Assembly (NCBI GenBank): GCA_017984755.1
Contig: JAGNYW010000001.1
Coordinates: 93,094 to 157,093 of the forward strand
Direction: 5' to 3'
Length of the DNA stretch: 64,000 nt
From: Methyloversatilis sp.
GTDB lineage: Bacteria; Pseudomonadota; Gammaproteobacteria; Burkholderiales; Rhodocyclaceae
In this document: one piece after another, positions 1-64,000 of the stretch
Layout of the letters: each line of letters begins with the position of its first letter
Numbering within the stretch: the first letter of the stretch is position 1
Notes under the pieces: model-generated
What the model was told of the DNA's origin: nothing
The model's database searches: none
What the model saw: only the letters and a program-made list of their open reading frames with translations
Program-made: the position numbers and the translations under genes

Positions 1-1775
1 ATGTAAGCCACTACGTCAAGCCGGGTGCGGCGCTCGACGACGAAGCATTCGAGCGCGGAAACTCGGTCTACTTCCCGCGCCGCGTGATTCCCATGCTGCC
101 GGAGAAACTGTCAAACGGTCTGTGTTCGCTCAATCCGCTGGTTGATCGCCTGTGCATGGTGTGCGACATGGACGTGTCGTCGACCGGTGCGATCCAGCGC
201 TTTCGCTTCTATGCGGCCGTGATGAATTCGAAGGCGCGGTTGACCTACACGGAAGTCGCTGCCGCACTGTACGAAAAGGACGCTTCGGCACGCGAACGTC
301 TGCAGCCGCTGCTGCCGCGACTTGAAGCGCTCGATGCCGTGTTCCGTGTTTTCGAGAAGGCGCGTGCCAAACGCGGGGCGATCGATTTCGAAACCATCGA
401 AACGCTGATGCTGTTCAACGACGAGGGCAAGATCGACCGCATCGTGCCGTACGCGCGCAACGATGCGCATCGCCTGATCGAGGAATGCATGCTGGCGGCC
501 AACGTGTGTGCCTCGCGCTTTCTCGAGGAAAGCAAGCAGCCGACACTTTACCGTGTTCATGAAGGCCCGAGCGAAGACCGCCTGCTGAAGCTGCGCACAT
601 TCCTCGGTGAATTCGGTTTTCAGCTGGGTGGCGGCGACAAGCCGCACGCCAAGGATTATGCGGCACTGCTCGCACTGATCGGCGATCGACCGGACAGGCA
701 GTTGCTGCAGACGGTCATGCTGCGGTCGTTGCGTCAGGCGGTGTACAGCCCGGACAACGTGGGGCATTTCGGTCTCGCCTACGAGGCCTACACGCACTTC
801 ACGTCGCCGATTCGCCGCTATCCCGATCTGCTGGTTCATCGGGCGATCAAGGCGGCGCTGGTGAAGAAGCGTTACGAGCCGGGTGACTGGTCAGACATCG
901 GCCTGCATTGTTCGACCACGGAGCGGCGTGCCGACGAAGCCAGTCGTGACGTGCAGAACTGGCTCAAGTGTTATTTCATGCAGGATCATGTCGGCGAGGA
1001 ATTCGAGGGCAGTGTGTCGGCCGTCGTGCCGTTCGGTCTTTTCGTCGCGCTCGACAATGTGTTCATCGAGGGGCTGGTTCATATTTCGGAACTGGGAGCC
1101 GACTACTTCCACTACGACGAGGGCAAGCATCGCCTGGTCGGCGAACGCAGCGGACGCATGTATCGCCTGGCGGACCGGGTGCGCATTCAGGTTGTGCGTG
1201 TGGACCTCGACAACACGCGCATCGAATTCCGCCTGGCCGGCGGCAGTGCCGACGATTTTGCGCGTGTTCCGCGTGCTACCCGGACGCAGGACGCATCCGT
1301 CAGAGGGCGGAAACCGCGACACGAGCCGCATCAGGTTCAGGTCAGGCCGGCAGACGACGTTTCTGCGGGATCCGGGCGTGCGAAAAAGTCCGGGCTGAAA
1401 TCCGCTGCGAAGTCGGCTGTGAAACCGGTTGCCGTCGCACCTGCAGCAGTGATGCCGGCCGTGAAGTCCGCTGCAAAGTCTCGCAAGGCAACGAAGGCGC
1501 CGAAGCAGGCGCCGGCAGGAAAAGCTCCGGTCAAGGCGCCGAGGGCAGCGAAGACCGTGGTTGCGAGGGCTGCTTCAGGGATTTCGGGTTCGGCTGGCGG
1601 CAAGGCTTCGTCGGGCGCTTCCGGGAAATCGGTCAAATCGGTGAAGCAACCCAAGTCCGTGATACCGACGATGTCTGCAAAAACGGCCAAGTCATCGGGA
1701 TCGCCCAGGTCGAAGCCACCCAAGGCAGCCAAGCCTGCGAAGGCATCTCGCGCGAAGACGGGAGCCGGCAAATGA
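1..1775 (+). CDS. rnr: Ribonuclease R, 3' part (5' end outside window)
   Basis: Processive 3'-5' exoribonuclease that degrades structured RNA. The reading frame is open from base 3, so 590 residues are visible and the N-terminal cold-shock and first RNB part, with the catalytic aspartates, lie upstream of the window. The visible part starts inside the RNB domain (VSHYVKPG, then a typical RNB stretch up to about base 850), followed by an S1 domain at about 990-1250 ([20 protein letters not shown]). After it comes a low-complexity tail of roughly 170 residues rich in Lys, Ala, Ser and Pro, much longer than the basic tail of E. coli RNase R. The stop overlaps the rlmB start (ATGA), so the two are probably co-translated, which is a common arrangement. 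Confidence 0.95.
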
Positions 1776-2527
1776 GTGGCGATACCCGTTACATCTTCGG
1801 TTTCCACGCCGTGACGGCCAAGATTCGTCACGCCCCTGACAGCGTCAAGGAAGTGTATGTGTCCGCTGCTCGTCAGGACGGGCGCATGCGGGATCTCGTA
1901 CGCGCTGTAGAGGCGGCGGGCGTCAAGCTGTTGCAGACGGATCCGGCGCGGCTCGACGGACTGGCCGGTGGTGCCGCGCGGCATCAGGGTGTCGTGGCGC
2001 GGGTGCTGGCGCAGATTCCCTACCGGTCGCTCGACGATGTACTCGATGCTTTGGCGGAGCCGCCGCTGCTGCTCGTGCTCGACGGCATCCAGGATCCGCA
2101 CAACCTCGGCGCCTGCCTGCGTGTGGCGGATGCCGCCGGCGCACACGCCGTGGTGGCGCCCCGCGACCGCGCCGTGGGACTGAACGCGACTGCCATCAAG
2201 GTGGCTAGCGGCGCTGCGGATACGGTTCCCTATGTCACGGTGACCAACCTGGCACGCAGTCTGCGCGAGATGAAGGAGCGCGACATCCTCACCATCGGCG
2301 CAGCCAGCGAAGTTACGCAGTCGATGTATTCCATCGATCAGTCGGGGGCGGTCGCGTGGGTGCTCGGGGCAGAGGGTGAAGGCATGAGAAGGCTGACGCG
2401 CGAAACGGCCGACGTGCTGGCAATGATCCCCATGCACGGTACGGTGGAGAGCCTGAACGTGTCGGTCGCGAGCGGTATCTGCCTGTTCGAGGCGCGCCGC
2501 CAGCGCAGTGCCCGCATCGGCTTGTAA
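1772..2527 (+). CDS. rlmB: 23S rRNA (guanosine-2'-O-)-methyltransferase RlmB
   Basis: SpoU/TrmH-family (SPOUT) methyltransferase that 2'-O-methylates a guanosine in 23S rRNA (G2251 in E. coli). It has 251 residues, the usual length. An N-terminal L30e-like substrate-binding part (about 1-75, [12 protein letters not shown]) is followed by the SpoU domain with motif 1 ([14 protein letters not shown]), motif 2 ([10 protein letters not shown]) and motif 3 ([15 protein letters not shown]), which form the knotted SAM site. I chose the ATG at 1772 because it overlaps the rnr stop as ATGA and gives the standard N-terminus; the frame stays open far upstream only because of high GC. Confidence 0.95.
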
Positions 2528-2551
2528 CAAGGCCTGTACGCAAGCTATACT
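2522..2551 (+). promoter_or_regulatory. Candidate sigma-70 promoter of rpsF operon
   Basis: A -35-like TTGTAA (2522-2527) and a -10-like TATACT (2546-2551) are separated by 18 bases, about 100 bases before the rpsF start. The -35 overlaps the rlmB stop codon. Motif match by eye only. Confidence 0.45.
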
Positions 2552-2552
2552 T

Positions 2553-2649
2553 ATAGGCTTACCTTGCCTCACCGGACTCGCATGCCGGGAGGCTTAACCG
2601 CCGATTGCCTGCTGCAAGGCAGGCCGGCAAAAAACCGCAAGGAGATTAC
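2553..2649 (+). promoter_or_regulatory. Possible S6:S18-binding leader of rpsF mRNA
   Basis: The 5' leader between the promoter and rpsF can fold into a hairpin in which GCCG pairs with CGGC and TGCCT with AGGCA, with an asymmetric internal loop, at about 2603-2630. Leaders of rpsF in many bacteria carry a structured element bound by the S6:S18 heterodimer for autoregulation, and both proteins are encoded downstream. The fold is what I see; the identity as that element is inference. Confidence 0.3.
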
Positions 2650-3057
2650 ATGCGACATTACGAAGTTGTTTTCATCGTCCATCCGGACCAGAGCGAGCAG
2701 GTGCCTGCGATGGTCGATCGCTACCGTACGCTGGTCACCGGCCGCAGCGGCAGCATCCACCGTCTGGAAGACTGGGGCCGCCGTCAGCTGGCCTACCCGA
2801 TCCAGAAGGTGCACAAGGCCCACTACGTGCTCATGAACATCGAGTGCGACAACGAAACCCTGGCCGAGCTCGAACACGCCTTCAAGTTCAATGACGCAGT
2901 GCTGCGTCATCTGACGATCAAGATGCGCAAGGCGGTTGTCACGCCTTCGCCGATGATGAAGGAAGAAAAGTCACGCTCACTGCTCGCCCCGGCTGCTGAA
3001 TCTGCGCCGGCCGCAGAAGCGGAAGTGGAAGTGGCCGCAGAACAGCCGGCCGCTTGA
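2650..3057 (+). CDS. rpsF: 30S ribosomal protein S6
   Basis: Small-subunit protein that binds 16S rRNA as a dimer with S18. It has 135 residues. The N-terminal ferredoxin-like S6 fold is clear ([33 protein letters not shown]), followed by an acidic Ala/Glu-rich tail from about residue 105, a common extension. The ATG is preceded by a good ribosome-binding site (AAGGAG). It is the first gene of the rpsF-priB-rpsR-rplI operon, and its stop overlaps the TTG that probably starts priB. Confidence 0.97.
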
Positions 3058-3437
3058 CAGCGGAGAACGGGGTCACGAGAAGAGATTCGGGCAGTTCAGA
3101 GGAAGCGGGGAATCAGGTTCAGGTTCGTGGCGCGGCAGTCAATAGTTTCAGACTCCACGGCAGATTGCTCGAATCGGATGCCCTGAGGCAAACCCCGGCT
3201 GGCGTGCCGGTCCTGCGAGGATGTCTTGAACATCTTTCGCAGCAGATCGAAAACGGTGCGCCGCGCGAAGTCAGGCTGGAAATGAACTTCGTGCTGCTGG
3301 GTGATCAGGCCAGACTCCTCTCGGCAAGCCCGCTCGGAACCACGTTCATTGCGCAGGGATTCATGGCTGCCCGCAGTGCGAAAAGCAAGCAGGCAGTCAT
3401 GCACATAAACAGTATCGAATTCGTGACGGGCAGCTGA
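3054..3437 (+). CDS. priB: Primosomal replication protein N (PriB), TTG start
   Basis: Single-stranded DNA-binding OB-fold protein of the PriA-PriB-DnaT replication-restart primosome. Position between rpsF and rpsR is the standard one. The conserved part starts around residue 29 ([21 protein letters not shown]) and continues to the end ([20 protein letters not shown]). The family normally begins near that point, but the codon there is GTC and no ATG or GTG precedes it in frame. The only canonical start is TTG at 3054, overlapping the rpsF stop as TTGA, which yields 127 residues with a 28-residue hydrophilic extension. Either the extension is real or translation begins at a non-canonical codon. 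Confidence 0.85.
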
Positions 3438-3471
3438 TTCGGCGACCGTTGCAAAAATGGAAGGAACCACC

Positions 3472-3744
3472 ATGGCTTTCAGACCGAAAAACGCTAAGAA
3501 GAAGGACGATCGCGGCTCGCGCAGCATGTTCAAGCGCCGCAAGTTCTGCCGCTTCAGCGCCGAGAAGATCGAAGAGATCGATTACAAGGACGTTGAAATC
3601 CTCAAGGACTTCATCTCCGAGAACGGCAAGATCATGCCGGCTCGCCTGACCGGCACCCGCGCCGGCTATCAGCGCCAGCTGTCGACGGCCATCAAGCGCG
3701 CGCGCTTCCTGGCCCTCATGCCTTTCACCGACCTGCACCAGTAA
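3472..3744 (+). CDS. rpsR: 30S ribosomal protein S18
   Basis: Small-subunit protein that pairs with S6 on the platform of the 30S subunit. It has 90 residues. The conserved centre ([22 protein letters not shown]) and the C-terminal RNA-binding region ([19 protein letters not shown]) are intact. The start ATG has an AAGGAA ribosome-binding site eight bases upstream. It lies 34 bases after priB and 14 bases before rplI, so it belongs to the same transcript. Confidence 0.97.
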
Positions 3745-3758
3745 GCGAGGAGACGACC

Positions 3759-4208
3759 ATGCAAATCATTCTGATGGACAAAGTCGCCAAGCTGGGCGAT
3801 CTCGGTGATGTCGTGAAGGTGCGTGACGGTTACGCCCGCAACTTCCTGATTCCGACCGGCCGTGCAAAGCGTGTCACCCCGGAAAATCTGGCTGTTTTCG
3901 AGGCGCGCCGTGCGGAACTGGAAAAGGCCGCTGCAGAGCGTCTGGCCGGTGCCAGGGCCGTCGCTGAAAAGCTGGAAGGTTTCACCGTGAAGATCGCCCG
4001 CAAGGCTGGTGTTGACGGTCGCCTGTTCGGTTCTGTGTCGACGTCCGATATCGCCGAGGCACTGACCGCTGCATCGTTCCCGGTCGACAAGTCGATGGTC
4101 CGCATGCCGGACGGTCCGGTGAAGGCAGTCAGCGAAACGCCGTTCGAAATCGCGCTGCATTCGGACGTGATCGCCACGGTCACCGTGTCGGTCGTCGGCG
4201 AAAGCTGA
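3759..4208 (+). CDS. rplI: 50S ribosomal protein L9
   Basis: Large-subunit protein with two globular domains joined by a long helix; it influences frame maintenance. It has 149 residues, the normal size. The N-terminal domain signature ([32 protein letters not shown]) is followed by the connecting helix (about 42-75) and the C-terminal domain ([13 protein letters not shown]). A GAGGAG ribosome-binding site precedes the start. It is the last gene of the operon and is followed at once by a strong terminator. Confidence 0.97.
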
Positions 4209-4240
4209 AGACGCTCTGCCCTTGCGGGCAGCGCTGGAAG

Positions 4241-4266
4241 AGGCCACCTCCGGGTGGCCTTTTTTC
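4241..4266 (+). terminator. Rho-independent terminator after rplI
   Basis: Arms AGGCCACC (4241-4248) and GGTGGCCT (4253-4260) form a perfect 8-bp stem with a TCCG loop, followed by a T-run to 4265. It ends the rpsF-priB-rpsR-rplI operon and isolates dnaB. Confidence 0.9.
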
Positions 4267-4297
4267 TTGCTGATTCATCCACCGCGCTTCCCACAGC

Positions 4298-4306
4298 TTA
4301 TCCACA
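4298..4306 (+). promoter_or_regulatory. Consensus DnaA box upstream of dnaB
   Basis: TTATCCACA is an exact match to the 9-mer bound by the replication initiator DnaA. It ends 10 bases before the candidate -35 element of dnaB. A related but weaker sequence (TTCCCACAG) lies just upstream at about 4288-4296. Binding and effect on dnaB are inference. Confidence 0.55.
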
Positions 4307-4316
4307 GCTTGCTCCA

Positions 4317-4345
4317 TTGTGTCCTGCACCCTGCAGGGCTAGATT
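4317..4345 (+). promoter_or_regulatory. Candidate sigma-70 promoter of dnaB
   Basis: TTGTGT (4317-4322), a 17-base spacer and TAGATT (4340-4345), about 43 bases before the dnaB start and directly downstream of the DnaA box. Confidence 0.45.
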
Positions 4346-4387
4346 GCGGTATTGCCGACGCCGGTTCCAGACAATGAAGAAGACAAC

Positions 4388-5803
4388 ATGAGCAGCGTTC
4401 GCAACGCACAGGCCCCTGAAGTGCAGGCCGCACAGGCTGCGCAGGACAGGCAGGTGGCGGCGCTGAAGCTGCCCCCGCATTCGATCGAGGCGGAACAGTC
4501 CCTGATCGGCGGCCTGCTGCTCGACAACAGCACGTGGGACCGGGTAGGCGACCAGGTCAGCGAAGCTGACTTCTACCGTGATGATCATCGCCGCATCTTC
4601 CGTCATATCGCCAGGCTGATCGAACAGGGCAAGCCGGCGGACGTGGTGACTGTCTACGAGTCCATCGAAAAGTCTGATGAAGCACAGCAGACTGGCGGAA
4701 TGGCCTATCTCGGAGAAATCGCCAACAACACGCCTTCTGCGGCAAACATCCGGCGGTATGCGGAAATCGTTCGCGAACGCGCCATCCTGCGCAAGCTGGT
4801 CAGCGTAGGTGACGAGATTGCAGCCAGCGCGCTGTCACCACGCGGGCGCGATGCAAAGACTCTGCTGGACGAAGCCGAATCCAGGATATTCGAGATTGCC
4901 GAAGCCGGTGCGTCGAGTGGTTCGGGTTTCGTCGCGATCCAGCCGCTGCTGGTGCAGGTGGTCAATCGCATACAGGAACTGTACGACCGCGACGATCCGT
5001 CCGACGTGACCGGCGTGCCGACCGGATACGTCGATCTGGACGCGAAGACGGCCGGTCTCCAGCCGGGCGACATGGTCATCGTCGCAGGCCGCCCGGCCAT
5101 GGGCAAGACCTCGTTCGCATTGAACATCGCCGAGCATGTCGCGGTGGATCTCGGTCTCCCGGTGGCGATCTTTTCCCTTGAAATGCCGGGCACGCAACTG
5201 GCCATGCGTTTCGTGTCGTCGGTCGCCAAGATCGATCAGGGTCGCCTGCGCACCGGACGTCTGACGGATGACGACTGGGGCCGGCTCACCATGGCGCTGG
5301 GCAAGCTGCATGAAGCGCCCATCCACATCGACGAAACCGGCGGCATCAATCCGACCGATCTGCGCGCAAGGGCGCGTCGGTTGTACCGTCAGTGCGGCAA
5401 GCTCGGCTTGATCGTGGTCGATTACCTGCAGCTGATGTCCGGGACGCGGGACGGCGAGAACCGGACCGCGGAAATTTCTGAGATATCACGTTCAATCAAG
5501 TCGTTGGCCAAGGAGCTTCATGTGCCGATCATTGCGCTGTCGCAGTTGAATCGTGCGCTCGAGCAGCGGCCGAACAAGCGGCCGGTGATGAGCGACCTGC
5601 GCGAATCGGGCGCCATCGAGCAGGACGCAGACATCATCATGTTCATCTATCGCGACGAGGTCTACAACCAGGACTCGCAGGACAAGGGACTGGCCGAAAT
5701 CATCATCGGCAAGCACCGGAACGGCCCGACCGGAACCGTCGTTCTTGGTTTCCAGGGCGAACACACCCGTTTCGTCAATGCGGCACGACCGGGTCAGTAC
5801 TGA
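4388..5803 (+). CDS. dnaB: Replicative DNA helicase DnaB
   Basis: Hexameric 5'-3' helicase that unwinds the replication fork and recruits primase. It has 471 residues, as expected, and no intein. The N-terminal primase-interaction domain spans about 27-130 (HSIEAEQSLIGGLLLD), and the C-terminal RecA-like domain carries Walker A GRPAMGKT at 234-241, the Walker B region (LIVVDYLQLM), SQLNR and the DLRESGAIEQDAD segment with the arginine finger region. I chose the ATG at 4388 because the upstream in-frame TTG adds residues foreign to the family. It is preceded by its own promoter and a DnaA box. Confidence 0.97.
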   Translation: MSSVRNAQAPEVQAAQAAQDRQVAALKLPPHSIEAEQSLIGGLLLDNSTWDRVGDQVSEADFYRDDHRRIFRHIARLIEQGKPADVVTVYESIEKSDEAQQTGGMAYLGEIANNTPSAANIRRYAEIVRERAILRKLVSVGDEIAASALSPRGRDAKTLLDEAESRIFEIAEAGASSGSGFVAIQPLLVQVVNRIQELYDRDDPSDVTGVPTGYVDLDAKTAGLQPGDMVIVAGRPAMGKTSFALNIAEHVAVDLGLPVAIFSLEMPGTQLAMRFVSSVAKIDQGRLRTGRLTDDDWGRLTMALGKLHEAPIHIDETGGINPTDLRARARRLYRQCGKLGLIVVDYLQLMSGTRDGENRTAEISEISRSIKSLAKELHVPIIALSQLNRALEQRPNKRPVMSDLRESGAIEQDADIIMFIYRDEVYNQDSQDKGLAEIIIGKHRNGPTGTVVLGFQGEHTRFVNAARPGQY

Positions 5804-5815
5804 GGTTGGTCGCAG

Positions 5816-6922
5816 ATGAACACGTGGTTGCGCCGTCTGCTGATCGGCTCAGCACTGCTCGTCCTGTTGCTGCTGATCGCCTTCCAGGTGGCGGTGCGTA
5901 CCTTGCGTGCGCAGGTGGAAAGTGCGCTCGGTCCGCGCGGAGAAGTTGCACGGATAGAGCTCGGACTGCGTGCCGTGGTGCTGCATGATCTGAAGATCCG
6001 CGCCGATCGAGAAGGAAAGATACCGTGGCCAGCCGAAGACGAACTGCGTGCGCGGCGGGTGGTGGTGGTACCGCAGGTGCGCGACCTGCTGTCAGCCAGG
6101 GTGCGCGTCGCATGCATCGAGGTGGAAGGTGGCTACCTGTCCATGCTCCGCACCCGTGACGGCGCACTGCGGGTGCTGCCGGCGCTTCTGGACATGTCCG
6201 GCACGCAGGCGAAGCCGAATGAGGTGCCCGGCGCGTTGCCGGAAATCCTGATCGATCGCATCGAACTGCGCGACAGCTCGGTGGATTTCTTCGATGCCAG
6301 TGTGCGCAGGACGCCGCACAGGCTGGCGCTGGAAAAAGTGACGGCAGACGTCGGGCCGATCGATCTGCCGAAGCTGGAGGGCAGGGTGGCGGTCGGAATC
6401 ACTGCAGCCTTGCCCGGTCCCCGGAACGAAGGAGAACTCAGCCTGACCGGGCACATCGTGCCGGCGACGCGTGATGCCCGGCTCGATTTCGCGTTGCGTC
6501 AGGTCGACGTGCGCGTCTTCCAGCCCTATCTGATCCAGGCTGCTGAAACCGGCGTGAAACGCGGTACGCTGGATCTCGATCTTAAAGCCACGGTGTCCGA
6601 CAATGTCCTCATGGCGCCCGGCAAACTCACGCTGACTTCGCTCGAACTGTCATCCGGCAACACCTTCATGGGCATGCCCCGGGCCGCGGTGGTCGGTCTG
6701 CTGAAGGACAGGAACCAGCGCATCAGCGTCGACTTCACGCTTCAGGGGCGGCTGGACGATCCGGCCTTTTCCTTGAACGAAGGGTTCTCCACACGCGTCG
6801 CGACCTCTGTGGCCGAGTCACTGGGTGTCAGCCTTGGCGGGCTGGTGCGTGGCGTCGGCAGCGCCGGCAGTTCGGTCGTGAAGGGCGTGGGCGAAGCGGT
6901 GGCAAAGCTGTTCGGAAACTGA
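5816..6922 (+). CDS. AsmA-like/DUF748 envelope protein
   Basis: A 368-residue protein with one N-terminal membrane helix (about 10-28, LLIGSALLVLLLLIAFQVAV) and a long beta-rich periplasmic part. The repeating pattern (IELGLRAVVLHDLKIR, LPEILIDRIELRDSSVDFFD, and a late segment FTLQGRLDDPAFSLNEGF) is that of the AsmA/DUF748 superfamily. Members are anchored in the inner membrane and are tied to envelope biogenesis or lipid transport. The C-terminus ends in a Gly/Val-rich amphipathic stretch. It starts 12 bases after dnaB and may be read through from it; it converges on the OhrR-like gene. The specific role is unknown. Confidence 0.6.
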   Translation: MNTWLRRLLIGSALLVLLLLIAFQVAVRTLRAQVESALGPRGEVARIELGLRAVVLHDLKIRADREGKIPWPAEDELRARRVVVVPQVRDLLSARVRVACIEVEGGYLSMLRTRDGALRVLPALLDMSGTQAKPNEVPGALPEILIDRIELRDSSVDFFDASVRRTPHRLALEKVTADVGPIDLPKLEGRVAVGITAALPGPRNEGELSLTGHIVPATRDARLDFALRQVDVRVFQPYLIQAAETGVKRGTLDLDLKATVSDNVLMAPGKLTLTSLELSSGNTFMGMPRAAVVGLLKDRNQRISVDFTLQGRLDDPAFSLNEGFSTRVATSVAESLGVSLGGLVRGVGSAGSSVVKGVGEAVAKLFGN

Positions 6923-6933
6923 AGCTCTTGCGC

Positions 6934-7392
6934 TCAGGCTGCGTTCTGCGATGCGTTCCCGTCACCCTTCAGCCGCACGCTCAGTTTCTGCAGTTCGCTG
7001 CGCATGCGCGCCATGACGTCGGGCGCCAGACCCGATTGCATCGACACTTCGATGTGCACGGTCTGCGCGTGTTCCCGCAGATCCCGCCCGGTATCGGTCA
7101 GTCGTATTTCAAGCGCCCGTTCATCTACCCGGCTGCGCTCGCGCGTGATGTAACCGCTGGCCTCGAGTCGCTTCAACAGCGGCGTGAGCGTGGGTGAGTC
7201 GAGATCGAGACGTTCCGCCAGTGCCTTGAGCGTCAGCGCATCTTCCTGCCACAGCACCAGCATGACCAGGTATTGCGGGTAGGTGAGCCCGAGCGCCTTG
7301 AGCCCCGGCGAGTAGCAGCGGGTGATGGCGTGGGTCGCTGCATAGAGGGCGAAACAAAGCTGCTGGTCCAGCAACATCGGATCGATGATCAT
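6934..7392 (-). CDS. MarR-family regulator, OhrR-like (one-cysteine type)
   Basis: Winged-helix transcription repressor of 152 residues. The N-terminal LLDQQLCFALYAA matches the OhrR signature in which the cysteine (here Cys13) is oxidised by organic peroxides. The HTH and wing lie at about 50-100 (ALAERLDLDSPTLTPLLKRL, RSRVDERALEIRLTD). No cysteine is present in the C-terminal half, so it would be of the one-Cys type. The ATG at 7392 has a clear GGAAGGAG site; the longer frame is not supported. It is the last of four minus-strand genes after a Mth938-like gene, peroxiredoxin and PhoH. No ohr gene is in the window. Confidence 0.8.
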   Translation of the reverse strand: MIIDPMLLDQQLCFALYAATHAITRCYSPGLKALGLTYPQYLVMLVLWQEDALTLKALAERLDLDSPTLTPLLKRLEASGYITRERSRVDERALEIRLTDTGRDLREHAQTVHIEVSMQSGLAPDVMARMRSELQKLSVRLKGDGNASQNAA

Positions 7393-7414
7393 GGTTCTGT
7401 CTCCTTCCGGCGAT

Positions 7415-8869
7415 TTACAGCACTTCGGCAGCGTGATCGGCAAGGCGTGACCGTTCTCCGCGCTGCAGCGTCACATGACCACTGTGCGGCCAACCCTTGA
7501 AGCGGTCGACCACATAGGTCAGGCCGGAACTGCCTTCGGTCAGATATGGCGTGTCGATCTGTGCGATGTTCCCCAGACAGATCACCTTCGTGCCCGGACC
7601 GGCTCGCGTGATCAACGTCTTCATCTGTTTCGGCGTGAGGTTCTGCGCCTCGTCGATGATCAGGAACTTGTTCAGGAAGGTCCGGCCGCGCATGAAGTTC
7701 AGCGATTTGACCTTGATGCGGCTGCGGATCAGGTCGAGCGTTGCGGCGCGCCCCCATTCGCCCGAGCCGTTCGGATCATCCGTCTTGTTCAGTACGTCGA
7801 GGTTGTCCTCGAGGGCGCCCATCCACGGCGTCATCTTTTCCTCTTCCGTGCCTGGCAGGAAACCGATGTCTTCGCCGACAGGGACCGTCACGCGAGTCAT
7901 GATGATTTCGCTGTAGAGCTTGGTTTCAAGCACCTGTGTGAGGCCGGCGGCAAGCGTGAGCAGGGTCTTGCCGGTACCGGCCTGGCCGAGCAGTGTCACG
8001 AAGTCGATCTCCGGATCCATCAGCAGGTTGAGCGCGAAATTCTGCTCGCGGTTGCGCGCCAGAATGCCCCATACCGAATTCTTGTGATGGCCGAAATCGA
8101 TCAGCGTCTGCAGCACCGCCGTCTTGCCCGAACGTTCGCTGACCAGAGCGTGGAAAGGCTTGTCCTGCTTGGCGCCGGTTTCCCGGTAAACGAATTCGTT
8201 GATCAGCAGGTCAGGGCACAAAGGTCCCTTGACCCGGTACACCGTGCGGCCGTTTTCCTTCCACGATTCTAGATTGCCGCCATGTTCGTCCCAGAACTTC
8301 TCCGGCAGCTCGCGCGTGCCGGTGTAGAGCATGTCGGTGTCTTCGAGCACCTTGTCATTGAAGTAATCCTGCGCCGCCAGTCCGAGCGCACGTGCCTTGA
8401 TGCGCATGTTGATGTCCTTCGACACCAGGATGACTTCGCGGCCCGGGTGCCGTTCGGACAGATGCATCACCACCGCGATGATCTGGTTGTCAGCCTTGCC
8501 GATCGGCAGGCCGATCGGCAGCACACCGTCGATTGCTTCGGTCTGCAGCAGCAGATGCCCGCTCGCCAGATCGCTCGATGCGGTCGCCAGCGGAATGCCC
8601 CTTGCGATGCTCTCCTCGGCACCGCTGACGATCTCGTCGAGCAGACGGCTGACCTGGCGCGCGTTGCGCGCCACTTCGGTCATGCCCTTCTTGTTGTTGT
8701 CCAGTTCCTCCAGCGTCATGATCGGCACGAAGATGTCGTGCTCCTCGAAGCGGAAGAGGCTCGTCGGATCATGCATCAGCACGTTCGTGTCGAGTACGAA
8801 CAGCTTGGTGGTCGCAGCGGATTTGCGTGATCGGCGGGCAGGGGCTGCGGCAGAACGTCGGGTGGTCAT
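7415..8869 (-). CDS. PIN domain - PhoH-type ATPase
   Basis: A 484-residue fusion of a PIN ribonuclease-like domain and a PhoH ATPase, the PhoH2/YlaK type, thought to be an RNA helicase-nuclease. The PIN domain (about 22-170) has its acidic residues (LDTNV Asp27, LEEL Glu55, KADNQI Asp127, SKDINMR Asp152). The ATPase has Walker A GQAGTGKT at 295-302 and Walker B FLIIDEAQN. The first 20 residues are basic and Ala-rich. It lies 31 bases after the peroxiredoxin gene and 22 bases before the OhrR-like gene, all on the minus strand, suggesting one transcript. Confidence 0.9.
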   Translation of the reverse strand: MTTRRSAAAPARRSRKSAATTKLFVLDTNVLMHDPTSLFRFEEHDIFVPIMTLEELDNNKKGMTEVARNARQVSRLLDEIVSGAEESIARGIPLATASSDLASGHLLLQTEAIDGVLPIGLPIGKADNQIIAVVMHLSERHPGREVILVSKDINMRIKARALGLAAQDYFNDKVLEDTDMLYTGTRELPEKFWDEHGGNLESWKENGRTVYRVKGPLCPDLLINEFVYRETGAKQDKPFHALVSERSGKTAVLQTLIDFGHHKNSVWGILARNREQNFALNLLMDPEIDFVTLLGQAGTGKTLLTLAAGLTQVLETKLYSEIIMTRVTVPVGEDIGFLPGTEEEKMTPWMGALEDNLDVLNKTDDPNGSGEWGRAATLDLIRSRIKVKSLNFMRGRTFLNKFLIIDEAQNLTPKQMKTLITRAGPGTKVICLGNIAQIDTPYLTEGSSGLTYVVDRFKGWPHSGHVTLQRGERSRLADHAAEVL

Positions 8870-8900
8870 GGGGCGTTTTCCGTGTCGTTTTCGACCGGTC

Positions 8901-9353
8901 TCAGAGTGATTTCACGAAGGCGAGCACTTCGTCGGCATGCCCCGGCACCTTGACGCCACGCCATTCGCGCAGAATCGTGTTGCCGGCGCCGATCACGAAC
9001 GTGCTGCGCTCGACGCCGCGCACCTGCTTGCCGTACATGTTCTTCATCTTCATGACGCCGAACACCTGACATGCCTTTTCTTCGGGGTCGGACACCAGTT
9101 CGAAGGTCAGGTCGAGCTTGGACTTGAAGTTAAGGTGGGACTTGATGCTGTCACGCGAAATGCCGATCACCTCGGCGCCTGCCGACAAGAATTGCGCATG
9201 CAGGTCACGGAACTGCGCGCTTTCCGTGGTGCAGCCCGGCGTGCTGTCCTTGGGATAGAAATAGATCACAAGCGGTCTGGCGGCGGCGGACAGGACGAAA
9301 TCCTGTCCCGAAGTCGAAGCCAGCGCGAAATCATCGATCGGGGTGTCGCTCAT
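8901..9353 (-). CDS. bcp: Thioredoxin-dependent peroxiredoxin Q (Bcp)
   Basis: AhpC/TSA-fold peroxidase that reduces hydroperoxides, 150 residues. The peroxidatic cysteine is Cys41 in KDSTPGCTTES, with Pro and Thr of the active-site loop in place. In the common two-Cys Bcp type a resolving cysteine sits five residues later; here position 46 is alanine, so this is an atypical member. The ATG at 9353 has an AGGAGA site. It lies in the minus-strand cluster with the Mth938-like, PhoH and OhrR-like genes. Confidence 0.9.
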   Translation of the reverse strand: MSDTPIDDFALASTSGQDFVLSAAARPLVIYFYPKDSTPGCTTESAQFRDLHAQFLSAGAEVIGISRDSIKSHLNFKSKLDLTFELVSDPEEKACQVFGVMKMKNMYGKQVRGVERSTFVIGAGNTILREWRGVKVPGHADEVLAFVKSL

Positions 9354-9429
9354 CGGAATCTCTTCTCCTTGCATTGCGGTTTCGTGGCGGGGCGACTTTC
9401 GGTCCGGGCACCTGTCCGATGCAGCGTTC

Positions 9430-9813
9430 TCAGGAAGGCGCTTCGGGCTGCATCAGCACGGCGGCCACCGACCGACCTTCGGCGACCAGAATGTTGTAGG
9501 TCCGTGCGGCAGCGAGGGTGTCCATCACTTCGACGCCGATTCCCGCGTCGATGAGCGGACGCAGCAGGGACGGGTGCGGGAACTGCTGCACCGGACCCGT
9601 GCCCAGCAGGATGATCTGTGCCTGCAGCGTCGCAAGCTCCGCAAAATCGCCCGTGTCCAGCTGTTCGATGCTTGCTGCCCCCCAGCCTTCCAGCAGAACG
9701 CCGGGGCCGAGCACGATGGTGCGGGTAAGCCTGCGATCGCCGACCTGCAGGTATCCGTCACCGAATCCGGTGACGAGGTATGTGGCCTGGAGCGGGTTCT
9801 GATGCAGCTTCAC
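9430..9813 (-). CDS. Mth938-like domain protein
   Basis: Small single-domain protein of 127 residues from a GTG start at 9813, the usual length for the Mth938-like (DUF498) family. Recognisable pieces are the N-terminal beta-rich part (YLVTGFGDGYLQVG), a central IILLGTG and the C-terminal GIGVEVMDTLAAARTYN. The family is related to complex I assembly factor NDUFAF3, but the bacterial function is not established. It is the first gene of the minus-strand cluster leading to bcp, phoH and the OhrR-like regulator, and is divergent from alaA. A longer frame to 9897 would overlap the alaA promoter and is less likely. Confidence 0.7.
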   Translation of the reverse strand: MKLHQNPLQATYLVTGFGDGYLQVGDRRLTRTIVLGPGVLLEGWGAASIEQLDTGDFAELATLQAQIILLGTGPVQQFPHPSLLRPLIDAGIGVEVMDTLAAARTYNILVAEGRSVAAVLMQPEAPS

Positions 9814-9869
9814 GGTTGATTCGGTCTGGAGTGATCGGGAAGTCCGTCGGCACGGCTGCCTTGCCAGCT

Positions 9870-9898
9870 TTGCCCTGCCTTCGACGGTCGCATACAAT
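9870..9898 (+). promoter_or_regulatory. Candidate sigma-70 promoter of alaA operon
   Basis: TTGCCC (9870-9875), a 17-base spacer and TACAAT (9893-9898), about 75 bases before the alaA start. Confidence 0.45.
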
Positions 9899-9973
9899 CA
9901 TATCTTTTTTCGCAAGCGGACAAAGCTGTCCGAGCGACGGCCTGCCGAGAGATGCGGCCTCGCTGCATTCTTC

Positions 9974-11245
9974 ATGACCCGTCATTCATCCAACGCCTCT
10001 TCAGACTCAGCCATCGTGCATCCTCCGGTCACCAAATCATCCAAGCTCGCCAACGTCTGCTACGACATCCGGGGTCCCGTGCTCGCCCGGGCCCGGCAGA
10101 TGGAAGAAGAAGGCCAGCGCGTCATCAAGCTGAACATCGGCAACCTCGCACCCTTCGGCTTCGAAGCGCCGGAGGAAATCGTGCAGGACGTGATCCGCAA
10201 TCTGCCGGATGCATCCGGCTACACGGATTCGCGTGGCATGTTCGCGCCGCGCAAGGCCATCATGCAGTACAGCCAGGAAAAGCGGATTCCGGGTGTGGGC
10301 GTCGACGACATCTTCATCGGGAACGGCGCATCCGAACTCATCGTGATGGCGATGCAGGGTTTGCTCAACAGCGGCGACGAGGTGCTGGTGCCGGCACCCG
10401 ACTACCCGCTCTGGACGGCGGCCGTCACGCTGGCCGGCGGCACTGCCCGTCACTACATCTGCGATGAAGGTGCCGACTGGATGCCCGATCTGGCCGACAT
10501 ACGCGCCAAGATCACGCCGAGCACCCGCGCCATCGTCATCATCAACCCGAACAACCCGACCGGTGCGCTCTACTCTGACGCGCTGCTGCTCGATCTGGTC
10601 CAGATCGCGCGCGAGCACAACCTGATCGTGTTCGCGGACGAAATCTACGACAAGACGCTGTACGACGGCGCCACGCACACGTCGATCGCCTCGCTGGCCG
10701 ACGACCTCCTGTTCGTCACCTTCAATGGTCTGTCGAAGAATTACCGTGCCTGCGGCTACCGCGCCGGCTGGATGGTGGTATCCGGCGACAAGCGGCATGC
10801 ACGCGACTACATCGACGGCCTGAACATGCTGGCGTCGATGCGCCTGTGTTCCAACGTACCAGGCCAGTTCGCGATCCAGACTGCGCTCGGCGGCTATCAG
10901 ACAATCAACGACCTGGTGGCGCCCGGCGGGCGACTTGCGCGCCAGCGTGATACAGCCTGGGAACTGCTCACGCAGATTCCCGGCGTGAGCTGCGTCAAGC
11001 CGCGGGCCTCGCTCTATCTGTTCCCGCGCCTCGATCCGAATGTCTACAAGATCGAAGATGACCAGCGCTTCATTCTCGAGCTGCTTGAAGAACAGCGCGT
11101 GCTGCTGGTGCAGGGAACCGGATTCAACTGGCCGCGGCCGGATCACTTCCGCGTGGTGTTCCTGCCGCACGAAGATGACCTGCGCGAAGCGATCGGTCGC
11201 ATCGCGCGCTTTCTGGATGGTTACCGGAAGCGTCATGGCAGCTGA
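9974..11245 (+). CDS. alaA: Alanine-type aminotransferase AlaA (PLP-dependent)
   Basis: Fold-type I, class I/II aminotransferase of 423 residues that most likely makes alanine from pyruvate and glutamate. PLP-binding features include the Schiff-base lysine Lys255 in SKNYRACGYRAGW, NPNNPTG at 191-197 and ADEIYDKTLYDG. These two last motifs are characteristic of the AlaA (YfbQ) group. In betaproteobacteria this gene often precedes hom and thrC, as here. The next gene overlaps its 3' end by 11 bases, so they are translationally linked. Confidence 0.88.
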   Translation: MTRHSSNASSDSAIVHPPVTKSSKLANVCYDIRGPVLARARQMEEEGQRVIKLNIGNLAPFGFEAPEEIVQDVIRNLPDASGYTDSRGMFAPRKAIMQYSQEKRIPGVGVDDIFIGNGASELIVMAMQGLLNSGDEVLVPAPDYPLWTAAVTLAGGTARHYICDEGADWMPDLADIRAKITPSTRAIVIINPNNPTGALYSDALLLDLVQIAREHNLIVFADEIYDKTLYDGATHTSIASLADDLLFVTFNGLSKNYRACGYRAGWMVVSGDKRHARDYIDGLNMLASMRLCSNVPGQFAIQTALGGYQTINDLVAPGGRLARQRDTAWELLTQIPGVSCVKPRASLYLFPRLDPNVYKIEDDQRFILELLEEQRVLLVQGTGFNWPRPDHFRVVFLPHEDDLREAIGRIARFLDGYRKRHGS

Positions 11246-11723
11246 GGTAAAGGTCGTCCGCGTCGCTGCGTCGCGGACGGTGCTGGAACCCGACTGGCTT
11301 GCGCGCGCCGAACCGGTGCATAGGGAGCTGCGGCCCGATCTCCCCGGAGACTACGCGCAGACGATGCAGCGCATCGTTGCGGACGGCGGCGACATGGTGG
11401 CGGCCGTGGCGGGCGACTGCGTGGTGGGCGTTGCCGTTTTCCGCAGCTACCGCAACACGGCAAACGGCGTCCACTTCTACGTAGATGACCTGGTCACTGC
11501 GGCGGCGTCGCGATCGCGGCGCGTAGGCCGACTTCTGCTCGACTGGCTGGCGGATGAGGCGCAGAGGCGCGGTGCAACGCGTCTGCGGCTCGATTCGGGC
11601 ACGCAGCGCATCGATGCGCATCGCTTCTACCATCGCGAAGGCATGCACATCGCCTGTTTTCATTTTTCGCGGAATCTGGCCCCGGCCGTTCCGCAGACAC
11701 CACTCGACGACACGACAAGGTAA
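11235..11723 (+). CDS. GNAT-family N-acetyltransferase
   Basis: A 162-residue protein with the GNAT acetyl-CoA fold: VVGVAVFRSYRN (beta4 region), FYVDDLVTAAASRSRRVGRLLL (motif A with an R-x-x-R-V-G loop in place of the usual Q/R-x-x-G-x-G/A), then LRLDSGTQRIDAHRFYHREGM, the typical motif B. The substrate cannot be told from sequence. The ATG at 11235 lies inside the alaA 3' end, and hom begins 3 bases after its stop, so it is embedded in an amino-acid biosynthesis operon. Confidence 0.8.
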   Translation: MAAEVKVVRVAASRTVLEPDWLARAEPVHRELRPDLPGDYAQTMQRIVADGGDMVAAVAGDCVVGVAVFRSYRNTANGVHFYVDDLVTAAASRSRRVGRLLLDWLADEAQRRGATRLRLDSGTQRIDAHRFYHREGMHIACFHFSRNLAPAVPQTPLDDTTR

Positions 11724-11726
11724 AGC

Positions 11727-13040
11727 ATGAAACCCATCAACGTAGGCCTGCTCGGCATCGGCACCGTAGGCGGCGGCACCTGGACGGTGCTCACGCGAAA
11801 CCAGGAAGAAATCACCCGTCGCGCGGGGCGCCCGATCCAGATCACCGTCGTGGCCGATCGCGATACCGAGCGCGCAAAGGCGCTGACCGGCGGCGCAGCG
11901 AAGGTGACCGCCGATGCGTTCGACGTGGTGCGTGACCCGGACATCGACATCGTGGTCGAACTGATCGGCGGTTACACCATCGCGAAGGAACTGGTGCTCG
12001 AGGCGATTGCACACGGCAAGCATGTCGTGACCGCCAACAAGGCGCTGCTGGCGGTTCACGGGCAGGAAATCTTCGCGGCGGCGCAGGCCAAGGGCGTAAT
12101 GGTGGCGTTCGAAGCCGCAGTGGCGGGGGGCATCCCGATCATCAAGGCGGTGCGCGAAGGTCTGACGGCAAACCGCATCGAGTGGGTCGCCGGCATCATC
12201 AACGGCACCACGAATTACATCCTGTCGGAAATGCGTGACAAGGGACTTGCCTTCGACGAAGCGCTGGCCGACGCACAGCGGCTCGGTTACGCGGAGGCTG
12301 ATCCGACCTTCGATATCGAAGGTGTCGATGCCGCGCACAAGATCACCTTGCTGGCGGCCATCGCCTTCGGCATTCCGGTGCAGTTCGACCGTGTACATAT
12401 AGAAGGCATCACCAAACTGACGGCAGACGACATCCGTTACGCCGAAGCGCTTGGCTATCGCATCAAGCTGCTGGGCATCACCAAGCGCAAGGCCGATGGC
12501 TTCGAGTTGCGCGTGCATCCGACGCTGATTCCGACCAAGCGCTTGATCGCCAATGTGGAAGGCGTGATGAATGCGGTGGTGGTCAAGGGCGACGCAGTGG
12601 GCGCCACGCTTTATTACGGACGTGGCGCCGGCGCCGAGCCGACCGCCAGTTCGGTGATCGCCGACCTGGTCGACGTGACGCGGCTGCATACCGCGGATCC
12701 TGAACATCGCGTGCCGCACCTTGCGTTCCGAGCCGACCAGCTTTCCGATACGCCGATCCTGCCGATCAGCGAAGTCGAGAGCGCCTACTACCTGCGCCTG
12801 CGCGTGCAGGACAGACCGGGCGTGCTGGCCGACATCACGCGCATCCTCGCCGATCAGGGCATCAGCATCGATGCCATGCTGCAGAAGGAACCGTCGGAAG
12901 GCGAGCATCAGGCGAACATCATCATCCTTACCCACGTGACGCGCGAAAAGCACGTCGATGCGGCGATTGTCCGCATCGAGGCGCTGGACAGCACGGTCGG
13001 CAGCGTCACCCGCCTGCGTCTGGAAGAACTGAACGGCTGA
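11727..13040 (+). CDS. hom: Homoserine dehydrogenase
   Basis: NAD(P)H-dependent reduction of aspartate semialdehyde to homoserine, the branch point toward threonine and methionine. It has 437 residues. The Rossmann part begins LGIGTVGGGTW (about 6-16); the catalytic/substrate region includes VVTANKALLA, GGIPIIKAVREGL and AEADPTFDIEGVDAAHKITLL; a C-terminal ACT domain (about 350-430, YYLRLRVQDRPGVLADITRIL) is the usual feedback-binding unit for threonine. It follows the GNAT gene by 3 bases. It is the monofunctional type without an aspartokinase domain. Confidence 0.95.
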   Translation: MKPINVGLLGIGTVGGGTWTVLTRNQEEITRRAGRPIQITVVADRDTERAKALTGGAAKVTADAFDVVRDPDIDIVVELIGGYTIAKELVLEAIAHGKHVVTANKALLAVHGQEIFAAAQAKGVMVAFEAAVAGGIPIIKAVREGLTANRIEWVAGIINGTTNYILSEMRDKGLAFDEALADAQRLGYAEADPTFDIEGVDAAHKITLLAAIAFGIPVQFDRVHIEGITKLTADDIRYAEALGYRIKLLGITKRKADGFELRVHPTLIPTKRLIANVEGVMNAVVVKGDAVGATLYYGRGAGAEPTASSVIADLVDVTRLHTADPEHRVPHLAFRADQLSDTPILPISEVESAYYLRLRVQDRPGVLADITRILADQGISIDAMLQKEPSEGEHQANIIILTHVTREKHVDAAIVRIEALDSTVGSVTRLRLEELNG

Positions 13041-13053
13041 TTCGGCCGTTCAG
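13029..13053. terminator. Hairpin between convergent hom and HPP/CBS gene
   Basis: Perfect 9-bp inverted repeat CTGAACGGC / GCCGTTCAG with a 7-base loop that covers both stop codons. There is no T-run on either side, so it may act as a two-way pause or mRNA end-stabilising structure rather than a full intrinsic terminator. Confidence 0.35.
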
Positions 13054-14225
13054 CCGGCGTGCATCGCATCGGCCAGCGCGATGCGGTGATACAGCGCGGC
13101 CACCAGATCGGCACGCCCCAGCGTGCCGACCAGGCGGTCGGCGCTGTTGATGACCGGTACGGCGGGCTGACGCCCGCTTGCCATCGCCTCCGCGACCGCG
13201 GCAACGCCCTCGTTCTTGCGCGCCACCAGCAGGCCGTCGCGTGCGTCGCGCATGACCTGTCCGACCACCTCCGGCTTGTCCGAATGGGCCTGCTGCACAC
13301 GGCCCAGCAGTTGACGGAGTGAATCCCGCATCGAGCGGTCGTCCGCCGGCGACACGTGCAGCAGGAAATCCTCTAGTACGAGCAGCCCGATCACCCGCCG
13401 GCTGCGGTCGATCACGGGCAGCGCATCGACCCGCAGCCGGCGCATCATCAGCCAGGCATCCGCGAGCGGTGTGGCGAATTCGACGGCCGGTACCGGCGTC
13501 ACACGCTCGATCAGATCGCCGCAGCGCAGCATGTGCGTGCGCTCGAAGGCCTTTCGCATCGTGCGTTGATACAGATTGACCAGGTCGTCCTCGCGCACAT
13601 CGAGAAAGCCTTCGATCTCGCCGAGCGCCGCTTCGAGATCCTTGTGCGTGATGGCGTCGGGCGCCCGGTGATCACGCCGCTGCTGCGCGGCGGGTGGTGT
13701 GCCCTGAGGATAATGCCGGCCCGGAATCAGGTTGTTCACCACCATGACGGCGACCATGACGGCGATCGTGTTGGCCATGGCAGCCAGCATGCCCGGCGCG
13801 AACGCTGCACCTTCGACTGCCGCCATGGCCATGGTCAGCGCCATGGCGCCGGCCGGCGGGTGCAGGCAGCGCGCCAAGGCGGTCAGCCAGATCGATGCGG
13901 CCAGCGCGATGGCCACTACCCACGGGCCTGCAGGCAGCCAGTATCCGCATGCATAACCGAGGGGGGCGGAGATCATCAGGCCGCCGATGATGGACCAAGG
14001 CTGCGCCAGCGGACTGTGCGGCAGCATGAACACGATGATGGAGGTGGCGCCGATCGGCGCAAGCAGGCGCTTTTCATCCGGTGCGAGGGGCAGTACGAAG
14101 AGCACGCCCTCGAACAGCAGCAGGCCCAGAAAGCCGGCGATCGTGCTGCGCCAGCGTTCATCGCGCGTCATCGGCGGAGCGTCGGACACAAGGTGGCGGC
14201 GCAGCAGATCGATCAGGCCGTTCAT
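13050..14225 (-). CDS. HPP-family membrane protein with CBS pair
   Basis: A 391-residue integral membrane protein. The N-terminal HPP domain (about 30-170) has four to five helices and the family motif in the segment CLHPPAGAMALTMA; other marks are LAPIGATSIIVFMLP. After a linker, the soluble C-terminal half carries two CBS repeats (about 245-310 and 335-390, DALPVIDRSRRVIGLLVLED, PAVPVINSADRLVGTL), which usually bind adenosyl ligands. HPP proteins have been linked to nitrite transport in plants and cyanobacteria; in this organism the substrate is unknown. The start at 14225 is a choice; in-frame alternatives at 14282 and 14300 exist. It is antisense between hom and thrC. Confidence 0.75.
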   Translation of the reverse strand: MNGLIDLLRRHLVSDAPPMTRDERWRSTIAGFLGLLLFEGVLFVLPLAPDEKRLLAPIGATSIIVFMLPHSPLAQPWSIIGGLMISAPLGYACGYWLPAGPWVVAIALAASIWLTALARCLHPPAGAMALTMAMAAVEGAAFAPGMLAAMANTIAVMVAVMVVNNLIPGRHYPQGTPPAAQQRRDHRAPDAITHKDLEAALGEIEGFLDVREDDLVNLYQRTMRKAFERTHMLRCGDLIERVTPVPAVEFATPLADAWLMMRRLRVDALPVIDRSRRVIGLLVLEDFLLHVSPADDRSMRDSLRQLLGRVQQAHSDKPEVVGQVMRDARDGLLVARKNEGVAAVAEAMASGRQPAVPVINSADRLVGTLGRADLVAALYHRIALADAMHAG

Positions 14226-14398
14226 CGGTGGCTCGCGCAAAGTCGCAAGTCTAGCGCTGCGCCCCACGATGGTGCGTTTCATGTCGGCATAACCGGCCAT
14301 CAGCGAACGGACCGGTTGCGGCGCTGTGATAAATTGTGACCCCTTGCGCCGGCTCTGAAAGATGGCCCTGCGCGCTTTCCTGACTGATATTGAATCCG

Positions 14399-15844
14399 AT
14401 GCGCGACGCGATGTATTACGTATCCACCCGCGGCCAGGCGCCGCAGAAGCGCTTCACCGACATCCTGCTGGGCGGCCTGATGGACGACGGTGGTCTCGCG
14501 ATGCCGGTCAAGTACCCGACATTCAGTCGCGCCGACCTCGATGCGATGCGTGGCATGGACTATCGTCAGCTCGCATTTGCGGTTCTTTCGCGTTTCGCCG
14601 ACGACATTCCGCCGGATGACCTGCGTGCGCTGATCGATCGCACCTACCAGCCGGAGGTCTATTGCAACACCGTGTCCGGCTCCGACGCCAACGAAATCAC
14701 GCCGCTCTGCACGCTGGAAAGCGATCTGCACCTGCTTGAACTGTCCAACGGCCCGACGCTGGCGTTCAAGGACATGGCGATGCAGCTGCTCGGCAACCTG
14801 TTCGAGTACGCGCTCGAGCGGAGCGGGGCGGAACTGAACATCTTCGGCGCCACGTCGGGCGACACCGGCTCAAGCGCCGAGTACGCGATGCGCGGCAAGC
14901 ACGGCGTGCGCGTGTTCATGCTGTCGCCGCATCTGAAGATGAGCCGTTTCCAGACGGCCCAGATGTTCAGCCTGCAGGATCCGAACATCTTCAACATTGC
15001 GGTGCGCGGCGTGTTCGATGATTGCCAGGATATGGTCAAGGCGGTGTCGAACGATCTCGAATTCAAGGCGAAATACCGCATCGGCACCGTGAACTCGATC
15101 AACTGGGCGCGCGTGTCGGCGCAGGTCGTCTACTACTTCAAGGGATACTTTGCCGCCACGCGCAGCAACGACGAGCAGGCCAGCTTCACCGTGCCGTCGG
15201 GCAACTTCGGCAATGTCTGCGCCGGCCACATCGCCCGCATGATGGGCCTTCCGATCCGCCATCTGGTCGTGGCCACGAACGAAAACGACGTGCTCGACGA
15301 GTTCTTCCGCACCGGCATCTATCGGCCGCGCGCCACGGCCGAAACGCTGCACACCACCAGCCCTTCGATGGATATTTCCAAGGCCAGCAATTTCGAACGT
15401 TTCATCTTCGACCTGACCGGCCGCGATGCCGGACAGGTCCGGGCGATGTGGGGCGAGGTCGATCGCGGCCGCCCATTCGATCTGTCGGGTTCGCCGCTGT
15501 TCGGTCGGGTTGCGTCGGAGTATGGATTCCAGTCGGGTTCCGGCAATCACGCGCATCGCCTTGCGACCATGCGTCTGGCGCATCAGCGCTGGGGGCGGGC
15601 CATCGACACGCATACGGCCGATGGTCTGAAGGTCGCGCTCGAACTGCGCGAACCCGGTGTACCGATGATCGTGCTGGAAACGGCACTGCCCGCAAAATTC
15701 GCGGAAACCGTGGTCGAGGCACTGGGCAGCGAACCGGTCCGTCCCGTCGGCATGGAACACCTCGAATCGCTGCCGCAGCGCTTCGAGGTCATGGACGCGG
15801 ACGTTGCCGCGATGAAGGCGTACATCGCGCGCAACGTTGTGTAG
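14399..15844 (+). CDS. thrC: Threonine synthase
   Basis: PLP enzyme converting O-phosphohomoserine to threonine, completing the pathway begun by hom upstream. It has 481 residues from the ATG at 14399; the ATG at 14411 (MYYVSTRG) is equally plausible and closer to the family start. The PLP lysine is in NGPTLAFKDMAMQLL (Lys124), with the phosphate-binding FGATSGDTGSSAEYA. Length and sequence fit the long fungal/gammaproteobacterial-type enzyme. It has its own upstream region of about 170 bases because the HPP gene separates it from hom. Confidence 0.95.
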   Translation: MRDAMYYVSTRGQAPQKRFTDILLGGLMDDGGLAMPVKYPTFSRADLDAMRGMDYRQLAFAVLSRFADDIPPDDLRALIDRTYQPEVYCNTVSGSDANEITPLCTLESDLHLLELSNGPTLAFKDMAMQLLGNLFEYALERSGAELNIFGATSGDTGSSAEYAMRGKHGVRVFMLSPHLKMSRFQTAQMFSLQDPNIFNIAVRGVFDDCQDMVKAVSNDLEFKAKYRIGTVNSINWARVSAQVVYYFKGYFAATRSNDEQASFTVPSGNFGNVCAGHIARMMGLPIRHLVVATNENDVLDEFFRTGIYRPRATAETLHTTSPSMDISKASNFERFIFDLTGRDAGQVRAMWGEVDRGRPFDLSGSPLFGRVASEYGFQSGSGNHAHRLATMRLAHQRWGRAIDTHTADGLKVALELREPGVPMIVLETALPAKFAETVVEALGSEPVRPVGMEHLESLPQRFEVMDADVAAMKAYIARNVV

Positions 15845-15949
15845 ACCGGGCTTCATGAGGGCGCCGGCAGGGTCAAGTCCACCGGCCCCCGTGCCGTAAA
15901 TCCAGACATTGAATCAGCTGCACGCTTTCGTGTGCCACGGAGAAATGTC

Positions 15950-16807
15950 ATGGGTGAGCCGGTAAACGAATCGCTTGAAGCGTTGCAGAGGCTTTCGGCC
16001 GAACTTGAATCGGGCGACATCGTCTTTCCCACCAGTATCGATGTGTCCCTGCGCATCCGCCAGGCGCTTGAAAACCCGGACATCAACATCAACGAAGTAT
16101 CGCGGCTGGTGAGTGCCGAACCGGTACTCAGCGCCAAGGCGATCCGCCTTGCCAATTCGGTTGCCTACAACAGAAGCGGCAATGAAATCAGTGACGTACG
16201 CACAGCCGTCAACCGCGTGGGTACGGAACCGATCCGCATGCTGACGATGTCGCTCATCGTGCGGCAGATGGTCGATGCGCGCGCCGACGAACGTCTGAGG
16301 GTGCTCACGCACGATCTCTGGCGCCATACGATCCATGTTTCGGCGCTGAGCTTCGTGATTGCCCGCAGATTGTCGCGGTTGAATCCTGATGCCGCGATGT
16401 TCGCCGGTCTGGTGCACGAAATAGGTCAGTTCTACCTGCTGGCCAGGGCGTCGGCCTTCCCCGCGCTGCTGCAGCGCGAGGCGGAACTCGGCGGACTCAT
16501 GTACAGCTTCAGTCACAGTGTCGGGCGTGCCGTGCTGGAGTCGCTGAAGGTACCCGAACAGATCGTCACTGCAGTCGACGATTCGGCCATAGAAGGTGCC
16601 GTGGTGCCGCCGCGGACGCTGGCCGATGTATTGTTTCTGGCGGAAAGCATGGCTGCCTTTCCCAATCCTTTCAGCAACGCATCGCCGGCGGAGGAAAGCC
16701 TGCTGGCTGATGTTGCCACCTCGGACATCGACAACGAAACACTCGAAGCGGTAGTTGCCGAATCGAAGGAAGAGATTGATTCCATCATTTCCACCCTGCA
16801 GATTTGA
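15950..16807 (+). CDS. HDOD domain protein
   Basis: A 285-residue protein with a single HDOD domain, a relative of HD phosphohydrolases usually without full catalytic residues and used in signalling. Typical pieces are LVSAEPVLSAKAIRLANSVA, ISDVRTAVNRVG, LWRHTIHVSALS and MFAGLVHEIGQFYLL, where His-Glu replaces the His-Asp pair. No output domain is fused. I chose the ATG at 15950 (GGAG ten bases upstream) over the in-frame GTG at 15932. The next gene downstream is the riboswitch-controlled DUF1631 gene, so a link to second-messenger signalling is possible but inferred. Confidence 0.85.
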   Translation: MGEPVNESLEALQRLSAELESGDIVFPTSIDVSLRIRQALENPDININEVSRLVSAEPVLSAKAIRLANSVAYNRSGNEISDVRTAVNRVGTEPIRMLTMSLIVRQMVDARADERLRVLTHDLWRHTIHVSALSFVIARRLSRLNPDAAMFAGLVHEIGQFYLLARASAFPALLQREAELGGLMYSFSHSVGRAVLESLKVPEQIVTAVDDSAIEGAVVPPRTLADVLFLAESMAAFPNPFSNASPAEESLLADVATSDIDNETLEAVVAESKEEIDSIISTLQI

Positions 16808-16865
16808 GCGCTTGTTAAAGTTACGGCAGTATTCGCCGTTACGATCGCTGTGAAAATGAATTGAA

Positions 16866-16960
16866 GCTGACCCAGGGCAAACCCAGCGAAAGTTGGGGAC
16901 GCAAAGTTTCCGGTCTACCGGGTGCCTCGCGCCCCACGACAGCGGGACCGCCACGACGCT
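16866..16960 (+). promoter_or_regulatory. Cyclic di-GMP-I (GEMM-I) riboswitch
   Basis: The sequence carries the GEMM-I consensus: GGGCAAACC at 16875-16883, a hairpin of CCCAGC (16882-16887) and GTTGGG (16892-16897) closed by a GAAA tetraloop, then GGACGCAAAG at 16897-16906. The second arm has CGGTC (16911-16915) pairing with GACCG (16946-16950), an inner 6-bp hairpin GGGTGC/GCGCCC (16920-16934) and AGCGGG at 16941-16946, comparable to the tetraloop-receptor arm of the Vibrio Vc2 aptamer. These elements bind c-di-GMP. The start of the DUF1631 gene lies about 80 bases downstream; a GGCCG/CGGCC hairpin just before its ribosome-binding site (about 17012-17030) could serve as expression platform. 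Confidence 0.9.
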
Positions 16961-17041
16961 GACCTGTGCTTCGTGCTCGGCCTCGAATTGATCCCTGTGT
17001 CGGCCTTTTCTGGCCGCTTCGCGCGGCCGCAAAGGTTAAAC

Positions 17042-19393
17042 ATGAGCGCTGCGCCCTTATCGAATCCGAATGCCGTACCGCCAGAGCGAGGGCGGGTGAT
17101 CAGCGACTGCCGCGATTTCACGATCCGGCGTCTGCGTGATTCGCTGCGCGGCATGCTGGAAAAGATTGAAGAGGACCTGGTCGCCCGTGCCGAGGCTGAA
17201 CTCGACCGTGACCAGCGCAACCTCTACATGTTCACCTGCGGCAAGGCCCGTCAGCAGTGGGCCGGCATCGAACAGACTTTCATCGATCACCTGACCCGCT
17301 ACTTTGACGCACGCGTGCGCGGTGATTCGCTCGATGCGGACAAGGGTGCTGCACCCAAATCGCTCGATGAGCTCAGTCTCGTCGGCGAAGATGACTTGAC
17401 ACAGGATCTCGCAGTACTCGAATTGACGCGAAAGCTGAAGGAACAGTGCGACGAGGAGTTGTTCGGTGTGGAGCAGCGCCTGGGTTCGCTGCTCGGCAAG
17501 TCCGACCCGACCGATCGCGATAATCCGCTCGGTACGGAAGGCGTTGCCAAGGCACTGCGCGCCGCCTGCGAAGAAGTCGATGCCAGTGTCCAGATGCGTC
17601 TGGTGCTGCTGCAGTCGCTCGAATCGCAGATTTCGCGCGAGCTGTCCAGGCTCTATCAGGATCTGAACGTTCGATTGCAGCGTCAGAACGTGCTGCCCGG
17701 GCTGCGCCGTGGTTTCCGCCGCAGCAGTGCTCGGACGGGCGGCGCCGGCGTGGCCCGTCCGCCCGTGCCGGGTGCCGGAACGCCAGCCGGCAGTGCGGTG
17801 CCTGTTGTCGGCAGTGGATATCCGGGTGGCGCTATGGCGCAGCAGGATTACGGTTTCACCACGTCGCTTACCGGTGCAGGTCTCGGTCAGTCAGGCGGTT
17901 TCGGCGACGCGGGCGCAGTCGGCATGGTCAGCGAAGCCGATGGAGACATCTACGCGATGCTGGCCCAGCTCGTCCAGGGGCAGATGGCAGCGCAGGGCAT
18001 TCCGTTGCCTGTTGCCGGTGCCGGCCCTGCAGGCATGACGACGCCGTTCGTTTTTGAAGCGCTGACGGCGCTGCAGGCGGATACCGATATGTCGGTGCCT
18101 GCGTCGGCGGCAGCCGGCTTCGGTGTGCCCCCCAATCTGCTGCGAGATTTCCGCACCTCAGAACTGGGGCGGCATCTCGGGCAGTTCGACGCCATCACGG
18201 TCGATATCGTCGCGATGCTGTTCGACCTGATCTTCGACGATGCGGACATCGCCGATCCGATCAAGGCACTGGTCGGCCGTCTGCAGATTCCGCTGGTCAA
18301 GGTGGCCATGCTGGATCGCAGCTTCTTTTCCAGCAAGGCCCACCCGGCACGCCACCTGCTCGACCTGATCTCGCAGTCGATGATGCGCTGGGGACGGGAT
18401 GTCGGGCACGACGACCCGCTCTACATCAAGCTGGCCGAGATCGTCGATCGCATCCTGCGTGACTTCGATCGCGATCTCAGTCTTTTCGAGGCGTGCAGCG
18501 TCGATCTGCAGAGTTTCATCGTTTCGCTCGAAGCGGAGGAAATGCAACGAGCCGAAGCGGCCTCGCTGATTGCCAGTGCGCGAGAGCAGGAGCGTCTGCG
18601 TCGGGAAGATGCTCGTCGCGCGGCCGAGGACGAAGTCGATGAGCGGTTGCGCAAACCCTTGCCCGGTGTCGTGCAGAGCCTGCTCGACGGCGTTTGGCGT
18701 CGCCTGCTGCGCAAGCTGGCGGACGGTGGCGCGGATACGGCGGTCGACTACCAGCAGGCGCTGGCAACAGCGGACGAACTCATATGGAGCGTCCAGCCCA
18801 AGGCGGATGCCGACGACCGTCGCGCGTTGATCAGCGCCCTGCCGGGCTTGCTGCGCAGGCTGAATCAGGGTTTCGATGGCGCCGGCACCCATCCGGCGGA
18901 CAAGCTGATGCTCCTCAATGGCCTGTTCGACCTGCATGCGCAGTGGATCAAGCCGGGGCTGACGCCGAGTGCGCCGGCTGTCGATCAATGGGTGCCCGAG
19001 GTCATCTCGGCAAATGACGATGTGCCAGCGCCTGAAGTGGTCAGCGAACATGTCGAGCAGGACGGATTCGACCTTGAAGACATTTCACTGAACCTGCCGG
19101 CACATCTGGATATTCAGGATCAGGATCGTCTGGTCGAACTCAGGCGCGGTGACTGGATCGAGTTTCTGCAGGCCGATGGCAACTTCGTGAGGATGCGCCT
19201 GAACTGGGTCAGTCCGCAGCGAGGCATCTATCTGTTCACCAATCCGGGATCGCCGCGTGCCATGTCGGTCGCCCCGGACGCACTTGCGCTTCAGCTGGCG
19301 CGCGGTGAGGCTCGGATCGTCGATGCGGCGCCGATGTTCGATCGTGCGGTGAGCCAGGCGCTCGGACAGCACGCACGCGCGTCAGCGCCTTAG
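17042..19393 (+). CDS. DUF1631 family protein under riboswitch control
   Basis: A 783-residue cytoplasmic protein without membrane segments or signal peptide. It matches the DUF1631 family by its N-terminal region (FTIRRLRDSLRGMLEKIEEDL), the central helical part (FDLIFDDADIADPIKALVGRLQIP, LLDLISQSMMRWG) and the C-terminal module (RRGDWIEFLQADGNFVRMRL). A Gly/Ala/Pro-rich low-complexity linker lies at about 225-320. The C-terminal module resembles PilZ-like beta barrels in layout, though I see no clear RxxxR motif. The function is unknown. The GEMM-I riboswitch in its leader says that its expression responds to c-di-GMP, which points to motility, attachment or surface behaviour. Confidence 0.85.
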   Translation: MSAAPLSNPNAVPPERGRVISDCRDFTIRRLRDSLRGMLEKIEEDLVARAEAELDRDQRNLYMFTCGKARQQWAGIEQTFIDHLTRYFDARVRGDSLDADKGAAPKSLDELSLVGEDDLTQDLAVLELTRKLKEQCDEELFGVEQRLGSLLGKSDPTDRDNPLGTEGVAKALRAACEEVDASVQMRLVLLQSLESQISRELSRLYQDLNVRLQRQNVLPGLRRGFRRSSARTGGAGVARPPVPGAGTPAGSAVPVVGSGYPGGAMAQQDYGFTTSLTGAGLGQSGGFGDAGAVGMVSEADGDIYAMLAQLVQGQMAAQGIPLPVAGAGPAGMTTPFVFEALTALQADTDMSVPASAAAGFGVPPNLLRDFRTSELGRHLGQFDAITVDIVAMLFDLIFDDADIADPIKALVGRLQIPLVKVAMLDRSFFSSKAHPARHLLDLISQSMMRWGRDVGHDDPLYIKLAEIVDRILRDFDRDLSLFEACSVDLQSFIVSLEAEEMQRAEAASLIASAREQERLRREDARRAAEDEVDERLRKPLPGVVQSLLDGVWRRLLRKLADGGADTAVDYQQALATADELIWSVQPKADADDRRALISALPGLLRRLNQGFDGAGTHPADKLMLLNGLFDLHAQWIKPGLTPSAPAVDQWVPEVISANDDVPAPEVVSEHVEQDGFDLEDISLNLPAHLDIQDQDRLVELRRGDWIEFLQADGNFVRMRLNWVSPQRGIYLFTNPGSPRAMSVAPDALALQLARGEARIVDAAPMFDRAVSQALGQHARASAP

Positions 19394-19427
19394 GCGCTGC
19401 GCGCGCCGAAATGGCGCCGAGGCGTCG

Positions 19428-19766
19428 TCAGCGTCGTGCCTGACGGTCATGCTTCTGGTGACGGATGTTCCGTCCGGTGCGGTCCTGCATGCCCTCGAGT
19501 CGATGAGCTTCCTTGCGATTCAGCTTGCCGTCGGCCAACGCTCTATTTTCGACACGGTCGATTTTCGACTGCTGGTGTTCGAGCCGGTCAGCTTCGTGCG
19601 CCGTGATCGATCCGTTCTCGATGCCCTTGTCGATACGGGTTTCCTGCCGGTCCTGTCGCTGATCCACCCGCTGTTGCATTCTTTCCGATGGGGTTGTCTG
19701 TGCCATCGCAGAGGCAGAGATGGCGGTGAGGAGCGTGAATGCAGCGGCAAGCGGGATGAATTTCAT
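19428..19766 (-). CDS. Secreted helical, Arg/Gln-rich small protein
   Basis: A 112-residue protein with a clear Sec signal peptide (about 1-23, cleaved near SAMAQ). The mature part is charged and predicted to be mostly helical, with a loose internal repeat: GIENGSITAHEADRLEHQQ and RALADGKLNRKEAHRLEGMQ, each of the form G-x-[IL]-[TN]-x-x-E-A-x-R-L. I do not recognise a named enzyme. It resembles small periplasmic proteins often found beside ECF sigma factor loci, and here it is divergent from such a locus across 174 bases. The function is unknown. Confidence 0.6.
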   Translation of the reverse strand: MKFIPLAAAFTLLTAISASAMAQTTPSERMQQRVDQRQDRQETRIDKGIENGSITAHEADRLEHQQSKIDRVENRALADGKLNRKEAHRLEGMQDRTGRNIRHQKHDRQARR

Positions 19767-19867
19767 GATTTTCTCCTGTGGCTCAGCGTAAGCGGAATGC
19801 GTCGGCTGTGCAGGTTGAACGGAGCATTCAGTCAGTCTCTTACGCGAAGATGCTGTAAGCGGATGTA

Positions 19868-19881
19868 ATACGCCCGCGTAT
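19868..19881. repeat. Inverted repeat, possible operator
   Basis: ATACGC-CC-GCGTAT, a perfect 6-bp dyad in the region between the divergent secreted-protein gene and the DUF3106-sigma operon. No known regulator site is recognised. Confidence 0.3.
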
Positions 19882-19940
19882 CACCGTCCTGCGCGTAAGA
19901 ATCCGGAGCGTCAGGCGTTGAATGCAAAACAACTTCATCG

Positions 19941-20393
19941 ATGGTCATGAATATCGTCCGTCATTCTCTCGTGCCGTTGCTTGCAACTCTGCTCTGCGTT
20001 GCCTGCGGGGTGACACGTGCCGATCCGCTCGAAGTGCCTGATCCCAAGGTCTGGAGCACGCTGCCCGCCGACGTCCGGGACGAGCGCGCACGTGCGCTGC
20101 GCGAGCAGTTGCGTGCTGTCACGCCCGCACAGCGCGCGCAGTTCCGGGCGCAGTTGCGCGAGCGCCTTTCGTCGCTCCCACCGGAACAGCGCCGGGAAAT
20201 TGCCGATCGCCTGCGCGGCGACTGGCAGGTGATGAGCGACAGCGATCGGGATCGTCTGCGTGCCGAGCGCCGGGCATACATACAATCCCTGTCGGCGGAC
20301 GAGCGTCGTGCGCTGCTGCGGGAGCGTCGTGAAATGCTGCAGCAGATGACTCCGGAAGAACGCAGCCGCTGGAAGCGCGAACTTGGCCGCTGA
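19941..20393 (+). CDS. DUF3106 periplasmic helical protein
   Basis: A 150-residue protein with an N-terminal signal sequence (about 1-27; a cysteine in LLCVACG makes a lipoprotein possible). The mature part is Arg-rich and helical, with the DUF3106 pattern of repeated PxxxR/QRxxxR units: SLPPEQRREIADRLRGDW, SLSADERRALLRERREML, QMTPEERSRW. Such proteins are thought to sit in the periplasm. Start may be 19941 or the ATG at 19947. Its stop overlaps the TTG start of the sigma factor gene, so the two are coupled. A sensory role for the sigma factor is my inference by analogy with CnrX-type sensors. Confidence 0.7.
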   Translation: MVMNIVRHSLVPLLATLLCVACGVTRADPLEVPDPKVWSTLPADVRDERARALREQLRAVTPAQRAQFRAQLRERLSSLPPEQRREIADRLRGDWQVMSDSDRDRLRAERRAYIQSLSADERRALLRERREMLQQMTPEERSRWKRELGR

Positions 20394-20973
20394 TCTGGGG
20401 ATTCCTCTGCTCGGCGGCCTGCTGCCGCAGGCGTGGCGTACCGAAGCCACCCTGCTGCGACAGGCATTGGCCGGAGAGCGCAACGCATCTGAGGAACTGG
20501 TGCGACGACTGTTGCCGCCGGCGCATGCGCTGGCCTGGCGATTGACCGGCAACGGAACGGAGGCCGAAGACATCGTGCAGGAAGCGTTCTGCCGATTGTG
20601 GCAGCTTGCCCCGCGCTTCGAGCCACGGGCCAGGGTGTCCACCCTGTTCACGACCATCGTGCGGAATCTCTGTATGGACCGCTTTCGCCGCCACCATGAA
20701 AACGCGGGTGAAGAGGCGCTTGAAGCCCTGGCGGATCCCGGCCGGACACCGGAAGAGAATTGGCTGGATGGAGTGCGCAGCGCGCGGCTGCATGATGCGC
20801 TGCGGCGTCTGCCATCACGCCAGCGTGCAGCATTGATGATGTGGGCCTGGCAGGAGTGCGACGTCGGCGAGATTGCACATGAACTGGGTGTGGCCGAAAA
20901 TGCAGCGCACCAGTTGCTGTTCCGGGCGCGCGCCCGGCTCAGGGCCTTGCTGTCGGGAGATGAACATGACTGA
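20383..20973 (+). CDS. ECF-like RNA polymerase sigma factor
   Basis: A 196-residue sigma-70 family factor with only regions 2 and 4. Region 2 spans about 30-100 (NGTEAEDIVQEAFCRLWQL, LFTTIVRNLCMDRFRR) and region 4 about 130-190 (LPSRQRAALMMWAWQECDVG, EIAHELGVAENAAHQLLFRARARL). The start is TTG at 20383, inside the end of the DUF3106 gene; the next in-frame start would remove the beginning of region 2. The following gene, a one-helix membrane protein, overlaps its end by 8 bases. The set DUF3106 - sigma - small membrane protein looks like a sensor/sigma/anti-sigma unit. Confidence 0.85.
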   Translation: MAADLGIPLLGGLLPQAWRTEATLLRQALAGERNASEELVRRLLPPAHALAWRLTGNGTEAEDIVQEAFCRLWQLAPRFEPRARVSTLFTTIVRNLCMDRFRRHHENAGEEALEALADPGRTPEENWLDGVRSARLHDALRRLPSRQRAALMMWAWQECDVGEIAHELGVAENAAHQLLFRARARLRALLSGDEHD

Positions 20974-21232
20974 ACATTTCAGGGACGACGCGCTGCGCAA
21001 CGATCTGCGCGCATTGCCGACACCGCCGCCTTCGGATGCATTGGTGCAGCGCGTGCTCGCGGGCATGCCCAGGCGACGCAGCCGGTCTGTGCCTCATTGG
21101 GTGACCGGGCTTGCCCTGTCGGGGTTCTTGCTGGCCGTCGTGATCGGTGTGTTCGAATACAGGGCCTGGCAGACCACCGAAGAGCTGGCACAACTCGATG
21201 AGTTGTCGATTGCATCGATGCTTGTCCTTTAG
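20966..21232 (+). CDS. Small membrane protein, putative anti-sigma factor
   Basis: An 88-residue protein with a hydrophilic N-terminal half (about 1-45, predicted cytoplasmic) and a single membrane helix at about 47-67 (VTGLALSGFLLAVVIGVF), then a short acidic tail. It has no zinc-binding anti-sigma motif. It overlaps the sigma factor gene by 8 bases, and small one-helix proteins in that position commonly bind and hold the sigma factor (as CnrY does). The assignment rests on context and topology, not on sequence similarity that I can name. Confidence 0.55.
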   Translation: MTEHFRDDALRNDLRALPTPPPSDALVQRVLAGMPRRRSRSVPHWVTGLALSGFLLAVVIGVFEYRAWQTTEELAQLDELSIASMLVL

Positions 21233-21297
21233 GCTACCTCATTCAGGTCATCCTTCATGTCCCGTGCAAAGGCGCATGTCATCGTATGGAGAAACGG

Positions 21298-21840
21298 ATG
21301 CTGATCGACCGCGGGAATTCGTCGCTGCTGCTGATAGACATGCAGGAGCGCCTGCTGCCCGCCATGGACGATGCCGGGTGCCTGCTGGACAACGTGCTCT
21401 GGCTGCTGAACATCGCACAGCGTCTGTCGCTGCCGGTCACGCTCAGTGAGCAGTATCCGAAGGGACTGGGCACGACGGTCGCGGCATTGCGCGATCTGAT
21501 TCCGGAACGGGACATCGTGTCGAAGATGCATTTTTCCTGCGTTGCAGATGGTTGTCTGCGCGGGGTGAGTGCCCTCGATCGTCCGCAGGTGGTGGTGTGC
21601 GGCATCGAGGCGCACATCTGCGTGCTGCAGAGCGCGATGGATCTTCAGTCGAGCGGCAAGCAGGTGTTCGTGGTGGCCGATTGCGTCGCGTCACGCGATC
21701 CGTACAACCGGAGCATCGCGCTCGAGCGCATGCGCCAGCACGGCATCGTCATCGTGTCGCGCGAAATGGTTGCATTCGAGTGGCTGGGTGTTTCGGGCAC
21801 GGAAGAATTCCGCGAAATCAGTCGCGCTTACCTGCGATAG
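21298..21840 (+). CDS. Isochorismatase-family hydrolase
   Basis: A 180-residue cysteine hydrolase of the isochorismatase-like superfamily (YcaC/MtnX-adjacent group). The catalytic triad is visible: Asp14 in LLLIDMQERLL, Lys in DIVSKMHFSC and the nucleophilic Cys in VVVCGIEAHICVLQSA, in the order and spacing of the family. The substrate is unknown; relatives act on amides of small acids. I chose the ATG at 21298 because GGAGAA lies six bases upstream; an in-frame ATG at 21286 also exists. The 3' end overlaps that of the convergent hydroxy-acid oxidase gene by 23 bases. Confidence 0.85.
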   Translation: MLIDRGNSSLLLIDMQERLLPAMDDAGCLLDNVLWLLNIAQRLSLPVTLSEQYPKGLGTTVAALRDLIPERDIVSKMHFSCVADGCLRGVSALDRPQVVVCGIEAHICVLQSAMDLQSSGKQVFVVADCVASRDPYNRSIALERMRQHGIVIVSREMVAFEWLGVSGTEEFREISRAYLR

Positions 21841-22864
21841 CCGCCACGCTGGCCTGGCCGCACAGCGCCATGCACAGTTCGAGTTCATCGCGCATCAGGC
21901 GGATGATGTGCGCGACACCCAGTGCGCCGTTTCCCGCCAGCCCCCAGATGTAAGGCCGTCCGACCAGTACGGCACGTGCGCCGGCCGCCAGCGCGCGGTG
22001 AACGTCGCTGCCGCTGTCGATGCCGCTGTCCAGCAGCACCGGAACATCCTGACCGACGGCCGACACGATGTCCGGCAGGGAAGACAGACTTGCTGGCGCA
22101 CCGCGCAGCACCCTCCCTCCGTGATTCGACACCACGAGCCCGTCGCAACCCAGTCGTGCCGCACGCACTGCGTCTTCCGCATGCAGCACGCCCTTGAGCA
22201 GCAACGGCAGTGTTGTCTGGTCACGCAGCCAGACGAGATCGTCCCAGGTCGGGGCCTGTGCCATCCAGCCGTCGAACACCTGACTCTGGCCGTCGGCGAT
22301 GCTGACCGGGTGCGTCGGTGCGTCGAGATTGACGGCGCCGACCTGTGCCGGAAGGACGAGCGTCGTCTGCTTGACCGGCGCATCGATGGTGAACACCACC
22401 GCTCTGACACCTGTCGCCTGCGCGCGGTCGAGCAGCCGGCGCGTCGCATCGCGACTGCCCTGCCAGTAGAGCTGGAACCATGGCGCGCGCCCGGCTGCGT
22501 GGGTGATGGCGTCGAAAGACTGGCTGGCCAGCGTGCTGATCACGATCTGTCCGTCCTGCGCGTGCGCCGCCATGGCGCTCGCCTGCTCGCCATCCGGGTG
22601 GTACAGGCGCTGGTAGGCAAGCGGTGCCAGCAGCATCGGGTGGCCCAACATCTCGCCGAACAACTCGATGCGGGTGTGACCACCGCGCACATCGGCCAGC
22701 GGCCGCGGCATCAGTGGTGCAGCATCGAATGCGGAACGGTTGGCGCGACCGCACGGTGTGTCGCGACCGTCGTCGAGGTAGTGCCAGATATCGGGATGCA
22801 GTCGCGATCGCGCCAGTTCGCGATAGTCGGCAATGGACTGCGGCAACGCCGGCCGCGTGTTCAT
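21818..22864 (-). CDS. FMN-dependent alpha-hydroxy-acid oxidase/dehydrogenase
   Basis: A 348-residue TIM-barrel flavoenzyme of the LldD/glycolate oxidase/lactate monooxygenase family, oxidising an L-2-hydroxy acid such as lactate. The catalytic His with its Arg is in VVSNHGGRVLRG; FMN-binding pieces include LLAPLAYQRLYHPDGE (residues about 80-95), LLLKGVLHAEDA and PVLLDSGIDSGSDV with LVGRPYIWGL. The N-terminus is shorter than in LldD. Its start overlaps the stop of the PKHD hydroxylase gene by 4 bases, so it is the second gene of an operon that starts beside a Fur-box-like site. Confidence 0.85.
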   Translation of the reverse strand: MNTRPALPQSIADYRELARSRLHPDIWHYLDDGRDTPCGRANRSAFDAAPLMPRPLADVRGGHTRIELFGEMLGHPMLLAPLAYQRLYHPDGEQASAMAAHAQDGQIVISTLASQSFDAITHAAGRAPWFQLYWQGSRDATRRLLDRAQATGVRAVVFTIDAPVKQTTLVLPAQVGAVNLDAPTHPVSIADGQSQVFDGWMAQAPTWDDLVWLRDQTTLPLLLKGVLHAEDAVRAARLGCDGLVVSNHGGRVLRGAPASLSSLPDIVSAVGQDVPVLLDSGIDSGSDVHRALAAGARAVLVGRPYIWGLAGNGALGVAHIIRLMRDELELCMALCGQASVAAIAGKRD

Positions 22865-23544
22865 GCGTCTCCCCAGCGGCGCAGCAGGTTGTGATAGATG
22901 CCGCTGAGCCTGACCATCGATGCTGTCTCTCCCAATTCCTGCCGCAGCGCGAGCAGCTCCATGTCGAGATCGAACAGCAGCCGTCGCTGTTCGGCGTCAC
23001 GCACCAGGCTCTGGATGAACATGAAGCAGCCGATGCGTTCGCCGCGCGTCACCGGCTGCACCTGATGCACCGACGATGACGGGTAAATCACCAGACTGCT
23101 GGCCGGCAGCTTGACTTCATGGCGGCCGAAGGTGTCTTCGATCACCAGTTCGCCGCCGTCGTAGTCGGCCGGATCCGACAGGAAAAGGGTTGCCGATACA
23201 TCGCAGCGCACATAGCCGCTGCCGTCGGGCAGCGCGCGCATCGCGTTGTCGACATGCGCGCCATACCGATTGCTGCTGCCGGCGTAGCGATTGAAGCAGG
23301 GGGGCACGATGCGATTCGGCAATGCCGCGCTGAAGAAGAGCGGTGACCGGCCGACCGCACTCAGCACGATGCGGCGCAGTTCCGGCAGCAGGGGGGCGTC
23401 TTCTGCCAGCTGTTCGTTGTTCTTGACTACAGAGGCCTGCGGCCCGGCGGTCACGCGTCCGCTCGTCCAGTTCGAGCGCGCGATCAGGGCGCGTAGCCGG
23501 CCGAGTTCGTCGGCGGTCAGCAGGTCATTCAGCGTCGTCAGCAT
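22861..23544 (-). CDS. Fe(II)/2-oxoglutarate PKHD-type hydroxylase (PiuC/YbiX-like)
   Basis: A 227-residue dioxygenase of the PKHD/PiuC family, usually encoded next to iron receptors. The iron ligands are visible as the HVD motif (YGAHVDNAMR) and the distal His in PSSSVHQVQPVTRG, with the 2-oxoglutarate-binding Arg following (GERIG). The start ATG at 23544 is the second candidate; the TTG at 23550 adds two residues. It is divergent from the TonB-dependent receptor and shares with it a 274-base region with a Fur-box-like palindrome, so iron-repressed expression is likely. Confidence 0.88.
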   Translation of the reverse strand: MLTTLNDLLTADELGRLRALIARSNWTSGRVTAGPQASVVKNNEQLAEDAPLLPELRRIVLSAVGRSPLFFSAALPNRIVPPCFNRYAGSSNRYGAHVDNAMRALPDGSGYVRCDVSATLFLSDPADYDGGELVIEDTFGRHEVKLPASSLVIYPSSSVHQVQPVTRGERIGCFMFIQSLVRDAEQRRLLFDLDMELLALRQELGETASMVRLSGIYHNLLRRWGDA

Positions 23545-23645
23545 ATGCAAGTCCCGAGAAGGAATGAGGCCTAAACCCGGAACGACGGGTGCGGTCCGCC
23601 GGTCGGGCTGCGAGCAGGATTTTGGGTTCTACTAATAAGGATTGT

Positions 23646-23664
23646 AATAAGAATAAATCGTATT
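23646..23664. promoter_or_regulatory. Fur-box-like palindrome between divergent iron genes
   Basis: AATAAGAATAAATCGTATT agrees at about 15 of 19 positions with an AATGAGAAT-N-ATTCTCATT type Fur site, in a locally AT-rich stretch. It is flanked by an outer inverted repeat ATTGTAA (23641-23647) / TTACAAT (23664-23670). It lies about 100 bases from the hydroxylase start and 155 bases from the TonB receptor start. Match judged by eye. Confidence 0.5.
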
Positions 23665-23818
23665 TACAATTCGGCACGTCGCGTTAACATTTGACCGATC
23701 CGCCAGCTGTGTCCGTCGCGGCTGATAGGCATTCGAGCGCGCCGATGACCGAACAGCCCGCCAACGGATATTCCGTCAGCCAGCCATCGATTCAACGCCA
23801 ACTGTTGACTGGAATGCC

Positions 23819-25927
23819 ATGAACACCTGCTTCAAAGTGCGCCCCCTTGCCTGGGCCGTGTCCGCTGCCGCGGCGTTGTTTGCCGGCCAGACCTCAGCCG
23901 AACCTGCGAAGGCTGTCGTGTTGCCGTCGATCAAGATATTCAGTGATGCCGGTACCCTGGACGTCACACCGGGATCCGGCGTGATCATTGACCAAGCGAC
24001 CATCGAAGCGACACAGCCGCTGAGCACCCAGGACGCATTGCGCCGCACACCGGGCATTCATGCCGTTGAAACAGAGGGTTACGGTTTCTATCCGCGCATC
24101 ACGATTCGCGGCATCGGCTCGGACATGAGTCGCAAGGTCCTGCTGCTCGAGGACGGCGCCCCCATTGCGCTGGGCCCATACACTGACCCGGCTGCCTATT
24201 ACAGTCCGCCGATCGAGCGCATGGAGCGCATCGAAGTACTCAAGGGCAGCGGCACGCTGCGCCACGGCCCCTCGACCATAGGCGGTGCGATCAACTACAT
24301 CACACGCAACCCGCCGACCACGCCGGGCGGGCGCGTCAAGGTCGGCATGGGTGGCGATGGCTACCGCAATGTGTTCGCCGAGTACGGCGGTACCTGGGAC
24401 AGTCTGCTCGGCAGCATCAGCGTGTTGCGCAAGGAGGGCGATGGCTGGCGCAACATGCCGTTCGAGGTGACCGACGTGGTGCTCAAGGGCGGGCTGGTCA
24501 TCGACGACCGGAATTTCCTCGGCATCAAGTTCACGCACTACGATCATGATGCAAACCACACCTATCTCGGTCTGACACAGCGCGAGTACGACAGCGATTA
24601 CAAGCAGAACAAGGCGGTGAACGACAAGATGTACCTGCGCCGCAACAGCGTGGACATCAATCATGAACTCGATCTCGGTGGCGGTGCCAGTCTGAAGACG
24701 CTGGTGTATTGGAACAACACGACTCGCGACTGGTGGCGGGAAGGATCCAGTCAGGCGACCGGCGTCAGCGTGATGAGCGGCCGTTCGGATGGTCGTCTGC
24801 GTGAATTCGATGTTGCCGGCATCGACATGCAGCTGGCGCTGCCGCACCGGACGTTCGGCATCGGCAATGACCTCGAGACAGGCGTGCGCTTCCATTGGGA
24901 AAAGATGCACAACCGTCGAGTCGAAGGCGCGCAGGGCTCGCCCGCCGCACACGTTATCGATCCGACCCGCAACAATGCGAATGCGATCAATGGTGTGCGC
25001 GAGGATGACGTGCGTCGGGCTCACGCACTGGCCGTTTTCGTGCAGAACCGTTTCCACCTGACCGACCGCTGGACGGTCACGCCCGGTGTGCGCGTCGAGA
25101 GCTACAAGCAGAAGCGCAATGTTGCTGTCTGGCAGCAGTTGGGTCCTTCTACCAGCAAGACCGAAAACACCGAGGTGGTTCCAGGCATCGGCACCACGTG
25201 GAAGATCTATCCGGATGCCACGCTGTTCGCCGGTGTGCATCGCGGATTCGCGCCGCCTCGTGTTCAGGACGCAATCGCCAACGACGGCAGCGCGGTCGAC
25301 CTCGATGCGGAGCGCAGCACCAATTACGAAGCGGGTGTGCGGGGCAGGTTCTCCCGCGGCAACTACGAAGTGACTGCCTTCCGTCTCGATTTCGACAACC
25401 AGCTCGTGTCACAGACCGAGTCGGGTGGCGCCGGCACGCAGCTCGCCAATGCGGGCAAGACGCTCAATCAGGGCATGGAATTTTCCGGGGATGTCGCGAT
25501 CGGCGCCGGGTTCAGCCTGGCCGGCAACTACACCTGGTTGCCGACGGCGAAACTTGACAGCACGCGCTTCATCGGTGGCGCCGACCGCAACGGCAATCGT
25601 CTCACTTATGCACCGAAGCATCTGGCAAATCTCAGACTTGCCTATGAACAGCCGGTCTGGAGTGCGAATGTCGGTCTGTCGCATGTCGGCGAACAGTTTG
25701 CCGATCTTGAAAACACGGAAGCGGGAAGTGCCAACGGCCGTGCCGGCATTCTGCCGAGCTACACGGTGTGGGATCTGAATGGCCGCATCAAGCTCGACCG
25801 GACCATCACGCTGTATGTCGCGGTGCGCAATCTGTTCGACCGGCAGTACATTGCATCGCGCGCACCCGAAGGCATCTTTCCGGGTATCGGTCGCCTGATG
25901 GAGATCGGTGTCGAAGCGCGCTTCTGA
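23819..25927 (+). CDS. TonB-dependent outer-membrane receptor, FecA-like
   Basis: A 702-residue outer-membrane transporter for a ferric chelate. A signal peptide of about 28 residues is followed by a TonB box-like start, the plug domain (about 50-160, QDALRRTPGIHAVETEGYGF, RITIRGIGSDMSRKVLLLED, ERMERIEVLKGSGTLRHG) and a 22-strand barrel ending in the usual C-terminal aromatic residue (EARF). The plug resembles the ferric citrate receptor FecA, but there is no N-terminal signalling extension and no fecIR pair nearby, so it is the non-transducing type. Placement opposite the PiuC-like hydroxylase supports a role in iron uptake. Confidence 0.88.
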   Translation: MNTCFKVRPLAWAVSAAAALFAGQTSAEPAKAVVLPSIKIFSDAGTLDVTPGSGVIIDQATIEATQPLSTQDALRRTPGIHAVETEGYGFYPRITIRGIGSDMSRKVLLLEDGAPIALGPYTDPAAYYSPPIERMERIEVLKGSGTLRHGPSTIGGAINYITRNPPTTPGGRVKVGMGGDGYRNVFAEYGGTWDSLLGSISVLRKEGDGWRNMPFEVTDVVLKGGLVIDDRNFLGIKFTHYDHDANHTYLGLTQREYDSDYKQNKAVNDKMYLRRNSVDINHELDLGGGASLKTLVYWNNTTRDWWREGSSQATGVSVMSGRSDGRLREFDVAGIDMQLALPHRTFGIGNDLETGVRFHWEKMHNRRVEGAQGSPAAHVIDPTRNNANAINGVREDDVRRAHALAVFVQNRFHLTDRWTVTPGVRVESYKQKRNVAVWQQLGPSTSKTENTEVVPGIGTTWKIYPDATLFAGVHRGFAPPRVQDAIANDGSAVDLDAERSTNYEAGVRGRFSRGNYEVTAFRLDFDNQLVSQTESGGAGTQLANAGKTLNQGMEFSGDVAIGAGFSLAGNYTWLPTAKLDSTRFIGGADRNGNRLTYAPKHLANLRLAYEQPVWSANVGLSHVGEQFADLENTEAGSANGRAGILPSYTVWDLNGRIKLDRTITLYVAVRNLFDRQYIASRAPEGIFPGIGRLMEIGVEARF

Positions 25928-26005
25928 TGGGGTTCATGAACAGCGCGGGCGCGGCATGACGCGAAGTCCGCGCTTCAGGACGACGTCGGAGCGCTTTGCC
26001 GCGAC

Positions 26006-26449
26006 TCAGGCTCCATCGGGTCGCACGTTGGCGATCGATCCGTCAGAGCGGCCCTTCAGATAGGCATACAGATCGTCGAGCTTGGGTTCGAGGTAAGGAT
26101 GGCTCGGCATCCCCTTTTCGAGGCGTCCCTCAAGCAACACCTTCCTGAACTCGTCCCTGCTCAGCACCTTCAGTGAGGCGATAAGCGAAGGGCCGACCAT
26201 GCCTTCCTGGGCTGCGCCGTGGCAACGCTCGCAGGCAGCTGCCCGCCAGGCCTTCCAGCCCTTCACGACATCGCCGGCTGCTGCAGCCGACGGGGTGTGC
26301 TCTGACGCAGGAGCTGTCGGTGCAGGTGTGGCCGCCACCGGGGCACGCTTGACGGAAGATGCCGAGGCCATCGGTTCGGCTTCAGGTGCCTTGCTGCAGG
26401 CAGCAAGCAGCAGGCTCATGCAGAGCAGGGCTATCGAAGTACGGTTCAT
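26006..26449 (-). CDS. Cytochrome c-type lipoprotein
   Basis: A 147-residue protein. The N-terminal lipobox LLLAAC (Cys18) marks it as a membrane-anchored lipoprotein; a Pro/Ala-rich flexible spacer runs to about residue 60; the C-terminal domain is a small class I cytochrome c with heme motif CERCH (73-77) and a likely Met ligand in LEKGMPSH. It would carry electrons at the outer face of the membrane. It is last in the minus-strand series nadC, tiny membrane ORF, cytochrome. Confidence 0.85.
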   Translation of the reverse strand: MNRTSIALLCMSLLLAACSKAPEAEPMASASSVKRAPVAATPAPTAPASEHTPSAAAAGDVVKGWKAWRAAACERCHGAAQEGMVGPSLIASLKVLSRDEFRKVLLEGRLEKGMPSHPYLEPKLDDLYAYLKGRSDGSIANVRPDGA

Positions 26450-26479
26450 GGCGATCCTCGTTCGGCCTGGGTCAATTCT

Positions 26480-26617
26480 TCAAAGATAGATCACGGCAGG
26501 AAAGACCGTGACTGCCAGTACGAAAACCAGCCATTCGAGATTGTTTCTCGACAGAAAACCCGTGAAATGCAGGATCAGTACAGTGATTGCGACTATGTAA
26601 TAAAGGATGAACCACAT
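26480..26617 (-). CDS. Tiny membrane protein (45 aa), hypothetical
   Basis: A short frame from ATG at 26617 to TGA at 26480 encodes 45 residues: two hydrophobic stretches (WFILYYIVAITVLILHF and WLVFVLAVTVFPAVIYL) separated by a polar turn (TGFLSRNNLE), as in a helical hairpin. A GGAG lies about ten bases upstream of the start. It fills the gap between nadC and the cytochrome lipoprotein on the same strand. Function unknown; the protein-like amphipathy and the fit to the gap are the support. Confidence 0.45.
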   Translation of the reverse strand: MWFILYYIVAITVLILHFTGFLSRNNLEWLVFVLAVTVFPAVIYL

Positions 26618-26659
26618 CAGCCCGGGTCTCCGCAGGTATCGTTCGCAGGTGTCGAACGC

Positions 26660-27508
26660 TTACCGTTCGACATGTCGCAATGAAAGATCGATGGCACGTA
26701 CGTTCTTGGTCAGCACGCCGATCGAGATGCGATCGACGCCTGTCTCGGCAATCGACCTGACGCGATCGAAATCCACCCCTCCGGACGCTTCGAGTTCGGC
26801 GCGCCCTTCGTTGATCGAGACCGCCTCCGTCATCTGGTCGATGCTCATGTTGTCGAGCAGCACCATGACGGCCCCGGCGTCGAGCGCCTCGCGCAGCTGC
26901 CCGAGGGTTTCCACCTCTATCTGGATGAATGCATTGGACGGCGCGATACCCCGCGCGCGCGCCAGAACCGGGCGGATGCCGCCGGCTGCCATGATGTGGT
27001 TTTCCTTGATCAGTATTCCGTCATACAGGCCCATGCGGTGATTCAGGCCGCCACCGACCCTGACCGCATACTTCTGCGCGAGACGAAGTCCGGGCAATGT
27101 CTTGCGGGTGTCGACGATGCGCGCCGGCGTGCCGGCGATCGCATCCACGAAACGGCGCGTGATGGTGGCCGTCGCCGACAGGAGCTGAACGAAATTGAGT
27201 GCTGCGCGCTCTGCCGTAAGCAAGGCGCGGGTTTCCGACAATATTTCGCACAGCTTGTCGTCCGGGGCAATCCAGGCGCCTTCGTTAACATGCCAGGCAA
27301 CGGTCGCCTTGGGGTCGAGCGCACGCAGGCAGGCTTCGAACCAGTCGCGTCCGCACAGCACGGCTTCTTCACGTGCAGTGACCAGACCCTGCGCCGCGCG
27401 GCCCGGCGGAATCAGTCGCGCCGTCAGGTCGCCGGTGCCTACATCCTCCGCGAGTGCCTGCGATACGTTGCGCTGAATTTCGATGGACAGTTGTTCGTTT
27501 TCCCGCAT
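26660..27508 (-). CDS. nadC: Nicotinate-nucleotide pyrophosphorylase (carboxylating)
   Basis: Quinolinate phosphoribosyltransferase of de novo NAD synthesis, forming nicotinate mononucleotide from quinolinate and PRPP. It has 282 residues, the standard size. Family features: LAEDVGTGDLTARLIP near the N-terminus, the active-site stretch RIVDTRKTLPGLRLAQKYAV, GGGLNHRMGLYDGILIKENH and the C-terminal ASGGVDFDRVRSIAETGVD. ATG 27508 is chosen over the GTG three codons upstream. nadA and nadB are not in the window. Confidence 0.95.
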   Translation of the reverse strand: MRENEQLSIEIQRNVSQALAEDVGTGDLTARLIPPGRAAQGLVTAREEAVLCGRDWFEACLRALDPKATVAWHVNEGAWIAPDDKLCEILSETRALLTAERAALNFVQLLSATATITRRFVDAIAGTPARIVDTRKTLPGLRLAQKYAVRVGGGLNHRMGLYDGILIKENHIMAAGGIRPVLARARGIAPSNAFIQIEVETLGQLREALDAGAVMVLLDNMSIDQMTEAVSINEGRAELEASGGVDFDRVRSIAETGVDRISIGVLTKNVRAIDLSLRHVER

Positions 27509-27662
27509 GGCACTCACTCTGATTTCAGAGCGGCCGATTCTAGCATTGCGCCCCGCAGCGCCATGCGGCGCCAGTCACATCGTGCGGGCCGGGACGCCCG
27601 GCAACCGGGCGCAAAACCCGTGCGGCGATACCTGCAAGGTGCTCGCGCCTTGCCCGGGGCTT

Positions 27663-28499
27663 TCAACGGCGATGAGCCAGCCAGGCGCTCAGCAGTCCGC
27701 TGACGACGATGATGGCAGCGCCGCCGATTGCACTGGCTCCCGGCAAGTCCCCGAACACCGCCCAGCCCATCAGCGTTGCCCACACCAGCTGGACATAGAT
27801 GAGCGGGCTCAGCGTGGAGGCCGGTGCGAAGGCCATCGCACGGATCAGCAGGAAGTGTCCGGCCATGCCCGACACGCCGAGCGACAGGACGAGCAGCGCG
27901 TCCCCCCAGCCAGGTATGTCGCTGTGTGCAGCTGCCGGCAGGGCGACCGACGACAGGCCGGCGCCGATCAGCGCCGTGTAGAAAAGTGTCGTCAGCGGGC
28001 GCTCGGTGGGCGCCAGCTTGCGCGTTGCGAGCTGGTACAGGGCGTAGAGCAGCGAGCCGGCCAGCAGCATGAGTACCGGGCCGAGCGGCAGATCGCCGTC
28101 CGGGCGCGCGATCAGCAACACGCCGGAGAAGCCGAACAGCGCGAGCAGCCAGTGCGCCGGCGTGACCCGTTCGCCCAGTACCGGGCCGGCCAGCAGGGTC
28201 ACGATCAGCGGAGTGATGAAGAACAGCGAGGTGCCTTCTGCCATCGGGATGGTGCGCAGCCCGCCCATGATCAGGAAGGATACGCCGGCCAGCAGGGCTG
28301 CGCGCACGATCTGCAGTCGCCAGCGCGCCGTCGCGACGAGGTTCCGTCCCATGTGCGGGTAGAGCACGGCGCCGAGCACGACGGCGGGTACGAGATAGCG
28401 CGCCCACACCAGCACGCCGACCGGATAGCGCTGCGAAAGGTACTTGCCCGTGGTATCCAGAACCGCGAAACAGAATAGTGCCGCCAGCATGAGCATCAC
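27663..28499 (-). CDS. DMT-family transporter (EamA)
   Basis: A 278-residue inner-membrane protein with about ten hydrophobic helices arranged as two EamA repeats, the drug/metabolite transporter fold. Recognisable parts are GLRTIPMAEGTSLFFITPL and LGERVTPAHWLLALFGFSGVLL (repeat 1) and APASTLSPLIYVQLVWATLMG with FGDLPGASAIGGAAIIV (repeat 2). Likely an exporter of a small metabolite; substrate unknown. The start is GTG 28499 or ATG 28496; no ribosome-binding site is obvious. It begins 22 bases after the nnr stop and is probably co-transcribed. Confidence 0.85.
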   Translation of the reverse strand: MMLMLAALFCFAVLDTTGKYLSQRYPVGVLVWARYLVPAVVLGAVLYPHMGRNLVATARWRLQIVRAALLAGVSFLIMGGLRTIPMAEGTSLFFITPLIVTLLAGPVLGERVTPAHWLLALFGFSGVLLIARPDGDLPLGPVLMLLAGSLLYALYQLATRKLAPTERPLTTLFYTALIGAGLSSVALPAAAHSDIPGWGDALLVLSLGVSGMAGHFLLIRAMAFAPASTLSPLIYVQLVWATLMGWAVFGDLPGASAIGGAAIIVVSGLLSAWLAHRR

Positions 28500-28521
28500 G
28501 CCGATCAGCGGGTGCTTGCGC

Positions 28522-30066
28522 TCAGGTGTTGATATGGCCGGCTTCCTGCATCTCGTGACCTGCGATCAACGCGTTGAAGGCGCTGCGTGCGGATTCGATG
28601 ACCTCGCCTGCAGTCAGGCCATTCGGCCCCTTGCCCTGTTCAACCAGCCGGTCGCCCGCCATGCCGTGCAGGTGTACGCCGCCGATCAGTGCCAGATCGG
28701 CAGGCCATCCCTGTGCCAGCAATCCGGCAATCAGCCCTGTCAGCACGTCGCCCATGCCGGCAGACGCCATGCCGGGATTGCCCGTAGTGTTGATGAACCA
28801 GCGTCCGTCAGGCAGCGCGATCACACTGCCGCATCCCTTGAGTACGGTTGCCGCCCGGTAGCGCAGCGCAATCGTGCACGCCGATTTGATGCGGTCCTCC
28901 TGAATCTGTGCCGTGGTGCAGCCGAGCAGGCGCGCCGCCTCCGTCGGATGCGGCGTGAGCAGCGAAGGTGCGCCCCGAGTCTGCACGGCACTTGCAAGAT
29001 CGGCATGCTGCGACAGCAGATTGAGTGCATCGGCATCGAGCACCAGCGTCGCCGGTGTCGTGACCGCTTCGCGCATCAGATCGAGCGCCGCCGGGCTTTG
29101 TCCCAATCCGGGGCCGATGGCGAGGCAGGTCGCAAGGTCACCGCCGAGCACCTCGGCGGGCGTGCGTATCATCAGTTCCGGCTGTTCCGGATCGAGCGGC
29201 AGCGCTGCATGGTCGAGCATGCCGACATACACGCGGCCGGCTCCCACCTTCAGCGCGGCTCGTCCCGCCAGCAGTGCCGCCCCGGCCATTCCCCTGGCAC
29301 CGCCGACCATGACAGCGTTGCCGTTCGTACCCTTGTGGCTGTTGCGTGCGCGCGGCCGCAGCAGGTGGTCGAACAGGGCGCGCCCGACCTGCCAGCCTGA
29401 GGGTCTTGCCACGGCACTGCAGTCGAGACCGAGGTCATGCAGCGAAAGCGTCCCGCAGTGATCCGGGCCATCCAGCGTCAGCAGACCCGGTTTCAGCGCA
29501 ATCATCGTGGCGGTATGCGAGGCGCGGATGGCGCGCCCGAGCACTCGACCGGTATCGGCATTCAGCCCGCTCGGTACGTCGATCGACAATACCGGGCATT
29601 CCATGCTGTTGACGGATTCGATCCATGCAGCGTGTTCGCCTTCGACAGGTCGGGTCAGCCCGATGCCGTAAAGTGCGTCGATCACCAGCGAGTATTCGCC
29701 GCGTGGCAGTCTTGGCAGCGTGACGCCGCCGATCGCCCGCCATGATGCCCACGCCGATACGGCATCCGTCGCCTGCGGGTGTTCGTCACCGGCGTAGGCC
29801 ACCACCACATCGAAACCGGTCTGGCGCAGCTGCCGGGCAATCACGAACCCATCGCCGCCGTTGTTGCCGGGTCCGCACATCACCAGCACGCGGCCGTGAC
29901 GACCGCCCATAATCTCCATCGCCTTTGCCGCGCCGGTGGCACCCGCCCGCTCCATCAGTCGCGGTGAACTGCGGGGCGCGTAGTGCTGTTCGATGCGCCT
30001 GAGCGCTTCTGCACCGTACAGGGCGGGCAGCGCGGCGGTGTTCAGGGCTTTCTGGCTGGATTGCAT
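28522..30066 (-). CDS. nnr: Bifunctional NAD(P)H-hydrate epimerase/dehydratase
   Basis: Repairs damaged hydrated NADH and NADPH. It has 514 residues. The N-terminal NAXE epimerase (about 15-220) shows MCGPGNNGGDGFVIARQL and IDVPSGLNADTG; the C-terminal NAXD dehydratase (about 235-505) shows the ribokinase-like ATP/ADP site TGNPGMASAGMGDVLTGLIA, plus VLDADALNLL and LTPHPTEAARLLG. The order NAXE-NAXD in one chain is the common bacterial arrangement. pdeM lies 51 bases upstream on the same strand. Confidence 0.95.
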   Translation of the reverse strand: MQSSQKALNTAALPALYGAEALRRIEQHYAPRSSPRLMERAGATGAAKAMEIMGGRHGRVLVMCGPGNNGGDGFVIARQLRQTGFDVVVAYAGDEHPQATDAVSAWASWRAIGGVTLPRLPRGEYSLVIDALYGIGLTRPVEGEHAAWIESVNSMECPVLSIDVPSGLNADTGRVLGRAIRASHTATMIALKPGLLTLDGPDHCGTLSLHDLGLDCSAVARPSGWQVGRALFDHLLRPRARNSHKGTNGNAVMVGGARGMAGAALLAGRAALKVGAGRVYVGMLDHAALPLDPEQPELMIRTPAEVLGGDLATCLAIGPGLGQSPAALDLMREAVTTPATLVLDADALNLLSQHADLASAVQTRGAPSLLTPHPTEAARLLGCTTAQIQEDRIKSACTIALRYRAATVLKGCGSVIALPDGRWFINTTGNPGMASAGMGDVLTGLIAGLLAQGWPADLALIGGVHLHGMAGDRLVEQGKGPNGLTAGEVIESARSAFNALIAGHEMQEAGHINT

Positions 30067-30117
30067 TCTCGATCCGGTTTCGTCGGGCCATCGATGGCCG
30101 AGCGGTCTGCCCGCATT

Positions 30118-30783
30118 TTATGCCTTGCCGCGGCTGCGTGTTGGGGCGTGCGGCACTTCGAATATCCGGTCCGGTGTGGCGACGAAGCAGCGCATGTCGG
30201 GATCGGGCTCGATGTCCATCTTTCCGGTGAAGGCACCGAAGGCCGGCAGCAGCCCGACAGCAGGGCCGAACGCGAAGCAGGGCAGTCGCAGGCGGTCGCC
30301 ACCCGCGGCGATACGCAATGCAGGGTGCAGATGTCCGGCCAGCACATAGTGTCCGGGCTGAGGTGCCGGGTGGTGGCTCAGCGCGAACGGCCCCTGATGC
30401 CACGGTTCATCCACCACGGTCAGACCCAGTTCGGGCGGTACGCCTGAATGCATGTCGTGGTTGCCGCGCACCAGCACCCATTCGATGGCCGGCTTGCGCA
30501 GTGCGGCAAGGCGTTCCAGCAATGCCGGCCGGCGCGCCTCGCGAGCGTGCAGGAAGTCGCCGAGAAAAATCAAACGTTGCGCCCCGGTTTGTGCGAGCAG
30601 CCTCTCGAGGCGCTCGAGCGTCTCGCCGGTGGTACCCGACGGCACGGCGATGCCATGTGCGCGGAAGGTTGCGGCCTTGCCGAAATGTGCATCGGCCACC
30701 AGCAGGGTGCCGCATGCTGGCCACCAGAGCGCGCGTTCGGCAAGCAGCACGACCCGTTCGCCGGCTATCGTCAACTCATGCAT
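30118..30783 (-). CDS. pdeM: Ligase-associated DNA damage response endonuclease PdeM
   Basis: Metallophosphoesterase-fold protein of 221 residues. All metal-binding motifs are present: LLVADAHFGK (D-x-H), FLGDFLHA (GDxxH), LVRGNHDMHSG (GNHD), LSHHPAP and LAGHLHPAL (GHxH). The family is normally found with an Lhr-type helicase, an ATP-dependent DNA ligase and a beta-CASP exonuclease. Here the helicase is 2.5 kb away on the same strand, beyond a GGDEF-EAL gene on the other strand, and the ligase and exonuclease are not in the window. The nuclease activity of the family is inferred from its context. Confidence 0.85.
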   Translation of the reverse strand: MHELTIAGERVVLLAERALWWPACGTLLVADAHFGKAATFRAHGIAVPSGTTGETLERLERLLAQTGAQRLIFLGDFLHAREARRPALLERLAALRKPAIEWVLVRGNHDMHSGVPPELGLTVVDEPWHQGPFALSHHPAPQPGHYVLAGHLHPALRIAAGGDRLRLPCFAFGPAVGLLPAFGAFTGKMDIEPDPDMRCFVATPDRIFEVPHAPTRSRGKA

Positions 30784-30863
30784 GTCGAGACCGTCATGCC
30801 GCGAGCTGAGGCATTCTGGCTGATGCTCCGGGATTCAAGTCGGCAGGCATTTTTCCGATAGTG

Positions 30864-33350
30864 ATGAAACCGAAATGGATCGCCATGAAAAAAACAATCC
30901 GACCGGATCACTTGCGTATCCCGGAAAACATGTCGGACGATCGACGCATGAGTGACATTATTGCCCGCGTGGAACGCGAAGCCCGAAACCTTTTCCGCAT
31001 CTACGATGCCGACGAGAACGTGGCGCCTGCCTTTCGCGCGAAGCAGATCCGCTCGGTGCTCCGGTTCGCTCCGCTGTCCATTTTCACCTGTATTTTCAAC
31101 GCAACCCTCATTGTGCTGATGTTCGGCGACCGGACATCGTTCTGGGTCGTTGCACTCTGGCTGGCGGGGCTGGTCGCATGCATGAGCGGTACGATGCAGG
31201 CCTGGGTGCGTCAGAGACGGCGTCCGGCCCGTACCGGATTATCCGCGAGGGCACTCCGTCGCGCCACGCTGCACGCCGGATTTTTCGGCGCGCTGTGGGC
31301 AGTGCCGGCATTCATCTTCTTCGATCGCAGCGATGCCGACGCGACGCTGATCATTCCGTTCGTCACCGTAAGCATGCTCTGTGCGGGCGGTTTCGTGCTT
31401 GCCAACATACCGACTGCCTCGGCAGCGTACATCGTCGTACTTTCTCTGGGCACCTGCATTGCGTTCATGATCGACGGACCGGTCCGGAATCTCGATCTCG
31501 TCCTCATGTTTTCTCTCTATGCAGTCCTGACGCTCGCCTGTTGCATCGGGAGCGCGCGCACGTTCGGCGCCGGCTTGATGACCGAGGCGGAAGCTGAACG
31601 CCAGAAGGAGCTCGTTGGTCTGCTGCTGCATGACTTCGAGTCGCACTCGAGCGACTGGCTCTGGGATACCGACAGAAACGGATTTCTGCAGCACGTGTCT
31701 GCGAGGCTGGCGGAAATCTTCGGCCGGACGCAGGAGGAATTGCGGTCCAAACCCTTCATCGAGCTGTTCGTGAGCGGCGACGCCGACATGAGCGATGGCC
31801 AGCGGGACGCGCTCATGAAGCTGAGTGCGCATCTCATGCAAGCGGTGCCTTTCCGTGATGTTCCGGTTGCCGTGAATGTGTCGGGTGAGTGTCGCTGGTG
31901 GTCGCTCACCGCGCGGCCCCTGTTCGATACGCGTGGTCACCACGCCGGTTGGCGTGGTGTGTGTTCGGATATCACCGACAGTCGACGCGCCGCGCTAGAA
32001 ATGGCGACGCTGGCCAATTTCGACTCGCTGACCGGGCTTGCGAACCGTCACTATTTCCGCACCCAGCTATCCATCATCCGGCCATCGGTCGATGACCGCG
32101 CGCGGCCGTGCGCGCTGATGTTCTTCGACCTTGACGATTTCAAGGACGTCAATGATTCGCTCGGACACGCGGCCGGCGACCGCGTCCTGCAATTGGTGTC
32201 GCGCCGCCTCAAGGAACGCATCGGTGCAGGCGATCTGCTGGCTCGCCTCGGCGGCGACGAATTCGCGCTGATCTGCTGGGGAGGGCACTCGCCCGAGCGC
32301 GCCTCGGCGCTGGCGGATCGTCTGCTCGAGGCCTTCCGCGAGCCGGTGCTGATCGATGACGTGAGCGTGCAGATCGGCTGCAGCATCGGTATCGCACTGG
32401 CCCCGCTCCACGGCGACGACCCGGACGTGCTGCTCAAGAATGCCGATATGGCGCTTTACGCTGCTAAGGCTGCAGGGCGCAATACCTGGCGCTTCTTCGC
32501 GCTCGACATGGACGAGCGCGCACGCCACCGGCTCAGCGTTCACAGCGATCTGCTCGGCGCACTCGAACGCGGTGAGTTCGAGCTTCACTACCAACCCCAG
32601 GTCGATATGCGCAACGGCCGCGTGGCCGGCTTCGAAGCGCTCATCCGGTGGCGTCATCCGCAGCGTGGCCTGGTGGCGCCGAGTGATTTCATATCGATCG
32701 CGGAAGAGACCGGCCTGATCGCTTCGATCGGCCGCTGGGCGCTGGAACGAGCCTGTCAGGACGCGATGTCGTGGCCGGACGGCATGACGGTCGCGGTCAA
32801 CGTGTCCGCCGTTCAGTTCGCGCGTGGTGCCGTGGTCGACGTCGTGCGTGCGGCGCTCGCGTCGAGCGGACTCGAGCCATCGCGACTCGAGATCGAAATC
32901 ACCGAGTCGCTGCTCATTCACGACAGCGCAGCGGCACGCGATATATTGGGTGCGCTGCGCCAACTCGGCATCGGCATTGCACTCGACGATTTCGGCACCG
33001 GCTATTCATCGCTTGCGTATCTGCGCAGTTTTCCGATGACCAAGCTCAAGATCGATCGATCCTTCGTGATCAGCCTCAGTCGTGACGAAAGCGCACGCGC
33101 CATCGTGCGCGCAATCATCAACCTCGCGCACGCACTGCGGCTCGAAACAACCGTCGAAGGCGTTGAGACACCGGCACAGTGGACGGCGCTGTCGGGTGAG
33201 GAATGCACTTACGCGCAGGGATTTCTGATTGCGAGGCCGCTGCCCGAACCACGGATACCTGATTTTCTTGCCGACTGGCGAGGTGTTTCACTCAGTGCCA
33301 GCAATGACAGGGTCGTCGGGCCGAACGGCAGGGTACCGCTCACGCTTTGA
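30864..33350 (+). CDS. Membrane GGDEF-EAL protein (c-di-GMP turnover)
   Basis: An 828-residue protein. Five or six membrane helices (about 75-230) are followed by a PAS domain (about 255-375), a GGDEF diguanylate cyclase domain with an intact LARLGGDEF and an EAL phosphodiesterase domain with GFEALIRWRH, EITESLL and LDDFGTGYSSL. Both catalytic motifs look intact, so it could make or break c-di-GMP. The inhibitory site upstream of GGDEF reads GAGD instead of RxxD, so product inhibition is probably absent. The start is uncertain: 30864 follows the longest frame, and ATGs at 30885 and 30930 are possible. It overlaps the convergent helicase gene by 11 bases. Confidence 0.9.
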   Translation: MKPKWIAMKKTIRPDHLRIPENMSDDRRMSDIIARVEREARNLFRIYDADENVAPAFRAKQIRSVLRFAPLSIFTCIFNATLIVLMFGDRTSFWVVALWLAGLVACMSGTMQAWVRQRRRPARTGLSARALRRATLHAGFFGALWAVPAFIFFDRSDADATLIIPFVTVSMLCAGGFVLANIPTASAAYIVVLSLGTCIAFMIDGPVRNLDLVLMFSLYAVLTLACCIGSARTFGAGLMTEAEAERQKELVGLLLHDFESHSSDWLWDTDRNGFLQHVSARLAEIFGRTQEELRSKPFIELFVSGDADMSDGQRDALMKLSAHLMQAVPFRDVPVAVNVSGECRWWSLTARPLFDTRGHHAGWRGVCSDITDSRRAALEMATLANFDSLTGLANRHYFRTQLSIIRPSVDDRARPCALMFFDLDDFKDVNDSLGHAAGDRVLQLVSRRLKERIGAGDLLARLGGDEFALICWGGHSPERASALADRLLEAFREPVLIDDVSVQIGCSIGIALAPLHGDDPDVLLKNADMALYAAKAAGRNTWRFFALDMDERARHRLSVHSDLLGALERGEFELHYQPQVDMRNGRVAGFEALIRWRHPQRGLVAPSDFISIAEETGLIASIGRWALERACQDAMSWPDGMTVAVNVSAVQFARGAVVDVVRAALASSGLEPSRLEIEITESLLIHDSAAARDILGALRQLGIGIALDDFGTGYSSLAYLRSFPMTKLKIDRSFVISLSRDESARAIVRAIINLAHALRLETTVEGVETPAQWTALSGEECTYAQGFLIARPLPEPRIPDFLADWRGVSLSASNDRVVGPNGRVPLTL

Positions 33351-36030
33351 TGCGGCGAGCGCCGGTGCCGGTCGCCGCGGCCTTTTCCAGCAATTCAATC
33401 ATGCGTGCAACCCGTTCCGACAGTTGTTCGCTCGACAGCCGTTCGCGCAACCGCGCCACCAGCAGCGGAAAGGCGAAAGGCGTCATCGACGGCGGTGTCG
33501 TGATGCGGCGCTGCGCGCTGCGCATCATGGCCAGCGTACCGGCGATGCGCCCGGCGGCCAGTTCCTCGTGCAGCGCTTCCTGCCTGGCCTGCCGCAACAG
33601 CAGATTGTCCGGGTCATGACGCGAGAACACGTCGAACAGCAGCTCGCTGCTCACCTGAAGCTGGCGCGCGGACTTCCCTTGTCCCGGATAACCCTGGAAA
33701 GTCAGCCCGGCAACGCGGGCCACTTCGCGGAAACGACGGCGCGCCAGCTGTGCGGCGTTGAGGCAATGTCCGATGTCGGTGTCCAGGCCACCGTCCGACA
33801 GCAGGCCGTGGTCCAACTCGTCAGCCCAATCGACTGCTTCGGCCGACAGCAGTTCGAAGCCGTAGTCATTGAATGACAGCGAAAAGGTGATCGGCCTCGT
33901 CCGTGCGATGCGCCATGCCAATAGCGCGGCGAGGCCGGCATGCACCGGCCGGCCGGCGAATGGAAAGAAGAAGGCGTGGTGGCCTTCGCGCGACTGCAAC
34001 ACCTCGATCAGCAGCTCGCCCTCGCCGGGCAGCGCGGACCAGTCGCGCTGCAGGTCGAGCAGGGGGCGCAGTGCCTGCATTTCAGGTTCCGGGTAATCGC
34101 CGCGCGCCGCCAGTGCGACCAGTGCACGGATTTCCTGCGCCAGTTCGCTCGACAGCGGCATGCGCCCGCCGGCCCAGCGTGGCACCGTACCGCGTGACGC
34201 ATCGCCGGCCCGCACCAGTGCCTGCATGTCGCGTATCGCGACCAGTTCCAGAACGCGACCGGCGAACAGGAAACAATCGCCGGGCTTGAGCCGGCCGATG
34301 AAGGACTCCTCCACCTGACCCAGCCGGCCTCCGGCCAGCGCTGCGCCGCCTGCGCTGCCCGCAGCCCCGCTGTTCCGTCCCCCCTTCGCCCAGCGTACGT
34401 CCACCGCGGAATCAGCGGTGATCGTGCCGATCTGCATGCGGTGCCGCCGCGCGATGTCGGCACGTGGCACCCGGTGAAGGCCGTCCGCGCCGCGTTCGAT
34501 CTTGCGGTAATCCGGATAGGCCGCCAGCGATGCGCCGCCGCGGGACACGAAGTCCATTGCCCAGCGCCAGGTGGCCTCATCGAGACAGCGGTAGGCGTGC
34601 GTGCTGCGTACTTCCGTCTTGAGCGCGTCCTCGTCGAAACCTCCGGCCAGCGCCAGCGTCACCATGTGCTGCACGAGCACGTCCAGCGGTGCTGCCGGCC
34701 CGTATCGGGGCTCGATGCGTCCGGCGGCGACCGCGCGCCGCGCGGCGGCCGAGTCGATCAGTTCGAGTCCGTGGCCGGGTACGCAGGTAGCGTGCGGCGT
34801 GCGGCCCGGCGCGTGACCCGAGCGGCCGGCACGCTGCATGAGCCGCGCCACGCCTTTCGGCGAACCGAGCTGCAGAACCCGGTCCACCGGCAGGAAGTCG
34901 ACGCCCAGATCCAGGCTGGATGTGCATACCACCGCGCGCAAGGTGCCGTTCTTCAGCCCGGCCTCGACCCATTCGCGCACCTCGCGCGACAGCGAGCCGT
35001 GATGCAGCGCGATCAGACCCGCCCAGTCGGGCCGCGCCGCGAGCAGCGTCTGATACCAGAGCTCTGCCTGCGAGCGGGTGTTGGTGAACATCAGTGTCGA
35101 GCGGCTTGCATCGAGCTCGGCCAGCACTTCATCGACCAGTTTCACGCCGAGGTGACCGGCCCACGGAAAGCGTTCGGTACGCGCCGGAATGAGGCTGTCG
35201 AGCTTTACCTGACGGACCATCTCTCCCGCCACGCGGCGGGCATGCGCACCGCACAGCACCTCCATCGCATGATCCGGGTTGCCGAGCGTGGCAGACAGGC
35301 CCCACACCGGTAGCGCGGGCTGCCATTGCCGTAGCCGCGCAAGTGCCAGCTGCACCTGTACGCCGCGCTTGTTGCCGATCAGCTCATGCCATTCATCGAC
35401 CACCACGGCGGTCAGTGCACCGAGCTGTTCGCGGGCCGACTCGTGGGACAGCATCAGACACAGGCTTTCCGGCGTGGTGACCAGCGCCTGGGGAAGGGCT
35501 CGTGCCTGGTGCGCGCGCTCGGACGAACCGGTGTCACCGGTTCGCAGGCCGATATCCCAGTCCAGTCCGAGCGTGCTCGCAGATTCGCGCAGGGTGAGTG
35601 CGGTGTCGGCCGCGAGGGCGCGCATCGGGGTGATCCACAGTACCCGCAGACCGCTGACGGGCGATTCGCCTGCGGCGCGCCGCAGTGCGCCTAGCCATAC
35701 AGCCAGCGTCTTGCCCGAACCGGTGCCGGCATGCAGCAGGCCGCTGTGCCCGTCCTTCAGATGCATCCACACTGCGCGCTGAAAGTCGAACACCTTCCAG
35801 CCGCGTTGCTCGAACAGCGCGTCGATGCGTCGTGAAAGCGATGCCGGGTCGGGCAGCTCGCCACCGGCGCGGCGACTGCGTCGGGCCGGTCGGGCCGGCG
35901 CGGGTTCGCCGGCTGCAATCCGCTGTTTCGCACGAGCGGCACGCAGCTGGCGGCCCAGCGAGGACGACACCACGATGCGCCGGATATCTTCGCGTGCGGG
36001 TTCGTCGGGAGGAAGGTCGGAGTCGGACAT
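33340..36030 (-). CDS. Ligase-associated Lhr-type DEXH helicase
   Basis: An 896-residue superfamily 2 helicase of the Lhr group linked to DNA damage response. After a basic, Ala-rich N-terminal extension of about 60 residues it has Walker A AGTGSGKT (101-108), the DEWH box in TAVVVDEWHELIGNK, VWGLSATLGN (motif III), LMFTNTRSQAELWYQ (motif IV) and VCTSSLDLGVDFLPVDRVLQ with QRAGRSGHAPG (V and VI), then the Lhr winged-helix and core domains. The frame opens with TTG at 36033, but the ATG at 36030 is the better start. Its usual partner PdeM lies downstream; tag lies 81 bases upstream. Confidence 0.9.
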   Translation of the reverse strand: MSDSDLPPDEPAREDIRRIVVSSSLGRQLRAARAKQRIAAGEPAPARPARRSRRAGGELPDPASLSRRIDALFEQRGWKVFDFQRAVWMHLKDGHSGLLHAGTGSGKTLAVWLGALRRAAGESPVSGLRVLWITPMRALAADTALTLRESASTLGLDWDIGLRTGDTGSSERAHQARALPQALVTTPESLCLMLSHESAREQLGALTAVVVDEWHELIGNKRGVQVQLALARLRQWQPALPVWGLSATLGNPDHAMEVLCGAHARRVAGEMVRQVKLDSLIPARTERFPWAGHLGVKLVDEVLAELDASRSTLMFTNTRSQAELWYQTLLAARPDWAGLIALHHGSLSREVREWVEAGLKNGTLRAVVCTSSLDLGVDFLPVDRVLQLGSPKGVARLMQRAGRSGHAPGRTPHATCVPGHGLELIDSAAARRAVAAGRIEPRYGPAAPLDVLVQHMVTLALAGGFDEDALKTEVRSTHAYRCLDEATWRWAMDFVSRGGASLAAYPDYRKIERGADGLHRVPRADIARRHRMQIGTITADSAVDVRWAKGGRNSGAAGSAGGAALAGGRLGQVEESFIGRLKPGDCFLFAGRVLELVAIRDMQALVRAGDASRGTVPRWAGGRMPLSSELAQEIRALVALAARGDYPEPEMQALRPLLDLQRDWSALPGEGELLIEVLQSREGHHAFFFPFAGRPVHAGLAALLAWRIARTRPITFSLSFNDYGFELLSAEAVDWADELDHGLLSDGGLDTDIGHCLNAAQLARRRFREVARVAGLTFQGYPGQGKSARQLQVSSELLFDVFSRHDPDNLLLRQARQEALHEELAAGRIAGTLAMMRSAQRRITTPPSMTPFAFPLLVARLRERLSSEQLSERVARMIELLEKAAATGTGARRIKA

Positions 36031-36111
36031 CAAAGCCGCATGCGCAGTGGGAACACGGCGCTCAGACTATCGTTCGTCGCGGCGGTTCGCCGGCGCGGCG
36101 CGCCCCGGCGA

Positions 36112-36696
36112 TCAGTCCAGTGGCCGGATCAGTTCGCGATGGCGGAAACAGTCGACCAGATGATCGTTGACCACGCCGACCGACTGCATCCACGCGTAGA
36201 CGATGGTGCTGCCGACGAAGCGGAAACCGCGCTCTGCCAGCCGTTTCGACAGCTGGTCCGACATGGGGGTGCTTGACGGGCAGTCCGCTGCATGCCGCCA
36301 GTGATTGATGAGCGGCTGCCCATCGACGCTGTCCCACAGCAGCGCAGCGAGGCTTTCGCCACGGTCGTGCAGGTCGATCAGTGCCCGCGCGTTGGCGATG
36401 GCGGCATCGATCTTCAGACGGTTGCGCACGATGCCGGCGTCACCCAGCAGCCGCGTGCGTTCCGCCTCACCGTAGCGCGCGATGCGCGGCGCGTCGAAGG
36501 ATTCGAAGGCTGCACGATAGCCTGCGCGCTTGCGCAGGATGGTGAGCCAGGACAGTCCGGCCTGCGCGCCTTCGAGAATCAGCCGTTCGAACAGCGCCGT
36601 TTCGTCGCGCACCGGCACGCCCCACTCGGTGTCGTGGTAGTCGACGTAGAGCGGGTCGCGGCCACACCAGCTGCAGCGCACGGGCAGCGTGCTCAT
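36112..36696 (-). CDS. tag: DNA-3-methyladenine glycosylase I
   Basis: Base-excision repair glycosylase that removes 3-methyladenine, 194 residues. The N-terminal CSWCGRDPLYVDYHDTEWG carries the first zinc ligands (Cys8, His21) and the catalytic Glu; the C-terminal HLVDCFRH supplies the others of the 'zinc snap'. The helix-hairpin-helix core is around LSWLTILRKRAGYRAAF. The start codon overlaps the stop of the PatZ-like gene (ATGA), so it is co-translated with it, and the Lhr-type helicase follows on the same strand: a local group of DNA repair genes. Confidence 0.95.
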   Translation of the reverse strand: MSTLPVRCSWCGRDPLYVDYHDTEWGVPVRDETALFERLILEGAQAGLSWLTILRKRAGYRAAFESFDAPRIARYGEAERTRLLGDAGIVRNRLKIDAAIANARALIDLHDRGESLAALLWDSVDGQPLINHWRHAADCPSSTPMSDQLSKRLAERGFRFVGSTIVYAWMQSVGVVNDHLVDCFRHRELIRPLD

Positions 36697-39386
36697 TCCG
36701 GGCGCAGTTCCAGCTCACCCAGGCTCAGCGAACTGTCTTCCGGGTCGCGGTTCACGTGAAAGCCGAGGCTCTGGACAAAGCGCAGCATGCGTTCGTTGCT
36801 GGCCAGGAAAACGCCTTCCATCACGCGAAGCCGGCGCTCGCGTGCGGTTTCGATCAGCAGGTTCATCATGATGCGGGCCAGTCCCTGACGCTGCCATTCA
36901 TCGCCGACGACGATCGCGAATTCGCACGATTCGCCGTCCGGATTCACCACATAGCGGCAGACGCCGATCTGTTCTTCCGCATCACCGTCACCGGTCAGGG
37001 CGACCAGCGCCATTTCGCGGTCGTAGTCGATCTGCGTGAGCCGGGCCAGCAGCGGTGTAGGCAACTCCTTGATGGTGCTCATGAAGCGCATGTATCGCGT
37101 TTCGGGCGAAAGCCCGCGTACGAAATCGGCTTCGCGGTCGGCGTCCTCCGGGCGGATCGGCCGGATGATCACGCGAGCGCCGTTGGGCAGCGTGACCACA
37201 TGCTCGAGCCGCGCCGGGTACGGATGGATCGCCATGTGCGAATAGGGGGTTGCGGTGGCCAGCACGTCGCCCAGGATGATGCGGGCGTCCACCGCGACGC
37301 AACCGCTCTCGTCGACCAGCAGCGGGTTGATGTCCATCTCGCGGATCCACGGCAGTTCGCACACCATTTCGGACACGCGGATGAGCACCCGTTCAAGGGC
37401 ATCCATGTCGATCGGCGGCATGCCGCGGAATTCGCCGAGCATGGCCGATACCCGCGTGCGTGCGATGGCATCTCGGGCAAGTTCGATGTTGATCGGCGGC
37501 AGCGTGACCGCGCGGTCGCGCAGCACCTCGATGCGCGTGCCGCCGTGACCGAAGGTGATCACCGGCCCGAATACCTCGTCGTGCAGCACGCCGACGAACA
37601 GTTCGCGGGCGTTGCGTTTCGTCACCATCGGTTCGATCGATACGCCGGTCAGGCGTGCGCTCGGCGCACGCCGGCCCACCTCCGCCATCAGTTCCTGCCA
37701 GCAATCCCTCACCGCCCGCAGATTGTCGACATGCAGGCGAACGCCTCCGACATCGCTCTTGTGCGTGATGTCGGGCGAGTCGATCTTCATCGCCACCGGC
37801 AGCCCCATCTCCTCGGCGTAAACCATCGCTTCGGTCGCGCTGCGCGCCACCACAGTCTGTGCGATCGGAATGCGGAACGCTGCCAGCAGTGCCTTCGATT
37901 CCATTTCCGTCAGCACCGTACGGCGTTCGGACAGGGCCGTTTCGATGACCAGTCGCGCCGATTCCACCGACGGAGGATCCAGATCCTGCGCGAGCGACGC
38001 CGGTGCATGTCGCAGCAGCTGCTGATTGCGGTAGTAGGACGAAATATTGTGGAACAGTTCCACCGCCGGTTCCGGCGAGCGGAAGCTCGGGAGGTGCGCC
38101 GCCTCGAACAGCGCGCGCGCCGCACGTACCTGATCACCGCCCATCCAGCAGGTCATGAGCGGCTTGTGCGCAGTCGCAGCAATTTCTATTACCCTCTGCG
38201 CGACCACCGTCGGTTGCGAAAGGGCCTGCGGTGTCAGCAGTGCAAGCACGCCGTCGACGCCCGGATCGGCAAGAACCGCCTGCAATGCCACGCTGTAACG
38301 CGTGGCATCGGCATCGCCGATCAGGTCAATCGGGTTGCCGTGCGACCAGTTCGGTGGCAGCGCGCGATTGAGTGCATCCATGGTTTCCGGCGACAGCTTG
38401 GCCAGCGAAATGCCGAGATCGGCCGCCCGATCGACGGCCATCACGCCCGGCCCGCCGCCGTTGGTCACCACGGCCAGCCGCTGCCCGGAGGGCTTGAAGC
38501 CGGTAAACAGTGCATTGGCGGCGGAAAACATCTGTCCCATGTTGGCCAGACGCACCACGCCGGCACGGCGCAGCGCTGCGTCGAACACGTCGTCCGAACC
38601 GACCATGGCACCGGTATGCGAGGTCACCGCCTTCGCTCCAGACGTGTGTCGCCCGACCTTGATGGCCAGTACCGGCTTGACGCGGGCGGCGGCGCGAACT
38701 GCGCTCATGAAGCGACGTGCGTCCCGGATGCCTTCGACGTACATGAAGACGCTTTCCGTCTGCGGGTCGGCAATCATGTAGTCGAGGATTTCACCGAAAT
38801 CGAGATCGATCGACGCACCGAGCGACACGACGGTCGAAAACCCCACGCCGTTGCTCTGGGCCCAGTCGAGCAGCGCAGTGCAGATCGCACCGGATTGGGA
38901 AATCAGCCCGATGCTGCCCGCAATGCCCGACGAATGGGCAAAAGTTGCGTTCAGGCCCAGCGACGGTCGCATCAATCCCAGGCAGTTCGGACCGATGATG
39001 CGAACGCCGTTGCGCTTGGCGGTCGCACGGGTGCGTCGCTCGATCTCGGCGCCCGCCGGCCCGGATTCGCCGAAACCCGCGCTGATGATCACGGCCGCCT
39101 TGATGCCGGCGCGACCGCATTCCTCGATCAGGCACGGTACGGTTGAAGCAGGCGTGCAGATGACCGCGAGGTCGGGGCGCTTGCGCAGCGCGTCGATCCG
39201 CGGCACGCAGGGATGGCCCTGAACCGAATCGTGTTTCGGGTTGACGGGGTACAGGTCACCCTTGAAACGTGCTTCGATCATGTTGCGCATCAGCAGCGCG
39301 CCGATCGAATCGCTCCGCTCGCTGGCGCCGATGATGGCCACCGACTGCGGCTCGAACATGGACTTCAGATAGTGCTCGTACTGCAT
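36693..39386 (-). CDS. Acyl-CoA synthetase (ADP-forming type)/GNAT fusion, PatZ-like
   Basis: An 897-residue protein. The N-terminal three-quarters is an ADP-forming acetyl-CoA synthetase-like unit: CoA-binding domain (about 10-140, VAIIGASERSDSIGALLMRN), succinyl-CoA ligase-like domain (RLAVVTNGGGPGVMAVDRA) and an ATP-grasp domain (about 490-700, PVAMKIDSPDITHKSDVGGV). The C-terminal GNAT domain (about 730-880, ADFVRGLSPETRYMRFM, EWQRQGLARIMMNLLIETA) is a lysine acetyltransferase. In E. coli PatZ and its relatives this protein acetylates acetyl-CoA synthetase and other targets. It is followed by tag with a 4-base overlap. An AT-rich promoter element lies about 90 bases upstream. Confidence 0.9.
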   Translation of the reverse strand: MQYEHYLKSMFEPQSVAIIGASERSDSIGALLMRNMIEARFKGDLYPVNPKHDSVQGHPCVPRIDALRKRPDLAVICTPASTVPCLIEECGRAGIKAAVIISAGFGESGPAGAEIERRTRATAKRNGVRIIGPNCLGLMRPSLGLNATFAHSSGIAGSIGLISQSGAICTALLDWAQSNGVGFSTVVSLGASIDLDFGEILDYMIADPQTESVFMYVEGIRDARRFMSAVRAAARVKPVLAIKVGRHTSGAKAVTSHTGAMVGSDDVFDAALRRAGVVRLANMGQMFSAANALFTGFKPSGQRLAVVTNGGGPGVMAVDRAADLGISLAKLSPETMDALNRALPPNWSHGNPIDLIGDADATRYSVALQAVLADPGVDGVLALLTPQALSQPTVVAQRVIEIAATAHKPLMTCWMGGDQVRAARALFEAAHLPSFRSPEPAVELFHNISSYYRNQQLLRHAPASLAQDLDPPSVESARLVIETALSERRTVLTEMESKALLAAFRIPIAQTVVARSATEAMVYAEEMGLPVAMKIDSPDITHKSDVGGVRLHVDNLRAVRDCWQELMAEVGRRAPSARLTGVSIEPMVTKRNARELFVGVLHDEVFGPVITFGHGGTRIEVLRDRAVTLPPINIELARDAIARTRVSAMLGEFRGMPPIDMDALERVLIRVSEMVCELPWIREMDINPLLVDESGCVAVDARIILGDVLATATPYSHMAIHPYPARLEHVVTLPNGARVIIRPIRPEDADREADFVRGLSPETRYMRFMSTIKELPTPLLARLTQIDYDREMALVALTGDGDAEEQIGVCRYVVNPDGESCEFAIVVGDEWQRQGLARIMMNLLIETARERRLRVMEGVFLASNERMLRFVQSLGFHVNRDPEDSSLSLGELELRPE

Positions 39387-39476
39387 GGTTACTCCCGTGG
39401 CGGGGATGCGCCATCAGCGGTCAATGCCAACTGCCTTGCCGCGTCGTGCGCGATGCGCAGATGCACGTCGAAGCTC

Positions 39477-39482
39477 ATTATA
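39477..39482 (-). promoter_or_regulatory. Candidate -10 element upstream of PatZ-like gene
   Basis: On the minus strand this reads TATAAT, a perfect -10 hexamer, about 90 bases before the start codon in an otherwise GC-rich region. A matching -35 is weak. The 242-base gap (39387-39628) between this gene and the histidine kinase holds nothing else that I recognise. Confidence 0.35.
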
Positions 39483-39628
39483 TTGCATTGCAGCATAAAA
39501 ACCGGCCGATCAGAGTTCGAGTTTGTTCCTCATTCGAAATCTTCAATCCAGTCAGAGGATTGCTTTTCTTTCGTGAGGTGATTTGTCAGCGCATGCATCA
39601 TGCCGGCATCGCACGTTTCCGCCAACTT

Positions 39629-41341
39629 CTAATTGGCCGGGTCCGGCAGCGTGAAGTAGAAGGTCGCACCCTTGCCGGGTGCGCCCTCGGCCCAGATTCG
39701 GCCGCCGTGCCGGTGCACGATGCGCTGCACGGTGGCCAGCCCGATGCCGGTGCCGCTGTTGTCGGTCTGGTCGTGCAGGCGGTTGAACGGACGGAACAGC
39801 TGTGAGACGTGTTCCATGTCGAAGCCAGCGCCGTTGTCGCGGATGTGGAAAACGACTTCCCGGCTGCGCAGGCGCGCATCGAACTCGATTTCCGCAGGTG
39901 TCCGTCCCACTGTGAACGCCCAGGCGTTGCGCAGCAGATGTTCGATCAGGACCCGTGCGAGCATCGGATCGACACGTGCCATCAGGTGCAGGCCGATGGT
40001 CAGCCGGACGTCCCGATCGGGTTCCTTCTCGTGCAGTTCGCGTCCGATGCTGCGGGCCAGCGCCGACAGGTCGACTTCGATGCGGCTGATCGGGGCGCGC
40101 GTCAGCCGGCCGAGTTCGAGCAGGTCATCGATCAGCCGGGACAGTTTCTGCGACGCGGCGCGGATGCGGCTCAGGTGGCTGTGTGCGACGGCGTCGAGCT
40201 GGTCGCCGTAATCTTCGATGATGATCTGCGAGAAGCCGTCGATGGCGCGCAGCGGATTGCGCAGATCATGCGATACCGAGTAGGAAAAGGCTTCCAGCTC
40301 GCGATTCGACGCTTCGAGCTCCGCCGTGCGCCGCTTCACGCGACGTTCCAGTTCGGTGTTGATGTCGTAGAGGGTGGCTTCGGCCTGTTTGCGCTGGGTG
40401 ATGTCGTCGATGCTGCCGGCCAGACTTTCGAGCTTGCCGCCGCTGTCGAAACGGGCGCTGACGGCGATCTCCAGCCAGCGCGCGGATTCTCCGCGGCTGC
40501 TGGTCCGGACCTCGACCTGCATGGAGTCGCGCCGGCCATCGAGCATGGGTTCGAGGCGTGCCAGCAGGTAACGTGCTTCGTCCTTCGACAGCCAGCCCAG
40601 CACGTGGCGTCCGATCGCCATCGAGGCGGGTTGACCCGTGAGGTCCTCCCAGGCGCGATTCAGATAGGTGAAACGGCCCCGTGCGTCGATGCGGAAAATG
40701 ACTTCACGCAGGTGATTCACCATTTCCCTGTGCCGCACTTCCAGTTCGCGCAACGCCCGTGTCGACTGCACGAACGGGCTTTCGTCCCGCCCCGTGCCGC
40801 GGTAGCCGCAGAATTCTCCCTGCGCGTCGGTCACCGGGCGGCCGCGCAGTTCGATGTGACGCACGTAGCCGTCGGGCATGCGCAGAACCAGAGGAAACTT
40901 CAGGGGCAGTCGGGCCTGAATCTGCCGGTGGCACTCCTCCCAGTCGCCGTGCACAGGCGACAGCACGTCGATTTTCCAGAGCTGGCGGCCACCGAGTACG
41001 TCGATGCCCAGCGCGCCGGCCAGTTCGTTCTTGGCCTGCGACAGACGAATCCGCAGACCGGCATCGGTTTCCCAGAGCCAGTCGGTCGCGAGTTCGGCAA
41101 AATCCTGCTGACGCGCGCATTCGAATTGCCGCGTCGCTGCCAGAGCCGCTGCATCGGAGATAGTGCGCGTCGCGAGTGCGCCGATGCAGGCAGCGATCAC
41201 GAACACCGCCGCGCCAGCGGGCAGCGATACGGCGGCGGCTGCACCGCCGGCGAGGAGTGCGAGTGGCAGCGCGCGCCACAGGAAAAAGTCGGAGGCGGCC
41301 GTCGGGGCCGCCGTTGAATCCGGCGAATGGAACATTGTCAT
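39629..41341 (-). CDS. PAS-domain sensor histidine kinase
   Basis: A 570-residue membrane kinase. Two membrane helices lie at about 22-60, then two PAS domains (about 75-200 and 210-330; a PAC-type segment RWLEIAVSARFDSGGKLESL), a coiled-coil linker with a HisKA domain (phospho-acceptor His in SVSHDLRNPLRAIDGF) and a HATPase_c domain (DNGAGFDMEHVSQLFRPFNRL, NSGTGIGLATVQRIVHRHGG). No response regulator is adjacent, so the partner is encoded elsewhere. The layout resembles phytochrome-type and other PAS kinases with the NPLRAI H-box. The signal is unknown. It is divergent from the methyltransferase gene. Confidence 0.9.
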   Translation of the reverse strand: MTMFHSPDSTAAPTAASDFFLWRALPLALLAGGAAAAVSLPAGAAVFVIAACIGALATRTISDAAALAATRQFECARQQDFAELATDWLWETDAGLRIRLSQAKNELAGALGIDVLGGRQLWKIDVLSPVHGDWEECHRQIQARLPLKFPLVLRMPDGYVRHIELRGRPVTDAQGEFCGYRGTGRDESPFVQSTRALRELEVRHREMVNHLREVIFRIDARGRFTYLNRAWEDLTGQPASMAIGRHVLGWLSKDEARYLLARLEPMLDGRRDSMQVEVRTSSRGESARWLEIAVSARFDSGGKLESLAGSIDDITQRKQAEATLYDINTELERRVKRRTAELEASNRELEAFSYSVSHDLRNPLRAIDGFSQIIIEDYGDQLDAVAHSHLSRIRAASQKLSRLIDDLLELGRLTRAPISRIEVDLSALARSIGRELHEKEPDRDVRLTIGLHLMARVDPMLARVLIEHLLRNAWAFTVGRTPAEIEFDARLRSREVVFHIRDNGAGFDMEHVSQLFRPFNRLHDQTDNSGTGIGLATVQRIVHRHGGRIWAEGAPGKGATFYFTLPDPAN

Positions 41342-41404
41342 CCTTGATATGCCACGGATGATAATGCGCCCCTCACCACAACAATCCCGAATAAAGGCCT
41401 CTAG

Positions 41405-41956
41405 ATGCCATCTGATTCACATTTCCAGATTCAGGATCCGTCGTCCTGGGTCACCCGTTTCGCTGCATGCATTCGACCCGCTTCACGGGTACTCGATCTT
41501 GCGTGCGGAACAGGACGTCATGCGCGCTGGCTGGCGGAGCACGGCTTCGAAGTGGTGGCGGCCGACCGTGATGCGTCCGCACTGGCCCGGCTGGCGGATG
41601 TGCCCCGTGCAGGTACGCTCTGTGTCGATCTCGAAGAGGGCACCTGGCCGTGGACCGATGCCGGTTTCGACGCGGTGGTGGTCACACGTTATCTCTTCCG
41701 GCCGCGATTGGACCGTCTGGCCGCCTTGCTGCGTCCCGGTGGCGTGCTGATCTACGAAACCTTCATGGCGGGCAACGAGCGTTTCGGCAAACCTTCCAAC
41801 CCGGATTTCCTGCTGCGGCCGCATGAATTGCTGGACTGGGCCAGAACCTGGGGCCAGGTGCTGGCTTTCGAACAGGGTGAAATCGCGCGACCGGCGCCGG
41901 CCATGATTCAGCGCATCTGCGCCGTGCGCTCGGATGCTGCGTCCGTGCTGCCCTGA
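41405..41956 (+). CDS. SAM-dependent methyltransferase (class I)
   Basis: A 183-residue class I methyltransferase. SAM-binding motif I is ASRVLDLACGTGRHARWLAE, followed by an acidic residue at the end of beta2 (VVAADRD) and motif post-I; motif IV is GFDAVVVTRYLFRP, where an unusual arginine-rich loop follows. It is close to TehB-like methyltransferases. The substrate cannot be inferred; it lacks the cysteine set expected of ArsM arsenite methyltransferases. Its 3' end overlaps the convergent mnmH gene by 49 bases. Confidence 0.75.
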   Translation: MPSDSHFQIQDPSSWVTRFAACIRPASRVLDLACGTGRHARWLAEHGFEVVAADRDASALARLADVPRAGTLCVDLEEGTWPWTDAGFDAVVVTRYLFRPRLDRLAALLRPGGVLIYETFMAGNERFGKPSNPDFLLRPHELLDWARTWGQVLAFEQGEIARPAPAMIQRICAVRSDAASVLP

Positions 41957-43026
41957 ACCGACAGCTGCAGGACCTGCGTTGCCAGGGAGTCGATCCCCGC
42001 TTCGTCGAGACTGTGGCTGCTGGCGATCGGCGCAGTATCGAGGTGAGGAAAGCTCTTGTTCTGCGATCTGCGATACAGCGGGTCGTAGTGCTGCTCGAGC
42101 AGGGCATCCACCAGCTTTTCCCATTCGCCGCCGCGTGCCAGTGCGGCCCATGCGTCGATCGTGCTGCGGCCGCGCAGCTCGCTCAGGCGTTCAAGCTGTG
42201 CGATCAGCGTTTCTGCATTCTGCGTCAGATAGGCGTAGTCGCGAAGCAGGAAACGGGTGCGAGCGGCGACCGGCGCATCGATGCGCAGGCAGATCGATGC
42301 GCGCATGCGGTCGAGCAGCGCATCGGGCAGGGTGATGCTGCCGATGCGCCGACTTTCTGCCTCGGCGAAGACCGGTCGCGACGGGTCGAACGCCAGCAGT
42401 TTCTCGATCAACTGCGATTCAAACAGCCGTTGCGGCGGCTGCGGCTGCCCGGGCTGTCCGCCCAGCACCGAGCCCTTGTGCGATGCCAGTGCTTCCAGAT
42501 CGAGCACCTGCTCGCCAAGTGCCGCCAGTCGTTCCAGCACGCCACTCTTGGCGCTGCCGGTCGGTCCGGTCAGTACGCGGAAATCGAAACGCGCCGGCAG
42601 GCTGTCGAGCTGATCGAGCACGCTGCGCCGATAGCTCTTGTAGCCGCCCTCGAGCTGGTGGGCGTCCCAGCCGATCTGGCGGAGCACGGTGACGAAGGCG
42701 CCGCTGCGCCGTCCGCCGCGCCAGCAGTAGATGAGCGGCCGCCAGTCCGGCCCCTTTTCCTGGAAGCGCTCCAGCAGATGACGACCGATGTTGAGCGCGA
42801 CCAGTGCTGCGCCGCGCCGTTTCGCGACGAAGGGAGAAACCTGCTTGTAAAGCGTGCCGATTTCGGCGCGCTGGGCATCGTCGAGTGCCGGGCAATTGAT
42901 GGCGCCCGGTACGTGATCGAGCGCGAATTCGGCGGGCGAGCGCGTGTCTATGATCGTGTCGAAATCGTGAAGACGTTCGACCGTCGCCAGCCCCGAGGGG
43001 CGCCGCTGCCCTGATGTGTCCGTCAT
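41908..43026 (-). CDS. mnmH: tRNA 2-selenouridine synthase MnmH
   Basis: Converts 2-thiouridine at the wobble position of tRNAs (Lys, Glu, Gln) to 2-selenouridine via a geranylated intermediate, using selenophosphate. It has 372 residues. The N-terminal rhodanese domain holds the catalytic cysteine Cys101 in YCWRGGRRSG; a P-loop GPTGSAKS is at 154-161 (RVLTGPTGSAKSGVLERL). The ATG at 43026 has an AGGAA site; the longer frame is not supported. It needs SelD for selenophosphate, which is not in the window, and lies near the operon at 44.5-53.1 kb that ends with a SelD-associated FAD protein. Confidence 0.93.
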   Translation of the reverse strand: MTDTSGQRRPSGLATVERLHDFDTIIDTRSPAEFALDHVPGAINCPALDDAQRAEIGTLYKQVSPFVAKRRGAALVALNIGRHLLERFQEKGPDWRPLIYCWRGGRRSGAFVTVLRQIGWDAHQLEGGYKSYRRSVLDQLDSLPARFDFRVLTGPTGSAKSGVLERLAALGEQVLDLEALASHKGSVLGGQPGQPQPPQRLFESQLIEKLLAFDPSRPVFAEAESRRIGSITLPDALLDRMRASICLRIDAPVAARTRFLLRDYAYLTQNAETLIAQLERLSELRGRSTIDAWAALARGGEWEKLVDALLEQHYDPLYRRSQNKSFPHLDTAPIASSHSLDEAGIDSLATQVLQLSVQGSTDAASERTAQMR

Positions 43027-43105
43027 TGTGGATCGTTCCTGTGCGCGAATCGTTGCGGTGTTCCGAAGGTTTCCAGGCGCCGGGGGCCGAGTTAACGGCC
43101 GGCGA

Positions 43106-43741
43106 TCAGTGCTTGCGTGCCTGCCTTGTGCCACCCTTGCCCAGCAGCGGCGCGAGCGGGGTCCATACGTTCTCCACGATGCGCGCCTGTGCGGCTGCGA
43201 CGGGATGAATGCCGTCGGACTGGAAGCTCAGGGGGTCGCTGCCGAAGCCGTCGAGCAGGAATGGCAGCAGTGCAGATCGCGTACTGCGGGCGACCTCGCC
43301 GAAGGTTTCCGCGAACTTTTGCGTGTAGTCGGGGCCGTAGTTCGGCGGCAGTTGCATGCCGGCAATCAGCACCTTGGCGCCCGCCGCCTGTGATTTGCGG
43401 GTCATGCTTTCGATGTTTTCGCGCATGCTTTTCAGCGACAGGCCGCGCAGCCCGTCGTTTGCGCCAAGCGCGAGAATGACGACATCGGGTTTGTGGGCAG
43501 ACAGCGCACCGTCGATGCGCGACAGGCCGTTCGCCGTGGTGTCGCCGCTGGTGCTGGCATTGACGACCGAATGAGCGTAACCCGCCTGTGCGAGCTTCTG
43601 GCCGAGCAGTACCGGCCAGGCCTCATGCTGGCGCAGACCGTAACCTGCTGACAGACTGTCGCCCACCACCAGCACGGTCTGCGCCTGAACGGGCAGTGCG
43701 GCAACCACCATGCAGAACAACCAGAACAACACTTTCTTCAT
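43106..43741 (-). CDS. tesA: SGNH-family arylesterase/lysophospholipase TesA
   Basis: Periplasmic esterase of 211 residues with a signal peptide (about 1-20). The SGNH blocks are present: VVGDSLSAGYG with the nucleophile Ser29, the Gly of block II, LGANDGLRG (block III) and SDGIHPVAAAQ with catalytic Asp and His (block V). It matches E. coli TesA (acyl-CoA thioesterase I/protease I/lysophospholipase L1). The start codon at 43741 overlaps the start codon of the divergent ybbA-like gene; the same divergent neighbourhood is known from E. coli. Confidence 0.92.
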   Translation of the reverse strand: MKKVLFWLFCMVVAALPVQAQTVLVVGDSLSAGYGLRQHEAWPVLLGQKLAQAGYAHSVVNASTSGDTTANGLSRIDGALSAHKPDVVILALGANDGLRGLSLKSMRENIESMTRKSQAAGAKVLIAGMQLPPNYGPDYTQKFAETFGEVARSTRSALLPFLLDGFGSDPLSFQSDGIHPVAAAQARIVENVWTPLAPLLGKGGTRQARKH

Positions 43742-44429
43742 GCCTACAGACACTCCGGAAACGCGCCCGTCGGTACTTGAAGTCGACAGGCTGGGAAAAC
43801 AGGTCACCAGCGGCAATGCGCCGCTGCAGATCCTTCAGGATATCGCCTTCACGGTTCGTGCCGGCGAAGCTTTGGCCATCGTCGGCGCCAGCGGTTCAGG
43901 AAAGTCGACCTTGCTCGGACTTCTGGCCGGGCTGGATCTGCCATCGACCGGCACCGTAAGGGTCGATGGACAGGATATCTTCAGGCTGGACGAAGACGCG
44001 CGCGCGCAGCTGCGCGGTGAAAGGATAGGCTTCGTGTTCCAGTCCTTCCAGCTGCTGCCGGCACTCACGGCGCTGGAAAACGTGATGCTGCCGCTCGAAC
44101 TCGCAGGCGTAGACCGGGTGCGCGAGCGGGCTGTTGCGCTGCTCGAGCGGGTCGGTCTGGCCGGACGCGTGACGCATTATCCGCGGCAACTGTCGGGTGG
44201 TGAACAGCAGCGGGTGGCGCTGGCGCGGGCATTCGCCCCCGAGCCCGGGCTGCTGCTGGCCGATGAGCCGACCGGCAATCTCGATGCGGCAACCGGTGCA
44301 TCGGTGATCGACCTGATGTTCGAAATGAATGCCGAACAGGGCACCACGCTCATCCTGGTGACGCACGACGAAGCACTCGCCTCGCGCTGCGCGCGCCGCA
44401 TCCGGCTCGCCGCCGGGCGGATGATTTGA
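43740..44429 (+). CDS. ybbA: ABC transporter ATP-binding protein, YbbA-like
   Basis: A 229-residue ATPase of the MacB/LolD-like group. Walker A is GASGSGKST (about 51-59), the signature LSGGEQQRVALARA, Walker B LLLADEPTGNLD and the H-loop LILVTHDEA. It matches YbbA, which is divergent from tesA in E. coli as well. In E. coli the large permease gene ybbP follows directly; here the next gene is on the other strand, so the permease is missing from this place. The ATG at 43740 gives the family N-terminus; an in-frame ATG at 43710 lies within tesA. Confidence 0.88.
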   Translation: MPTDTPETRPSVLEVDRLGKQVTSGNAPLQILQDIAFTVRAGEALAIVGASGSGKSTLLGLLAGLDLPSTGTVRVDGQDIFRLDEDARAQLRGERIGFVFQSFQLLPALTALENVMLPLELAGVDRVRERAVALLERVGLAGRVTHYPRQLSGGEQQRVALARAFAPEPGLLLADEPTGNLDAATGASVIDLMFEMNAEQGTTLILVTHDEALASRCARRIRLAAGRMI

Positions 44430-44481
44430 GATGCAAGTCGGTCGTTCCTCGAGTCTTTCATCTTGAATCCTGCATCTGCCC

Positions 44482-45555
44482 TCAGAGATCGAAGCGGCGC
44501 ATGAAGCTGCGATCGATGTGGTCCTTCCAGCGCCATACCCAGTCACCCTGGATCACCCAGTTGTCGCGTGACGCAATCGCGTGCCGCCGGCCGCAGGCGA
44601 TCAGCATCAGTGCGCCGGCCTGCGGTTTCCACGGCAGGAGCGGCGTACCGGCAATCGCATGCAGCAGATTCGATGCAAGCGGCGGACCCGCGCGGACGGC
44701 GAACACACCTGATTTCGGCCGCGGCGAGTCGATCATCGTCGCAACGTCGCCGGCGGCGAACACCTCGGGATGCGAGGCGGACTGCAGCGTCGGGAGCGTC
44801 GATATGAAGCCGCGTTCGTCCAGTTGCAGACCACTTTCACGCAGCCATCCGGCGGCTGCAGCACCGGTCGTCCAGACGGTGAAATCGCTGGCGACCGCGC
44901 GCCCGTCCTGCAACAGCAGGCGCTCGGCGTCGATCTGCGCCAGTTGTGCGCCGGTGACCACCTCGATCTGCTGGCGCCCCAGTTCGCGCATCACCACTGT
45001 GGCCAGCCGGTCGGGCAGCCCGGCGAGAATGCGGGGTGAACGGTCGATCAGCGAGCATGACATGCCGGGTCGACGATGGCGCAGCGCCATGACGATCTCG
45101 ACACCCGCGGCACCGGCGCCGACCACGGCGGCTGCCCGCGGGGCGCCGCTGGACTGCCAGTGTTCGAGCAGGGAAGCGATCGGTTTGACCGGGAGCCCAT
45201 GACTTGCCGCGCCGGGCAGGTCGGGCAGCACCGGCGTCGAACCGGTATCGATGGACAGCAGGTCGTAGCCGATCGCGTCGCCGCTGGCCAGCTGGATGCG
45301 CCGGTTCGATGCATCCAGCGACACGGCCGCATCGAATTTCAGCGTGCAGGCTGTGCGTCCGGCGAGCGGCCGCAGATCGATGCAGGCCTGGCGGTGGCGG
45401 TAATGACCGGCGATCACACCGGGCATCATCCCTGAGTAGGGCGTCAGTGCATCGGGTGTGATCAGCAGCACTTCCGCCGTGGGTGGCTGTTTCGCGAACG
45501 CCTCGAGCACGAACAGGTGGGCATGACCGCCACCGAGCAGAACCAGACGCTTCAC
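44482..45555 (-). CDS. FAD/NAD-dependent oxidoreductase, SelD-N-terminal-like
   Basis: A 357-residue two-dinucleotide-binding flavoprotein of the NDH-2/sulfide-quinone-reductase type. FAD motif VLLGGGHAHLFVLEAF at the N-terminus, second Rossmann motif AAVVGAGAAGVEIVMAL in the middle, and FAAGDVATM near the C-terminus. The GGGHAH start is typical of the flavoprotein that in many bacteria is fused in front of selenophosphate synthetase SelD; here it stands alone. The start is GTG 45555, overlapping the stop of the DUF3047 gene (GTGA). Last of eight coupled genes. The substrate is unknown; redox handling of a selenium, sulfur or arsenic compound is inference. Confidence 0.82.
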   Translation of the reverse strand: MKRLVLLGGGHAHLFVLEAFAKQPPTAEVLLITPDALTPYSGMMPGVIAGHYRHRQACIDLRPLAGRTACTLKFDAAVSLDASNRRIQLASGDAIGYDLLSIDTGSTPVLPDLPGAASHGLPVKPIASLLEHWQSSGAPRAAAVVGAGAAGVEIVMALRHRRPGMSCSLIDRSPRILAGLPDRLATVVMRELGRQQIEVVTGAQLAQIDAERLLLQDGRAVASDFTVWTTGAAAAGWLRESGLQLDERGFISTLPTLQSASHPEVFAAGDVATMIDSPRPKSGVFAVRAGPPLASNLLHAIAGTPLLPWKPQAGALMLIACGRRHAIASRDNWVIQGDWVWRWKDHIDRSFMRRFDL

Positions 45556-46307
45556 GGCCGCGCCTGCGCGTCCAGCGACAGGTCGCCGAAATAGCCGAGC
45601 GCGCGGCCGGCCGTGTTGTCGGTGTCGCTGGCGACCACGATGCCTGTGATGGCGGGCGGGTCTTCGCCGAACGCTTCCCGGAAATCGTCCGCGACGTTCC
45701 GGCTCACGGTGCGCCAGCCGCCGGGCGTCGAGCCTGCGCCATCGACGGCAATCATGCGCACCCGATCGGTGTAGGCACTCCATGCCCGCGTGCCGGGTGC
45801 GGCACGGGCATCCCACACGTAGCACAGCACGGCAGTCGGCACCTGCTCGCCGTAGAAGGCACGCGCGAGACGTATCTTCGTGCGCGTGCCGAAGCCCAGC
45901 TTCGACAGGTCGTAATCGAACAGCACATAGATGCGCAGTACGTAGTCGTCGCCGTCGCGCGTGGCGAAGCGCCCGCCTGCGGGCAATTCGTCGGCACGCC
46001 AGCGCCAGTTCAGCCACGGCGTGGCGAGCGGATCGAAGCGACCGGCGTGGCTCAGCGCCGATGCGGCGTTCGATGCCTCGACCCGCAGTACGACGCTGCC
46101 GTCCAGCTCGACCAGCCGGAAATCGGCGGGCGCCGCCTTGCCACCCAGCGTGTAGGGTGCCCAGCCGGTGACCGCGCCGCCGGCAGCCAGCGTCGAAAAG
46201 GCGGGCAGCCTGCCCTGCGCCCACGCATCGCCCGACGAGGCAAGGGTCAGGGCGATGGCAGATGCAATGGCCAGCGCAGGCAGCAGCGCGTGCAGGCGGG
46301 TCAGCAT
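45552..46307 (-). CDS. DUF3047 secreted protein
   Basis: A 251-residue protein with a signal peptide (about 1-30, ending GDAWA) and a beta-rich jelly-roll-like mature part of the DUF3047 family: DFRLVELDGSVVLRVEASNAA, PWLNWRWRADELP, DYVLRIYVLFDYDLSKLGFG, AITGIVVASDTDNTAGRALG. The W-x-W-R strand and the ASDTDNT end are the family hallmarks. Function unknown; the fold suggests carbohydrate or ligand binding outside the cytoplasm. Its ATG overlaps the stop of the upstream glycosyltransferase gene by 7 bases and its stop overlaps the next GTG. Confidence 0.8.
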   Translation of the reverse strand: MLTRLHALLPALAIASAIALTLASSGDAWAQGRLPAFSTLAAGGAVTGWAPYTLGGKAAPADFRLVELDGSVVLRVEASNAASALSHAGRFDPLATPWLNWRWRADELPAGGRFATRDGDDYVLRIYVLFDYDLSKLGFGTRTKIRLARAFYGEQVPTAVLCYVWDARAAPGTRAWSAYTDRVRMIAVDGAGSTPGGWRTVSRNVADDFREAFGEDPPAITGIVVASDTDNTAGRALGYFGDLSLDAQARP

Positions 46308-46933
46308 GGTGTGTCCTCGAGCAGTCCGTCGGCCAGTGCGCGCCGGTAGTCCTGCGGCTGGTCGACGTCGTAGCCGGTGGCGAGTACGTGACAGCGCAGA
46401 CCGAGTGCGGCGATGCGGGAACAGGTCTGCCGCCACACGTCCGGTCCGCCCCATGCGATGTTCTCGAACAGCCCGGGCTGAGGTGCATTCAGACCGACCA
46501 GCAGATAGCCGCCATCTTCCGCCGGTGCGAACACCGCATCGTGATGTGTCAGCGTGTCGGCCGCGGCGATGAGGTCTGCAGCCTGCAGCGACACCGCATC
46601 GGCACCGATCAGTACGACGCGCGCGTGGCGTGCGAGGGCATCGTCGAAGGCCGCTGCCATGCGTGCGCCGATGTCGCAGCCGGATTGTGCATGCAGCGCG
46701 ACGGCAAAGCGTTTGCGACAGTCGGTGAAGAACGGGTGCGTGCAGTCGGGTGCGCACCACAGCTCGACCGGGCCGATACCCGCTTCCAGCGCGCTGCGCA
46801 GCGCGCGCAACGTGAGCCGGGCGCTGGCGTCCGCTGCGCCCGCGTCGCCCAGCAGCGGCGCGAGACGGGTCTTGGCAGCGCCCGGCACCGGAGCACGCGC
46901 GAACACCAGCACTGCCGTCCGGCGTTCATTCAT
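46301..46933 (-). CDS. TIGR04282-type (DUF2064) transferase, rSAM/selenodomain-associated
   Basis: A 210-residue nucleotidyl/glycosyltransferase-fold protein of the DUF2064 family (named transferase 1, rSAM/selenodomain-associated, or arsenosugar biosynthesis glycosyltransferase). Typical parts: VLVFARAPVPGAAKTRLAP at the N-terminus, VLIGADAVSLQAADL in the middle (family G-x-D-x-P/V segment) and FAPAEDGGYLLVGLN. The fold is that of GT-A enzymes such as MobA/CofC. It lies right after the TIGR04283 gene with an 8-base overlap. The exact donor and acceptor are unknown. Confidence 0.85.
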   Translation of the reverse strand: MNERRTAVLVFARAPVPGAAKTRLAPLLGDAGAADASARLTLRALRSALEAGIGPVELWCAPDCTHPFFTDCRKRFAVALHAQSGCDIGARMAAAFDDALARHARVVLIGADAVSLQAADLIAAADTLTHHDAVFAPAEDGGYLLVGLNAPQPGLFENIAWGGPDVWRQTCSRIAALGLRCHVLATGYDVDQPQDYRRALADGLLEDTPC

Positions 46934-47600
46934 GATGCGGACGGTAGGCAAGCGCGAGCACCTGCGGATCGGCGCCGAAAAAATAGCGCAGCCGCAGCCG
47001 CCACATGAGCAGCACGGTGCGCAGCACGCCATGCTTTTCCCAGCGCCGTCCGGAGGTCGTGACGCGTGCCCGCAGGCAGGAAGGCGCGAATCGCGCGCGC
47101 GCGCGCCGGGAGAAATCGATGTCTTCCATCAGTGCGATCGGTGCGTAACCGCCCAGCGCGTCGAACAGCGCACGCGAGCAGAAGATGGCCTGATCGCCGG
47201 TGGCGATGCCGGTCAGCCGCGAGCGCAGGTTCATCATCCGGGCGATCAGGCCGAGCAGCGGATGCTGACCTTCGATGCGCACATCGAAACGGCCCCAGAC
47301 GGCACCTGCGCCGACGGCATCCGTGATGGCGGTCAGTGCGTTGTCCGGCAGGCGGGTGTCGGCATGCAGGAACAGCAGCACGTCGCCGTGTGCCGCGGCT
47401 GCACCTGCATTCATCTGCAGGGCCCGGCCGCGCGGTGCAGCGACGATACGGTCGCAGAGCGGCTGCGCCCGTGCGACCGTGTCGTCGCTGCTGCCGCCGT
47501 CGGCGACGATGACTTCCACTTCCGGCCGGCGAAGGTGCGCCAGCGTCGTCGTGATCGTATCTGCTTCGTTCAGCACGGGCAGGACGACGGATAGTTGCAT
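46926..47600 (-). CDS. TIGR04283-type glycosyltransferase family 2, rSAM/selenodomain-associated
   Basis: A 224-residue GT2 enzyme. GT-A features: SVVLPVLNEADTITTTLAHL at the N-terminus, VIVADGGSSDDTV, the metal-binding segment LLFLHADTRLP and, further on, ATGDQAIFCSRALFDALGGY and LMEDIDFSRRAR with the catalytic-type acidic residues. This is the family named transferase 2, rSAM/selenodomain-associated (arsenosugar biosynthesis glycosyltransferase). Its ATG shares a base with the stop of the upstream FAD fusion gene (TGATG). Together with the DUF2064 partner it marks the operon as ArsS-associated. Confidence 0.88.
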   Translation of the reverse strand: MQLSVVLPVLNEADTITTTLAHLRRPEVEVIVADGGSSDDTVARAQPLCDRIVAAPRGRALQMNAGAAAAHGDVLLFLHADTRLPDNALTAITDAVGAGAVWGRFDVRIEGQHPLLGLIARMMNLRSRLTGIATGDQAIFCSRALFDALGGYAPIALMEDIDFSRRARARFAPSCLRARVTTSGRRWEKHGVLRTVLLMWRLRLRYFFGADPQVLALAYRPHHE

Positions 47601-49750
47601 CAGCTGCGCATCCAGGCGTGATAGCGCGCCACCCACGCGAGCAGGCTGTGCGGCGCATGTGCCTTCTTCCACACGCCCGCTGCGTACTTGTTCGCTTCGT
47701 TCATCGTCGGGTAGATGTGGATGGTGCCGAGCAGCTTGTTCAATCCGAGGCCGTGTTTCATCGCCAGCACGTACTCGGCGATCAGCTCACCCGCATGTTC
47801 GCCGACAATGGTGACGCCCAGTATCCGGTCGCGGCCCGGCACGGTGAGCACCTTGACGAAGCCGTGTGCCACGCCGTCGGTGATCGCGCGATCGAGATCG
47901 TCGAGTTCGTAGCGGGTCACTTCGTGCGGAATGCCGCGCGCCGCCGCCTCGCTTTCATTCAGTCCGACGCGTGCCACTTCCGGTTCGGTGAAGGTGGCCC
48001 ACGGAATGACCGAGTAATCGACCCGGAAACGACGGAAACGTCCGAACAGCGCATTCACGGCGGCATACCAGGCCTGATGCGCTGCGGTGTGCGTGAACTG
48101 GAACGGTCCGGTCACGTCGCCGCAGGCGTAGATGTTCGGATAGAGCGTTTCCAGATAGTCGTTGGTATCGACCGTGCGGTTGCCGCGCAAGGTGATGCCG
48201 AGTTCTTCCAGGCCGTAACCCTGCACATTGGGCGTGCGACCGACTGCGCACAGCAGCGTGTCGAATTCGATGCGCACCTCGCCTGCCGGGCCCTCGGCAT
48301 AGAGCACCTTTGCGTCCGCTTCGCGCGCAAAGCGCACCGCCTTGTGACCGGTCAGCACCGAAATGCCTTCGGACGCAAACTTCGTCTCGACCAGTGCCGA
48401 TACGTCGGGATCTTCCCGCGCCATCAGACGGGGCGCCATTTCGACCTGAGTCACCTTCGCGCCGAAGCGTGCGAAGGCCTGCGACAGTTCGCAGCCGATC
48501 GGGCCGCCGCCGAGCACCAGCAGCCGGCCGGGCAGGGCGCGCAGCGACCACAGCGTGTCCGACGTAAGCAGCTCCATGTCGTCGATGCCCGGAATCGGCG
48601 GAACGAAAGGGCGGGCGCCGGCTGCGATCACGATGTTGCGCGTGGTCAGCGTACGGGTGCCGCCGTCTGCCGTCTTCACGTCCACGGTCCACGGCGAGGT
48701 GATGCGCGCCCTGGCGTCCAGACAGTCCACACCGAGCCCGCTGTAGCGTTCGACCGAATCATGGGGTTCGATGTCGCGCACCACGCGCGACACCCGCTCC
48801 ATCACATCGGCGAAATCGAATTTCGCACTGGCTTCGCGTACACCGAGCGAGGGTGCGTCGGCGATCTGCGACAGCAGGCGCGCCGAGCGGATCAGAGCCT
48901 TGGACGGCACGCAGCCTGTGTTCAGGCAGTCGCCGCCCATGCGATGCTGCTCTATCAGCGCGACTTTCGCCTTCACGGCAGCGCCGATGTAGGCCGTCAC
49001 CAACCCTGCGCTGCCGCCTCCGATCACGACCATGTTGTAGTCGAAGGAGGCCGGCTTCGGCCAGCGCTTGAACACCGACCGCGCGCGCACGATGTCGATC
49101 AGCTTGCGGGCGATCAGCGGGAATATGCCGAGCAGCACGAAGGCGCCGATCAGCCCCGGCGACAGGATGCCGGACAGGGATTCAACCTGCGCCAGCTGGG
49201 TGCCGGCGTTTACGAACACGACGGTGCCGGCCAGCATTCCGAGCTGGCTCACCCAATAGAACGTACGTGCCGGCAGCGCCGTGAGGGCCATGGCGAGATT
49301 CACGACGAAGAACGGGAAGGCCGGAACCAGTCGCAGTGTGAAAAGGTAAAGCGCGCCATCCTTTTCGACGCCGCGATTGATCGACTCCAGCGATGCACCG
49401 AAGCGCGCCTGCACCCAGTCGCGCAGCAGCAGGCGCGCGATCAGGAAGGCGAGCAGCGCCCCCAGACTTGAAGCGAACGAAACAATGACCAGCGCCTTCA
49501 CGAAACCGAACAGCGCACCGCCGGCCAGCGTCATCACCACCGCTCCGGGCAGTGACAGTGCCGTAACGACCACGTAGATCGAAAAATAGATCGCAGCCGA
49601 CGCCCACGGCGCCGCATCGACCTGTTCGGTCAGCGCCTGCTGCTGTGTCTTGAACCACCCCAGATCGAAGAATCGACCGAGATCGAATGCAAAAAAGGCG
49701 GCGATCAGCACTCCGATAACGATCAGCAGCGACAGCTTGCGTGCATTCAT
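47600..49750 (-). CDS. TVP38/TMEM64 - FAD disulfide reductase fusion
   Basis: A 716-residue fusion. Residues 1-225 are a TVP38/TMEM64 (SNARE-associated/DedA-like) membrane domain with about six helices (SLPGAVVMTLAGGALFGF, LRLVPAFPFFVVNLAMALT). From about 235 it is a class I pyridine nucleotide-disulfide oxidoreductase: FAD motif VVIGGGSAGL, redox-active Cys275/Cys280 in GGDCLNTGCVPSKAL, a second Rossmann motif LLVLGGGPIGCE, YACGDVTG and the C-terminal His-Glu pair (HIYPTMNEANK). It is often labelled mercuric reductase, but it has neither the N-terminal metal-binding domain nor the C-terminal Cys pair that bind mercury. A membrane-coupled reduction of another compound is more likely. Confidence 0.9.
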   Translation of the reverse strand: MNARKLSLLIVIGVLIAAFFAFDLGRFFDLGWFKTQQQALTEQVDAAPWASAAIYFSIYVVVTALSLPGAVVMTLAGGALFGFVKALVIVSFASSLGALLAFLIARLLLRDWVQARFGASLESINRGVEKDGALYLFTLRLVPAFPFFVVNLAMALTALPARTFYWVSQLGMLAGTVVFVNAGTQLAQVESLSGILSPGLIGAFVLLGIFPLIARKLIDIVRARSVFKRWPKPASFDYNMVVIGGGSAGLVTAYIGAAVKAKVALIEQHRMGGDCLNTGCVPSKALIRSARLLSQIADAPSLGVREASAKFDFADVMERVSRVVRDIEPHDSVERYSGLGVDCLDARARITSPWTVDVKTADGGTRTLTTRNIVIAAGARPFVPPIPGIDDMELLTSDTLWSLRALPGRLLVLGGGPIGCELSQAFARFGAKVTQVEMAPRLMAREDPDVSALVETKFASEGISVLTGHKAVRFAREADAKVLYAEGPAGEVRIEFDTLLCAVGRTPNVQGYGLEELGITLRGNRTVDTNDYLETLYPNIYACGDVTGPFQFTHTAAHQAWYAAVNALFGRFRRFRVDYSVIPWATFTEPEVARVGLNESEAAARGIPHEVTRYELDDLDRAITDGVAHGFVKVLTVPGRDRILGVTIVGEHAGELIAEYVLAMKHGLGLNKLLGTIHIYPTMNEANKYAAGVWKKAHAPHSLLAWVARYHAWMRS

Positions 49751-50697
49751 GTCTGTGCCTCGGCAATCGTCCAGGCCGGGCCGGCAAGGATGCGGTCACG
49801 GTAGTTGAGCGCAGCGGGTGAGCCATCCGGCCACTGCGCGTTGAATTCGGCGAGCCAGGCGCCGACGTCGTAACGCAGTGCGAGCGCATCGACATGCAGG
49901 GCGCCGATGCGAGTGCCGTACAGCACCGGATGCGGCGACGGCGTGAGCGCGATGCGGCTCACGACGCCGAAAAGATGTTCTCGAAAGTTGGGCATGCCGG
50001 CAGTACCGTTGTTGATGACTGCACGCTGCTCGAAGCGGGCCAGCGCAGGGAGGCAGGTATGACTGCTTGCAAGGATGTCGCAGCGCGCCTTGTCGAAGAC
50101 GCCGACATGATGCGCGTGACGGCCTGGATCGCGCAGTGCGCGGGCGTCGAAATCCCAGCCCGCAAGCGATTCGGCGTCGCCATGCACGACGCCCACGCGC
50201 GCATCACCGATTCTCACGCCACGCCAGAAATCGAGTGCAGCCAGTTCGCCGCGCCAGTGCGGGTCATGCCGCGCCGTACGCGACAGTTCGGTGTGAATGC
50301 GGTTCGAGCGGTCGACCACGGCATGCGGTACGTCGTCCGGGTAGGCGCAGCCGCAACCGGCGTCACCCGAGCCGTCGGCCAGTTCGGCCTCGACATTGCC
50401 GGCGATGGCCCGATGCGCCAGTACCCTCCGCTGCACGTCGGCGAAATTGTGCGGATCGACGTCGAACCAGTGGAAGTCGCCGTTGAACAACAGCTGTGCG
50501 TTGCCGCGCTCGGCATCGACCATGCGCCCCAGCGCATCGAGTGCAGGACGATTGCCGTAAAGCCCGCCGGCCACATAAAGAGTGTCGGCGTGCAGGTCGT
50601 GTTCGGTGCGCTGCAGCGCTGCAGCGCCGTAGCGGTAGTGCAGCGGGCAACTGCGGCCGGGTTCGGCAAGGCTGTCTTCGTACGGTTCGGTGCTCAT
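49747..50697 (-). CDS. Metallophosphoesterase of the ArsS-type operon
   Basis: A 316-residue calcineurin-like phosphoesterase. Motifs seen: VAGGLYGNRPALDALG (family D-x-H replaced by a G-L-Y-G-N variant), LLFNGDFHWFD (GDxxW), IAGNVEAELA (GN-V-E in place of GNHE), GVVHGDAESLAG and ILASSHTCLPAL (S-S-H-T-C in place of GHTH). Several metal ligands thus deviate from the classical set, as in a distinct subfamily. The ATG overlaps the symporter stop by 4 bases and its own stop overlaps the next ATG (ATGA). It may remove a phosphate from a sugar intermediate of the operon, by inference. Confidence 0.72.
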   Translation of the reverse strand: MSTEPYEDSLAEPGRSCPLHYRYGAAALQRTEHDLHADTLYVAGGLYGNRPALDALGRMVDAERGNAQLLFNGDFHWFDVDPHNFADVQRRVLAHRAIAGNVEAELADGSGDAGCGCAYPDDVPHAVVDRSNRIHTELSRTARHDPHWRGELAALDFWRGVRIGDARVGVVHGDAESLAGWDFDARALRDPGRHAHHVGVFDKARCDILASSHTCLPALARFEQRAVINNGTAGMPNFREHLFGVVSRIALTPSPHPVLYGTRIGALHVDALALRYDVGAWLAEFNAQWPDGSPAALNYRDRILAGPAWTIAEAQT

Positions 50698-52088
50698 CGA
50701 ACTCGGACCGCAATCAGTGGCGGCAGCAGATAGCCTGCGGTGCACAGCAGCAGCCCGTAAAGATTGACGCCGAGCAGCCTGGCATATTTGCCGTCGCCGA
50801 TGGCCCAGCTGTCGGGTATCTGGCCGATGGCAAGCAGCACGCCGAGCACGAGGCCGGTCCAGAAGGCCAGATGGAAGGACCACGCCGCAGCGCGCGTGCC
50901 GGGCCGCGTGAAGCCCGCCAGCAGGAAGACCGGCGCCAGTCCGATAACCATCGTTCCGCTGATGGTGGTCGCCTTCAGGATGTCGGTGCCGGCGATCATC
51001 GGAAGATTGCCGATCAATGCAAATACTGCCATGGTGGCCATGCCGAGCGCGATGGCACGCTTCGGTTCGGGGCGCCCTGCCAGTTGCGGCAGTTCCTGTG
51101 CCACGTGACGGGCCAGCGATGAAAAGGTGGAGTCCAGTGTCGAGCCCGCAGCAGCCACCATGACGATGGTCATCGCGAACAGGGCTGCAGGTCCCATGCT
51201 GCGTGCCAGCGCAGCCGGTACGTTGTCGCCGCCGGCGAGACCCTCCAGCCGCGCATGCACGCCGACCAGTGAAAAAAGCAGGATGCAGATGAAGCCGAGC
51301 ACACCGGCCCAGATGAACGCGCGCAGCATGCACCGCTCGTCCGTAATGAAGCCGCGATCGGTCAGCACCGGATCGTGAAATGGGTAGGACAGGATCTGCA
51401 GCGCCGCGACCAGCAAAAGGTCGACGCCTGCATCGAGCCGGAAATCGCCGGTGCTCATCAGCTTCACCGGGCCATGTTCGGGCAGCACGAGCAGCAGCAC
51501 GACGGCGAAGAACAGCACGAACAGGCCGGTCTGCAGCACGTCGGTGTAGATCGACGATCGCAGTCCGCCCTTCAGGCTGTAGAACAATGTGGCCGCGGTG
51601 AACAGCATGGCCGCGCCGATGAATTCCGCAGAGCCGGCCGGGCCGTAGTAGCCCCCCACGACTGCAGTATTGCTCCACACCTCGTTGAACAGCCGCACCA
51701 GGATGGCGATCGAAAAGGCCAGTGCTGCAAGCCTGCCGTGCCGGCTGGTCAGGAAGGTCATCAGACTGGTAGCACCGCAGCGCCGCCGCAGTCGCAGGAT
51801 GGCCCAGCCGGCAAGCGGAATCGATAGCCAGTAGGTGGCATAGGCCAGTCCTCCGACGACGCCGTAGGTGGCGCCGAGGTTGGCGGCATTGGTGATCGAC
51901 TTGGCGAATATCCAGGAGATGAAGATGCTTGCACCGAGCGCCCAGGTGCCTGCCGGGCGACCAGTCTCGTCGTGTCCCTGGAAGAATCCGGCATGGCCCA
52001 CCGCGCGTGGCGACAGCGCGTACATGCCGACACCGTAAAGAATCAGGAAGCCCCAGAAGGCAAGGCCGAACACCACGGGATTGTTCAT
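50694..52088 (-). CDS. Sodium:solute symporter family transporter
   Basis: A 464-residue SSS-family membrane protein with about 12-13 helices. Family features: LGASIFISWIFAKSITNAAN in the first helix pair, VGGLAYATYWLSIPLAGWAIL, LFYSLKGGLRSSIYTDVLQT (the classical SSS signature-like GG-x-R-x-x-x-x-T-D) and MVAAAGSTLDSTFSSLARHV for the sodium site. It starts 10 bases after the arsS stop and overlaps the phosphoesterase gene. The substrate is unknown; the position suggests import of a precursor for, or movement of a product of, the operon. Confidence 0.88.
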   Translation of the reverse strand: MNNPVVFGLAFWGFLILYGVGMYALSPRAVGHAGFFQGHDETGRPAGTWALGASIFISWIFAKSITNAANLGATYGVVGGLAYATYWLSIPLAGWAILRLRRRCGATSLMTFLTSRHGRLAALAFSIAILVRLFNEVWSNTAVVGGYYGPAGSAEFIGAAMLFTAATLFYSLKGGLRSSIYTDVLQTGLFVLFFAVVLLLVLPEHGPVKLMSTGDFRLDAGVDLLLVAALQILSYPFHDPVLTDRGFITDERCMLRAFIWAGVLGFICILLFSLVGVHARLEGLAGGDNVPAALARSMGPAALFAMTIVMVAAAGSTLDSTFSSLARHVAQELPQLAGRPEPKRAIALGMATMAVFALIGNLPMIAGTDILKATTISGTMVIGLAPVFLLAGFTRPGTRAAAWSFHLAFWTGLVLGVLLAIGQIPDSWAIGDGKYARLLGVNLYGLLLCTAGYLLPPLIAVRVR

Positions 52089-52098
52089 CGCGGCCGCC

Positions 52099-53061
52099 TC
52101 AGTTCAGCGCGCCCGCGCAGGACGAGCCCTGACCCGCAGTGCAGCCGTAGCAGTGATCCATCACGACGATGGGGGTGCCGGCAACGTCGCGCCCGATCAG
52201 TTGCGACAGATGAGTGCGCGGTCGGCCGTCGATGCGCAGTGGCAGGCCCAGCATCTGGTTGAAGTCGCAGTCATAGACATTGCCTTCCCAGTCCACGCTG
52301 AGCAGGTTGCGGCACATAACTTGATCGAGGTTCTCGTCGCGGTGTGCGCTGCGCAGCGTCTGCATGTACGGGTCGAATTCTCCCTTCGACACGAGCGTGG
52401 ATCCGAAACGCTGGATCGGCATGTTGGTGATTGTGAACAACTGCGTGAACACGATGCCGAACTCGCGCATCAGGTGGTTGCGATAGGCAGCCTCGAGTTC
52501 TTCCTGCGGCGGCGGCAGCGAAGGACCCTGAGGATTGAATACCAGGGTGAGTTCGAGTGCCGATCCGGGTTGCCCGTAGCCGAGCGCGTTGAGTTGCTGA
52601 AGGGCCGCGATGCTGCGTGCGAAGACGCCGTTGCCGCGCTGGCGGTCTACGTTGTCTTCCAGGTAACAGGGTAGCGACGCGGTGATCTGCACGTCCTGTT
52701 CTGCGAGGAACGCGGCGAGCGTGGCATGACCCGGTTCCGACAGGATGGTCAGATTGCATCGATCCAGCACGCTCACGCCCAGTTTGCGTGCTTCGGTCAC
52801 CAGCCAGCGGAAGTTGGGATTCATCTCCGGTGCGCCACCCGTCAGGTCGATCTGGCGGATGTCCGATGCACGGATGAAATCGAGCACGCAGTGCAGGGTT
52901 TCCAGACTCATCTGTTCGGTGCGTGTAGGCCCCGCATTGACATGGCAGTGCAGGCAACTCTGGTTGCAGGTGTAGCCCAGATTTATCTGCAGTATCCCGG
53001 TTCGACGTCGGTTGATTGGCGGAAAATCGGTGCGGACGAGCAGGGGCAGGGTGGCGTGCAT
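52099..53061 (-). CDS. arsS: Radical SAM/Cys-rich protein ArsS
   Basis: A 320-residue radical SAM enzyme. The [4Fe-4S] motif Cys32-Cys36-Cys39 is in GYTCNQSCLHCHV; LTGGAPEMNPNFRWLV is the family GGE-like SAM motif; the C-terminal Cys-rich region (CRNLLSVDWEGNVYDCDFN and CYGCTAGQGSSCAG, Cys304, 307, 315) is the second cluster-binding part. This is the rSAM/selenodomain family (TIGR04167), whose member ArsS acts in arsenosugar synthesis by adding a deoxyadenosyl/ribosyl group. The position that is selenocysteine in some relatives appears to be Cys or absent here. ATG 53061 gives the family start; it is the first gene of the eight-gene operon. Confidence 0.88.
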   Translation of the reverse strand: MHATLPLLVRTDFPPINRRRTGILQINLGYTCNQSCLHCHVNAGPTRTEQMSLETLHCVLDFIRASDIRQIDLTGGAPEMNPNFRWLVTEARKLGVSVLDRCNLTILSEPGHATLAAFLAEQDVQITASLPCYLEDNVDRQRGNGVFARSIAALQQLNALGYGQPGSALELTLVFNPQGPSLPPPQEELEAAYRNHLMREFGIVFTQLFTITNMPIQRFGSTLVSKGEFDPYMQTLRSAHRDENLDQVMCRNLLSVDWEGNVYDCDFNQMLGLPLRIDGRPRTHLSQLIGRDVAGTPIVVMDHCYGCTAGQGSSCAGALN

Positions 53062-53185
53062 GAATAGTTGTCCAGTTGATGCTTCAGCGCGAGAGACCGT
53101 CGGCTCACGGCAAACCTTACAGCAGCATCGGCTTGCTGAAGTATCCTTTGCGCGCGTTGCCGTAAATGACTGGAGAAAATTCAAT

Positions 53186-54175
53186 ATGTTCAAGGCCATA
53201 TTGCTGGAGCAGGGCGAAGACGGCAAGACGATTGCCCGGCTGACGGATCTCGATGATGCAGCACTGCCGGATGCGGATGTGCGAGTCGAGGTTCAATGGT
53301 CGAGCCTGAACTACAAGGATGCGCTTGCCATCACCGGCTGCAGTCCCATCGTGCGCAAGTGGCCCATGGTGCCGGGCATCGATTTGGCCGGTGTCATCGA
53401 ACAAAGCAGCCACCCGTGCTGGAAGGCGGGTGACCGTGTGGTCCTCACCGGCTTCGGTGTCGGCGAAGGCCACTGGGGCGGCCTCGCGCAGCGCGCGGCT
53501 GTCAAGGGCGACTGGTTGGTCGGCCTTCCTGCCGGACTGGATGCGCAGCACGCCATGGCCGTCGGTACAGCCGGTTTCACCGCCATGCTCTGCCTGCTGG
53601 CGCTGGAGCGACACGGCCTAAGGCCCGGCGATGGCGAAGTGCTGATCACCGGGGCCAGTGGCGGCGTCGGATCTGTTGCGGTTGCCTTGCTTGCCAGGCT
53701 CGGCTATCGAGTGGTCGCCAGCACTGGACGCCTCGACGAAACGGAGTATCTGAAGTCGCTGGGTGCCGAATCGGTGATCGACCGCTCCACGCTTTCGTCC
53801 CCGGGCCGGGCACTGGCCAGGGAGCGCTGGGCCGGTGTGGTCGACAGCGTCGGTTCGCACACGCTGGCGAACGCTTGTGCCGCGACGCGCGAGAACGGCG
53901 CGGTGGCTGCCTGCGGTCTGGCCCAGGGCATGGATTTTCCGGCGACGGTTGCGCCGTTCATCCTCCGTGGCGTCACGCTCTACGGCATCAACAGCGTGAC
54001 CGTGGCGCACGGACCGCGCGAAGAAGCCTGGGCGCGCATCGTGCGCGACATGCCGATGGACAAGCTCGATGCCATGACGCAGGTTGTCCGGCTCGACGAG
54101 GTGATCGATGTGGCGCCGCGTTTTCTGGAAGGCAAGGTGCGGGGGCGCATCGTCGTCGACACATCATCGAGTTGA
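53186..54175 (+). CDS. acuI: Acrylyl-CoA reductase-like quinone oxidoreductase (AcuI)
   Basis: A 329-residue zinc-independent medium-chain dehydrogenase/reductase. YhdH/AcuI group marks: MFKAILLEQGEDGKTIARL at the start, VQWSSLNYKDALAITG, MVPGIDLAGVIEQSS, and the NADPH motif EVLITGASGGVGSVAVALL. AcuI reduces acryloyl-CoA to propionyl-CoA and detoxifies acrylate. The ATG at 53186 follows GGAG by 11 bases; the frame extends upstream but without family residues. It is divergent from arsS with 124 bases between the starts. Confidence 0.85.
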   Translation: MFKAILLEQGEDGKTIARLTDLDDAALPDADVRVEVQWSSLNYKDALAITGCSPIVRKWPMVPGIDLAGVIEQSSHPCWKAGDRVVLTGFGVGEGHWGGLAQRAAVKGDWLVGLPAGLDAQHAMAVGTAGFTAMLCLLALERHGLRPGDGEVLITGASGGVGSVAVALLARLGYRVVASTGRLDETEYLKSLGAESVIDRSTLSSPGRALARERWAGVVDSVGSHTLANACAATRENGAVAACGLAQGMDFPATVAPFILRGVTLYGINSVTVAHGPREEAWARIVRDMPMDKLDAMTQVVRLDEVIDVAPRFLEGKVRGRIVVDTSSS

Positions 54176-54204
54176 ACACCTTGCGCATGCGCGTGCGGCT
54201 TGCT

Positions 54205-54233
54205 TTGACGCTTCCCCCGTCCTTCGCTAAACT
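54205..54233 (+). promoter_or_regulatory. Candidate sigma-70 promoter of the cytochrome pair
   Basis: TTGACG (54205-54210), a 17-base spacer and TAAACT (54228-54233), about 48 bases before the first cytochrome start. One of the best promoter matches in the window. Confidence 0.6.
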
Positions 54234-54280
54234 CCGCGCGGTTTGCAGAAATAACATCAACCAGGAAGAAGAGAGATTCA

Positions 54281-54598
54281 ATGAGCGCCAGGACCCTTCT
54301 CGCTGTCGTTGCAATGTGCGCCAGTCCGTTTGCGTTTGCCGTCGAGGGCAGCGCGGATGCAGCCAAGGACAAGGTCGCGATGTGTATCGGTTGCCACGGC
54401 ATTCCCGGCTACCAGACCGTCTTCCCCAAGACGTACAAGGTGCCGCTCATTGGCGGACAGTACGCGGAGTACATCGTCGCGGCGCTGCAGGCGTACAAGA
54501 GCGGCGATCGCAAGCATCCTTCGATGACGGGCATTGCCGCCAGCCTGAGTGATCAGGACATGGCCGATATCGCAGCCTACTACGCCTCCCAGAAATAA
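54281..54598 (+). CDS. Periplasmic class I cytochrome c (first of pair)
   Basis: A 105-residue small cytochrome c. Signal peptide about 1-20 (ending FAFA), heme-binding CIGCH (Cys35, Cys38, His39) and the Met ligand in HPSMTG. The C-terminal helix motif DMADIAAYYASQK is typical of the c553/c4 half-domain group. Paralogous to the next gene: both share G-Q-x-A-x-Y, L-x-x-Y-K/N-x-G and DMAD-x-AAY. An electron carrier in the periplasm; partner unknown. The promoter and ribosome-binding site (GAAGAAGAGAG) are directly upstream. Confidence 0.9.
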   Translation: MSARTLLAVVAMCASPFAFAVEGSADAAKDKVAMCIGCHGIPGYQTVFPKTYKVPLIGGQYAEYIVAALQAYKSGDRKHPSMTGIAASLSDQDMADIAAYYASQK

Positions 54599-54609
54599 GG
54601 ATTGCAGTC

Positions 54610-54933
54610 ATGATGAAGAAGACGATGCTCGTTGCAGCGCTCATGCTGGTGGGCGCGGGTGTTGCGCACGCAGCTGATGCCAATCGCGGCAAGGAAAAGT
54701 CGGCGGCCTGCGCGGCCTGTCACGGCGCGGACGGCAACAGCCCTGCGCCGTCTTTCCCGCGCATCGGAGGCCAGCATGCGGATTACCTCCTGCATGCACT
54801 GCAATCGTACAAGAACGGATCACGCAAGAACGCCATCATGGCTGCGCAGGTGGGCGCGCTGAGCAAGCAGGACATGGCCGATCTGGCCGCCTACTTCTCG
54901 AGCCAGGCCGGTCCGCTCGTGTCACGTCGCTGA
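54610..54933 (+). CDS. Periplasmic class I cytochrome c (second of pair)
   Basis: A 107-residue small cytochrome c with a signal peptide (about 1-21, ending VAHA), heme motif CAACH (Cys34, Cys37, His38) and Met ligand in NAIMAAQ. It shares the pattern G-G-Q-H-A-D-Y-L-L-H-A-L and DMADLAAYFSSQ with the previous gene and looks like one half of a cytochrome c4. It starts 11 bases after the first cytochrome, with AAGGA as ribosome-binding site; an ATG pair at the start leaves one residue uncertain. A strong terminator follows. Confidence 0.9.
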   Translation: MMKKTMLVAALMLVGAGVAHAADANRGKEKSAACAACHGADGNSPAPSFPRIGGQHADYLLHALQSYKNGSRKNAIMAAQVGALSKQDMADLAAYFSSQAGPLVSRR

Positions 54934-54945
54934 AGCTGACCGACG

Positions 54946-54981
54946 AAATGAAAAAGCCGGCTGGTGCCGGCTTTTTCATTT
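54946..54981. terminator. Strong terminator after cytochrome pair
   Basis: A perfect inverted repeat AAATGAAAAAGCCGGC / GCCGGCTTTTTCATTT with a TGGT loop (54962-54965). With T-runs on both strands it can end both the cytochrome transcript and the convergent min-region transcript. Confidence 0.9.
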
Positions 54982-55044
54982 GTGGTGCAGCCCTGTGCGG
55001 ATGTGTGCAGTAAAACGTCCGGTCAGGAAAGCCGTCGCGCGATG

Positions 55045-55860
55045 TCAGACTGCCGACGTCCGTCCATCGCCGATGAACAGGCTGCCATTGCGATTGAAGC
55101 CGGCCTTCTCGAGGCGACTGAGCGTGGGAGCAAGATTAAGCCCGGTTTCCGAACGCAGAACGCCGGCCCGCTCGCGCATTGCGTTGAAGGGCACTTCGAT
55201 GCCCGCTGCTGAGGTACCGATGCAGATCGCGTTTCCTTCGTCGAGCGAAGGCAGCACCAGCGTTTGTCCCTCGTAACCCTCGCGCAGCCGCTGCGCACTG
55301 GCCCGGAAACCGCGCAGACGTCCGAACAGGTTGAGGCAGGCGAAGCCTCCACCCGTCAGATGTTTGCAACAGTCCTGATGGAAACGGATGCTGTCCAGCG
55401 TATTCGCGCGTGCCTTGTGGTCATAGCCATCGACGAGGATGAGGTCCCACATCCGGTCGTCCCGGGCGATGAAATCCGCGCCATCGTCGATGACGATGTT
55501 CAGACGGGTGTCTTCCTTCGGCAGCCGGAAGTAGCTGGTTGCGACGCCGGGCATGCGCGCGTCGATCTCGACCACGGTCATGCAAGTCTGCGGACAGTAG
55601 CGATGCAGGAACTTGACCACCGACGCCGCACCCAGGCCGATTATCAGCACCCGCGACGGCCAGGAGTCGTCCGCTGCCAGTAGCAGCGGCAGCATCATTT
55701 CACGCGTGTACTCGAGTTCCAGCGCGAATGGACGTGCAACGCGCATTGCACCCTGCACCCATTCGGTGCCGAAGTGCAGGTAGCGCACGCCTGCTTCTTC
55801 GGAAATGTCGATTGCGTTGTGCGGCGCACGTCCTGACGCCAGAAGGGAGGCGAAACTCAA
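55045..55860 (-). CDS. Spermidine synthase-like protein
   Basis: A 271-residue protein of the polyamine aminopropyltransferase (SpeE-like) fold. Rossmann-type SAM motif [19 protein letters not shown], acidic end of beta2 in [20 protein letters not shown] and [16 protein letters not shown]. In this kind of protein the decarboxylated-SAM site is not fully conserved, so it may be a methyltransferase-like paralog and not a true SpeE. The likely start is TTG 55860, which overlaps the minE stop as TTGA, so it is read as the last gene of the min operon. No speD or speA is nearby. Confidence 0.7.
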
Positions 55861-56114
55861 TTTCGCTGATCGGGCAGGACGATGTTGACTTCCAGAACCT
55901 CATAGTTGTCCTGCTTTTCGAGCTGGACCTTGATGTCTTCCGGATTGACGCGCACGTACTTCGAAATGACGGCGACCAGTTCCTGCTGCAGCGCCGGCAG
56001 GAAGTCGGGCGAGGAATTCGCACCGCGCTCGCGCGCGATGATGAGCTGCAGCCGTTCCTTCGCTATCGACGCGGTTTTCTGCTTCTGGCCGAAGATCAGT
56101 GAAAGCAGCGACAT
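55857..56114 (-). CDS. minE: Cell division topological specificity factor MinE
   Basis: An 85-residue protein that drives MinD off the membrane and sets up pole-to-pole oscillation. The N-terminal membrane-targeting and MinD-binding part ([29 protein letters not shown]) and the dimerisation domain (about 35-85) are intact. It starts two bases after minD; the order minC-minD-minE is standard, and the spermidine-synthase-like gene overlaps its stop. Confidence 0.95.
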
Positions 56115-56116
56115 CC

Positions 56117-56932
56117 TTACTTCCCTCCGAACAGGCGCTTGAGCAGGCCAGGCTTTTCATAATCTACGAAGCGCAGCGGGCGCTCTTCGCCGAGGAAGCG
56201 CGCCACCACGTCCGCATAGGCCTGCGCAACGTCGCTACCCTCCATGTGGATGGCCGGAGTCCCCTGATTCGAAGCCTGAAGCACGATTTCCGATTCTGGG
56301 ATGACGCCCAGCACCGGAATGCGGAGGATTTCCTGCACGTCGCCAAAGGTGAGCATTTCGCCGTCGGCTGCACGTTTCGGCGAATAGCGGGTGATCACCA
56401 GATGTTCCTTGACCGGCTCGCGACTTTCCTTCGCCCGGCGAGATTTCGACTGCAGGATGCCGAGGATGCGGTCCGAGTCACGCACCGAACTGACTTCCGG
56501 ATTGGTCACGATGATGGCTTCATCTGCGAACGTGAGGGCCATGATCGCGCCATGTTCGATGCCGGCCGGCGAGTCGCAGACGATGTAGTCGAAGCCCATG
56601 CCGACGAGGTCGTTGAGAATCTTCTCGACACCTTCCTCAGTCAAGGCATCCTTGTCGCGGGTCTGCGAGGCCGGCAGCACGAAGAGATTTTCGCAATGCT
56701 TGTCCTTGATCAGCGCCTGAGTCAGATTGGCTTCCCCGTGCAGCACATTCACGAAGTCATACACGACGCGCCGTTCGCACCCCATTATCAGGTCGAGGTT
56801 GCGCAGGCCGACGTCGAAGTCGATGACGGCTGTCTTCTTGCCACTCATGGCGAGGCCGGACGAAAACGCAGCGCTGGTCGTGGTCTTGCCGACGCCGCCC
56901 TTGCCGGATGTGACGACTACGATACGGGTCAC
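56117..56932 (-). CDS. minD: Septum site-determining ATPase MinD
   Basis: A 271-residue ParA-family ATPase. Deviant Walker [10 protein letters not shown] (about 10-18), [34 protein letters not shown] (Walker B region), and the C-terminal amphipathic membrane-targeting helix (LLKRLFGGK). It recruits MinC to the membrane and is cleared by MinE, so that FtsZ rings form only at mid-cell. It lies 20 bases after minC and 2 bases before minE. Confidence 0.97.
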
Positions 56933-56952
56933 TCTTCTCTCCCTCTGGTGAT

Positions 56953-57738
56953 TCAGGTGGTCGCCAGTGCGGCGACATCAAGTACCTGTTTGTCTGCATA
57001 TTCTTCCAGTCGGACATGCGCCGGGCGCCGCAGCAGCTCGCTGCTGGCCGAATGTTCGAAGGTACGGTACACGCCCGCGATCGATACCAGTTCCGCTTCG
57101 AAGCAGGTGGTGAAGATCCGCGCCTTCGTATCGCCCGATGCCCCGGCCAGCGCGCGGCCGCGAAGGGGCGCGTAAATGTGGATGTTGCCGTCGGCGATCA
57201 CCTCCGCACCGGCGCTGACCATGGCGAGTACCACCAGATCGCAGCCCCGGGCATAGATGCGCTGTCCTGAACGCAATGGCTTGTCGACGATTTCGGTGCG
57301 ACGCGCCGCTGGCTGTTGCACCGCAGCGGCTTCGATCGGCGCGACGGTTTCCATTTTTTCAGGTTCGGCAGGGACGGGTATCGGAGCCGGTGCAGCATCC
57401 GGAGTGCGGACGGGTGGGCTGTCGGCCGGCAGCAGCGCCAGGCCGCTGGCACGAGCCGCTTCGGCGGCGAATTCGCCGGCGCCCTGCACGGCGACTGCCG
57501 TCAGTCCGTGGTGAGTGAGTACTTCGCGGATACTGCCCCATTCGGGTGCAGCATCCGGGGCCAGTTCGGTACAGTCCAGGATCGCTGGCTCACCCGAAAA
57601 GAAACCGGGCGCCGAGCCCAGACGGGAGTCCAGCGCTGCCGCGATCGCGACTGCGTCGGCGCTGCGCAGCAGCAAGCGCATGGCGTCCAGCGTGGCGCTT
57701 TTCAGTTCGATTGCCGGGGGAGCGGGCTTGCGCGCCAT
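56953..57738 (-). CDS. minC: Septum site-determining protein MinC
   Basis: A 261-residue FtsZ-assembly inhibitor. The N-terminal domain spans about 8-110 (IELKSATLDAMRLLL) and the C-terminal beta-helix domain about 150-255 (PLRSGQRIYARGCDLVVLAM, GAEVIADGNIHIYAPLRGRA, LAGASGDTKARIFTTCFEAELVSIAG written in full would exceed limits; the RALAG core is conserved). A Pro/Ala-rich linker at about 118-150 joins them. First gene of the min operon. Confidence 0.95.
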   Translation of the reverse strand: MARKPAPPAIELKSATLDAMRLLLRSADAVAIAAALDSRLGSAPGFFSGEPAILDCTELAPDAAPEWGSIREVLTHHGLTAVAVQGAGEFAAEAARASGLALLPADSPPVRTPDAAPAPIPVPAEPEKMETVAPIEAAAVQQPAARRTEIVDKPLRSGQRIYARGCDLVVLAMVSAGAEVIADGNIHIYAPLRGRALAGASGDTKARIFTTCFEAELVSIAGVYRTFEHSASSELLRRPAHVRLEEYADKQVLDVAALATT

Positions 57739-57809
57739 GTGGGGTCCGCTGAAAATGAAGGAAGTCTACTCAGTGCCCGTCTTGCGGGCAACCACAAGTC
57801 ATTGCCGCA

Positions 57810-58682
57810 TCAATGCACGGCCGGGGGGGCATCTCCGAACAGAAGCTGGACGTCGAGTGCAGTGAAGCGGTAGTCGTGGTTGCACATGTCGTCGTGAATG
57901 CGCACCTCGCCCTGTTCGCGCAGGATGGCTTCGACCTCCGCGCGACCCAGCGACAGCACCAGACGGCGCAGCTTGTTTTCATCGCGCGGACAATGATGGC
58001 GCGGCAGCGCCTGTTCGAAGATGCGTATGCCGCCCGCTGCGATTTCTTCGGCAAACAGCCGGCTCAGCAAGACTTCCGGCAACAGGGACCTCATTTCTTC
58101 CGGCGTCACGGTCGCCGCGAGGTGGCACACCCGATTCCAGCCGTCGGCGTCGCGCAGGTCGGCACCAGGCATCTTCTGCAGGAAAAGGCCGGTTGCGCAG
58201 TCCTCGTCGGCGTTCAGCCAGAGCGCCGCAGGCTGTTGTTCGGACTGTTCGAGATAATGCTCGAACACGGCCGCAACCGTCTCGCCCTGCAGTGGCACCA
58301 GACTTTGGTAGGGCGTGGCGGCTTCGTCCGTCTGCAGCGTCATGACCAGATGTCCGTCGCCGAGGAGCGCTGAAATCGGCGCTTCGACAAGGTCGGCAGG
58401 CGCGCTCGCCATGCCGCGAATACGCATCTGCTGGTCGCAATCGACCACCAGCGTGCTCACCGGGCCACGTCCGCGCACCTGCACGGTCAATCGCGCAGGC
58501 TGCTTCAACTGGCTGGCGATCATCAGGGTCACTACGCTGACTTCGCCCAGCAGTCGGATCGGTGTCCGGCCATAACTCCGCCCGCGCAACATGTCCTGCC
58601 AGCCGCCCTCGAAGCGCACCAGCGTTCCGCGGATGTCCAGCCCTTCGAACATGAAGCGCTGGATGAAATCGCGCTCGTTCAT
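57810..58682 (-). CDS. hslO: Redox-regulated chaperone Hsp33 with altered zinc site
   Basis: A 290-residue Hsp33 protein. The N-terminal domain is normal (DFIQRFMFEGLDIRGTLVRF, ASQLKQPARLTVQVRGRGPV; GRTP I/RLLGE). The C-terminal zinc-binding switch, normally CxC...CxxC, here reads H229-H-C231 and D264-D-M-C267, so two of the four cysteines are His and Asp. Zinc binding by His/Cys/Asp/Cys is possible, but the disulfide-based activation used by E. coli Hsp33 would be altered. The rest of the C-terminal part (LVLSLGRAEVEAILREQGEV, YRFTALDVQLLF) matches the family. It is 71 bases upstream of minC on the same strand. Confidence 0.9.
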   Translation of the reverse strand: MNERDFIQRFMFEGLDIRGTLVRFEGGWQDMLRGRSYGRTPIRLLGEVSVVTLMIASQLKQPARLTVQVRGRGPVSTLVVDCDQQMRIRGMASAPADLVEAPISALLGDGHLVMTLQTDEAATPYQSLVPLQGETVAAVFEHYLEQSEQQPAALWLNADEDCATGLFLQKMPGADLRDADGWNRVCHLAATVTPEEMRSLLPEVLLSRLFAEEIAAGGIRIFEQALPRHHCPRDENKLRRLVLSLGRAEVEAILREQGEVRIHDDMCNHDYRFTALDVQLLFGDAPPAVH

Positions 58683-58700
58683 TTGGAACTCATTCGAAAA

Positions 58701-59045
58701 TCACTTGAAAATTTCGCTCCAGCGCACCGGATCGAAGCCGATAAGCAATTGTCCGGCATGTTCGATGATAGGGCGACGTATTGCCGACGGATTCGCTGTC
58801 AGCAGGGCATGTGCCCTGGCGTCGTTCAGGTCAGCCGTCTGTTCCGATGGAAGCTGACGAAAGGTCGTACCCCGGCTGTTGACCACGGCTTGCCATCCGG
58901 CCCGCTCGATCCAGCCGGACAGGCGGTCAGCCGGAACGCCGTCCTTCTTGTAGTCGTGCAGGTGAAATTCGATCTGGTGCTCGTTGAGCCAGGCCATGGC
59001 GCGGGACATGGTGTCGCAACGCCGGATACCGAAAACGCGAAGCAT
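58701..59045 (-). CDS. ArsC/Spx-family protein, YffB-like
   Basis: A 114-residue thioredoxin-fold protein of the ArsC/Spx superfamily. The N-terminal FGIRRCDTMSRAMAWL holds the single active-site Cys10; the C-terminal PSAIRRPIIEH matches the family segment with the conserved Arg-Arg-Pro. It is close to YffB, a glutathione-dependent reductase-like protein of unknown role, and not a proven arsenate reductase. The ATG at 59045 gives the family start; ATGs further upstream are in frame. Hsp33 follows 18 bases downstream. Confidence 0.85.
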   Translation of the reverse strand: MLRVFGIRRCDTMSRAMAWLNEHQIEFHLHDYKKDGVPADRLSGWIERAGWQAVVNSRGTTFRQLPSEQTADLNDARAHALLTANPSAIRRPIIEHAGQLLIGFDPVRWSEIFK

Positions 59046-59227
59046 GTGCGGGAGACGGGAAAATAACATCGACCATTGTAACGTCGTGCGGCGGCTCGGC
59101 AGCCGCACTGGCGCTGACTGGCTTCAATGGTTAATATTGTAAAAATCGTTGCAGACAAGAAAATACGTCACGGCAACGCGCTGGCCGCCTTGCGTCATGC
59201 GCGCCGTGCGTCACATGGGAGGCATGC

Positions 59228-59707
59228 ATGATCTTTCGCAACTGGGGCGCTTGTGCCCTTTCGGTCGCAGTGGCATTTTCGCTGGGCGGCATCGCCCACA
59301 ACGCGGAGGCGGCCCGCTCCTCCGCCAGCAGTCAGCAAATCAAGAAAAAGAATGTCCGGGTGGCTACCAAGGCGGTCTCCAAAAAGCGTGTCGTTGCTGC
59401 AGCTATACCGGTTCGCAGGCAGCTTGCATCTGCCGCACCGATCTTCCGCCCGCCCAAGGCGCCGGCGCAACGTCACTACGCGGTGGATGGCAGTACCTTC
59501 TACGCCGACGGTGTGCGCGTCCGTGCGGCAGGACTCGAATTGCTCGAAAGCTCTGCAGTGTCCAGCATGGGCAAGCAGAAGCTTCAGCAACTGCTCGATT
59601 CAGGTCGCGTCAGCATCGAGCCGCTGGGTATCAAGGATGGAGATGTGACGCTCGCACGCGTGCGGATCGACGGACAGGATGTAAGCGAACTGGCCTCGGC
59701 GCGCTGA
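59228..59707 (+). CDS. Secreted protein with nuclease-like (SNase/TNase-fold) C-terminus
   Basis: A 159-residue protein with a signal peptide (about 1-28, ending NAEAA), a Lys/Arg/Ala-rich middle (about 35-80) and a C-terminal domain that recalls staphylococcal-nuclease folds: VDGSTFYADGVRVRAAGLELLE resembles the family stretch DGDTF-x-x-DG-x-x-VRLAGIDAPE, followed by LLDSGRVSIEPLG and GDVTLARVRIDGQDVSELA. The catalytic Asp/Arg/Glu set is not clearly conserved and the domain is short, so enzymatic activity is doubtful. Function unknown. A terminator follows at 59797. Confidence 0.55.
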   Translation: MIFRNWGACALSVAVAFSLGGIAHNAEAARSSASSQQIKKKNVRVATKAVSKKRVVAAAIPVRRQLASAAPIFRPPKAPAQRHYAVDGSTFYADGVRVRAAGLELLESSAVSSMGKQKLQQLLDSGRVSIEPLGIKDGDVTLARVRIDGQDVSELASAR

Positions 59708-59794
59708 ATCTTCCGGTGCCGGCAATACAACCGAATGGAGAGGGGCTCGGCGGCTCGCGCGATCAACGCGGGATTCCCGCCGGTTTTCCGAAAA

Positions 59795-60223
59795 TCATCC
59801 CGCGGTCAATGCGGGATTTTTTTCGCCCTTCGAACCTGCAGAAGCTGGGGAGGCATCGGTAGCCTCGCCCTTTGTGCGTCCGGAATGTTCGGTTTCAGGA
59901 TGTGCTTCCGCCGGGGGATTTTCGCTGACCGAAACCTTCTTGTTGTGCGTCGGAAGCGTCGGCAGCACGACCTCGAGCTTGTTTTCGGTCATGTAGTCGT
60001 TCATTTCGCGCCAACCGGCAAAAACGGCGGACTTGGACGCTTTCGGATTCAACTTGTAGCAGTCCTCGATGGCGCGCCCCGCGTGCCTGCATGCAGCGCC
60101 CACGGCCTTGCCGTCCTGTTCCTTCTGCATCGCGGCGCGGTTCGGATCGGGGATCGGCAGCTTGTCACAGGCGGCGAAGCTGCCAGCCAGCAGTACGAGC
60201 AGTATGGATTGAACGACCTTCAC
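59795..60223 (-). CDS. Hypothetical lipoprotein
   Basis: A 142-residue protein from a GTG start at 60223 (MKVVQSILLVLLAGSFAAC): a lipoprotein signal with lipobox SFAAC. The mature part has a short helical domain with two cysteines (KAVGAACRHAGRAIEDCYKL), a pattern of small periplasmic or outer-membrane proteins, and a Pro/Ser/Glu/Lys-rich disordered tail. An alternative GTG at 60250 is in frame. It lies 93 bases downstream of ppk1 on the same strand. No family recognised. Confidence 0.55.
   Translation of the reverse strand: MKVVQSILLVLLAGSFAACDKLPIPDPNRAAMQKEQDGKAVGAACRHAGRAIEDCYKLNPKASKSAVFAGWREMNDYMTENKLEVVLPTLPTHNKKVSVSENPPAEAHPETEHSGRTKGEATDASPASAGSKGEKNPALTAG
59797..59823 (+). terminator. 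Terminator after secreted nuclease-like gene
   Basis: Arms ATCCCGC (59797-59803) and GCGGGAT (59811-59817) with a 7-base loop, followed by TTTTTT. It lies inside the 3' end of the convergent lipoprotein gene, whose last codons form part of the stem. Confidence 0.8.
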
Positions 60224-60316
60224 GTTGAACGTGGTCCGGATGGTAAGCACACATCCGGTTTACGGCTGTTTTTCCGCGTGCTTGAGTCGCTTTATGTGCA
60301 GTTCCTGCCAGGAAGC

Positions 60317-62413
60317 TTACTGTGTCCCGCGCGAATACTCGGCAAGCAGGGTTTCCTGGGCGCAGTGGCGAGCGGCGCGCGAAACGCGGCGGCGATACCG
60401 GCCATCCGGTTCCATTTCCCATGACTGGCTGTTGTCCAGCAGGTAGGGGCGCAACCCTTCCTTCATCACGCGTCGCTTGAGCTTCGGGTCGAGGATCGGA
60501 AAGGCCACCTCGATGCGGCGGAAGAAATTGCGCTCCATCCAGTCGGCACTGGCCAGATAAAGCTGCTCCTCGCCGTCTGCGTGGAAATGATAGATGCGCG
60601 AGTGCTCAAGGAAACGTCCGACGATCGAGCGTACGGTGATCCTTTCGGACAAGCCCGGCACGCCAGGGCGCAGCGCGCATACGCCACGAATGATCAGATC
60701 GATGTCCACGCCGGCCTGGCTTGCTTCATAAAGCGCCTCGATCGTCTCATCCTCGACCAGTGAATTCATCTTGGCGATGATGCGTGCCTTGCGTCCCTCG
60801 CGCGCAATCCCTGCTTCGCGCCGGATCGCGGCGATGACATTGCTGTGCAGCGTGAAGGGTGCCTGCCAGAGATGAGTCAGCGTACCGGCATGTCCGAGGC
60901 CGGTCAGCTGCTTGAATACTTCGTTGACGTCCTCGCCGATCTGTTCGTTGGCCGTCATCAGGCCGAAGTCGGTGTAGAAGCGCGCCGTACGCGGGTGATA
61001 GTTGCCGGTGCCGAGGTGCACGAATCGCCGGAAGCGGCGATGGCCGTCTATGTCCTCGCGCCGAACCACCATGAGCAGCTTGGCGTGGGTCTTGTAGCCG
61101 AAAACGCCGTAAACCACGTGCGCGCCGGCGTCTTCCAGACGCGATGCCCAATTGATGTTGGCCTCTTCGTCGAAGCGTGCCATCAGTTCCACGACGACGG
61201 TCACTTCCTTGCCCTTGTGCGCGGCGCGCACAAGCGCCTCCATCAGCACTGAATCCGTGCCGGTGCGATAGACCGTCATCTTGATCGCCACCACTTCGGG
61301 GTCATCGACTGCCTGCTGTACCAGATCGATGACCGGCGAGAAGGATTCGAACGGGTGGTGCAGCAGGATGTCCTGCCGGCGCAGCATGGCGAAGATGTCG
61401 TAGCGCTTTTCCATGGCGCGCGGAAGGGTCGGGGCGAAGGGCGGGTATTTGAGGTCGGGGCGATCCACCCAGTCCGGCACCTGCATGAGCCTGACCATGT
61501 TGACGATTCCCGGTGCCCGATAAAGGTCGTCTCGCGTGAGGTTGAACTGCTGCAACAGGAAATCCGCCATGTGTTCGGAACAATTGTCGGCAACTTCAAG
61601 CCGCACCGCGTCGCCGTAGTGGCGCTGCGGCAGTTCGCCCTGCAGCGCCTGACGCAGGTTCTTCACTTCTTCCTCGTCGAGGAACAGATCCGAATTCCGC
61701 GTCACGCGAAACTGGTAGCAGCCGAGTACATTCATGCCCTCGAAAAGATCGCCGACATTCATGTGCATGGCCGACGACAGGAATACGAAGCCGTTGTCGA
61801 CACCGGTGAGTTCCCTCGGCAGCTTGATCACGCGGGGCAGGGCTCTCGGCGCCTGCACGATGGCGTAGCGGGAACTGCGCCCGAAGGCGTCACGCCCCTC
61901 GAGTTCGACGGCGAAATTCAGGCTCTTGTTGAGCACGCGCGGGAACGGGTGTGACGGATCAAGCCCGATCGGCGTCAACACCGGCATCAGTTCGCGGGTG
62001 AAGTAGTCGCGAATCCAGCTGCGTTGTTCATCGGTCCATGCGCCACGGCGCAGGAAGGCGATACCTTCGGTTTCGAGCGCAGGAAGGATGACGTCGTTGA
62101 GCAGCGAGTACTGTTCGGCGATGAGCTGATGCGCCTCGCTGGCGATCAGGCGCAATGCCTCCTGCGCCGATCGTCCATCCGACGTGACGCCGCGTGCGCC
62201 CAGTTTCACCTGTTCGCGCAGGCCGCCGATGCGAACCTCGAAGAACTCGTCGAGGTTGCTCGATACGATGCACAGGAATTTCAGTCGCTCCAGCAGCGGC
62301 ACACGGTCATCCGCAGCCTGGGCAAGCACCCGTCGGTTGAAGGCGATCAGCGAAAGTTCGCGGTTGATGAAGTGATCGGGCGCGAAACGTGGAACCGGCA
62401 GGATGGGACTCAT
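60317..62413 (-). CDS. ppk1: Polyphosphate kinase 1
   Basis: Makes inorganic polyphosphate from ATP. It has 698 residues. The N-terminal domain begins FINRELSLIAFNRRVL and includes SSNLDEFFEVRIGG; the phosphorylated active-site histidine is His443 in GYKTHAKLLMVVRRE; other conserved parts are VELMARFDEEANINW, FVHLGTGNYHP and the C-terminal RRIEVAFPILDPKLK. The ATG at 62413 gives the family N-terminus; the frame extends 51 codons upstream without similarity. It is divergent from ppx, with 151 bases between the two starts. Confidence 0.97.
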   Translation of the reverse strand: MSPILPVPRFAPDHFINRELSLIAFNRRVLAQAADDRVPLLERLKFLCIVSSNLDEFFEVRIGGLREQVKLGARGVTSDGRSAQEALRLIASEAHQLIAEQYSLLNDVILPALETEGIAFLRRGAWTDEQRSWIRDYFTRELMPVLTPIGLDPSHPFPRVLNKSLNFAVELEGRDAFGRSSRYAIVQAPRALPRVIKLPRELTGVDNGFVFLSSAMHMNVGDLFEGMNVLGCYQFRVTRNSDLFLDEEEVKNLRQALQGELPQRHYGDAVRLEVADNCSEHMADFLLQQFNLTRDDLYRAPGIVNMVRLMQVPDWVDRPDLKYPPFAPTLPRAMEKRYDIFAMLRRQDILLHHPFESFSPVIDLVQQAVDDPEVVAIKMTVYRTGTDSVLMEALVRAAHKGKEVTVVVELMARFDEEANINWASRLEDAGAHVVYGVFGYKTHAKLLMVVRREDIDGHRRFRRFVHLGTGNYHPRTARFYTDFGLMTANEQIGEDVNEVFKQLTGLGHAGTLTHLWQAPFTLHSNVIAAIRREAGIAREGRKARIIAKMNSLVEDETIEALYEASQAGVDIDLIIRGVCALRPGVPGLSERITVRSIVGRFLEHSRIYHFHADGEEQLYLASADWMERNFFRRIEVAFPILDPKLKRRVMKEGLRPYLLDNSQSWEMEPDGRYRRRVSRAARHCAQETLLAEYSRGTQ

Positions 62414-62564
62414 ACGCTGGGCTGTCTGGCTGTGGAAATTCAGAACGACATTGTGTGACAGAAGTACTAAGAAATTATTACCTTGCTGGAAGACTAATGC
62501 TGCAAAGGCTTGCTGGCGACCGACTGTTAAACTCCGTGCCTGTTGATTCACTGTATTCCGTTGC

Positions 62565-64000
62565 ATGACCTACGAACTTCTCGCAGCAGTCGATCTCGGA
62601 TCGAACAGCTTCCGGCTGCAGGTGGCCCGCGTCGTCGATGACCAGATCTATCCGCTTGACGGTCTCAAGGAAACCGTTCGGCTGGCTGCCGGCCTCGGTC
62701 ACGGCAAGCTGCTCGACGGGCCATCGCAGTTGCGTGCCATTGAGGCGCTGTCGCGCTTCAATGAGCGCCTGCGGGGCTTTGCGCCGGATCAGGTGCGCGC
62801 GGTCGCGACCAATACCCTGCGTGTGGCGAAGAACGCACCGCAGCTGCTGCAGCAGGCGGAAGCCGCGCTCGGCTTCCCGATAGAGGTGATCGCGGGGCGC
62901 GAAGAAGCGCGGCTCATCTATGTCGGTGTTGCGCATACGCTGCCGAATCCGTCCAGTCAGCAATTGGTGGTGGATATCGGGGGCGGTTCAACCGAATTCA
63001 TTGTCGGTCGAAGCTTCGAACCGCTGGCGCTCGAGTCGCTTTATATGGGCTGTGTCGCCTTCAGCCTGAAGTACTTCCCGGACGGCCGGATAGACAAGCG
63101 ATCCCTCCGCGAGGCCGAGTTGGCCGCCCGGAGAGAGCTTGAAACGATCGAACACGGCTTCCGCGATCTGGGATGGGATGAAGCTGTGGGTTCGAGCGGT
63201 ACCGCTCGAGCCCTGCTCGACATCATGGAGCTCTACGGCTGGAGCCACGGTGCGCTCACCCGCGACGGCATGGAGAAGCTGCGCGCGATGCTGCTGCGCA
63301 GCGGTGATGTGAATCGTCTGGGCATACCGGGTTTCCGCGCTGAACGCCTGCCGGTACTCCCCGGTGGTTTTGCCATCATGGCGGCCATATTCGACGCCTT
63401 CGATCTCGACCGGATGAGTTTTTCGGAGGGCGCGCTCAGGCTCGGCGTTCTGTATGACTTGCTGGGTCGCTACCACCATCAGGATCTGCGCGATGCGACG
63501 GTGCTGCAGTTCATGCGCCGTTACCAGGTGGACAAGCGTCAGTCGGATCGCGTGCATGCGACGGCCTTGCGCCTGCTGAGTGACCTATATCCCTCCTATC
63601 CTGACGACCATCCGGATTTTCAGCTGCTCAGCTGGGCAGCCCGGCTTCACGAGATAGGTATTTCGGTGGCCCACGCCGGGTACCACAAGCACAGCGCCTA
63701 CATCGTCGGCAATGCCGATATGCCGGGCTTTTCGCGCATGGATCAGTCGCGTCTGGCGCGCGTCGTGCTGGCGCACCGGGGCAAGCTTGAAAAGGTCAAT
63801 TCCGCGTCGGCCGACACGCGAGACTGGCCACTCATCCTGTGTCTCCGTCTGGCGGCGCTGATGCATCGCAGCCGTGAAGATTTCGCTGATCTGCCGCTGC
63901 GGCTGGAGCGAACTGCGCTGGGTTACCTGCTCGTCGTGCGGGCCGAGTGGCTCACCGGCTCACCGCTGACGGCCGCCAGCCTGCACGATGAAGTGCGCCT
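62565..64000 (+). CDS. ppx: Exopolyphosphatase Ppx/GppA (3' end beyond window)
   Basis: Splits terminal phosphate from polyphosphate and may hydrolyse pppGpp. The visible 478 residues start at ATG 62565 (MTYELLAAVDLGSNSFRLQV) and the frame is open to the window edge, probably lacking a few dozen residues. Actin-like fold motifs: phosphate 1 DLGSNSFRL, EEARLIYVGV, phosphate 2 VVDIGGGSTEFIVG and GSSGTARAL. The C-terminal HD-like helical domain (about 310-478) has LSWAARLHEIGISVAHAGYH, so it is the long Ppx/GppA type. It is divergent from ppk1: the opposing enzymes of polyphosphate metabolism sit side by side. Confidence 0.95.
   Translation, partial: MTYELLAAVDLGSNSFRLQVARVVDDQIYPLDGLKETVRLAAGLGHGKLLDGPSQLRAIEALSRFNERLRGFAPDQVRAVATNTLRVAKNAPQLLQQAEAALGFPIEVIAGREEARLIYVGVAHTLPNPSSQQLVVDIGGGSTEFIVGRSFEPLALESLYMGCVAFSLKYFPDGRIDKRSLREAELAARRELETIEHGFRDLGWDEAVGSSGTARALLDIMELYGWSHGALTRDGMEKLRAMLLRSGDVNRLGIPGFRAERLPVLPGGFAIMAAIFDAFDLDRMSFSEGALRLGVLYDLLGRYHHQDLRDATVLQFMRRYQVDKRQSDRVHATALRLLSDLYPSYPDDHPDFQLLSWAARLHEIGISVAHAGYHKHSAYIVGNADMPGFSRMDQSRLARVVLAHRGKLEKVNSASADTRDWPLILCLRLAALMHRSREDFADLPLRLERTALGYLLVVRAEWLTGSPLTAASLHDEVR

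Follow-up and report, generated by a model that had tools for sequence, protein, structure and literature searches.

The locus described here raises the question of what an ArsS-type radical SAM enzyme works on in a bacterium whose ArsS operon holds no ArsM. The operon lies in the window, which is the whole 64,000-nucleotide stretch analysed (Methyloversatilis sp., contig JAGNYW010000001.1, positions 93,094 to 157,093), and our answer, given step by step below, is that the starting arsenical is perhaps imported.

Layout and conservation of the operon

Eight intact reading frames, all on the minus strand, form a set centred on ArsS. From arsS onward, in window coordinates, they are:

52099..53061, minus: arsS, radical SAM enzyme, TIGR04167, 320 aa (452.6 bits, cut-off 300; DUF3641 and Radical_SAM domains)
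50694..52088, minus: SSS-type symporter, 464 aa, candidate substrate importer (PF00474, 32.1 bits)
49747..50697, minus: metallophosphoesterase-fold protein, 316 aa (AF2 model, pLDDT 93.5; Foldseek match to SapH; alignment of 30)
47600..49750, minus: fusion of a membrane VTT (TVP38) domain with an FAD disulfide reductase, 716 aa (VTT_dom 76.9 bits, Pyr_redox_2 202.9 bits)
46926..47600, minus: GT2 glycosyltransferase, TIGR04283, 224 aa (265.9 bits, cut-off 182)
46301..46933, minus: DUF2064 transferase, TIGR04282, CofC-like, 210 aa (188.4 bits, cut-off 134)
45552..46307, minus: DUF3047 protein, 251 aa (PF11249, 217 bits; AF2 model, pLDDT 87.3; Foldseek)
44482..45555, minus: stand-alone TIGR03169 (Nterm_to_SelD) FAD protein, 357 aa, GTG start at 45555 (389.4 bits, cut-off 310)

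The tight packing reported in the initial annotation is borne out by the sequence, in which arsS and the SSS gene are separated by a gap of 10 bases and the other six junctions are overlaps of 1-8 bases: 4 at SSS/phosphoesterase-like, 4 at phosphoesterase-like/VTT-FAD, 1 at VTT-FAD/GT2, 8 at GT2/DUF2064, 7 at DUF2064/DUF3047 and 4 at DUF3047/FAD protein. Promoter-like sites across the operon numbered 0, against a mean of 1.1 in shuffled sequences, and terminator-like sites 6 against 4.4; the sole match in an Rfam scan of the window falls outside the operon. The family names given earlier also agree with the profile scans for ArsS, TIGR04283, TIGR04282, DUF3047 and TIGR03169, the phosphoesterase being recognised by its predicted fold only. 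The VTT-FAD fusion contains a CLNTGC redox motif, and the DUF3047 protein has a hydrophobic N-terminus and a predicted jelly roll (AF2, Foldseek). Conserved gene order in relatives had been set beforehand as a check, and the same eight-gene order was found in two other Methyloversatilis species (locus L125 of genome G011, and L015/L126 of G076), so the arrangement goes beyond chance; G124, the fourth Methyloversatilis genome sampled, has no ArsS above the cut-off. The operon is thus real and conserved, and it is built around an enzyme known for arsenic-containing sugars.

ArsM and transporters at ArsS loci

The description of the operon as lacking ArsM holds for the eight genes identified, and the genome, whose assembly is 93.8% complete, yielded none either: the best match to NF008823 scores 51 bits (cut-off 263), and a search with an ArsM-like protein gave at best 21.7 bits. 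An ArsM hidden elsewhere was considered and rejected on these profile and protein searches and on those of the congeners G011 (99% complete) and G076 (100%), neither of which has an ArsM at E<=1e-30. What did not stand is the view that this absence is noteworthy, since lacking ArsM is the usual state: in a family sample of 121 genomes, 32 with ArsS and 89 without, ArsM is missing at E<=1e-30 from 24 of the 32.

The search for ArsS loci yielded 584 confirmed, of which 80 were kept, and the comparisons below cover 108 loci. These loci occur in interchangeable forms. A transporter is present at 30 of the 108, in the form of the SSS symporter or of an HtxB-like ABC importer, and ArsM at 28, with transporter and ArsM together at none; the phosphoesterase-like protein is found at 34, never alongside ArsM, and at 8 of these 34 no transporter is nearby. 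The position after arsS is taken by SSS at 17 loci, by PhnDE at 6 and by ArsM at 22. SSS and PhnDE are non-homologous; they share this place and have replaced one another at least six times across the ArsS tree, a pattern suggestive of a common solute. Nested in an ArsS clade otherwise mostly of the SSS/PhnDE type are two loci (L048 and L068) whose ArsM is of the true arsenosugar type (546 and 538 bits, cut-off 400) and stands where transporter and phosphoesterase would be. ArsM genes of several kinds adjoin ArsS. Neither transporter nor ArsM lies near ArsS at 50 of the 108 loci.

The initial annotation had taken the genes, symporter included, as a single co-oriented, overlapping set of ArsS-associated families, and this reading gains from the family sample, where the SSS profile and the phosphoesterase-like protein are each confined to ArsS-bearing genomes (12/32 against 0/89 in both cases). 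The mutual exclusion of ArsM and transporter does not reach significance when relatedness is paired out on the phylogeny (median p 0.5) and is borderline across whole genomes (1/14 against 7/18, p 0.053); one genome (G061) combines SSS, phosphoesterase and an ArsM-like gene, and many ArsS-bearing genomes lack both SSS and any ArsM-like gene.

An HtxB-like binding protein and a PhnE-type permease fill the transporter role in 11 relatives, where the window locus has SSS instead. The best match of this binding protein is HtxB (243 bits), followed by PtxB (110), and all 11 ArsS-linked members carry N128S, F158H and M176Y/F in the pocket. The pocket is of the enlarged 'hybrid' type, fit for a small oxyanion bearing one or two non-oxygen groups.

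A possible pathway and its alternatives

Together these patterns suggest that an importer and an odd phosphatase-like protein replace ArsM, the arsenical starting material being imported. More specifically, we propose, with confidence about evenly balanced, that this is an arsenosugar-type ArsS operon importing its starting arsenical rather than receiving it from ArsM, the compound probably being methylated (dimethylarsinate, methylarsonate). In the scheme that we infer, from the element, the imported species and the transport direction to each of the reactions, the SSS symporter would take up the arsenical, and the FAD reductases (the VTT-FAD and TIGR03169 proteins) might reduce it or maintain a reduced thiol partner. 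ArsS would then move the 5'-deoxyadenosyl group of SAM onto trivalent arsenic. Removal of the adenine would need an enzyme such as the MTAP-kind nucleoside phosphorylase encoded elsewhere in the genome, which would account for MTAP genes near ArsS at 8 of the 108 loci. The TIGR04282 and TIGR04283 enzymes might activate the sugar and then assemble the glycoside, which the DUF3047 protein, if exported, could bind or process outside the cytoplasm.

The ArsS protein itself is unchanged from one form of locus to another. Its ten cysteines, namely C32, C36 and C39 of the Cx3Cx2C radical SAM motif and seven more, are shared with the 28 ArsM-linked relatives and are invariant in 108 relatives, apart from a single residue in one sequence. 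ArsM-linked ArsS proteins have 102 invariant columns, ten of which vary somewhat in transporter/phosphoesterase-linked ArsS, but no column of the alignment separates the two groups, and the idea that ArsS has diverged toward a new substrate was rejected on this ground. Searches by sequence found no solved relatives of ArsS or of the phosphoesterase-like protein. The latter has no Pfam or NCBIfam match at E<=1e-5, and its predicted model matches SapH by Foldseek (E 8.8e-12, TMt 0.74). Metallophosphoesterases bind metal through DxH and GHxH motifs; in the alignment of 30, GGLYGN and SSHTC stand where these are expected. One metal site of the family has thus been stripped of its usual ligands, and there are four invariant cysteines (C17, C115, C117, C215), with D74, N101, H172 and H213 as candidate metal ligands. 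The dephosphorylation step of the initial annotation is therefore doubtful; we suspect a thiol-bearing, one-metal protein that probably handles the imported compound.

The symporter admits other roles. It passes the cut-off of PF00474 (32.1 bits against 22.8) and falls below that of TIGR00813 (48.6 against 184), and its nearest solved relatives are DUR3, a choline transporter and SGLT1; SSS proteins mostly transport sugars, urea and choline. The starting point of the operon might be inorganic arsenite, or methylated arsenicals supplied by some enzyme not recognised as a methylase of arsenic, with SSS exporting the product or moving the polyol or sugar for glycosylation. Most of the 24 ArsS-bearing genomes without ArsM also lack SSS, as such a start would allow, and several generic methyltransferases of the genome match the ArsM model weakly (best 51 bits). 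We nevertheless regard this version as rather unlikely: SSS shares its place with the HtxB-like oxyanion importer and is missing from ArsM loci, and substrate import therefore fits better than the rival roles. Uptake and recycling of arsenosugars or arsenolipids made by others, with no synthesis, is harder still to credit and in our view very improbable, for although a symporter together with folds of the phosphoesterase and carbohydrate-binding types would suit scavenging, the families of ArsS and of both transferases take their names from synthesis, and one metal site of the phosphoesterase misses its usual ligands.

Other readings change the element. The initial annotation described the set as without SelD, which is true of the operon, whose only related member is the stand-alone TIGR03169 protein, but not of the genome: selD (G000:C20:7965-8891, 425 bits) lies on the same contig, 85 kb before the window start, in a selenoneine cluster egtD-senA-senB-selD more than 100 kb from the ArsS operon, and mnmH is also encoded. 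With these genes, the SelD-associated FAD protein at the operon end, SelD in 31 of the 32 ArsS-bearing genomes and, in G076, an operon (L126) that adjoins selD and mnmH, ArsS and the transferases might be thought to yield a seleno- or thio-sugar via selenide or selenophosphate. We consider this unlikely, as SelD also occurs in 75 of the 89 genomes without ArsS (p 0.11), SenB does not follow ArsS (9/32 against 16/89, p 0.31), the ArsS-SSS-phosphoesterase operon is present in G020 (97% complete), where SelD was not found, and the ArsM genes that neighbour ArsS are of several kinds. The proposed tabulation of arsM, selD and selenoneine genes thus placed ArsM in a minority of ArsS genomes and gave SelD and SenB no clear link to ArsS. 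Selenium was rejected as first choice since selD belongs to the separate, complete selenoneine cluster and does not clearly track ArsS. Reduced phosphorus is highly unlikely in our estimation. Phosphite or hypophosphite would be imported via SSS or the HtxB-like importer and adenosylated by ArsS with formation of a C-P bond; the binding protein is nearest HtxB and has a pocket type whose describers expect phosphite as the ligand (PMC6629693), and the phosphoesterase-fold protein accompanies that importer. Against this stand the ArsS alignment, which sets these loci apart from ArsM-linked ones at no column and keeps all ten cysteines, and again the depleted metal site of the phosphoesterase.

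Significance and relation to known systems

Among titles and abstracts, a scope leaving most subscription journals outside, no paper was found on this operon or on ArsS with a transporter, and the papers found, as far as their available parts go, do not answer what feeds ArsS in ArsM-less bacteria. In such parts, PMC13171826 does not mention ArsS, and PMC3597751 names DUF3047 and DUF3641 only within unrelated correlation clusters. Imported starting material offers a testable answer, in which a dedicated importer replaces methylation and the methylated arsenicals that others release would serve some bacteria as building material. HtxB-like and hybrid binding proteins would gain a candidate ligand class, and the symporter and the phosphoesterase-fold family a genomic context. 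It also counsels caution, as an ArsS gene alone does not prove that the same cell methylates arsenic. The phosphorus reading, if true, would mean that an arsenic-named enzyme forms C-P bonds in a new route to phosphorus-bearing sugars.

Of the known systems, selenoneine biosynthesis (SenABC) shares the genome and the contig with the operon but lies more than 100 kb away and has no gene in common with it. The likeness to ArsM-ArsS arsenosugar biosynthesis (TIGR04167 with NF038099) is much closer: ArsS, TIGR04282 and TIGR04283 are all over their cut-offs, NCBIfam files both transferases under arsenosugar biosynthesis, and the relatives L048 and L068 join such operons with an arsenosugar-type ArsM. 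Unlike that pathway, the present operon and genome have no detected ArsM, and SSS and the phosphoesterase-fold protein stand in its place. The latter resembles calcineurin-like phosphoesterases of the SapH/YfcE type in its predicted fold and its candidate ligands D74, N101, H172 and H213, and differs in GxY for DxH, C215 for the last His of GHxH and the invariant C17, C115 and C117. Lastly, the 11 relatives with an HtxB-like protein and a PhnE-type permease recall the HtxBCDE, PtxABC and PhnCDE importers; they are set apart by their linkage to ArsS and by the N128S, F158H and M176Y/F pocket (11/11), and the window locus carries the SSS symporter.

Structure and conservation of the eight-gene operon

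The eight minus-strand genes at 44482-53061, described in the initial annotation as a tightly coupled ArsS operon, agree with the sequence in content, coordinates and junctions. They span 8580 bases, with one 10-base gap and six overlaps (4, 4, 1, 8, 7 and 4 bases). Four products match NCBIfam models:

ArsS: 452.6 bits (cut-off 300)
GT2 transferase, TIGR04283: 265.9 bits (cut-off 182)
DUF2064 transferase, TIGR04282: 188.4 bits (cut-off 134)
stand-alone FAD protein, TIGR03169: 389.4 bits (cut-off 310)

The Pfam scan confirmed DUF3047 and the fusion of a VTT domain with an FAD disulfide reductase, and placed the symporter as a distant member of SSS. The phosphoesterase-like protein had no match at E<=1e-5 in NCBIfam or Pfam; its predicted model (pLDDT 93.5) resembles SapH-type phosphoesterases (TMt 0.74). 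Usual phosphoesterase motifs are DxHGN and GHTH. Across 30 aligned family sequences, D74, N101, H172 and H213 are retained and C17, C115, C117 and C215 are invariant, while GGLYGN mostly stands at the DxHGN position and SSHTC at the GHTH position, a few rows being off by one letter; judged from these residues, one metal site has probably been lost. The DUF3047 protein is predicted to form a jelly roll (pLDDT 87.3) resembling, with modest TM-scores, FAP20-type axonemal, glucuronyl C5-epimerase and CBM4 domains, and its putative export is judged solely from a hydrophobic N-terminus.

Conservation of gene order, on which the initial annotation had made its reading depend, was found in two congeners, whose loci L015 (genome G076, also as L126) and L125 (G011) have the identical eight-gene order, with ArsS 80% and 84% identical to that of the window; in G124, a fourth sampled member of the genus, no ArsS reaches the cut-off. 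More distant relatives keep ArsS-SSS-phosphoesterase-VTT-FAD, often with a DUF547 gene (PF04784) preceding GT2 and with the transferases followed by Rieske and sulfurtransferase genes. The operon is real and conserved. Rieske oxygenase-like and sulfurtransferase genes lie 3' of the transferases in L016, L017, L019, L022, L028, L038, L048, L058 and L069. According to PMC8801600, a TIGR04282 gene lies at the edge of an iodate-reduction island in Aromatoleum, and such genes may therefore travel with mobile islands.

Elsewhere in the window, a c-di-GMP-I riboswitch (16866-16955, plus strand; 60.9 bits, gathering threshold 35) lies at the start of a DUF1631-domain frame (16922-19393). Two adjoining minus-strand frames (33340-36033 and 36693-39386) are each exactly 897 aa and unrelated, one being an Lhr-type helicase and the other an acyl-CoA ligase/acetyltransferase fusion.

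Transporter, phosphoesterase and ArsM at ArsS loci

Our comparison used the 80 best of the 584 loci confirmed in the ArsS scan, and 31 further stretches from the remaining genomes with ArsS in a sample of 121 from the window's family; removal of three duplicates left 108 loci, excluding the window itself. A transporter (SSS, or PhnD plus PhnE, within 9 kb of arsS) occurs at 30 (SSS 19, PhnD+PhnE 11), ArsM at 28, both at 0 and neither at 50 (Fisher p 3.7e-5). The phosphoesterase, present at 34 of the 108, never accompanies ArsM (p 3.6e-6); it occurs with a transporter at 26 loci and alone at 8, and a transporter occurs alone at 4. Some loci are truncated by contig ends, and single-locus absences are therefore uncertain; the 59 loci flanked on each side by 8.5 kb or more have 17 with a transporter, 14 with ArsM, none with both and 28 with neither (p 0.006), and the 45 with both transferases have 14, 10 and 0 (p 0.019). 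As a control, the transferases are about equally frequent beside ArsM and elsewhere (GT2 13/28 versus 37/80). The nearest sought gene 3' of arsS, on the same strand and within 450 bases, was VTT-FAD at 23 loci, ArsM at 22, SSS at 17, the phosphoesterase at 10, PhnD at 6, a HAD gene at 6 and DUF2064, GT2, PhnC or the FAD part at 10, with none of the genes looked for at 14. Loci with a haloacid-dehalogenase-type hydrolase directly after arsS (L076, L078, L086, L089, L143, L148), with transporter and ArsM absent nearby, possibly represent a further form of the pathway.

On the ArsS tree, ArsM versus transporter/phosphoesterase requires at least 8 changes and SSS versus PhnDE 6. The independent-pairs test (14 pairs, well-supported branches) gave 1-5 pairs in which ArsM changed the opposite way and 0 the same way (median p 0.5, range 0.0625-1), making the exclusion suggestive, not proven. 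Of the ArsM loci, 11 out of 28 were compared with NCBIfam. The arsenosugar-type model (cut-off 400) is matched by L048 at 546 bits and L068 at 538 bits, and the model for the general arsenite methyltransferase (cut-off 263) by L031 at 364 bits and L074 at 359 bits; the other seven matched ArsM models below cut-offs. The clade holding L048 and L068 (15 rows, SH-aLRT 100) otherwise has 7 SSS, 3 PhnDE, 2 phosphoesterase-only and 1 with none.

In the family sample of 121 genomes, ArsM-like genes (E<=1e-30, a threshold that some arsenosugar-type ArsM may escape because they reach only 119-126 bits with that model) occur in 8/32 with ArsS versus 7/89 without (p 0.024), and within the former in 1/14 with SSS or phosphoesterase (the exception, G061) versus 7/18 without (p 0.053). 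The phosphoesterase and SSS (E<=1e-60) profiles each hit 12 genomes, all ArsS-bearing (12/32 versus 0/89, p 1.9e-8 for each, uncorrected for relatedness).

ArsS itself hardly differs. Ten cysteines are invariant in 28 ArsM-linked and 39 transporter/phosphoesterase-linked rows, the window included, and one of the 42 rows with neither partner deviates at one cysteine. Of 102 columns invariant in ArsM-linked ArsS, 92 are invariant and 100 kept at 90% or more in the other group, and no column of the alignment has differing majorities (at least 70% each). The simplest assumption from this alignment would be that both groups catalyze the same reaction.

Genome context and the HtxB-like importer

ArsM and SelD had been noted as missing from the operon. 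A search for ArsM in the window's assembly (3.27 Mb, 96 contigs, 93.8% complete) found none. The same contig does carry selD, in a complete selenoneine cluster egtD-senA-senB-selD outside the window (G000:C20:4599-9011, L156; senA 499 bits, cut-off 420), and a selenium-related gene lies near the operon:

41908-43026, minus strand: mnmH (tRNA 2-selenouridine synthase), ~1.5 kb beyond the end of the operon

In the congener G076 (L126), mnmH and selD adjoin each other just past the operon's last gene, beyond a LolD-like ABC gene. The window's genome has one MTAP-family phosphorylase, slightly below cut-off (274.0 versus 274.85 bits); MTAP genes near ArsS, found at 8/108 loci, would suit adenine removal from a 5'-substituted adenosine.

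HtxB binds hypophosphite. At the 11 loci with a PhnD/PhnE-type importer instead of SSS, the binding protein is by far closest to HtxB (243 bits) among solved members, followed by PtxB (110), PhnD (96-100), the Aio protein (71) and ArrX (64). All 11 retain HtxB W52, T129, S130, R178 and D206, residues also described in PMC5700983, and all have Ser for N128 and His for F158, with Tyr (7) or Phe (4) for M176. The same three differences are described for 'HtxB-like' proteins in PMC6629693, where the modelled pocket is larger and offers contact to a third oxygen; its authors expect phosphite as the ligand. By analogy of pocket shape, dimethylarsinate and methylarsonate, and likewise phosphite and arsenite, are candidate ligands; this clue reaches the window only via the position shared with SSS.

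We consider import of a substrate in place of its methylation to be the best-supported mechanism, with an element and substrates that we infer. The operon is a new form of the ArsS/arsenosugar-type locus.
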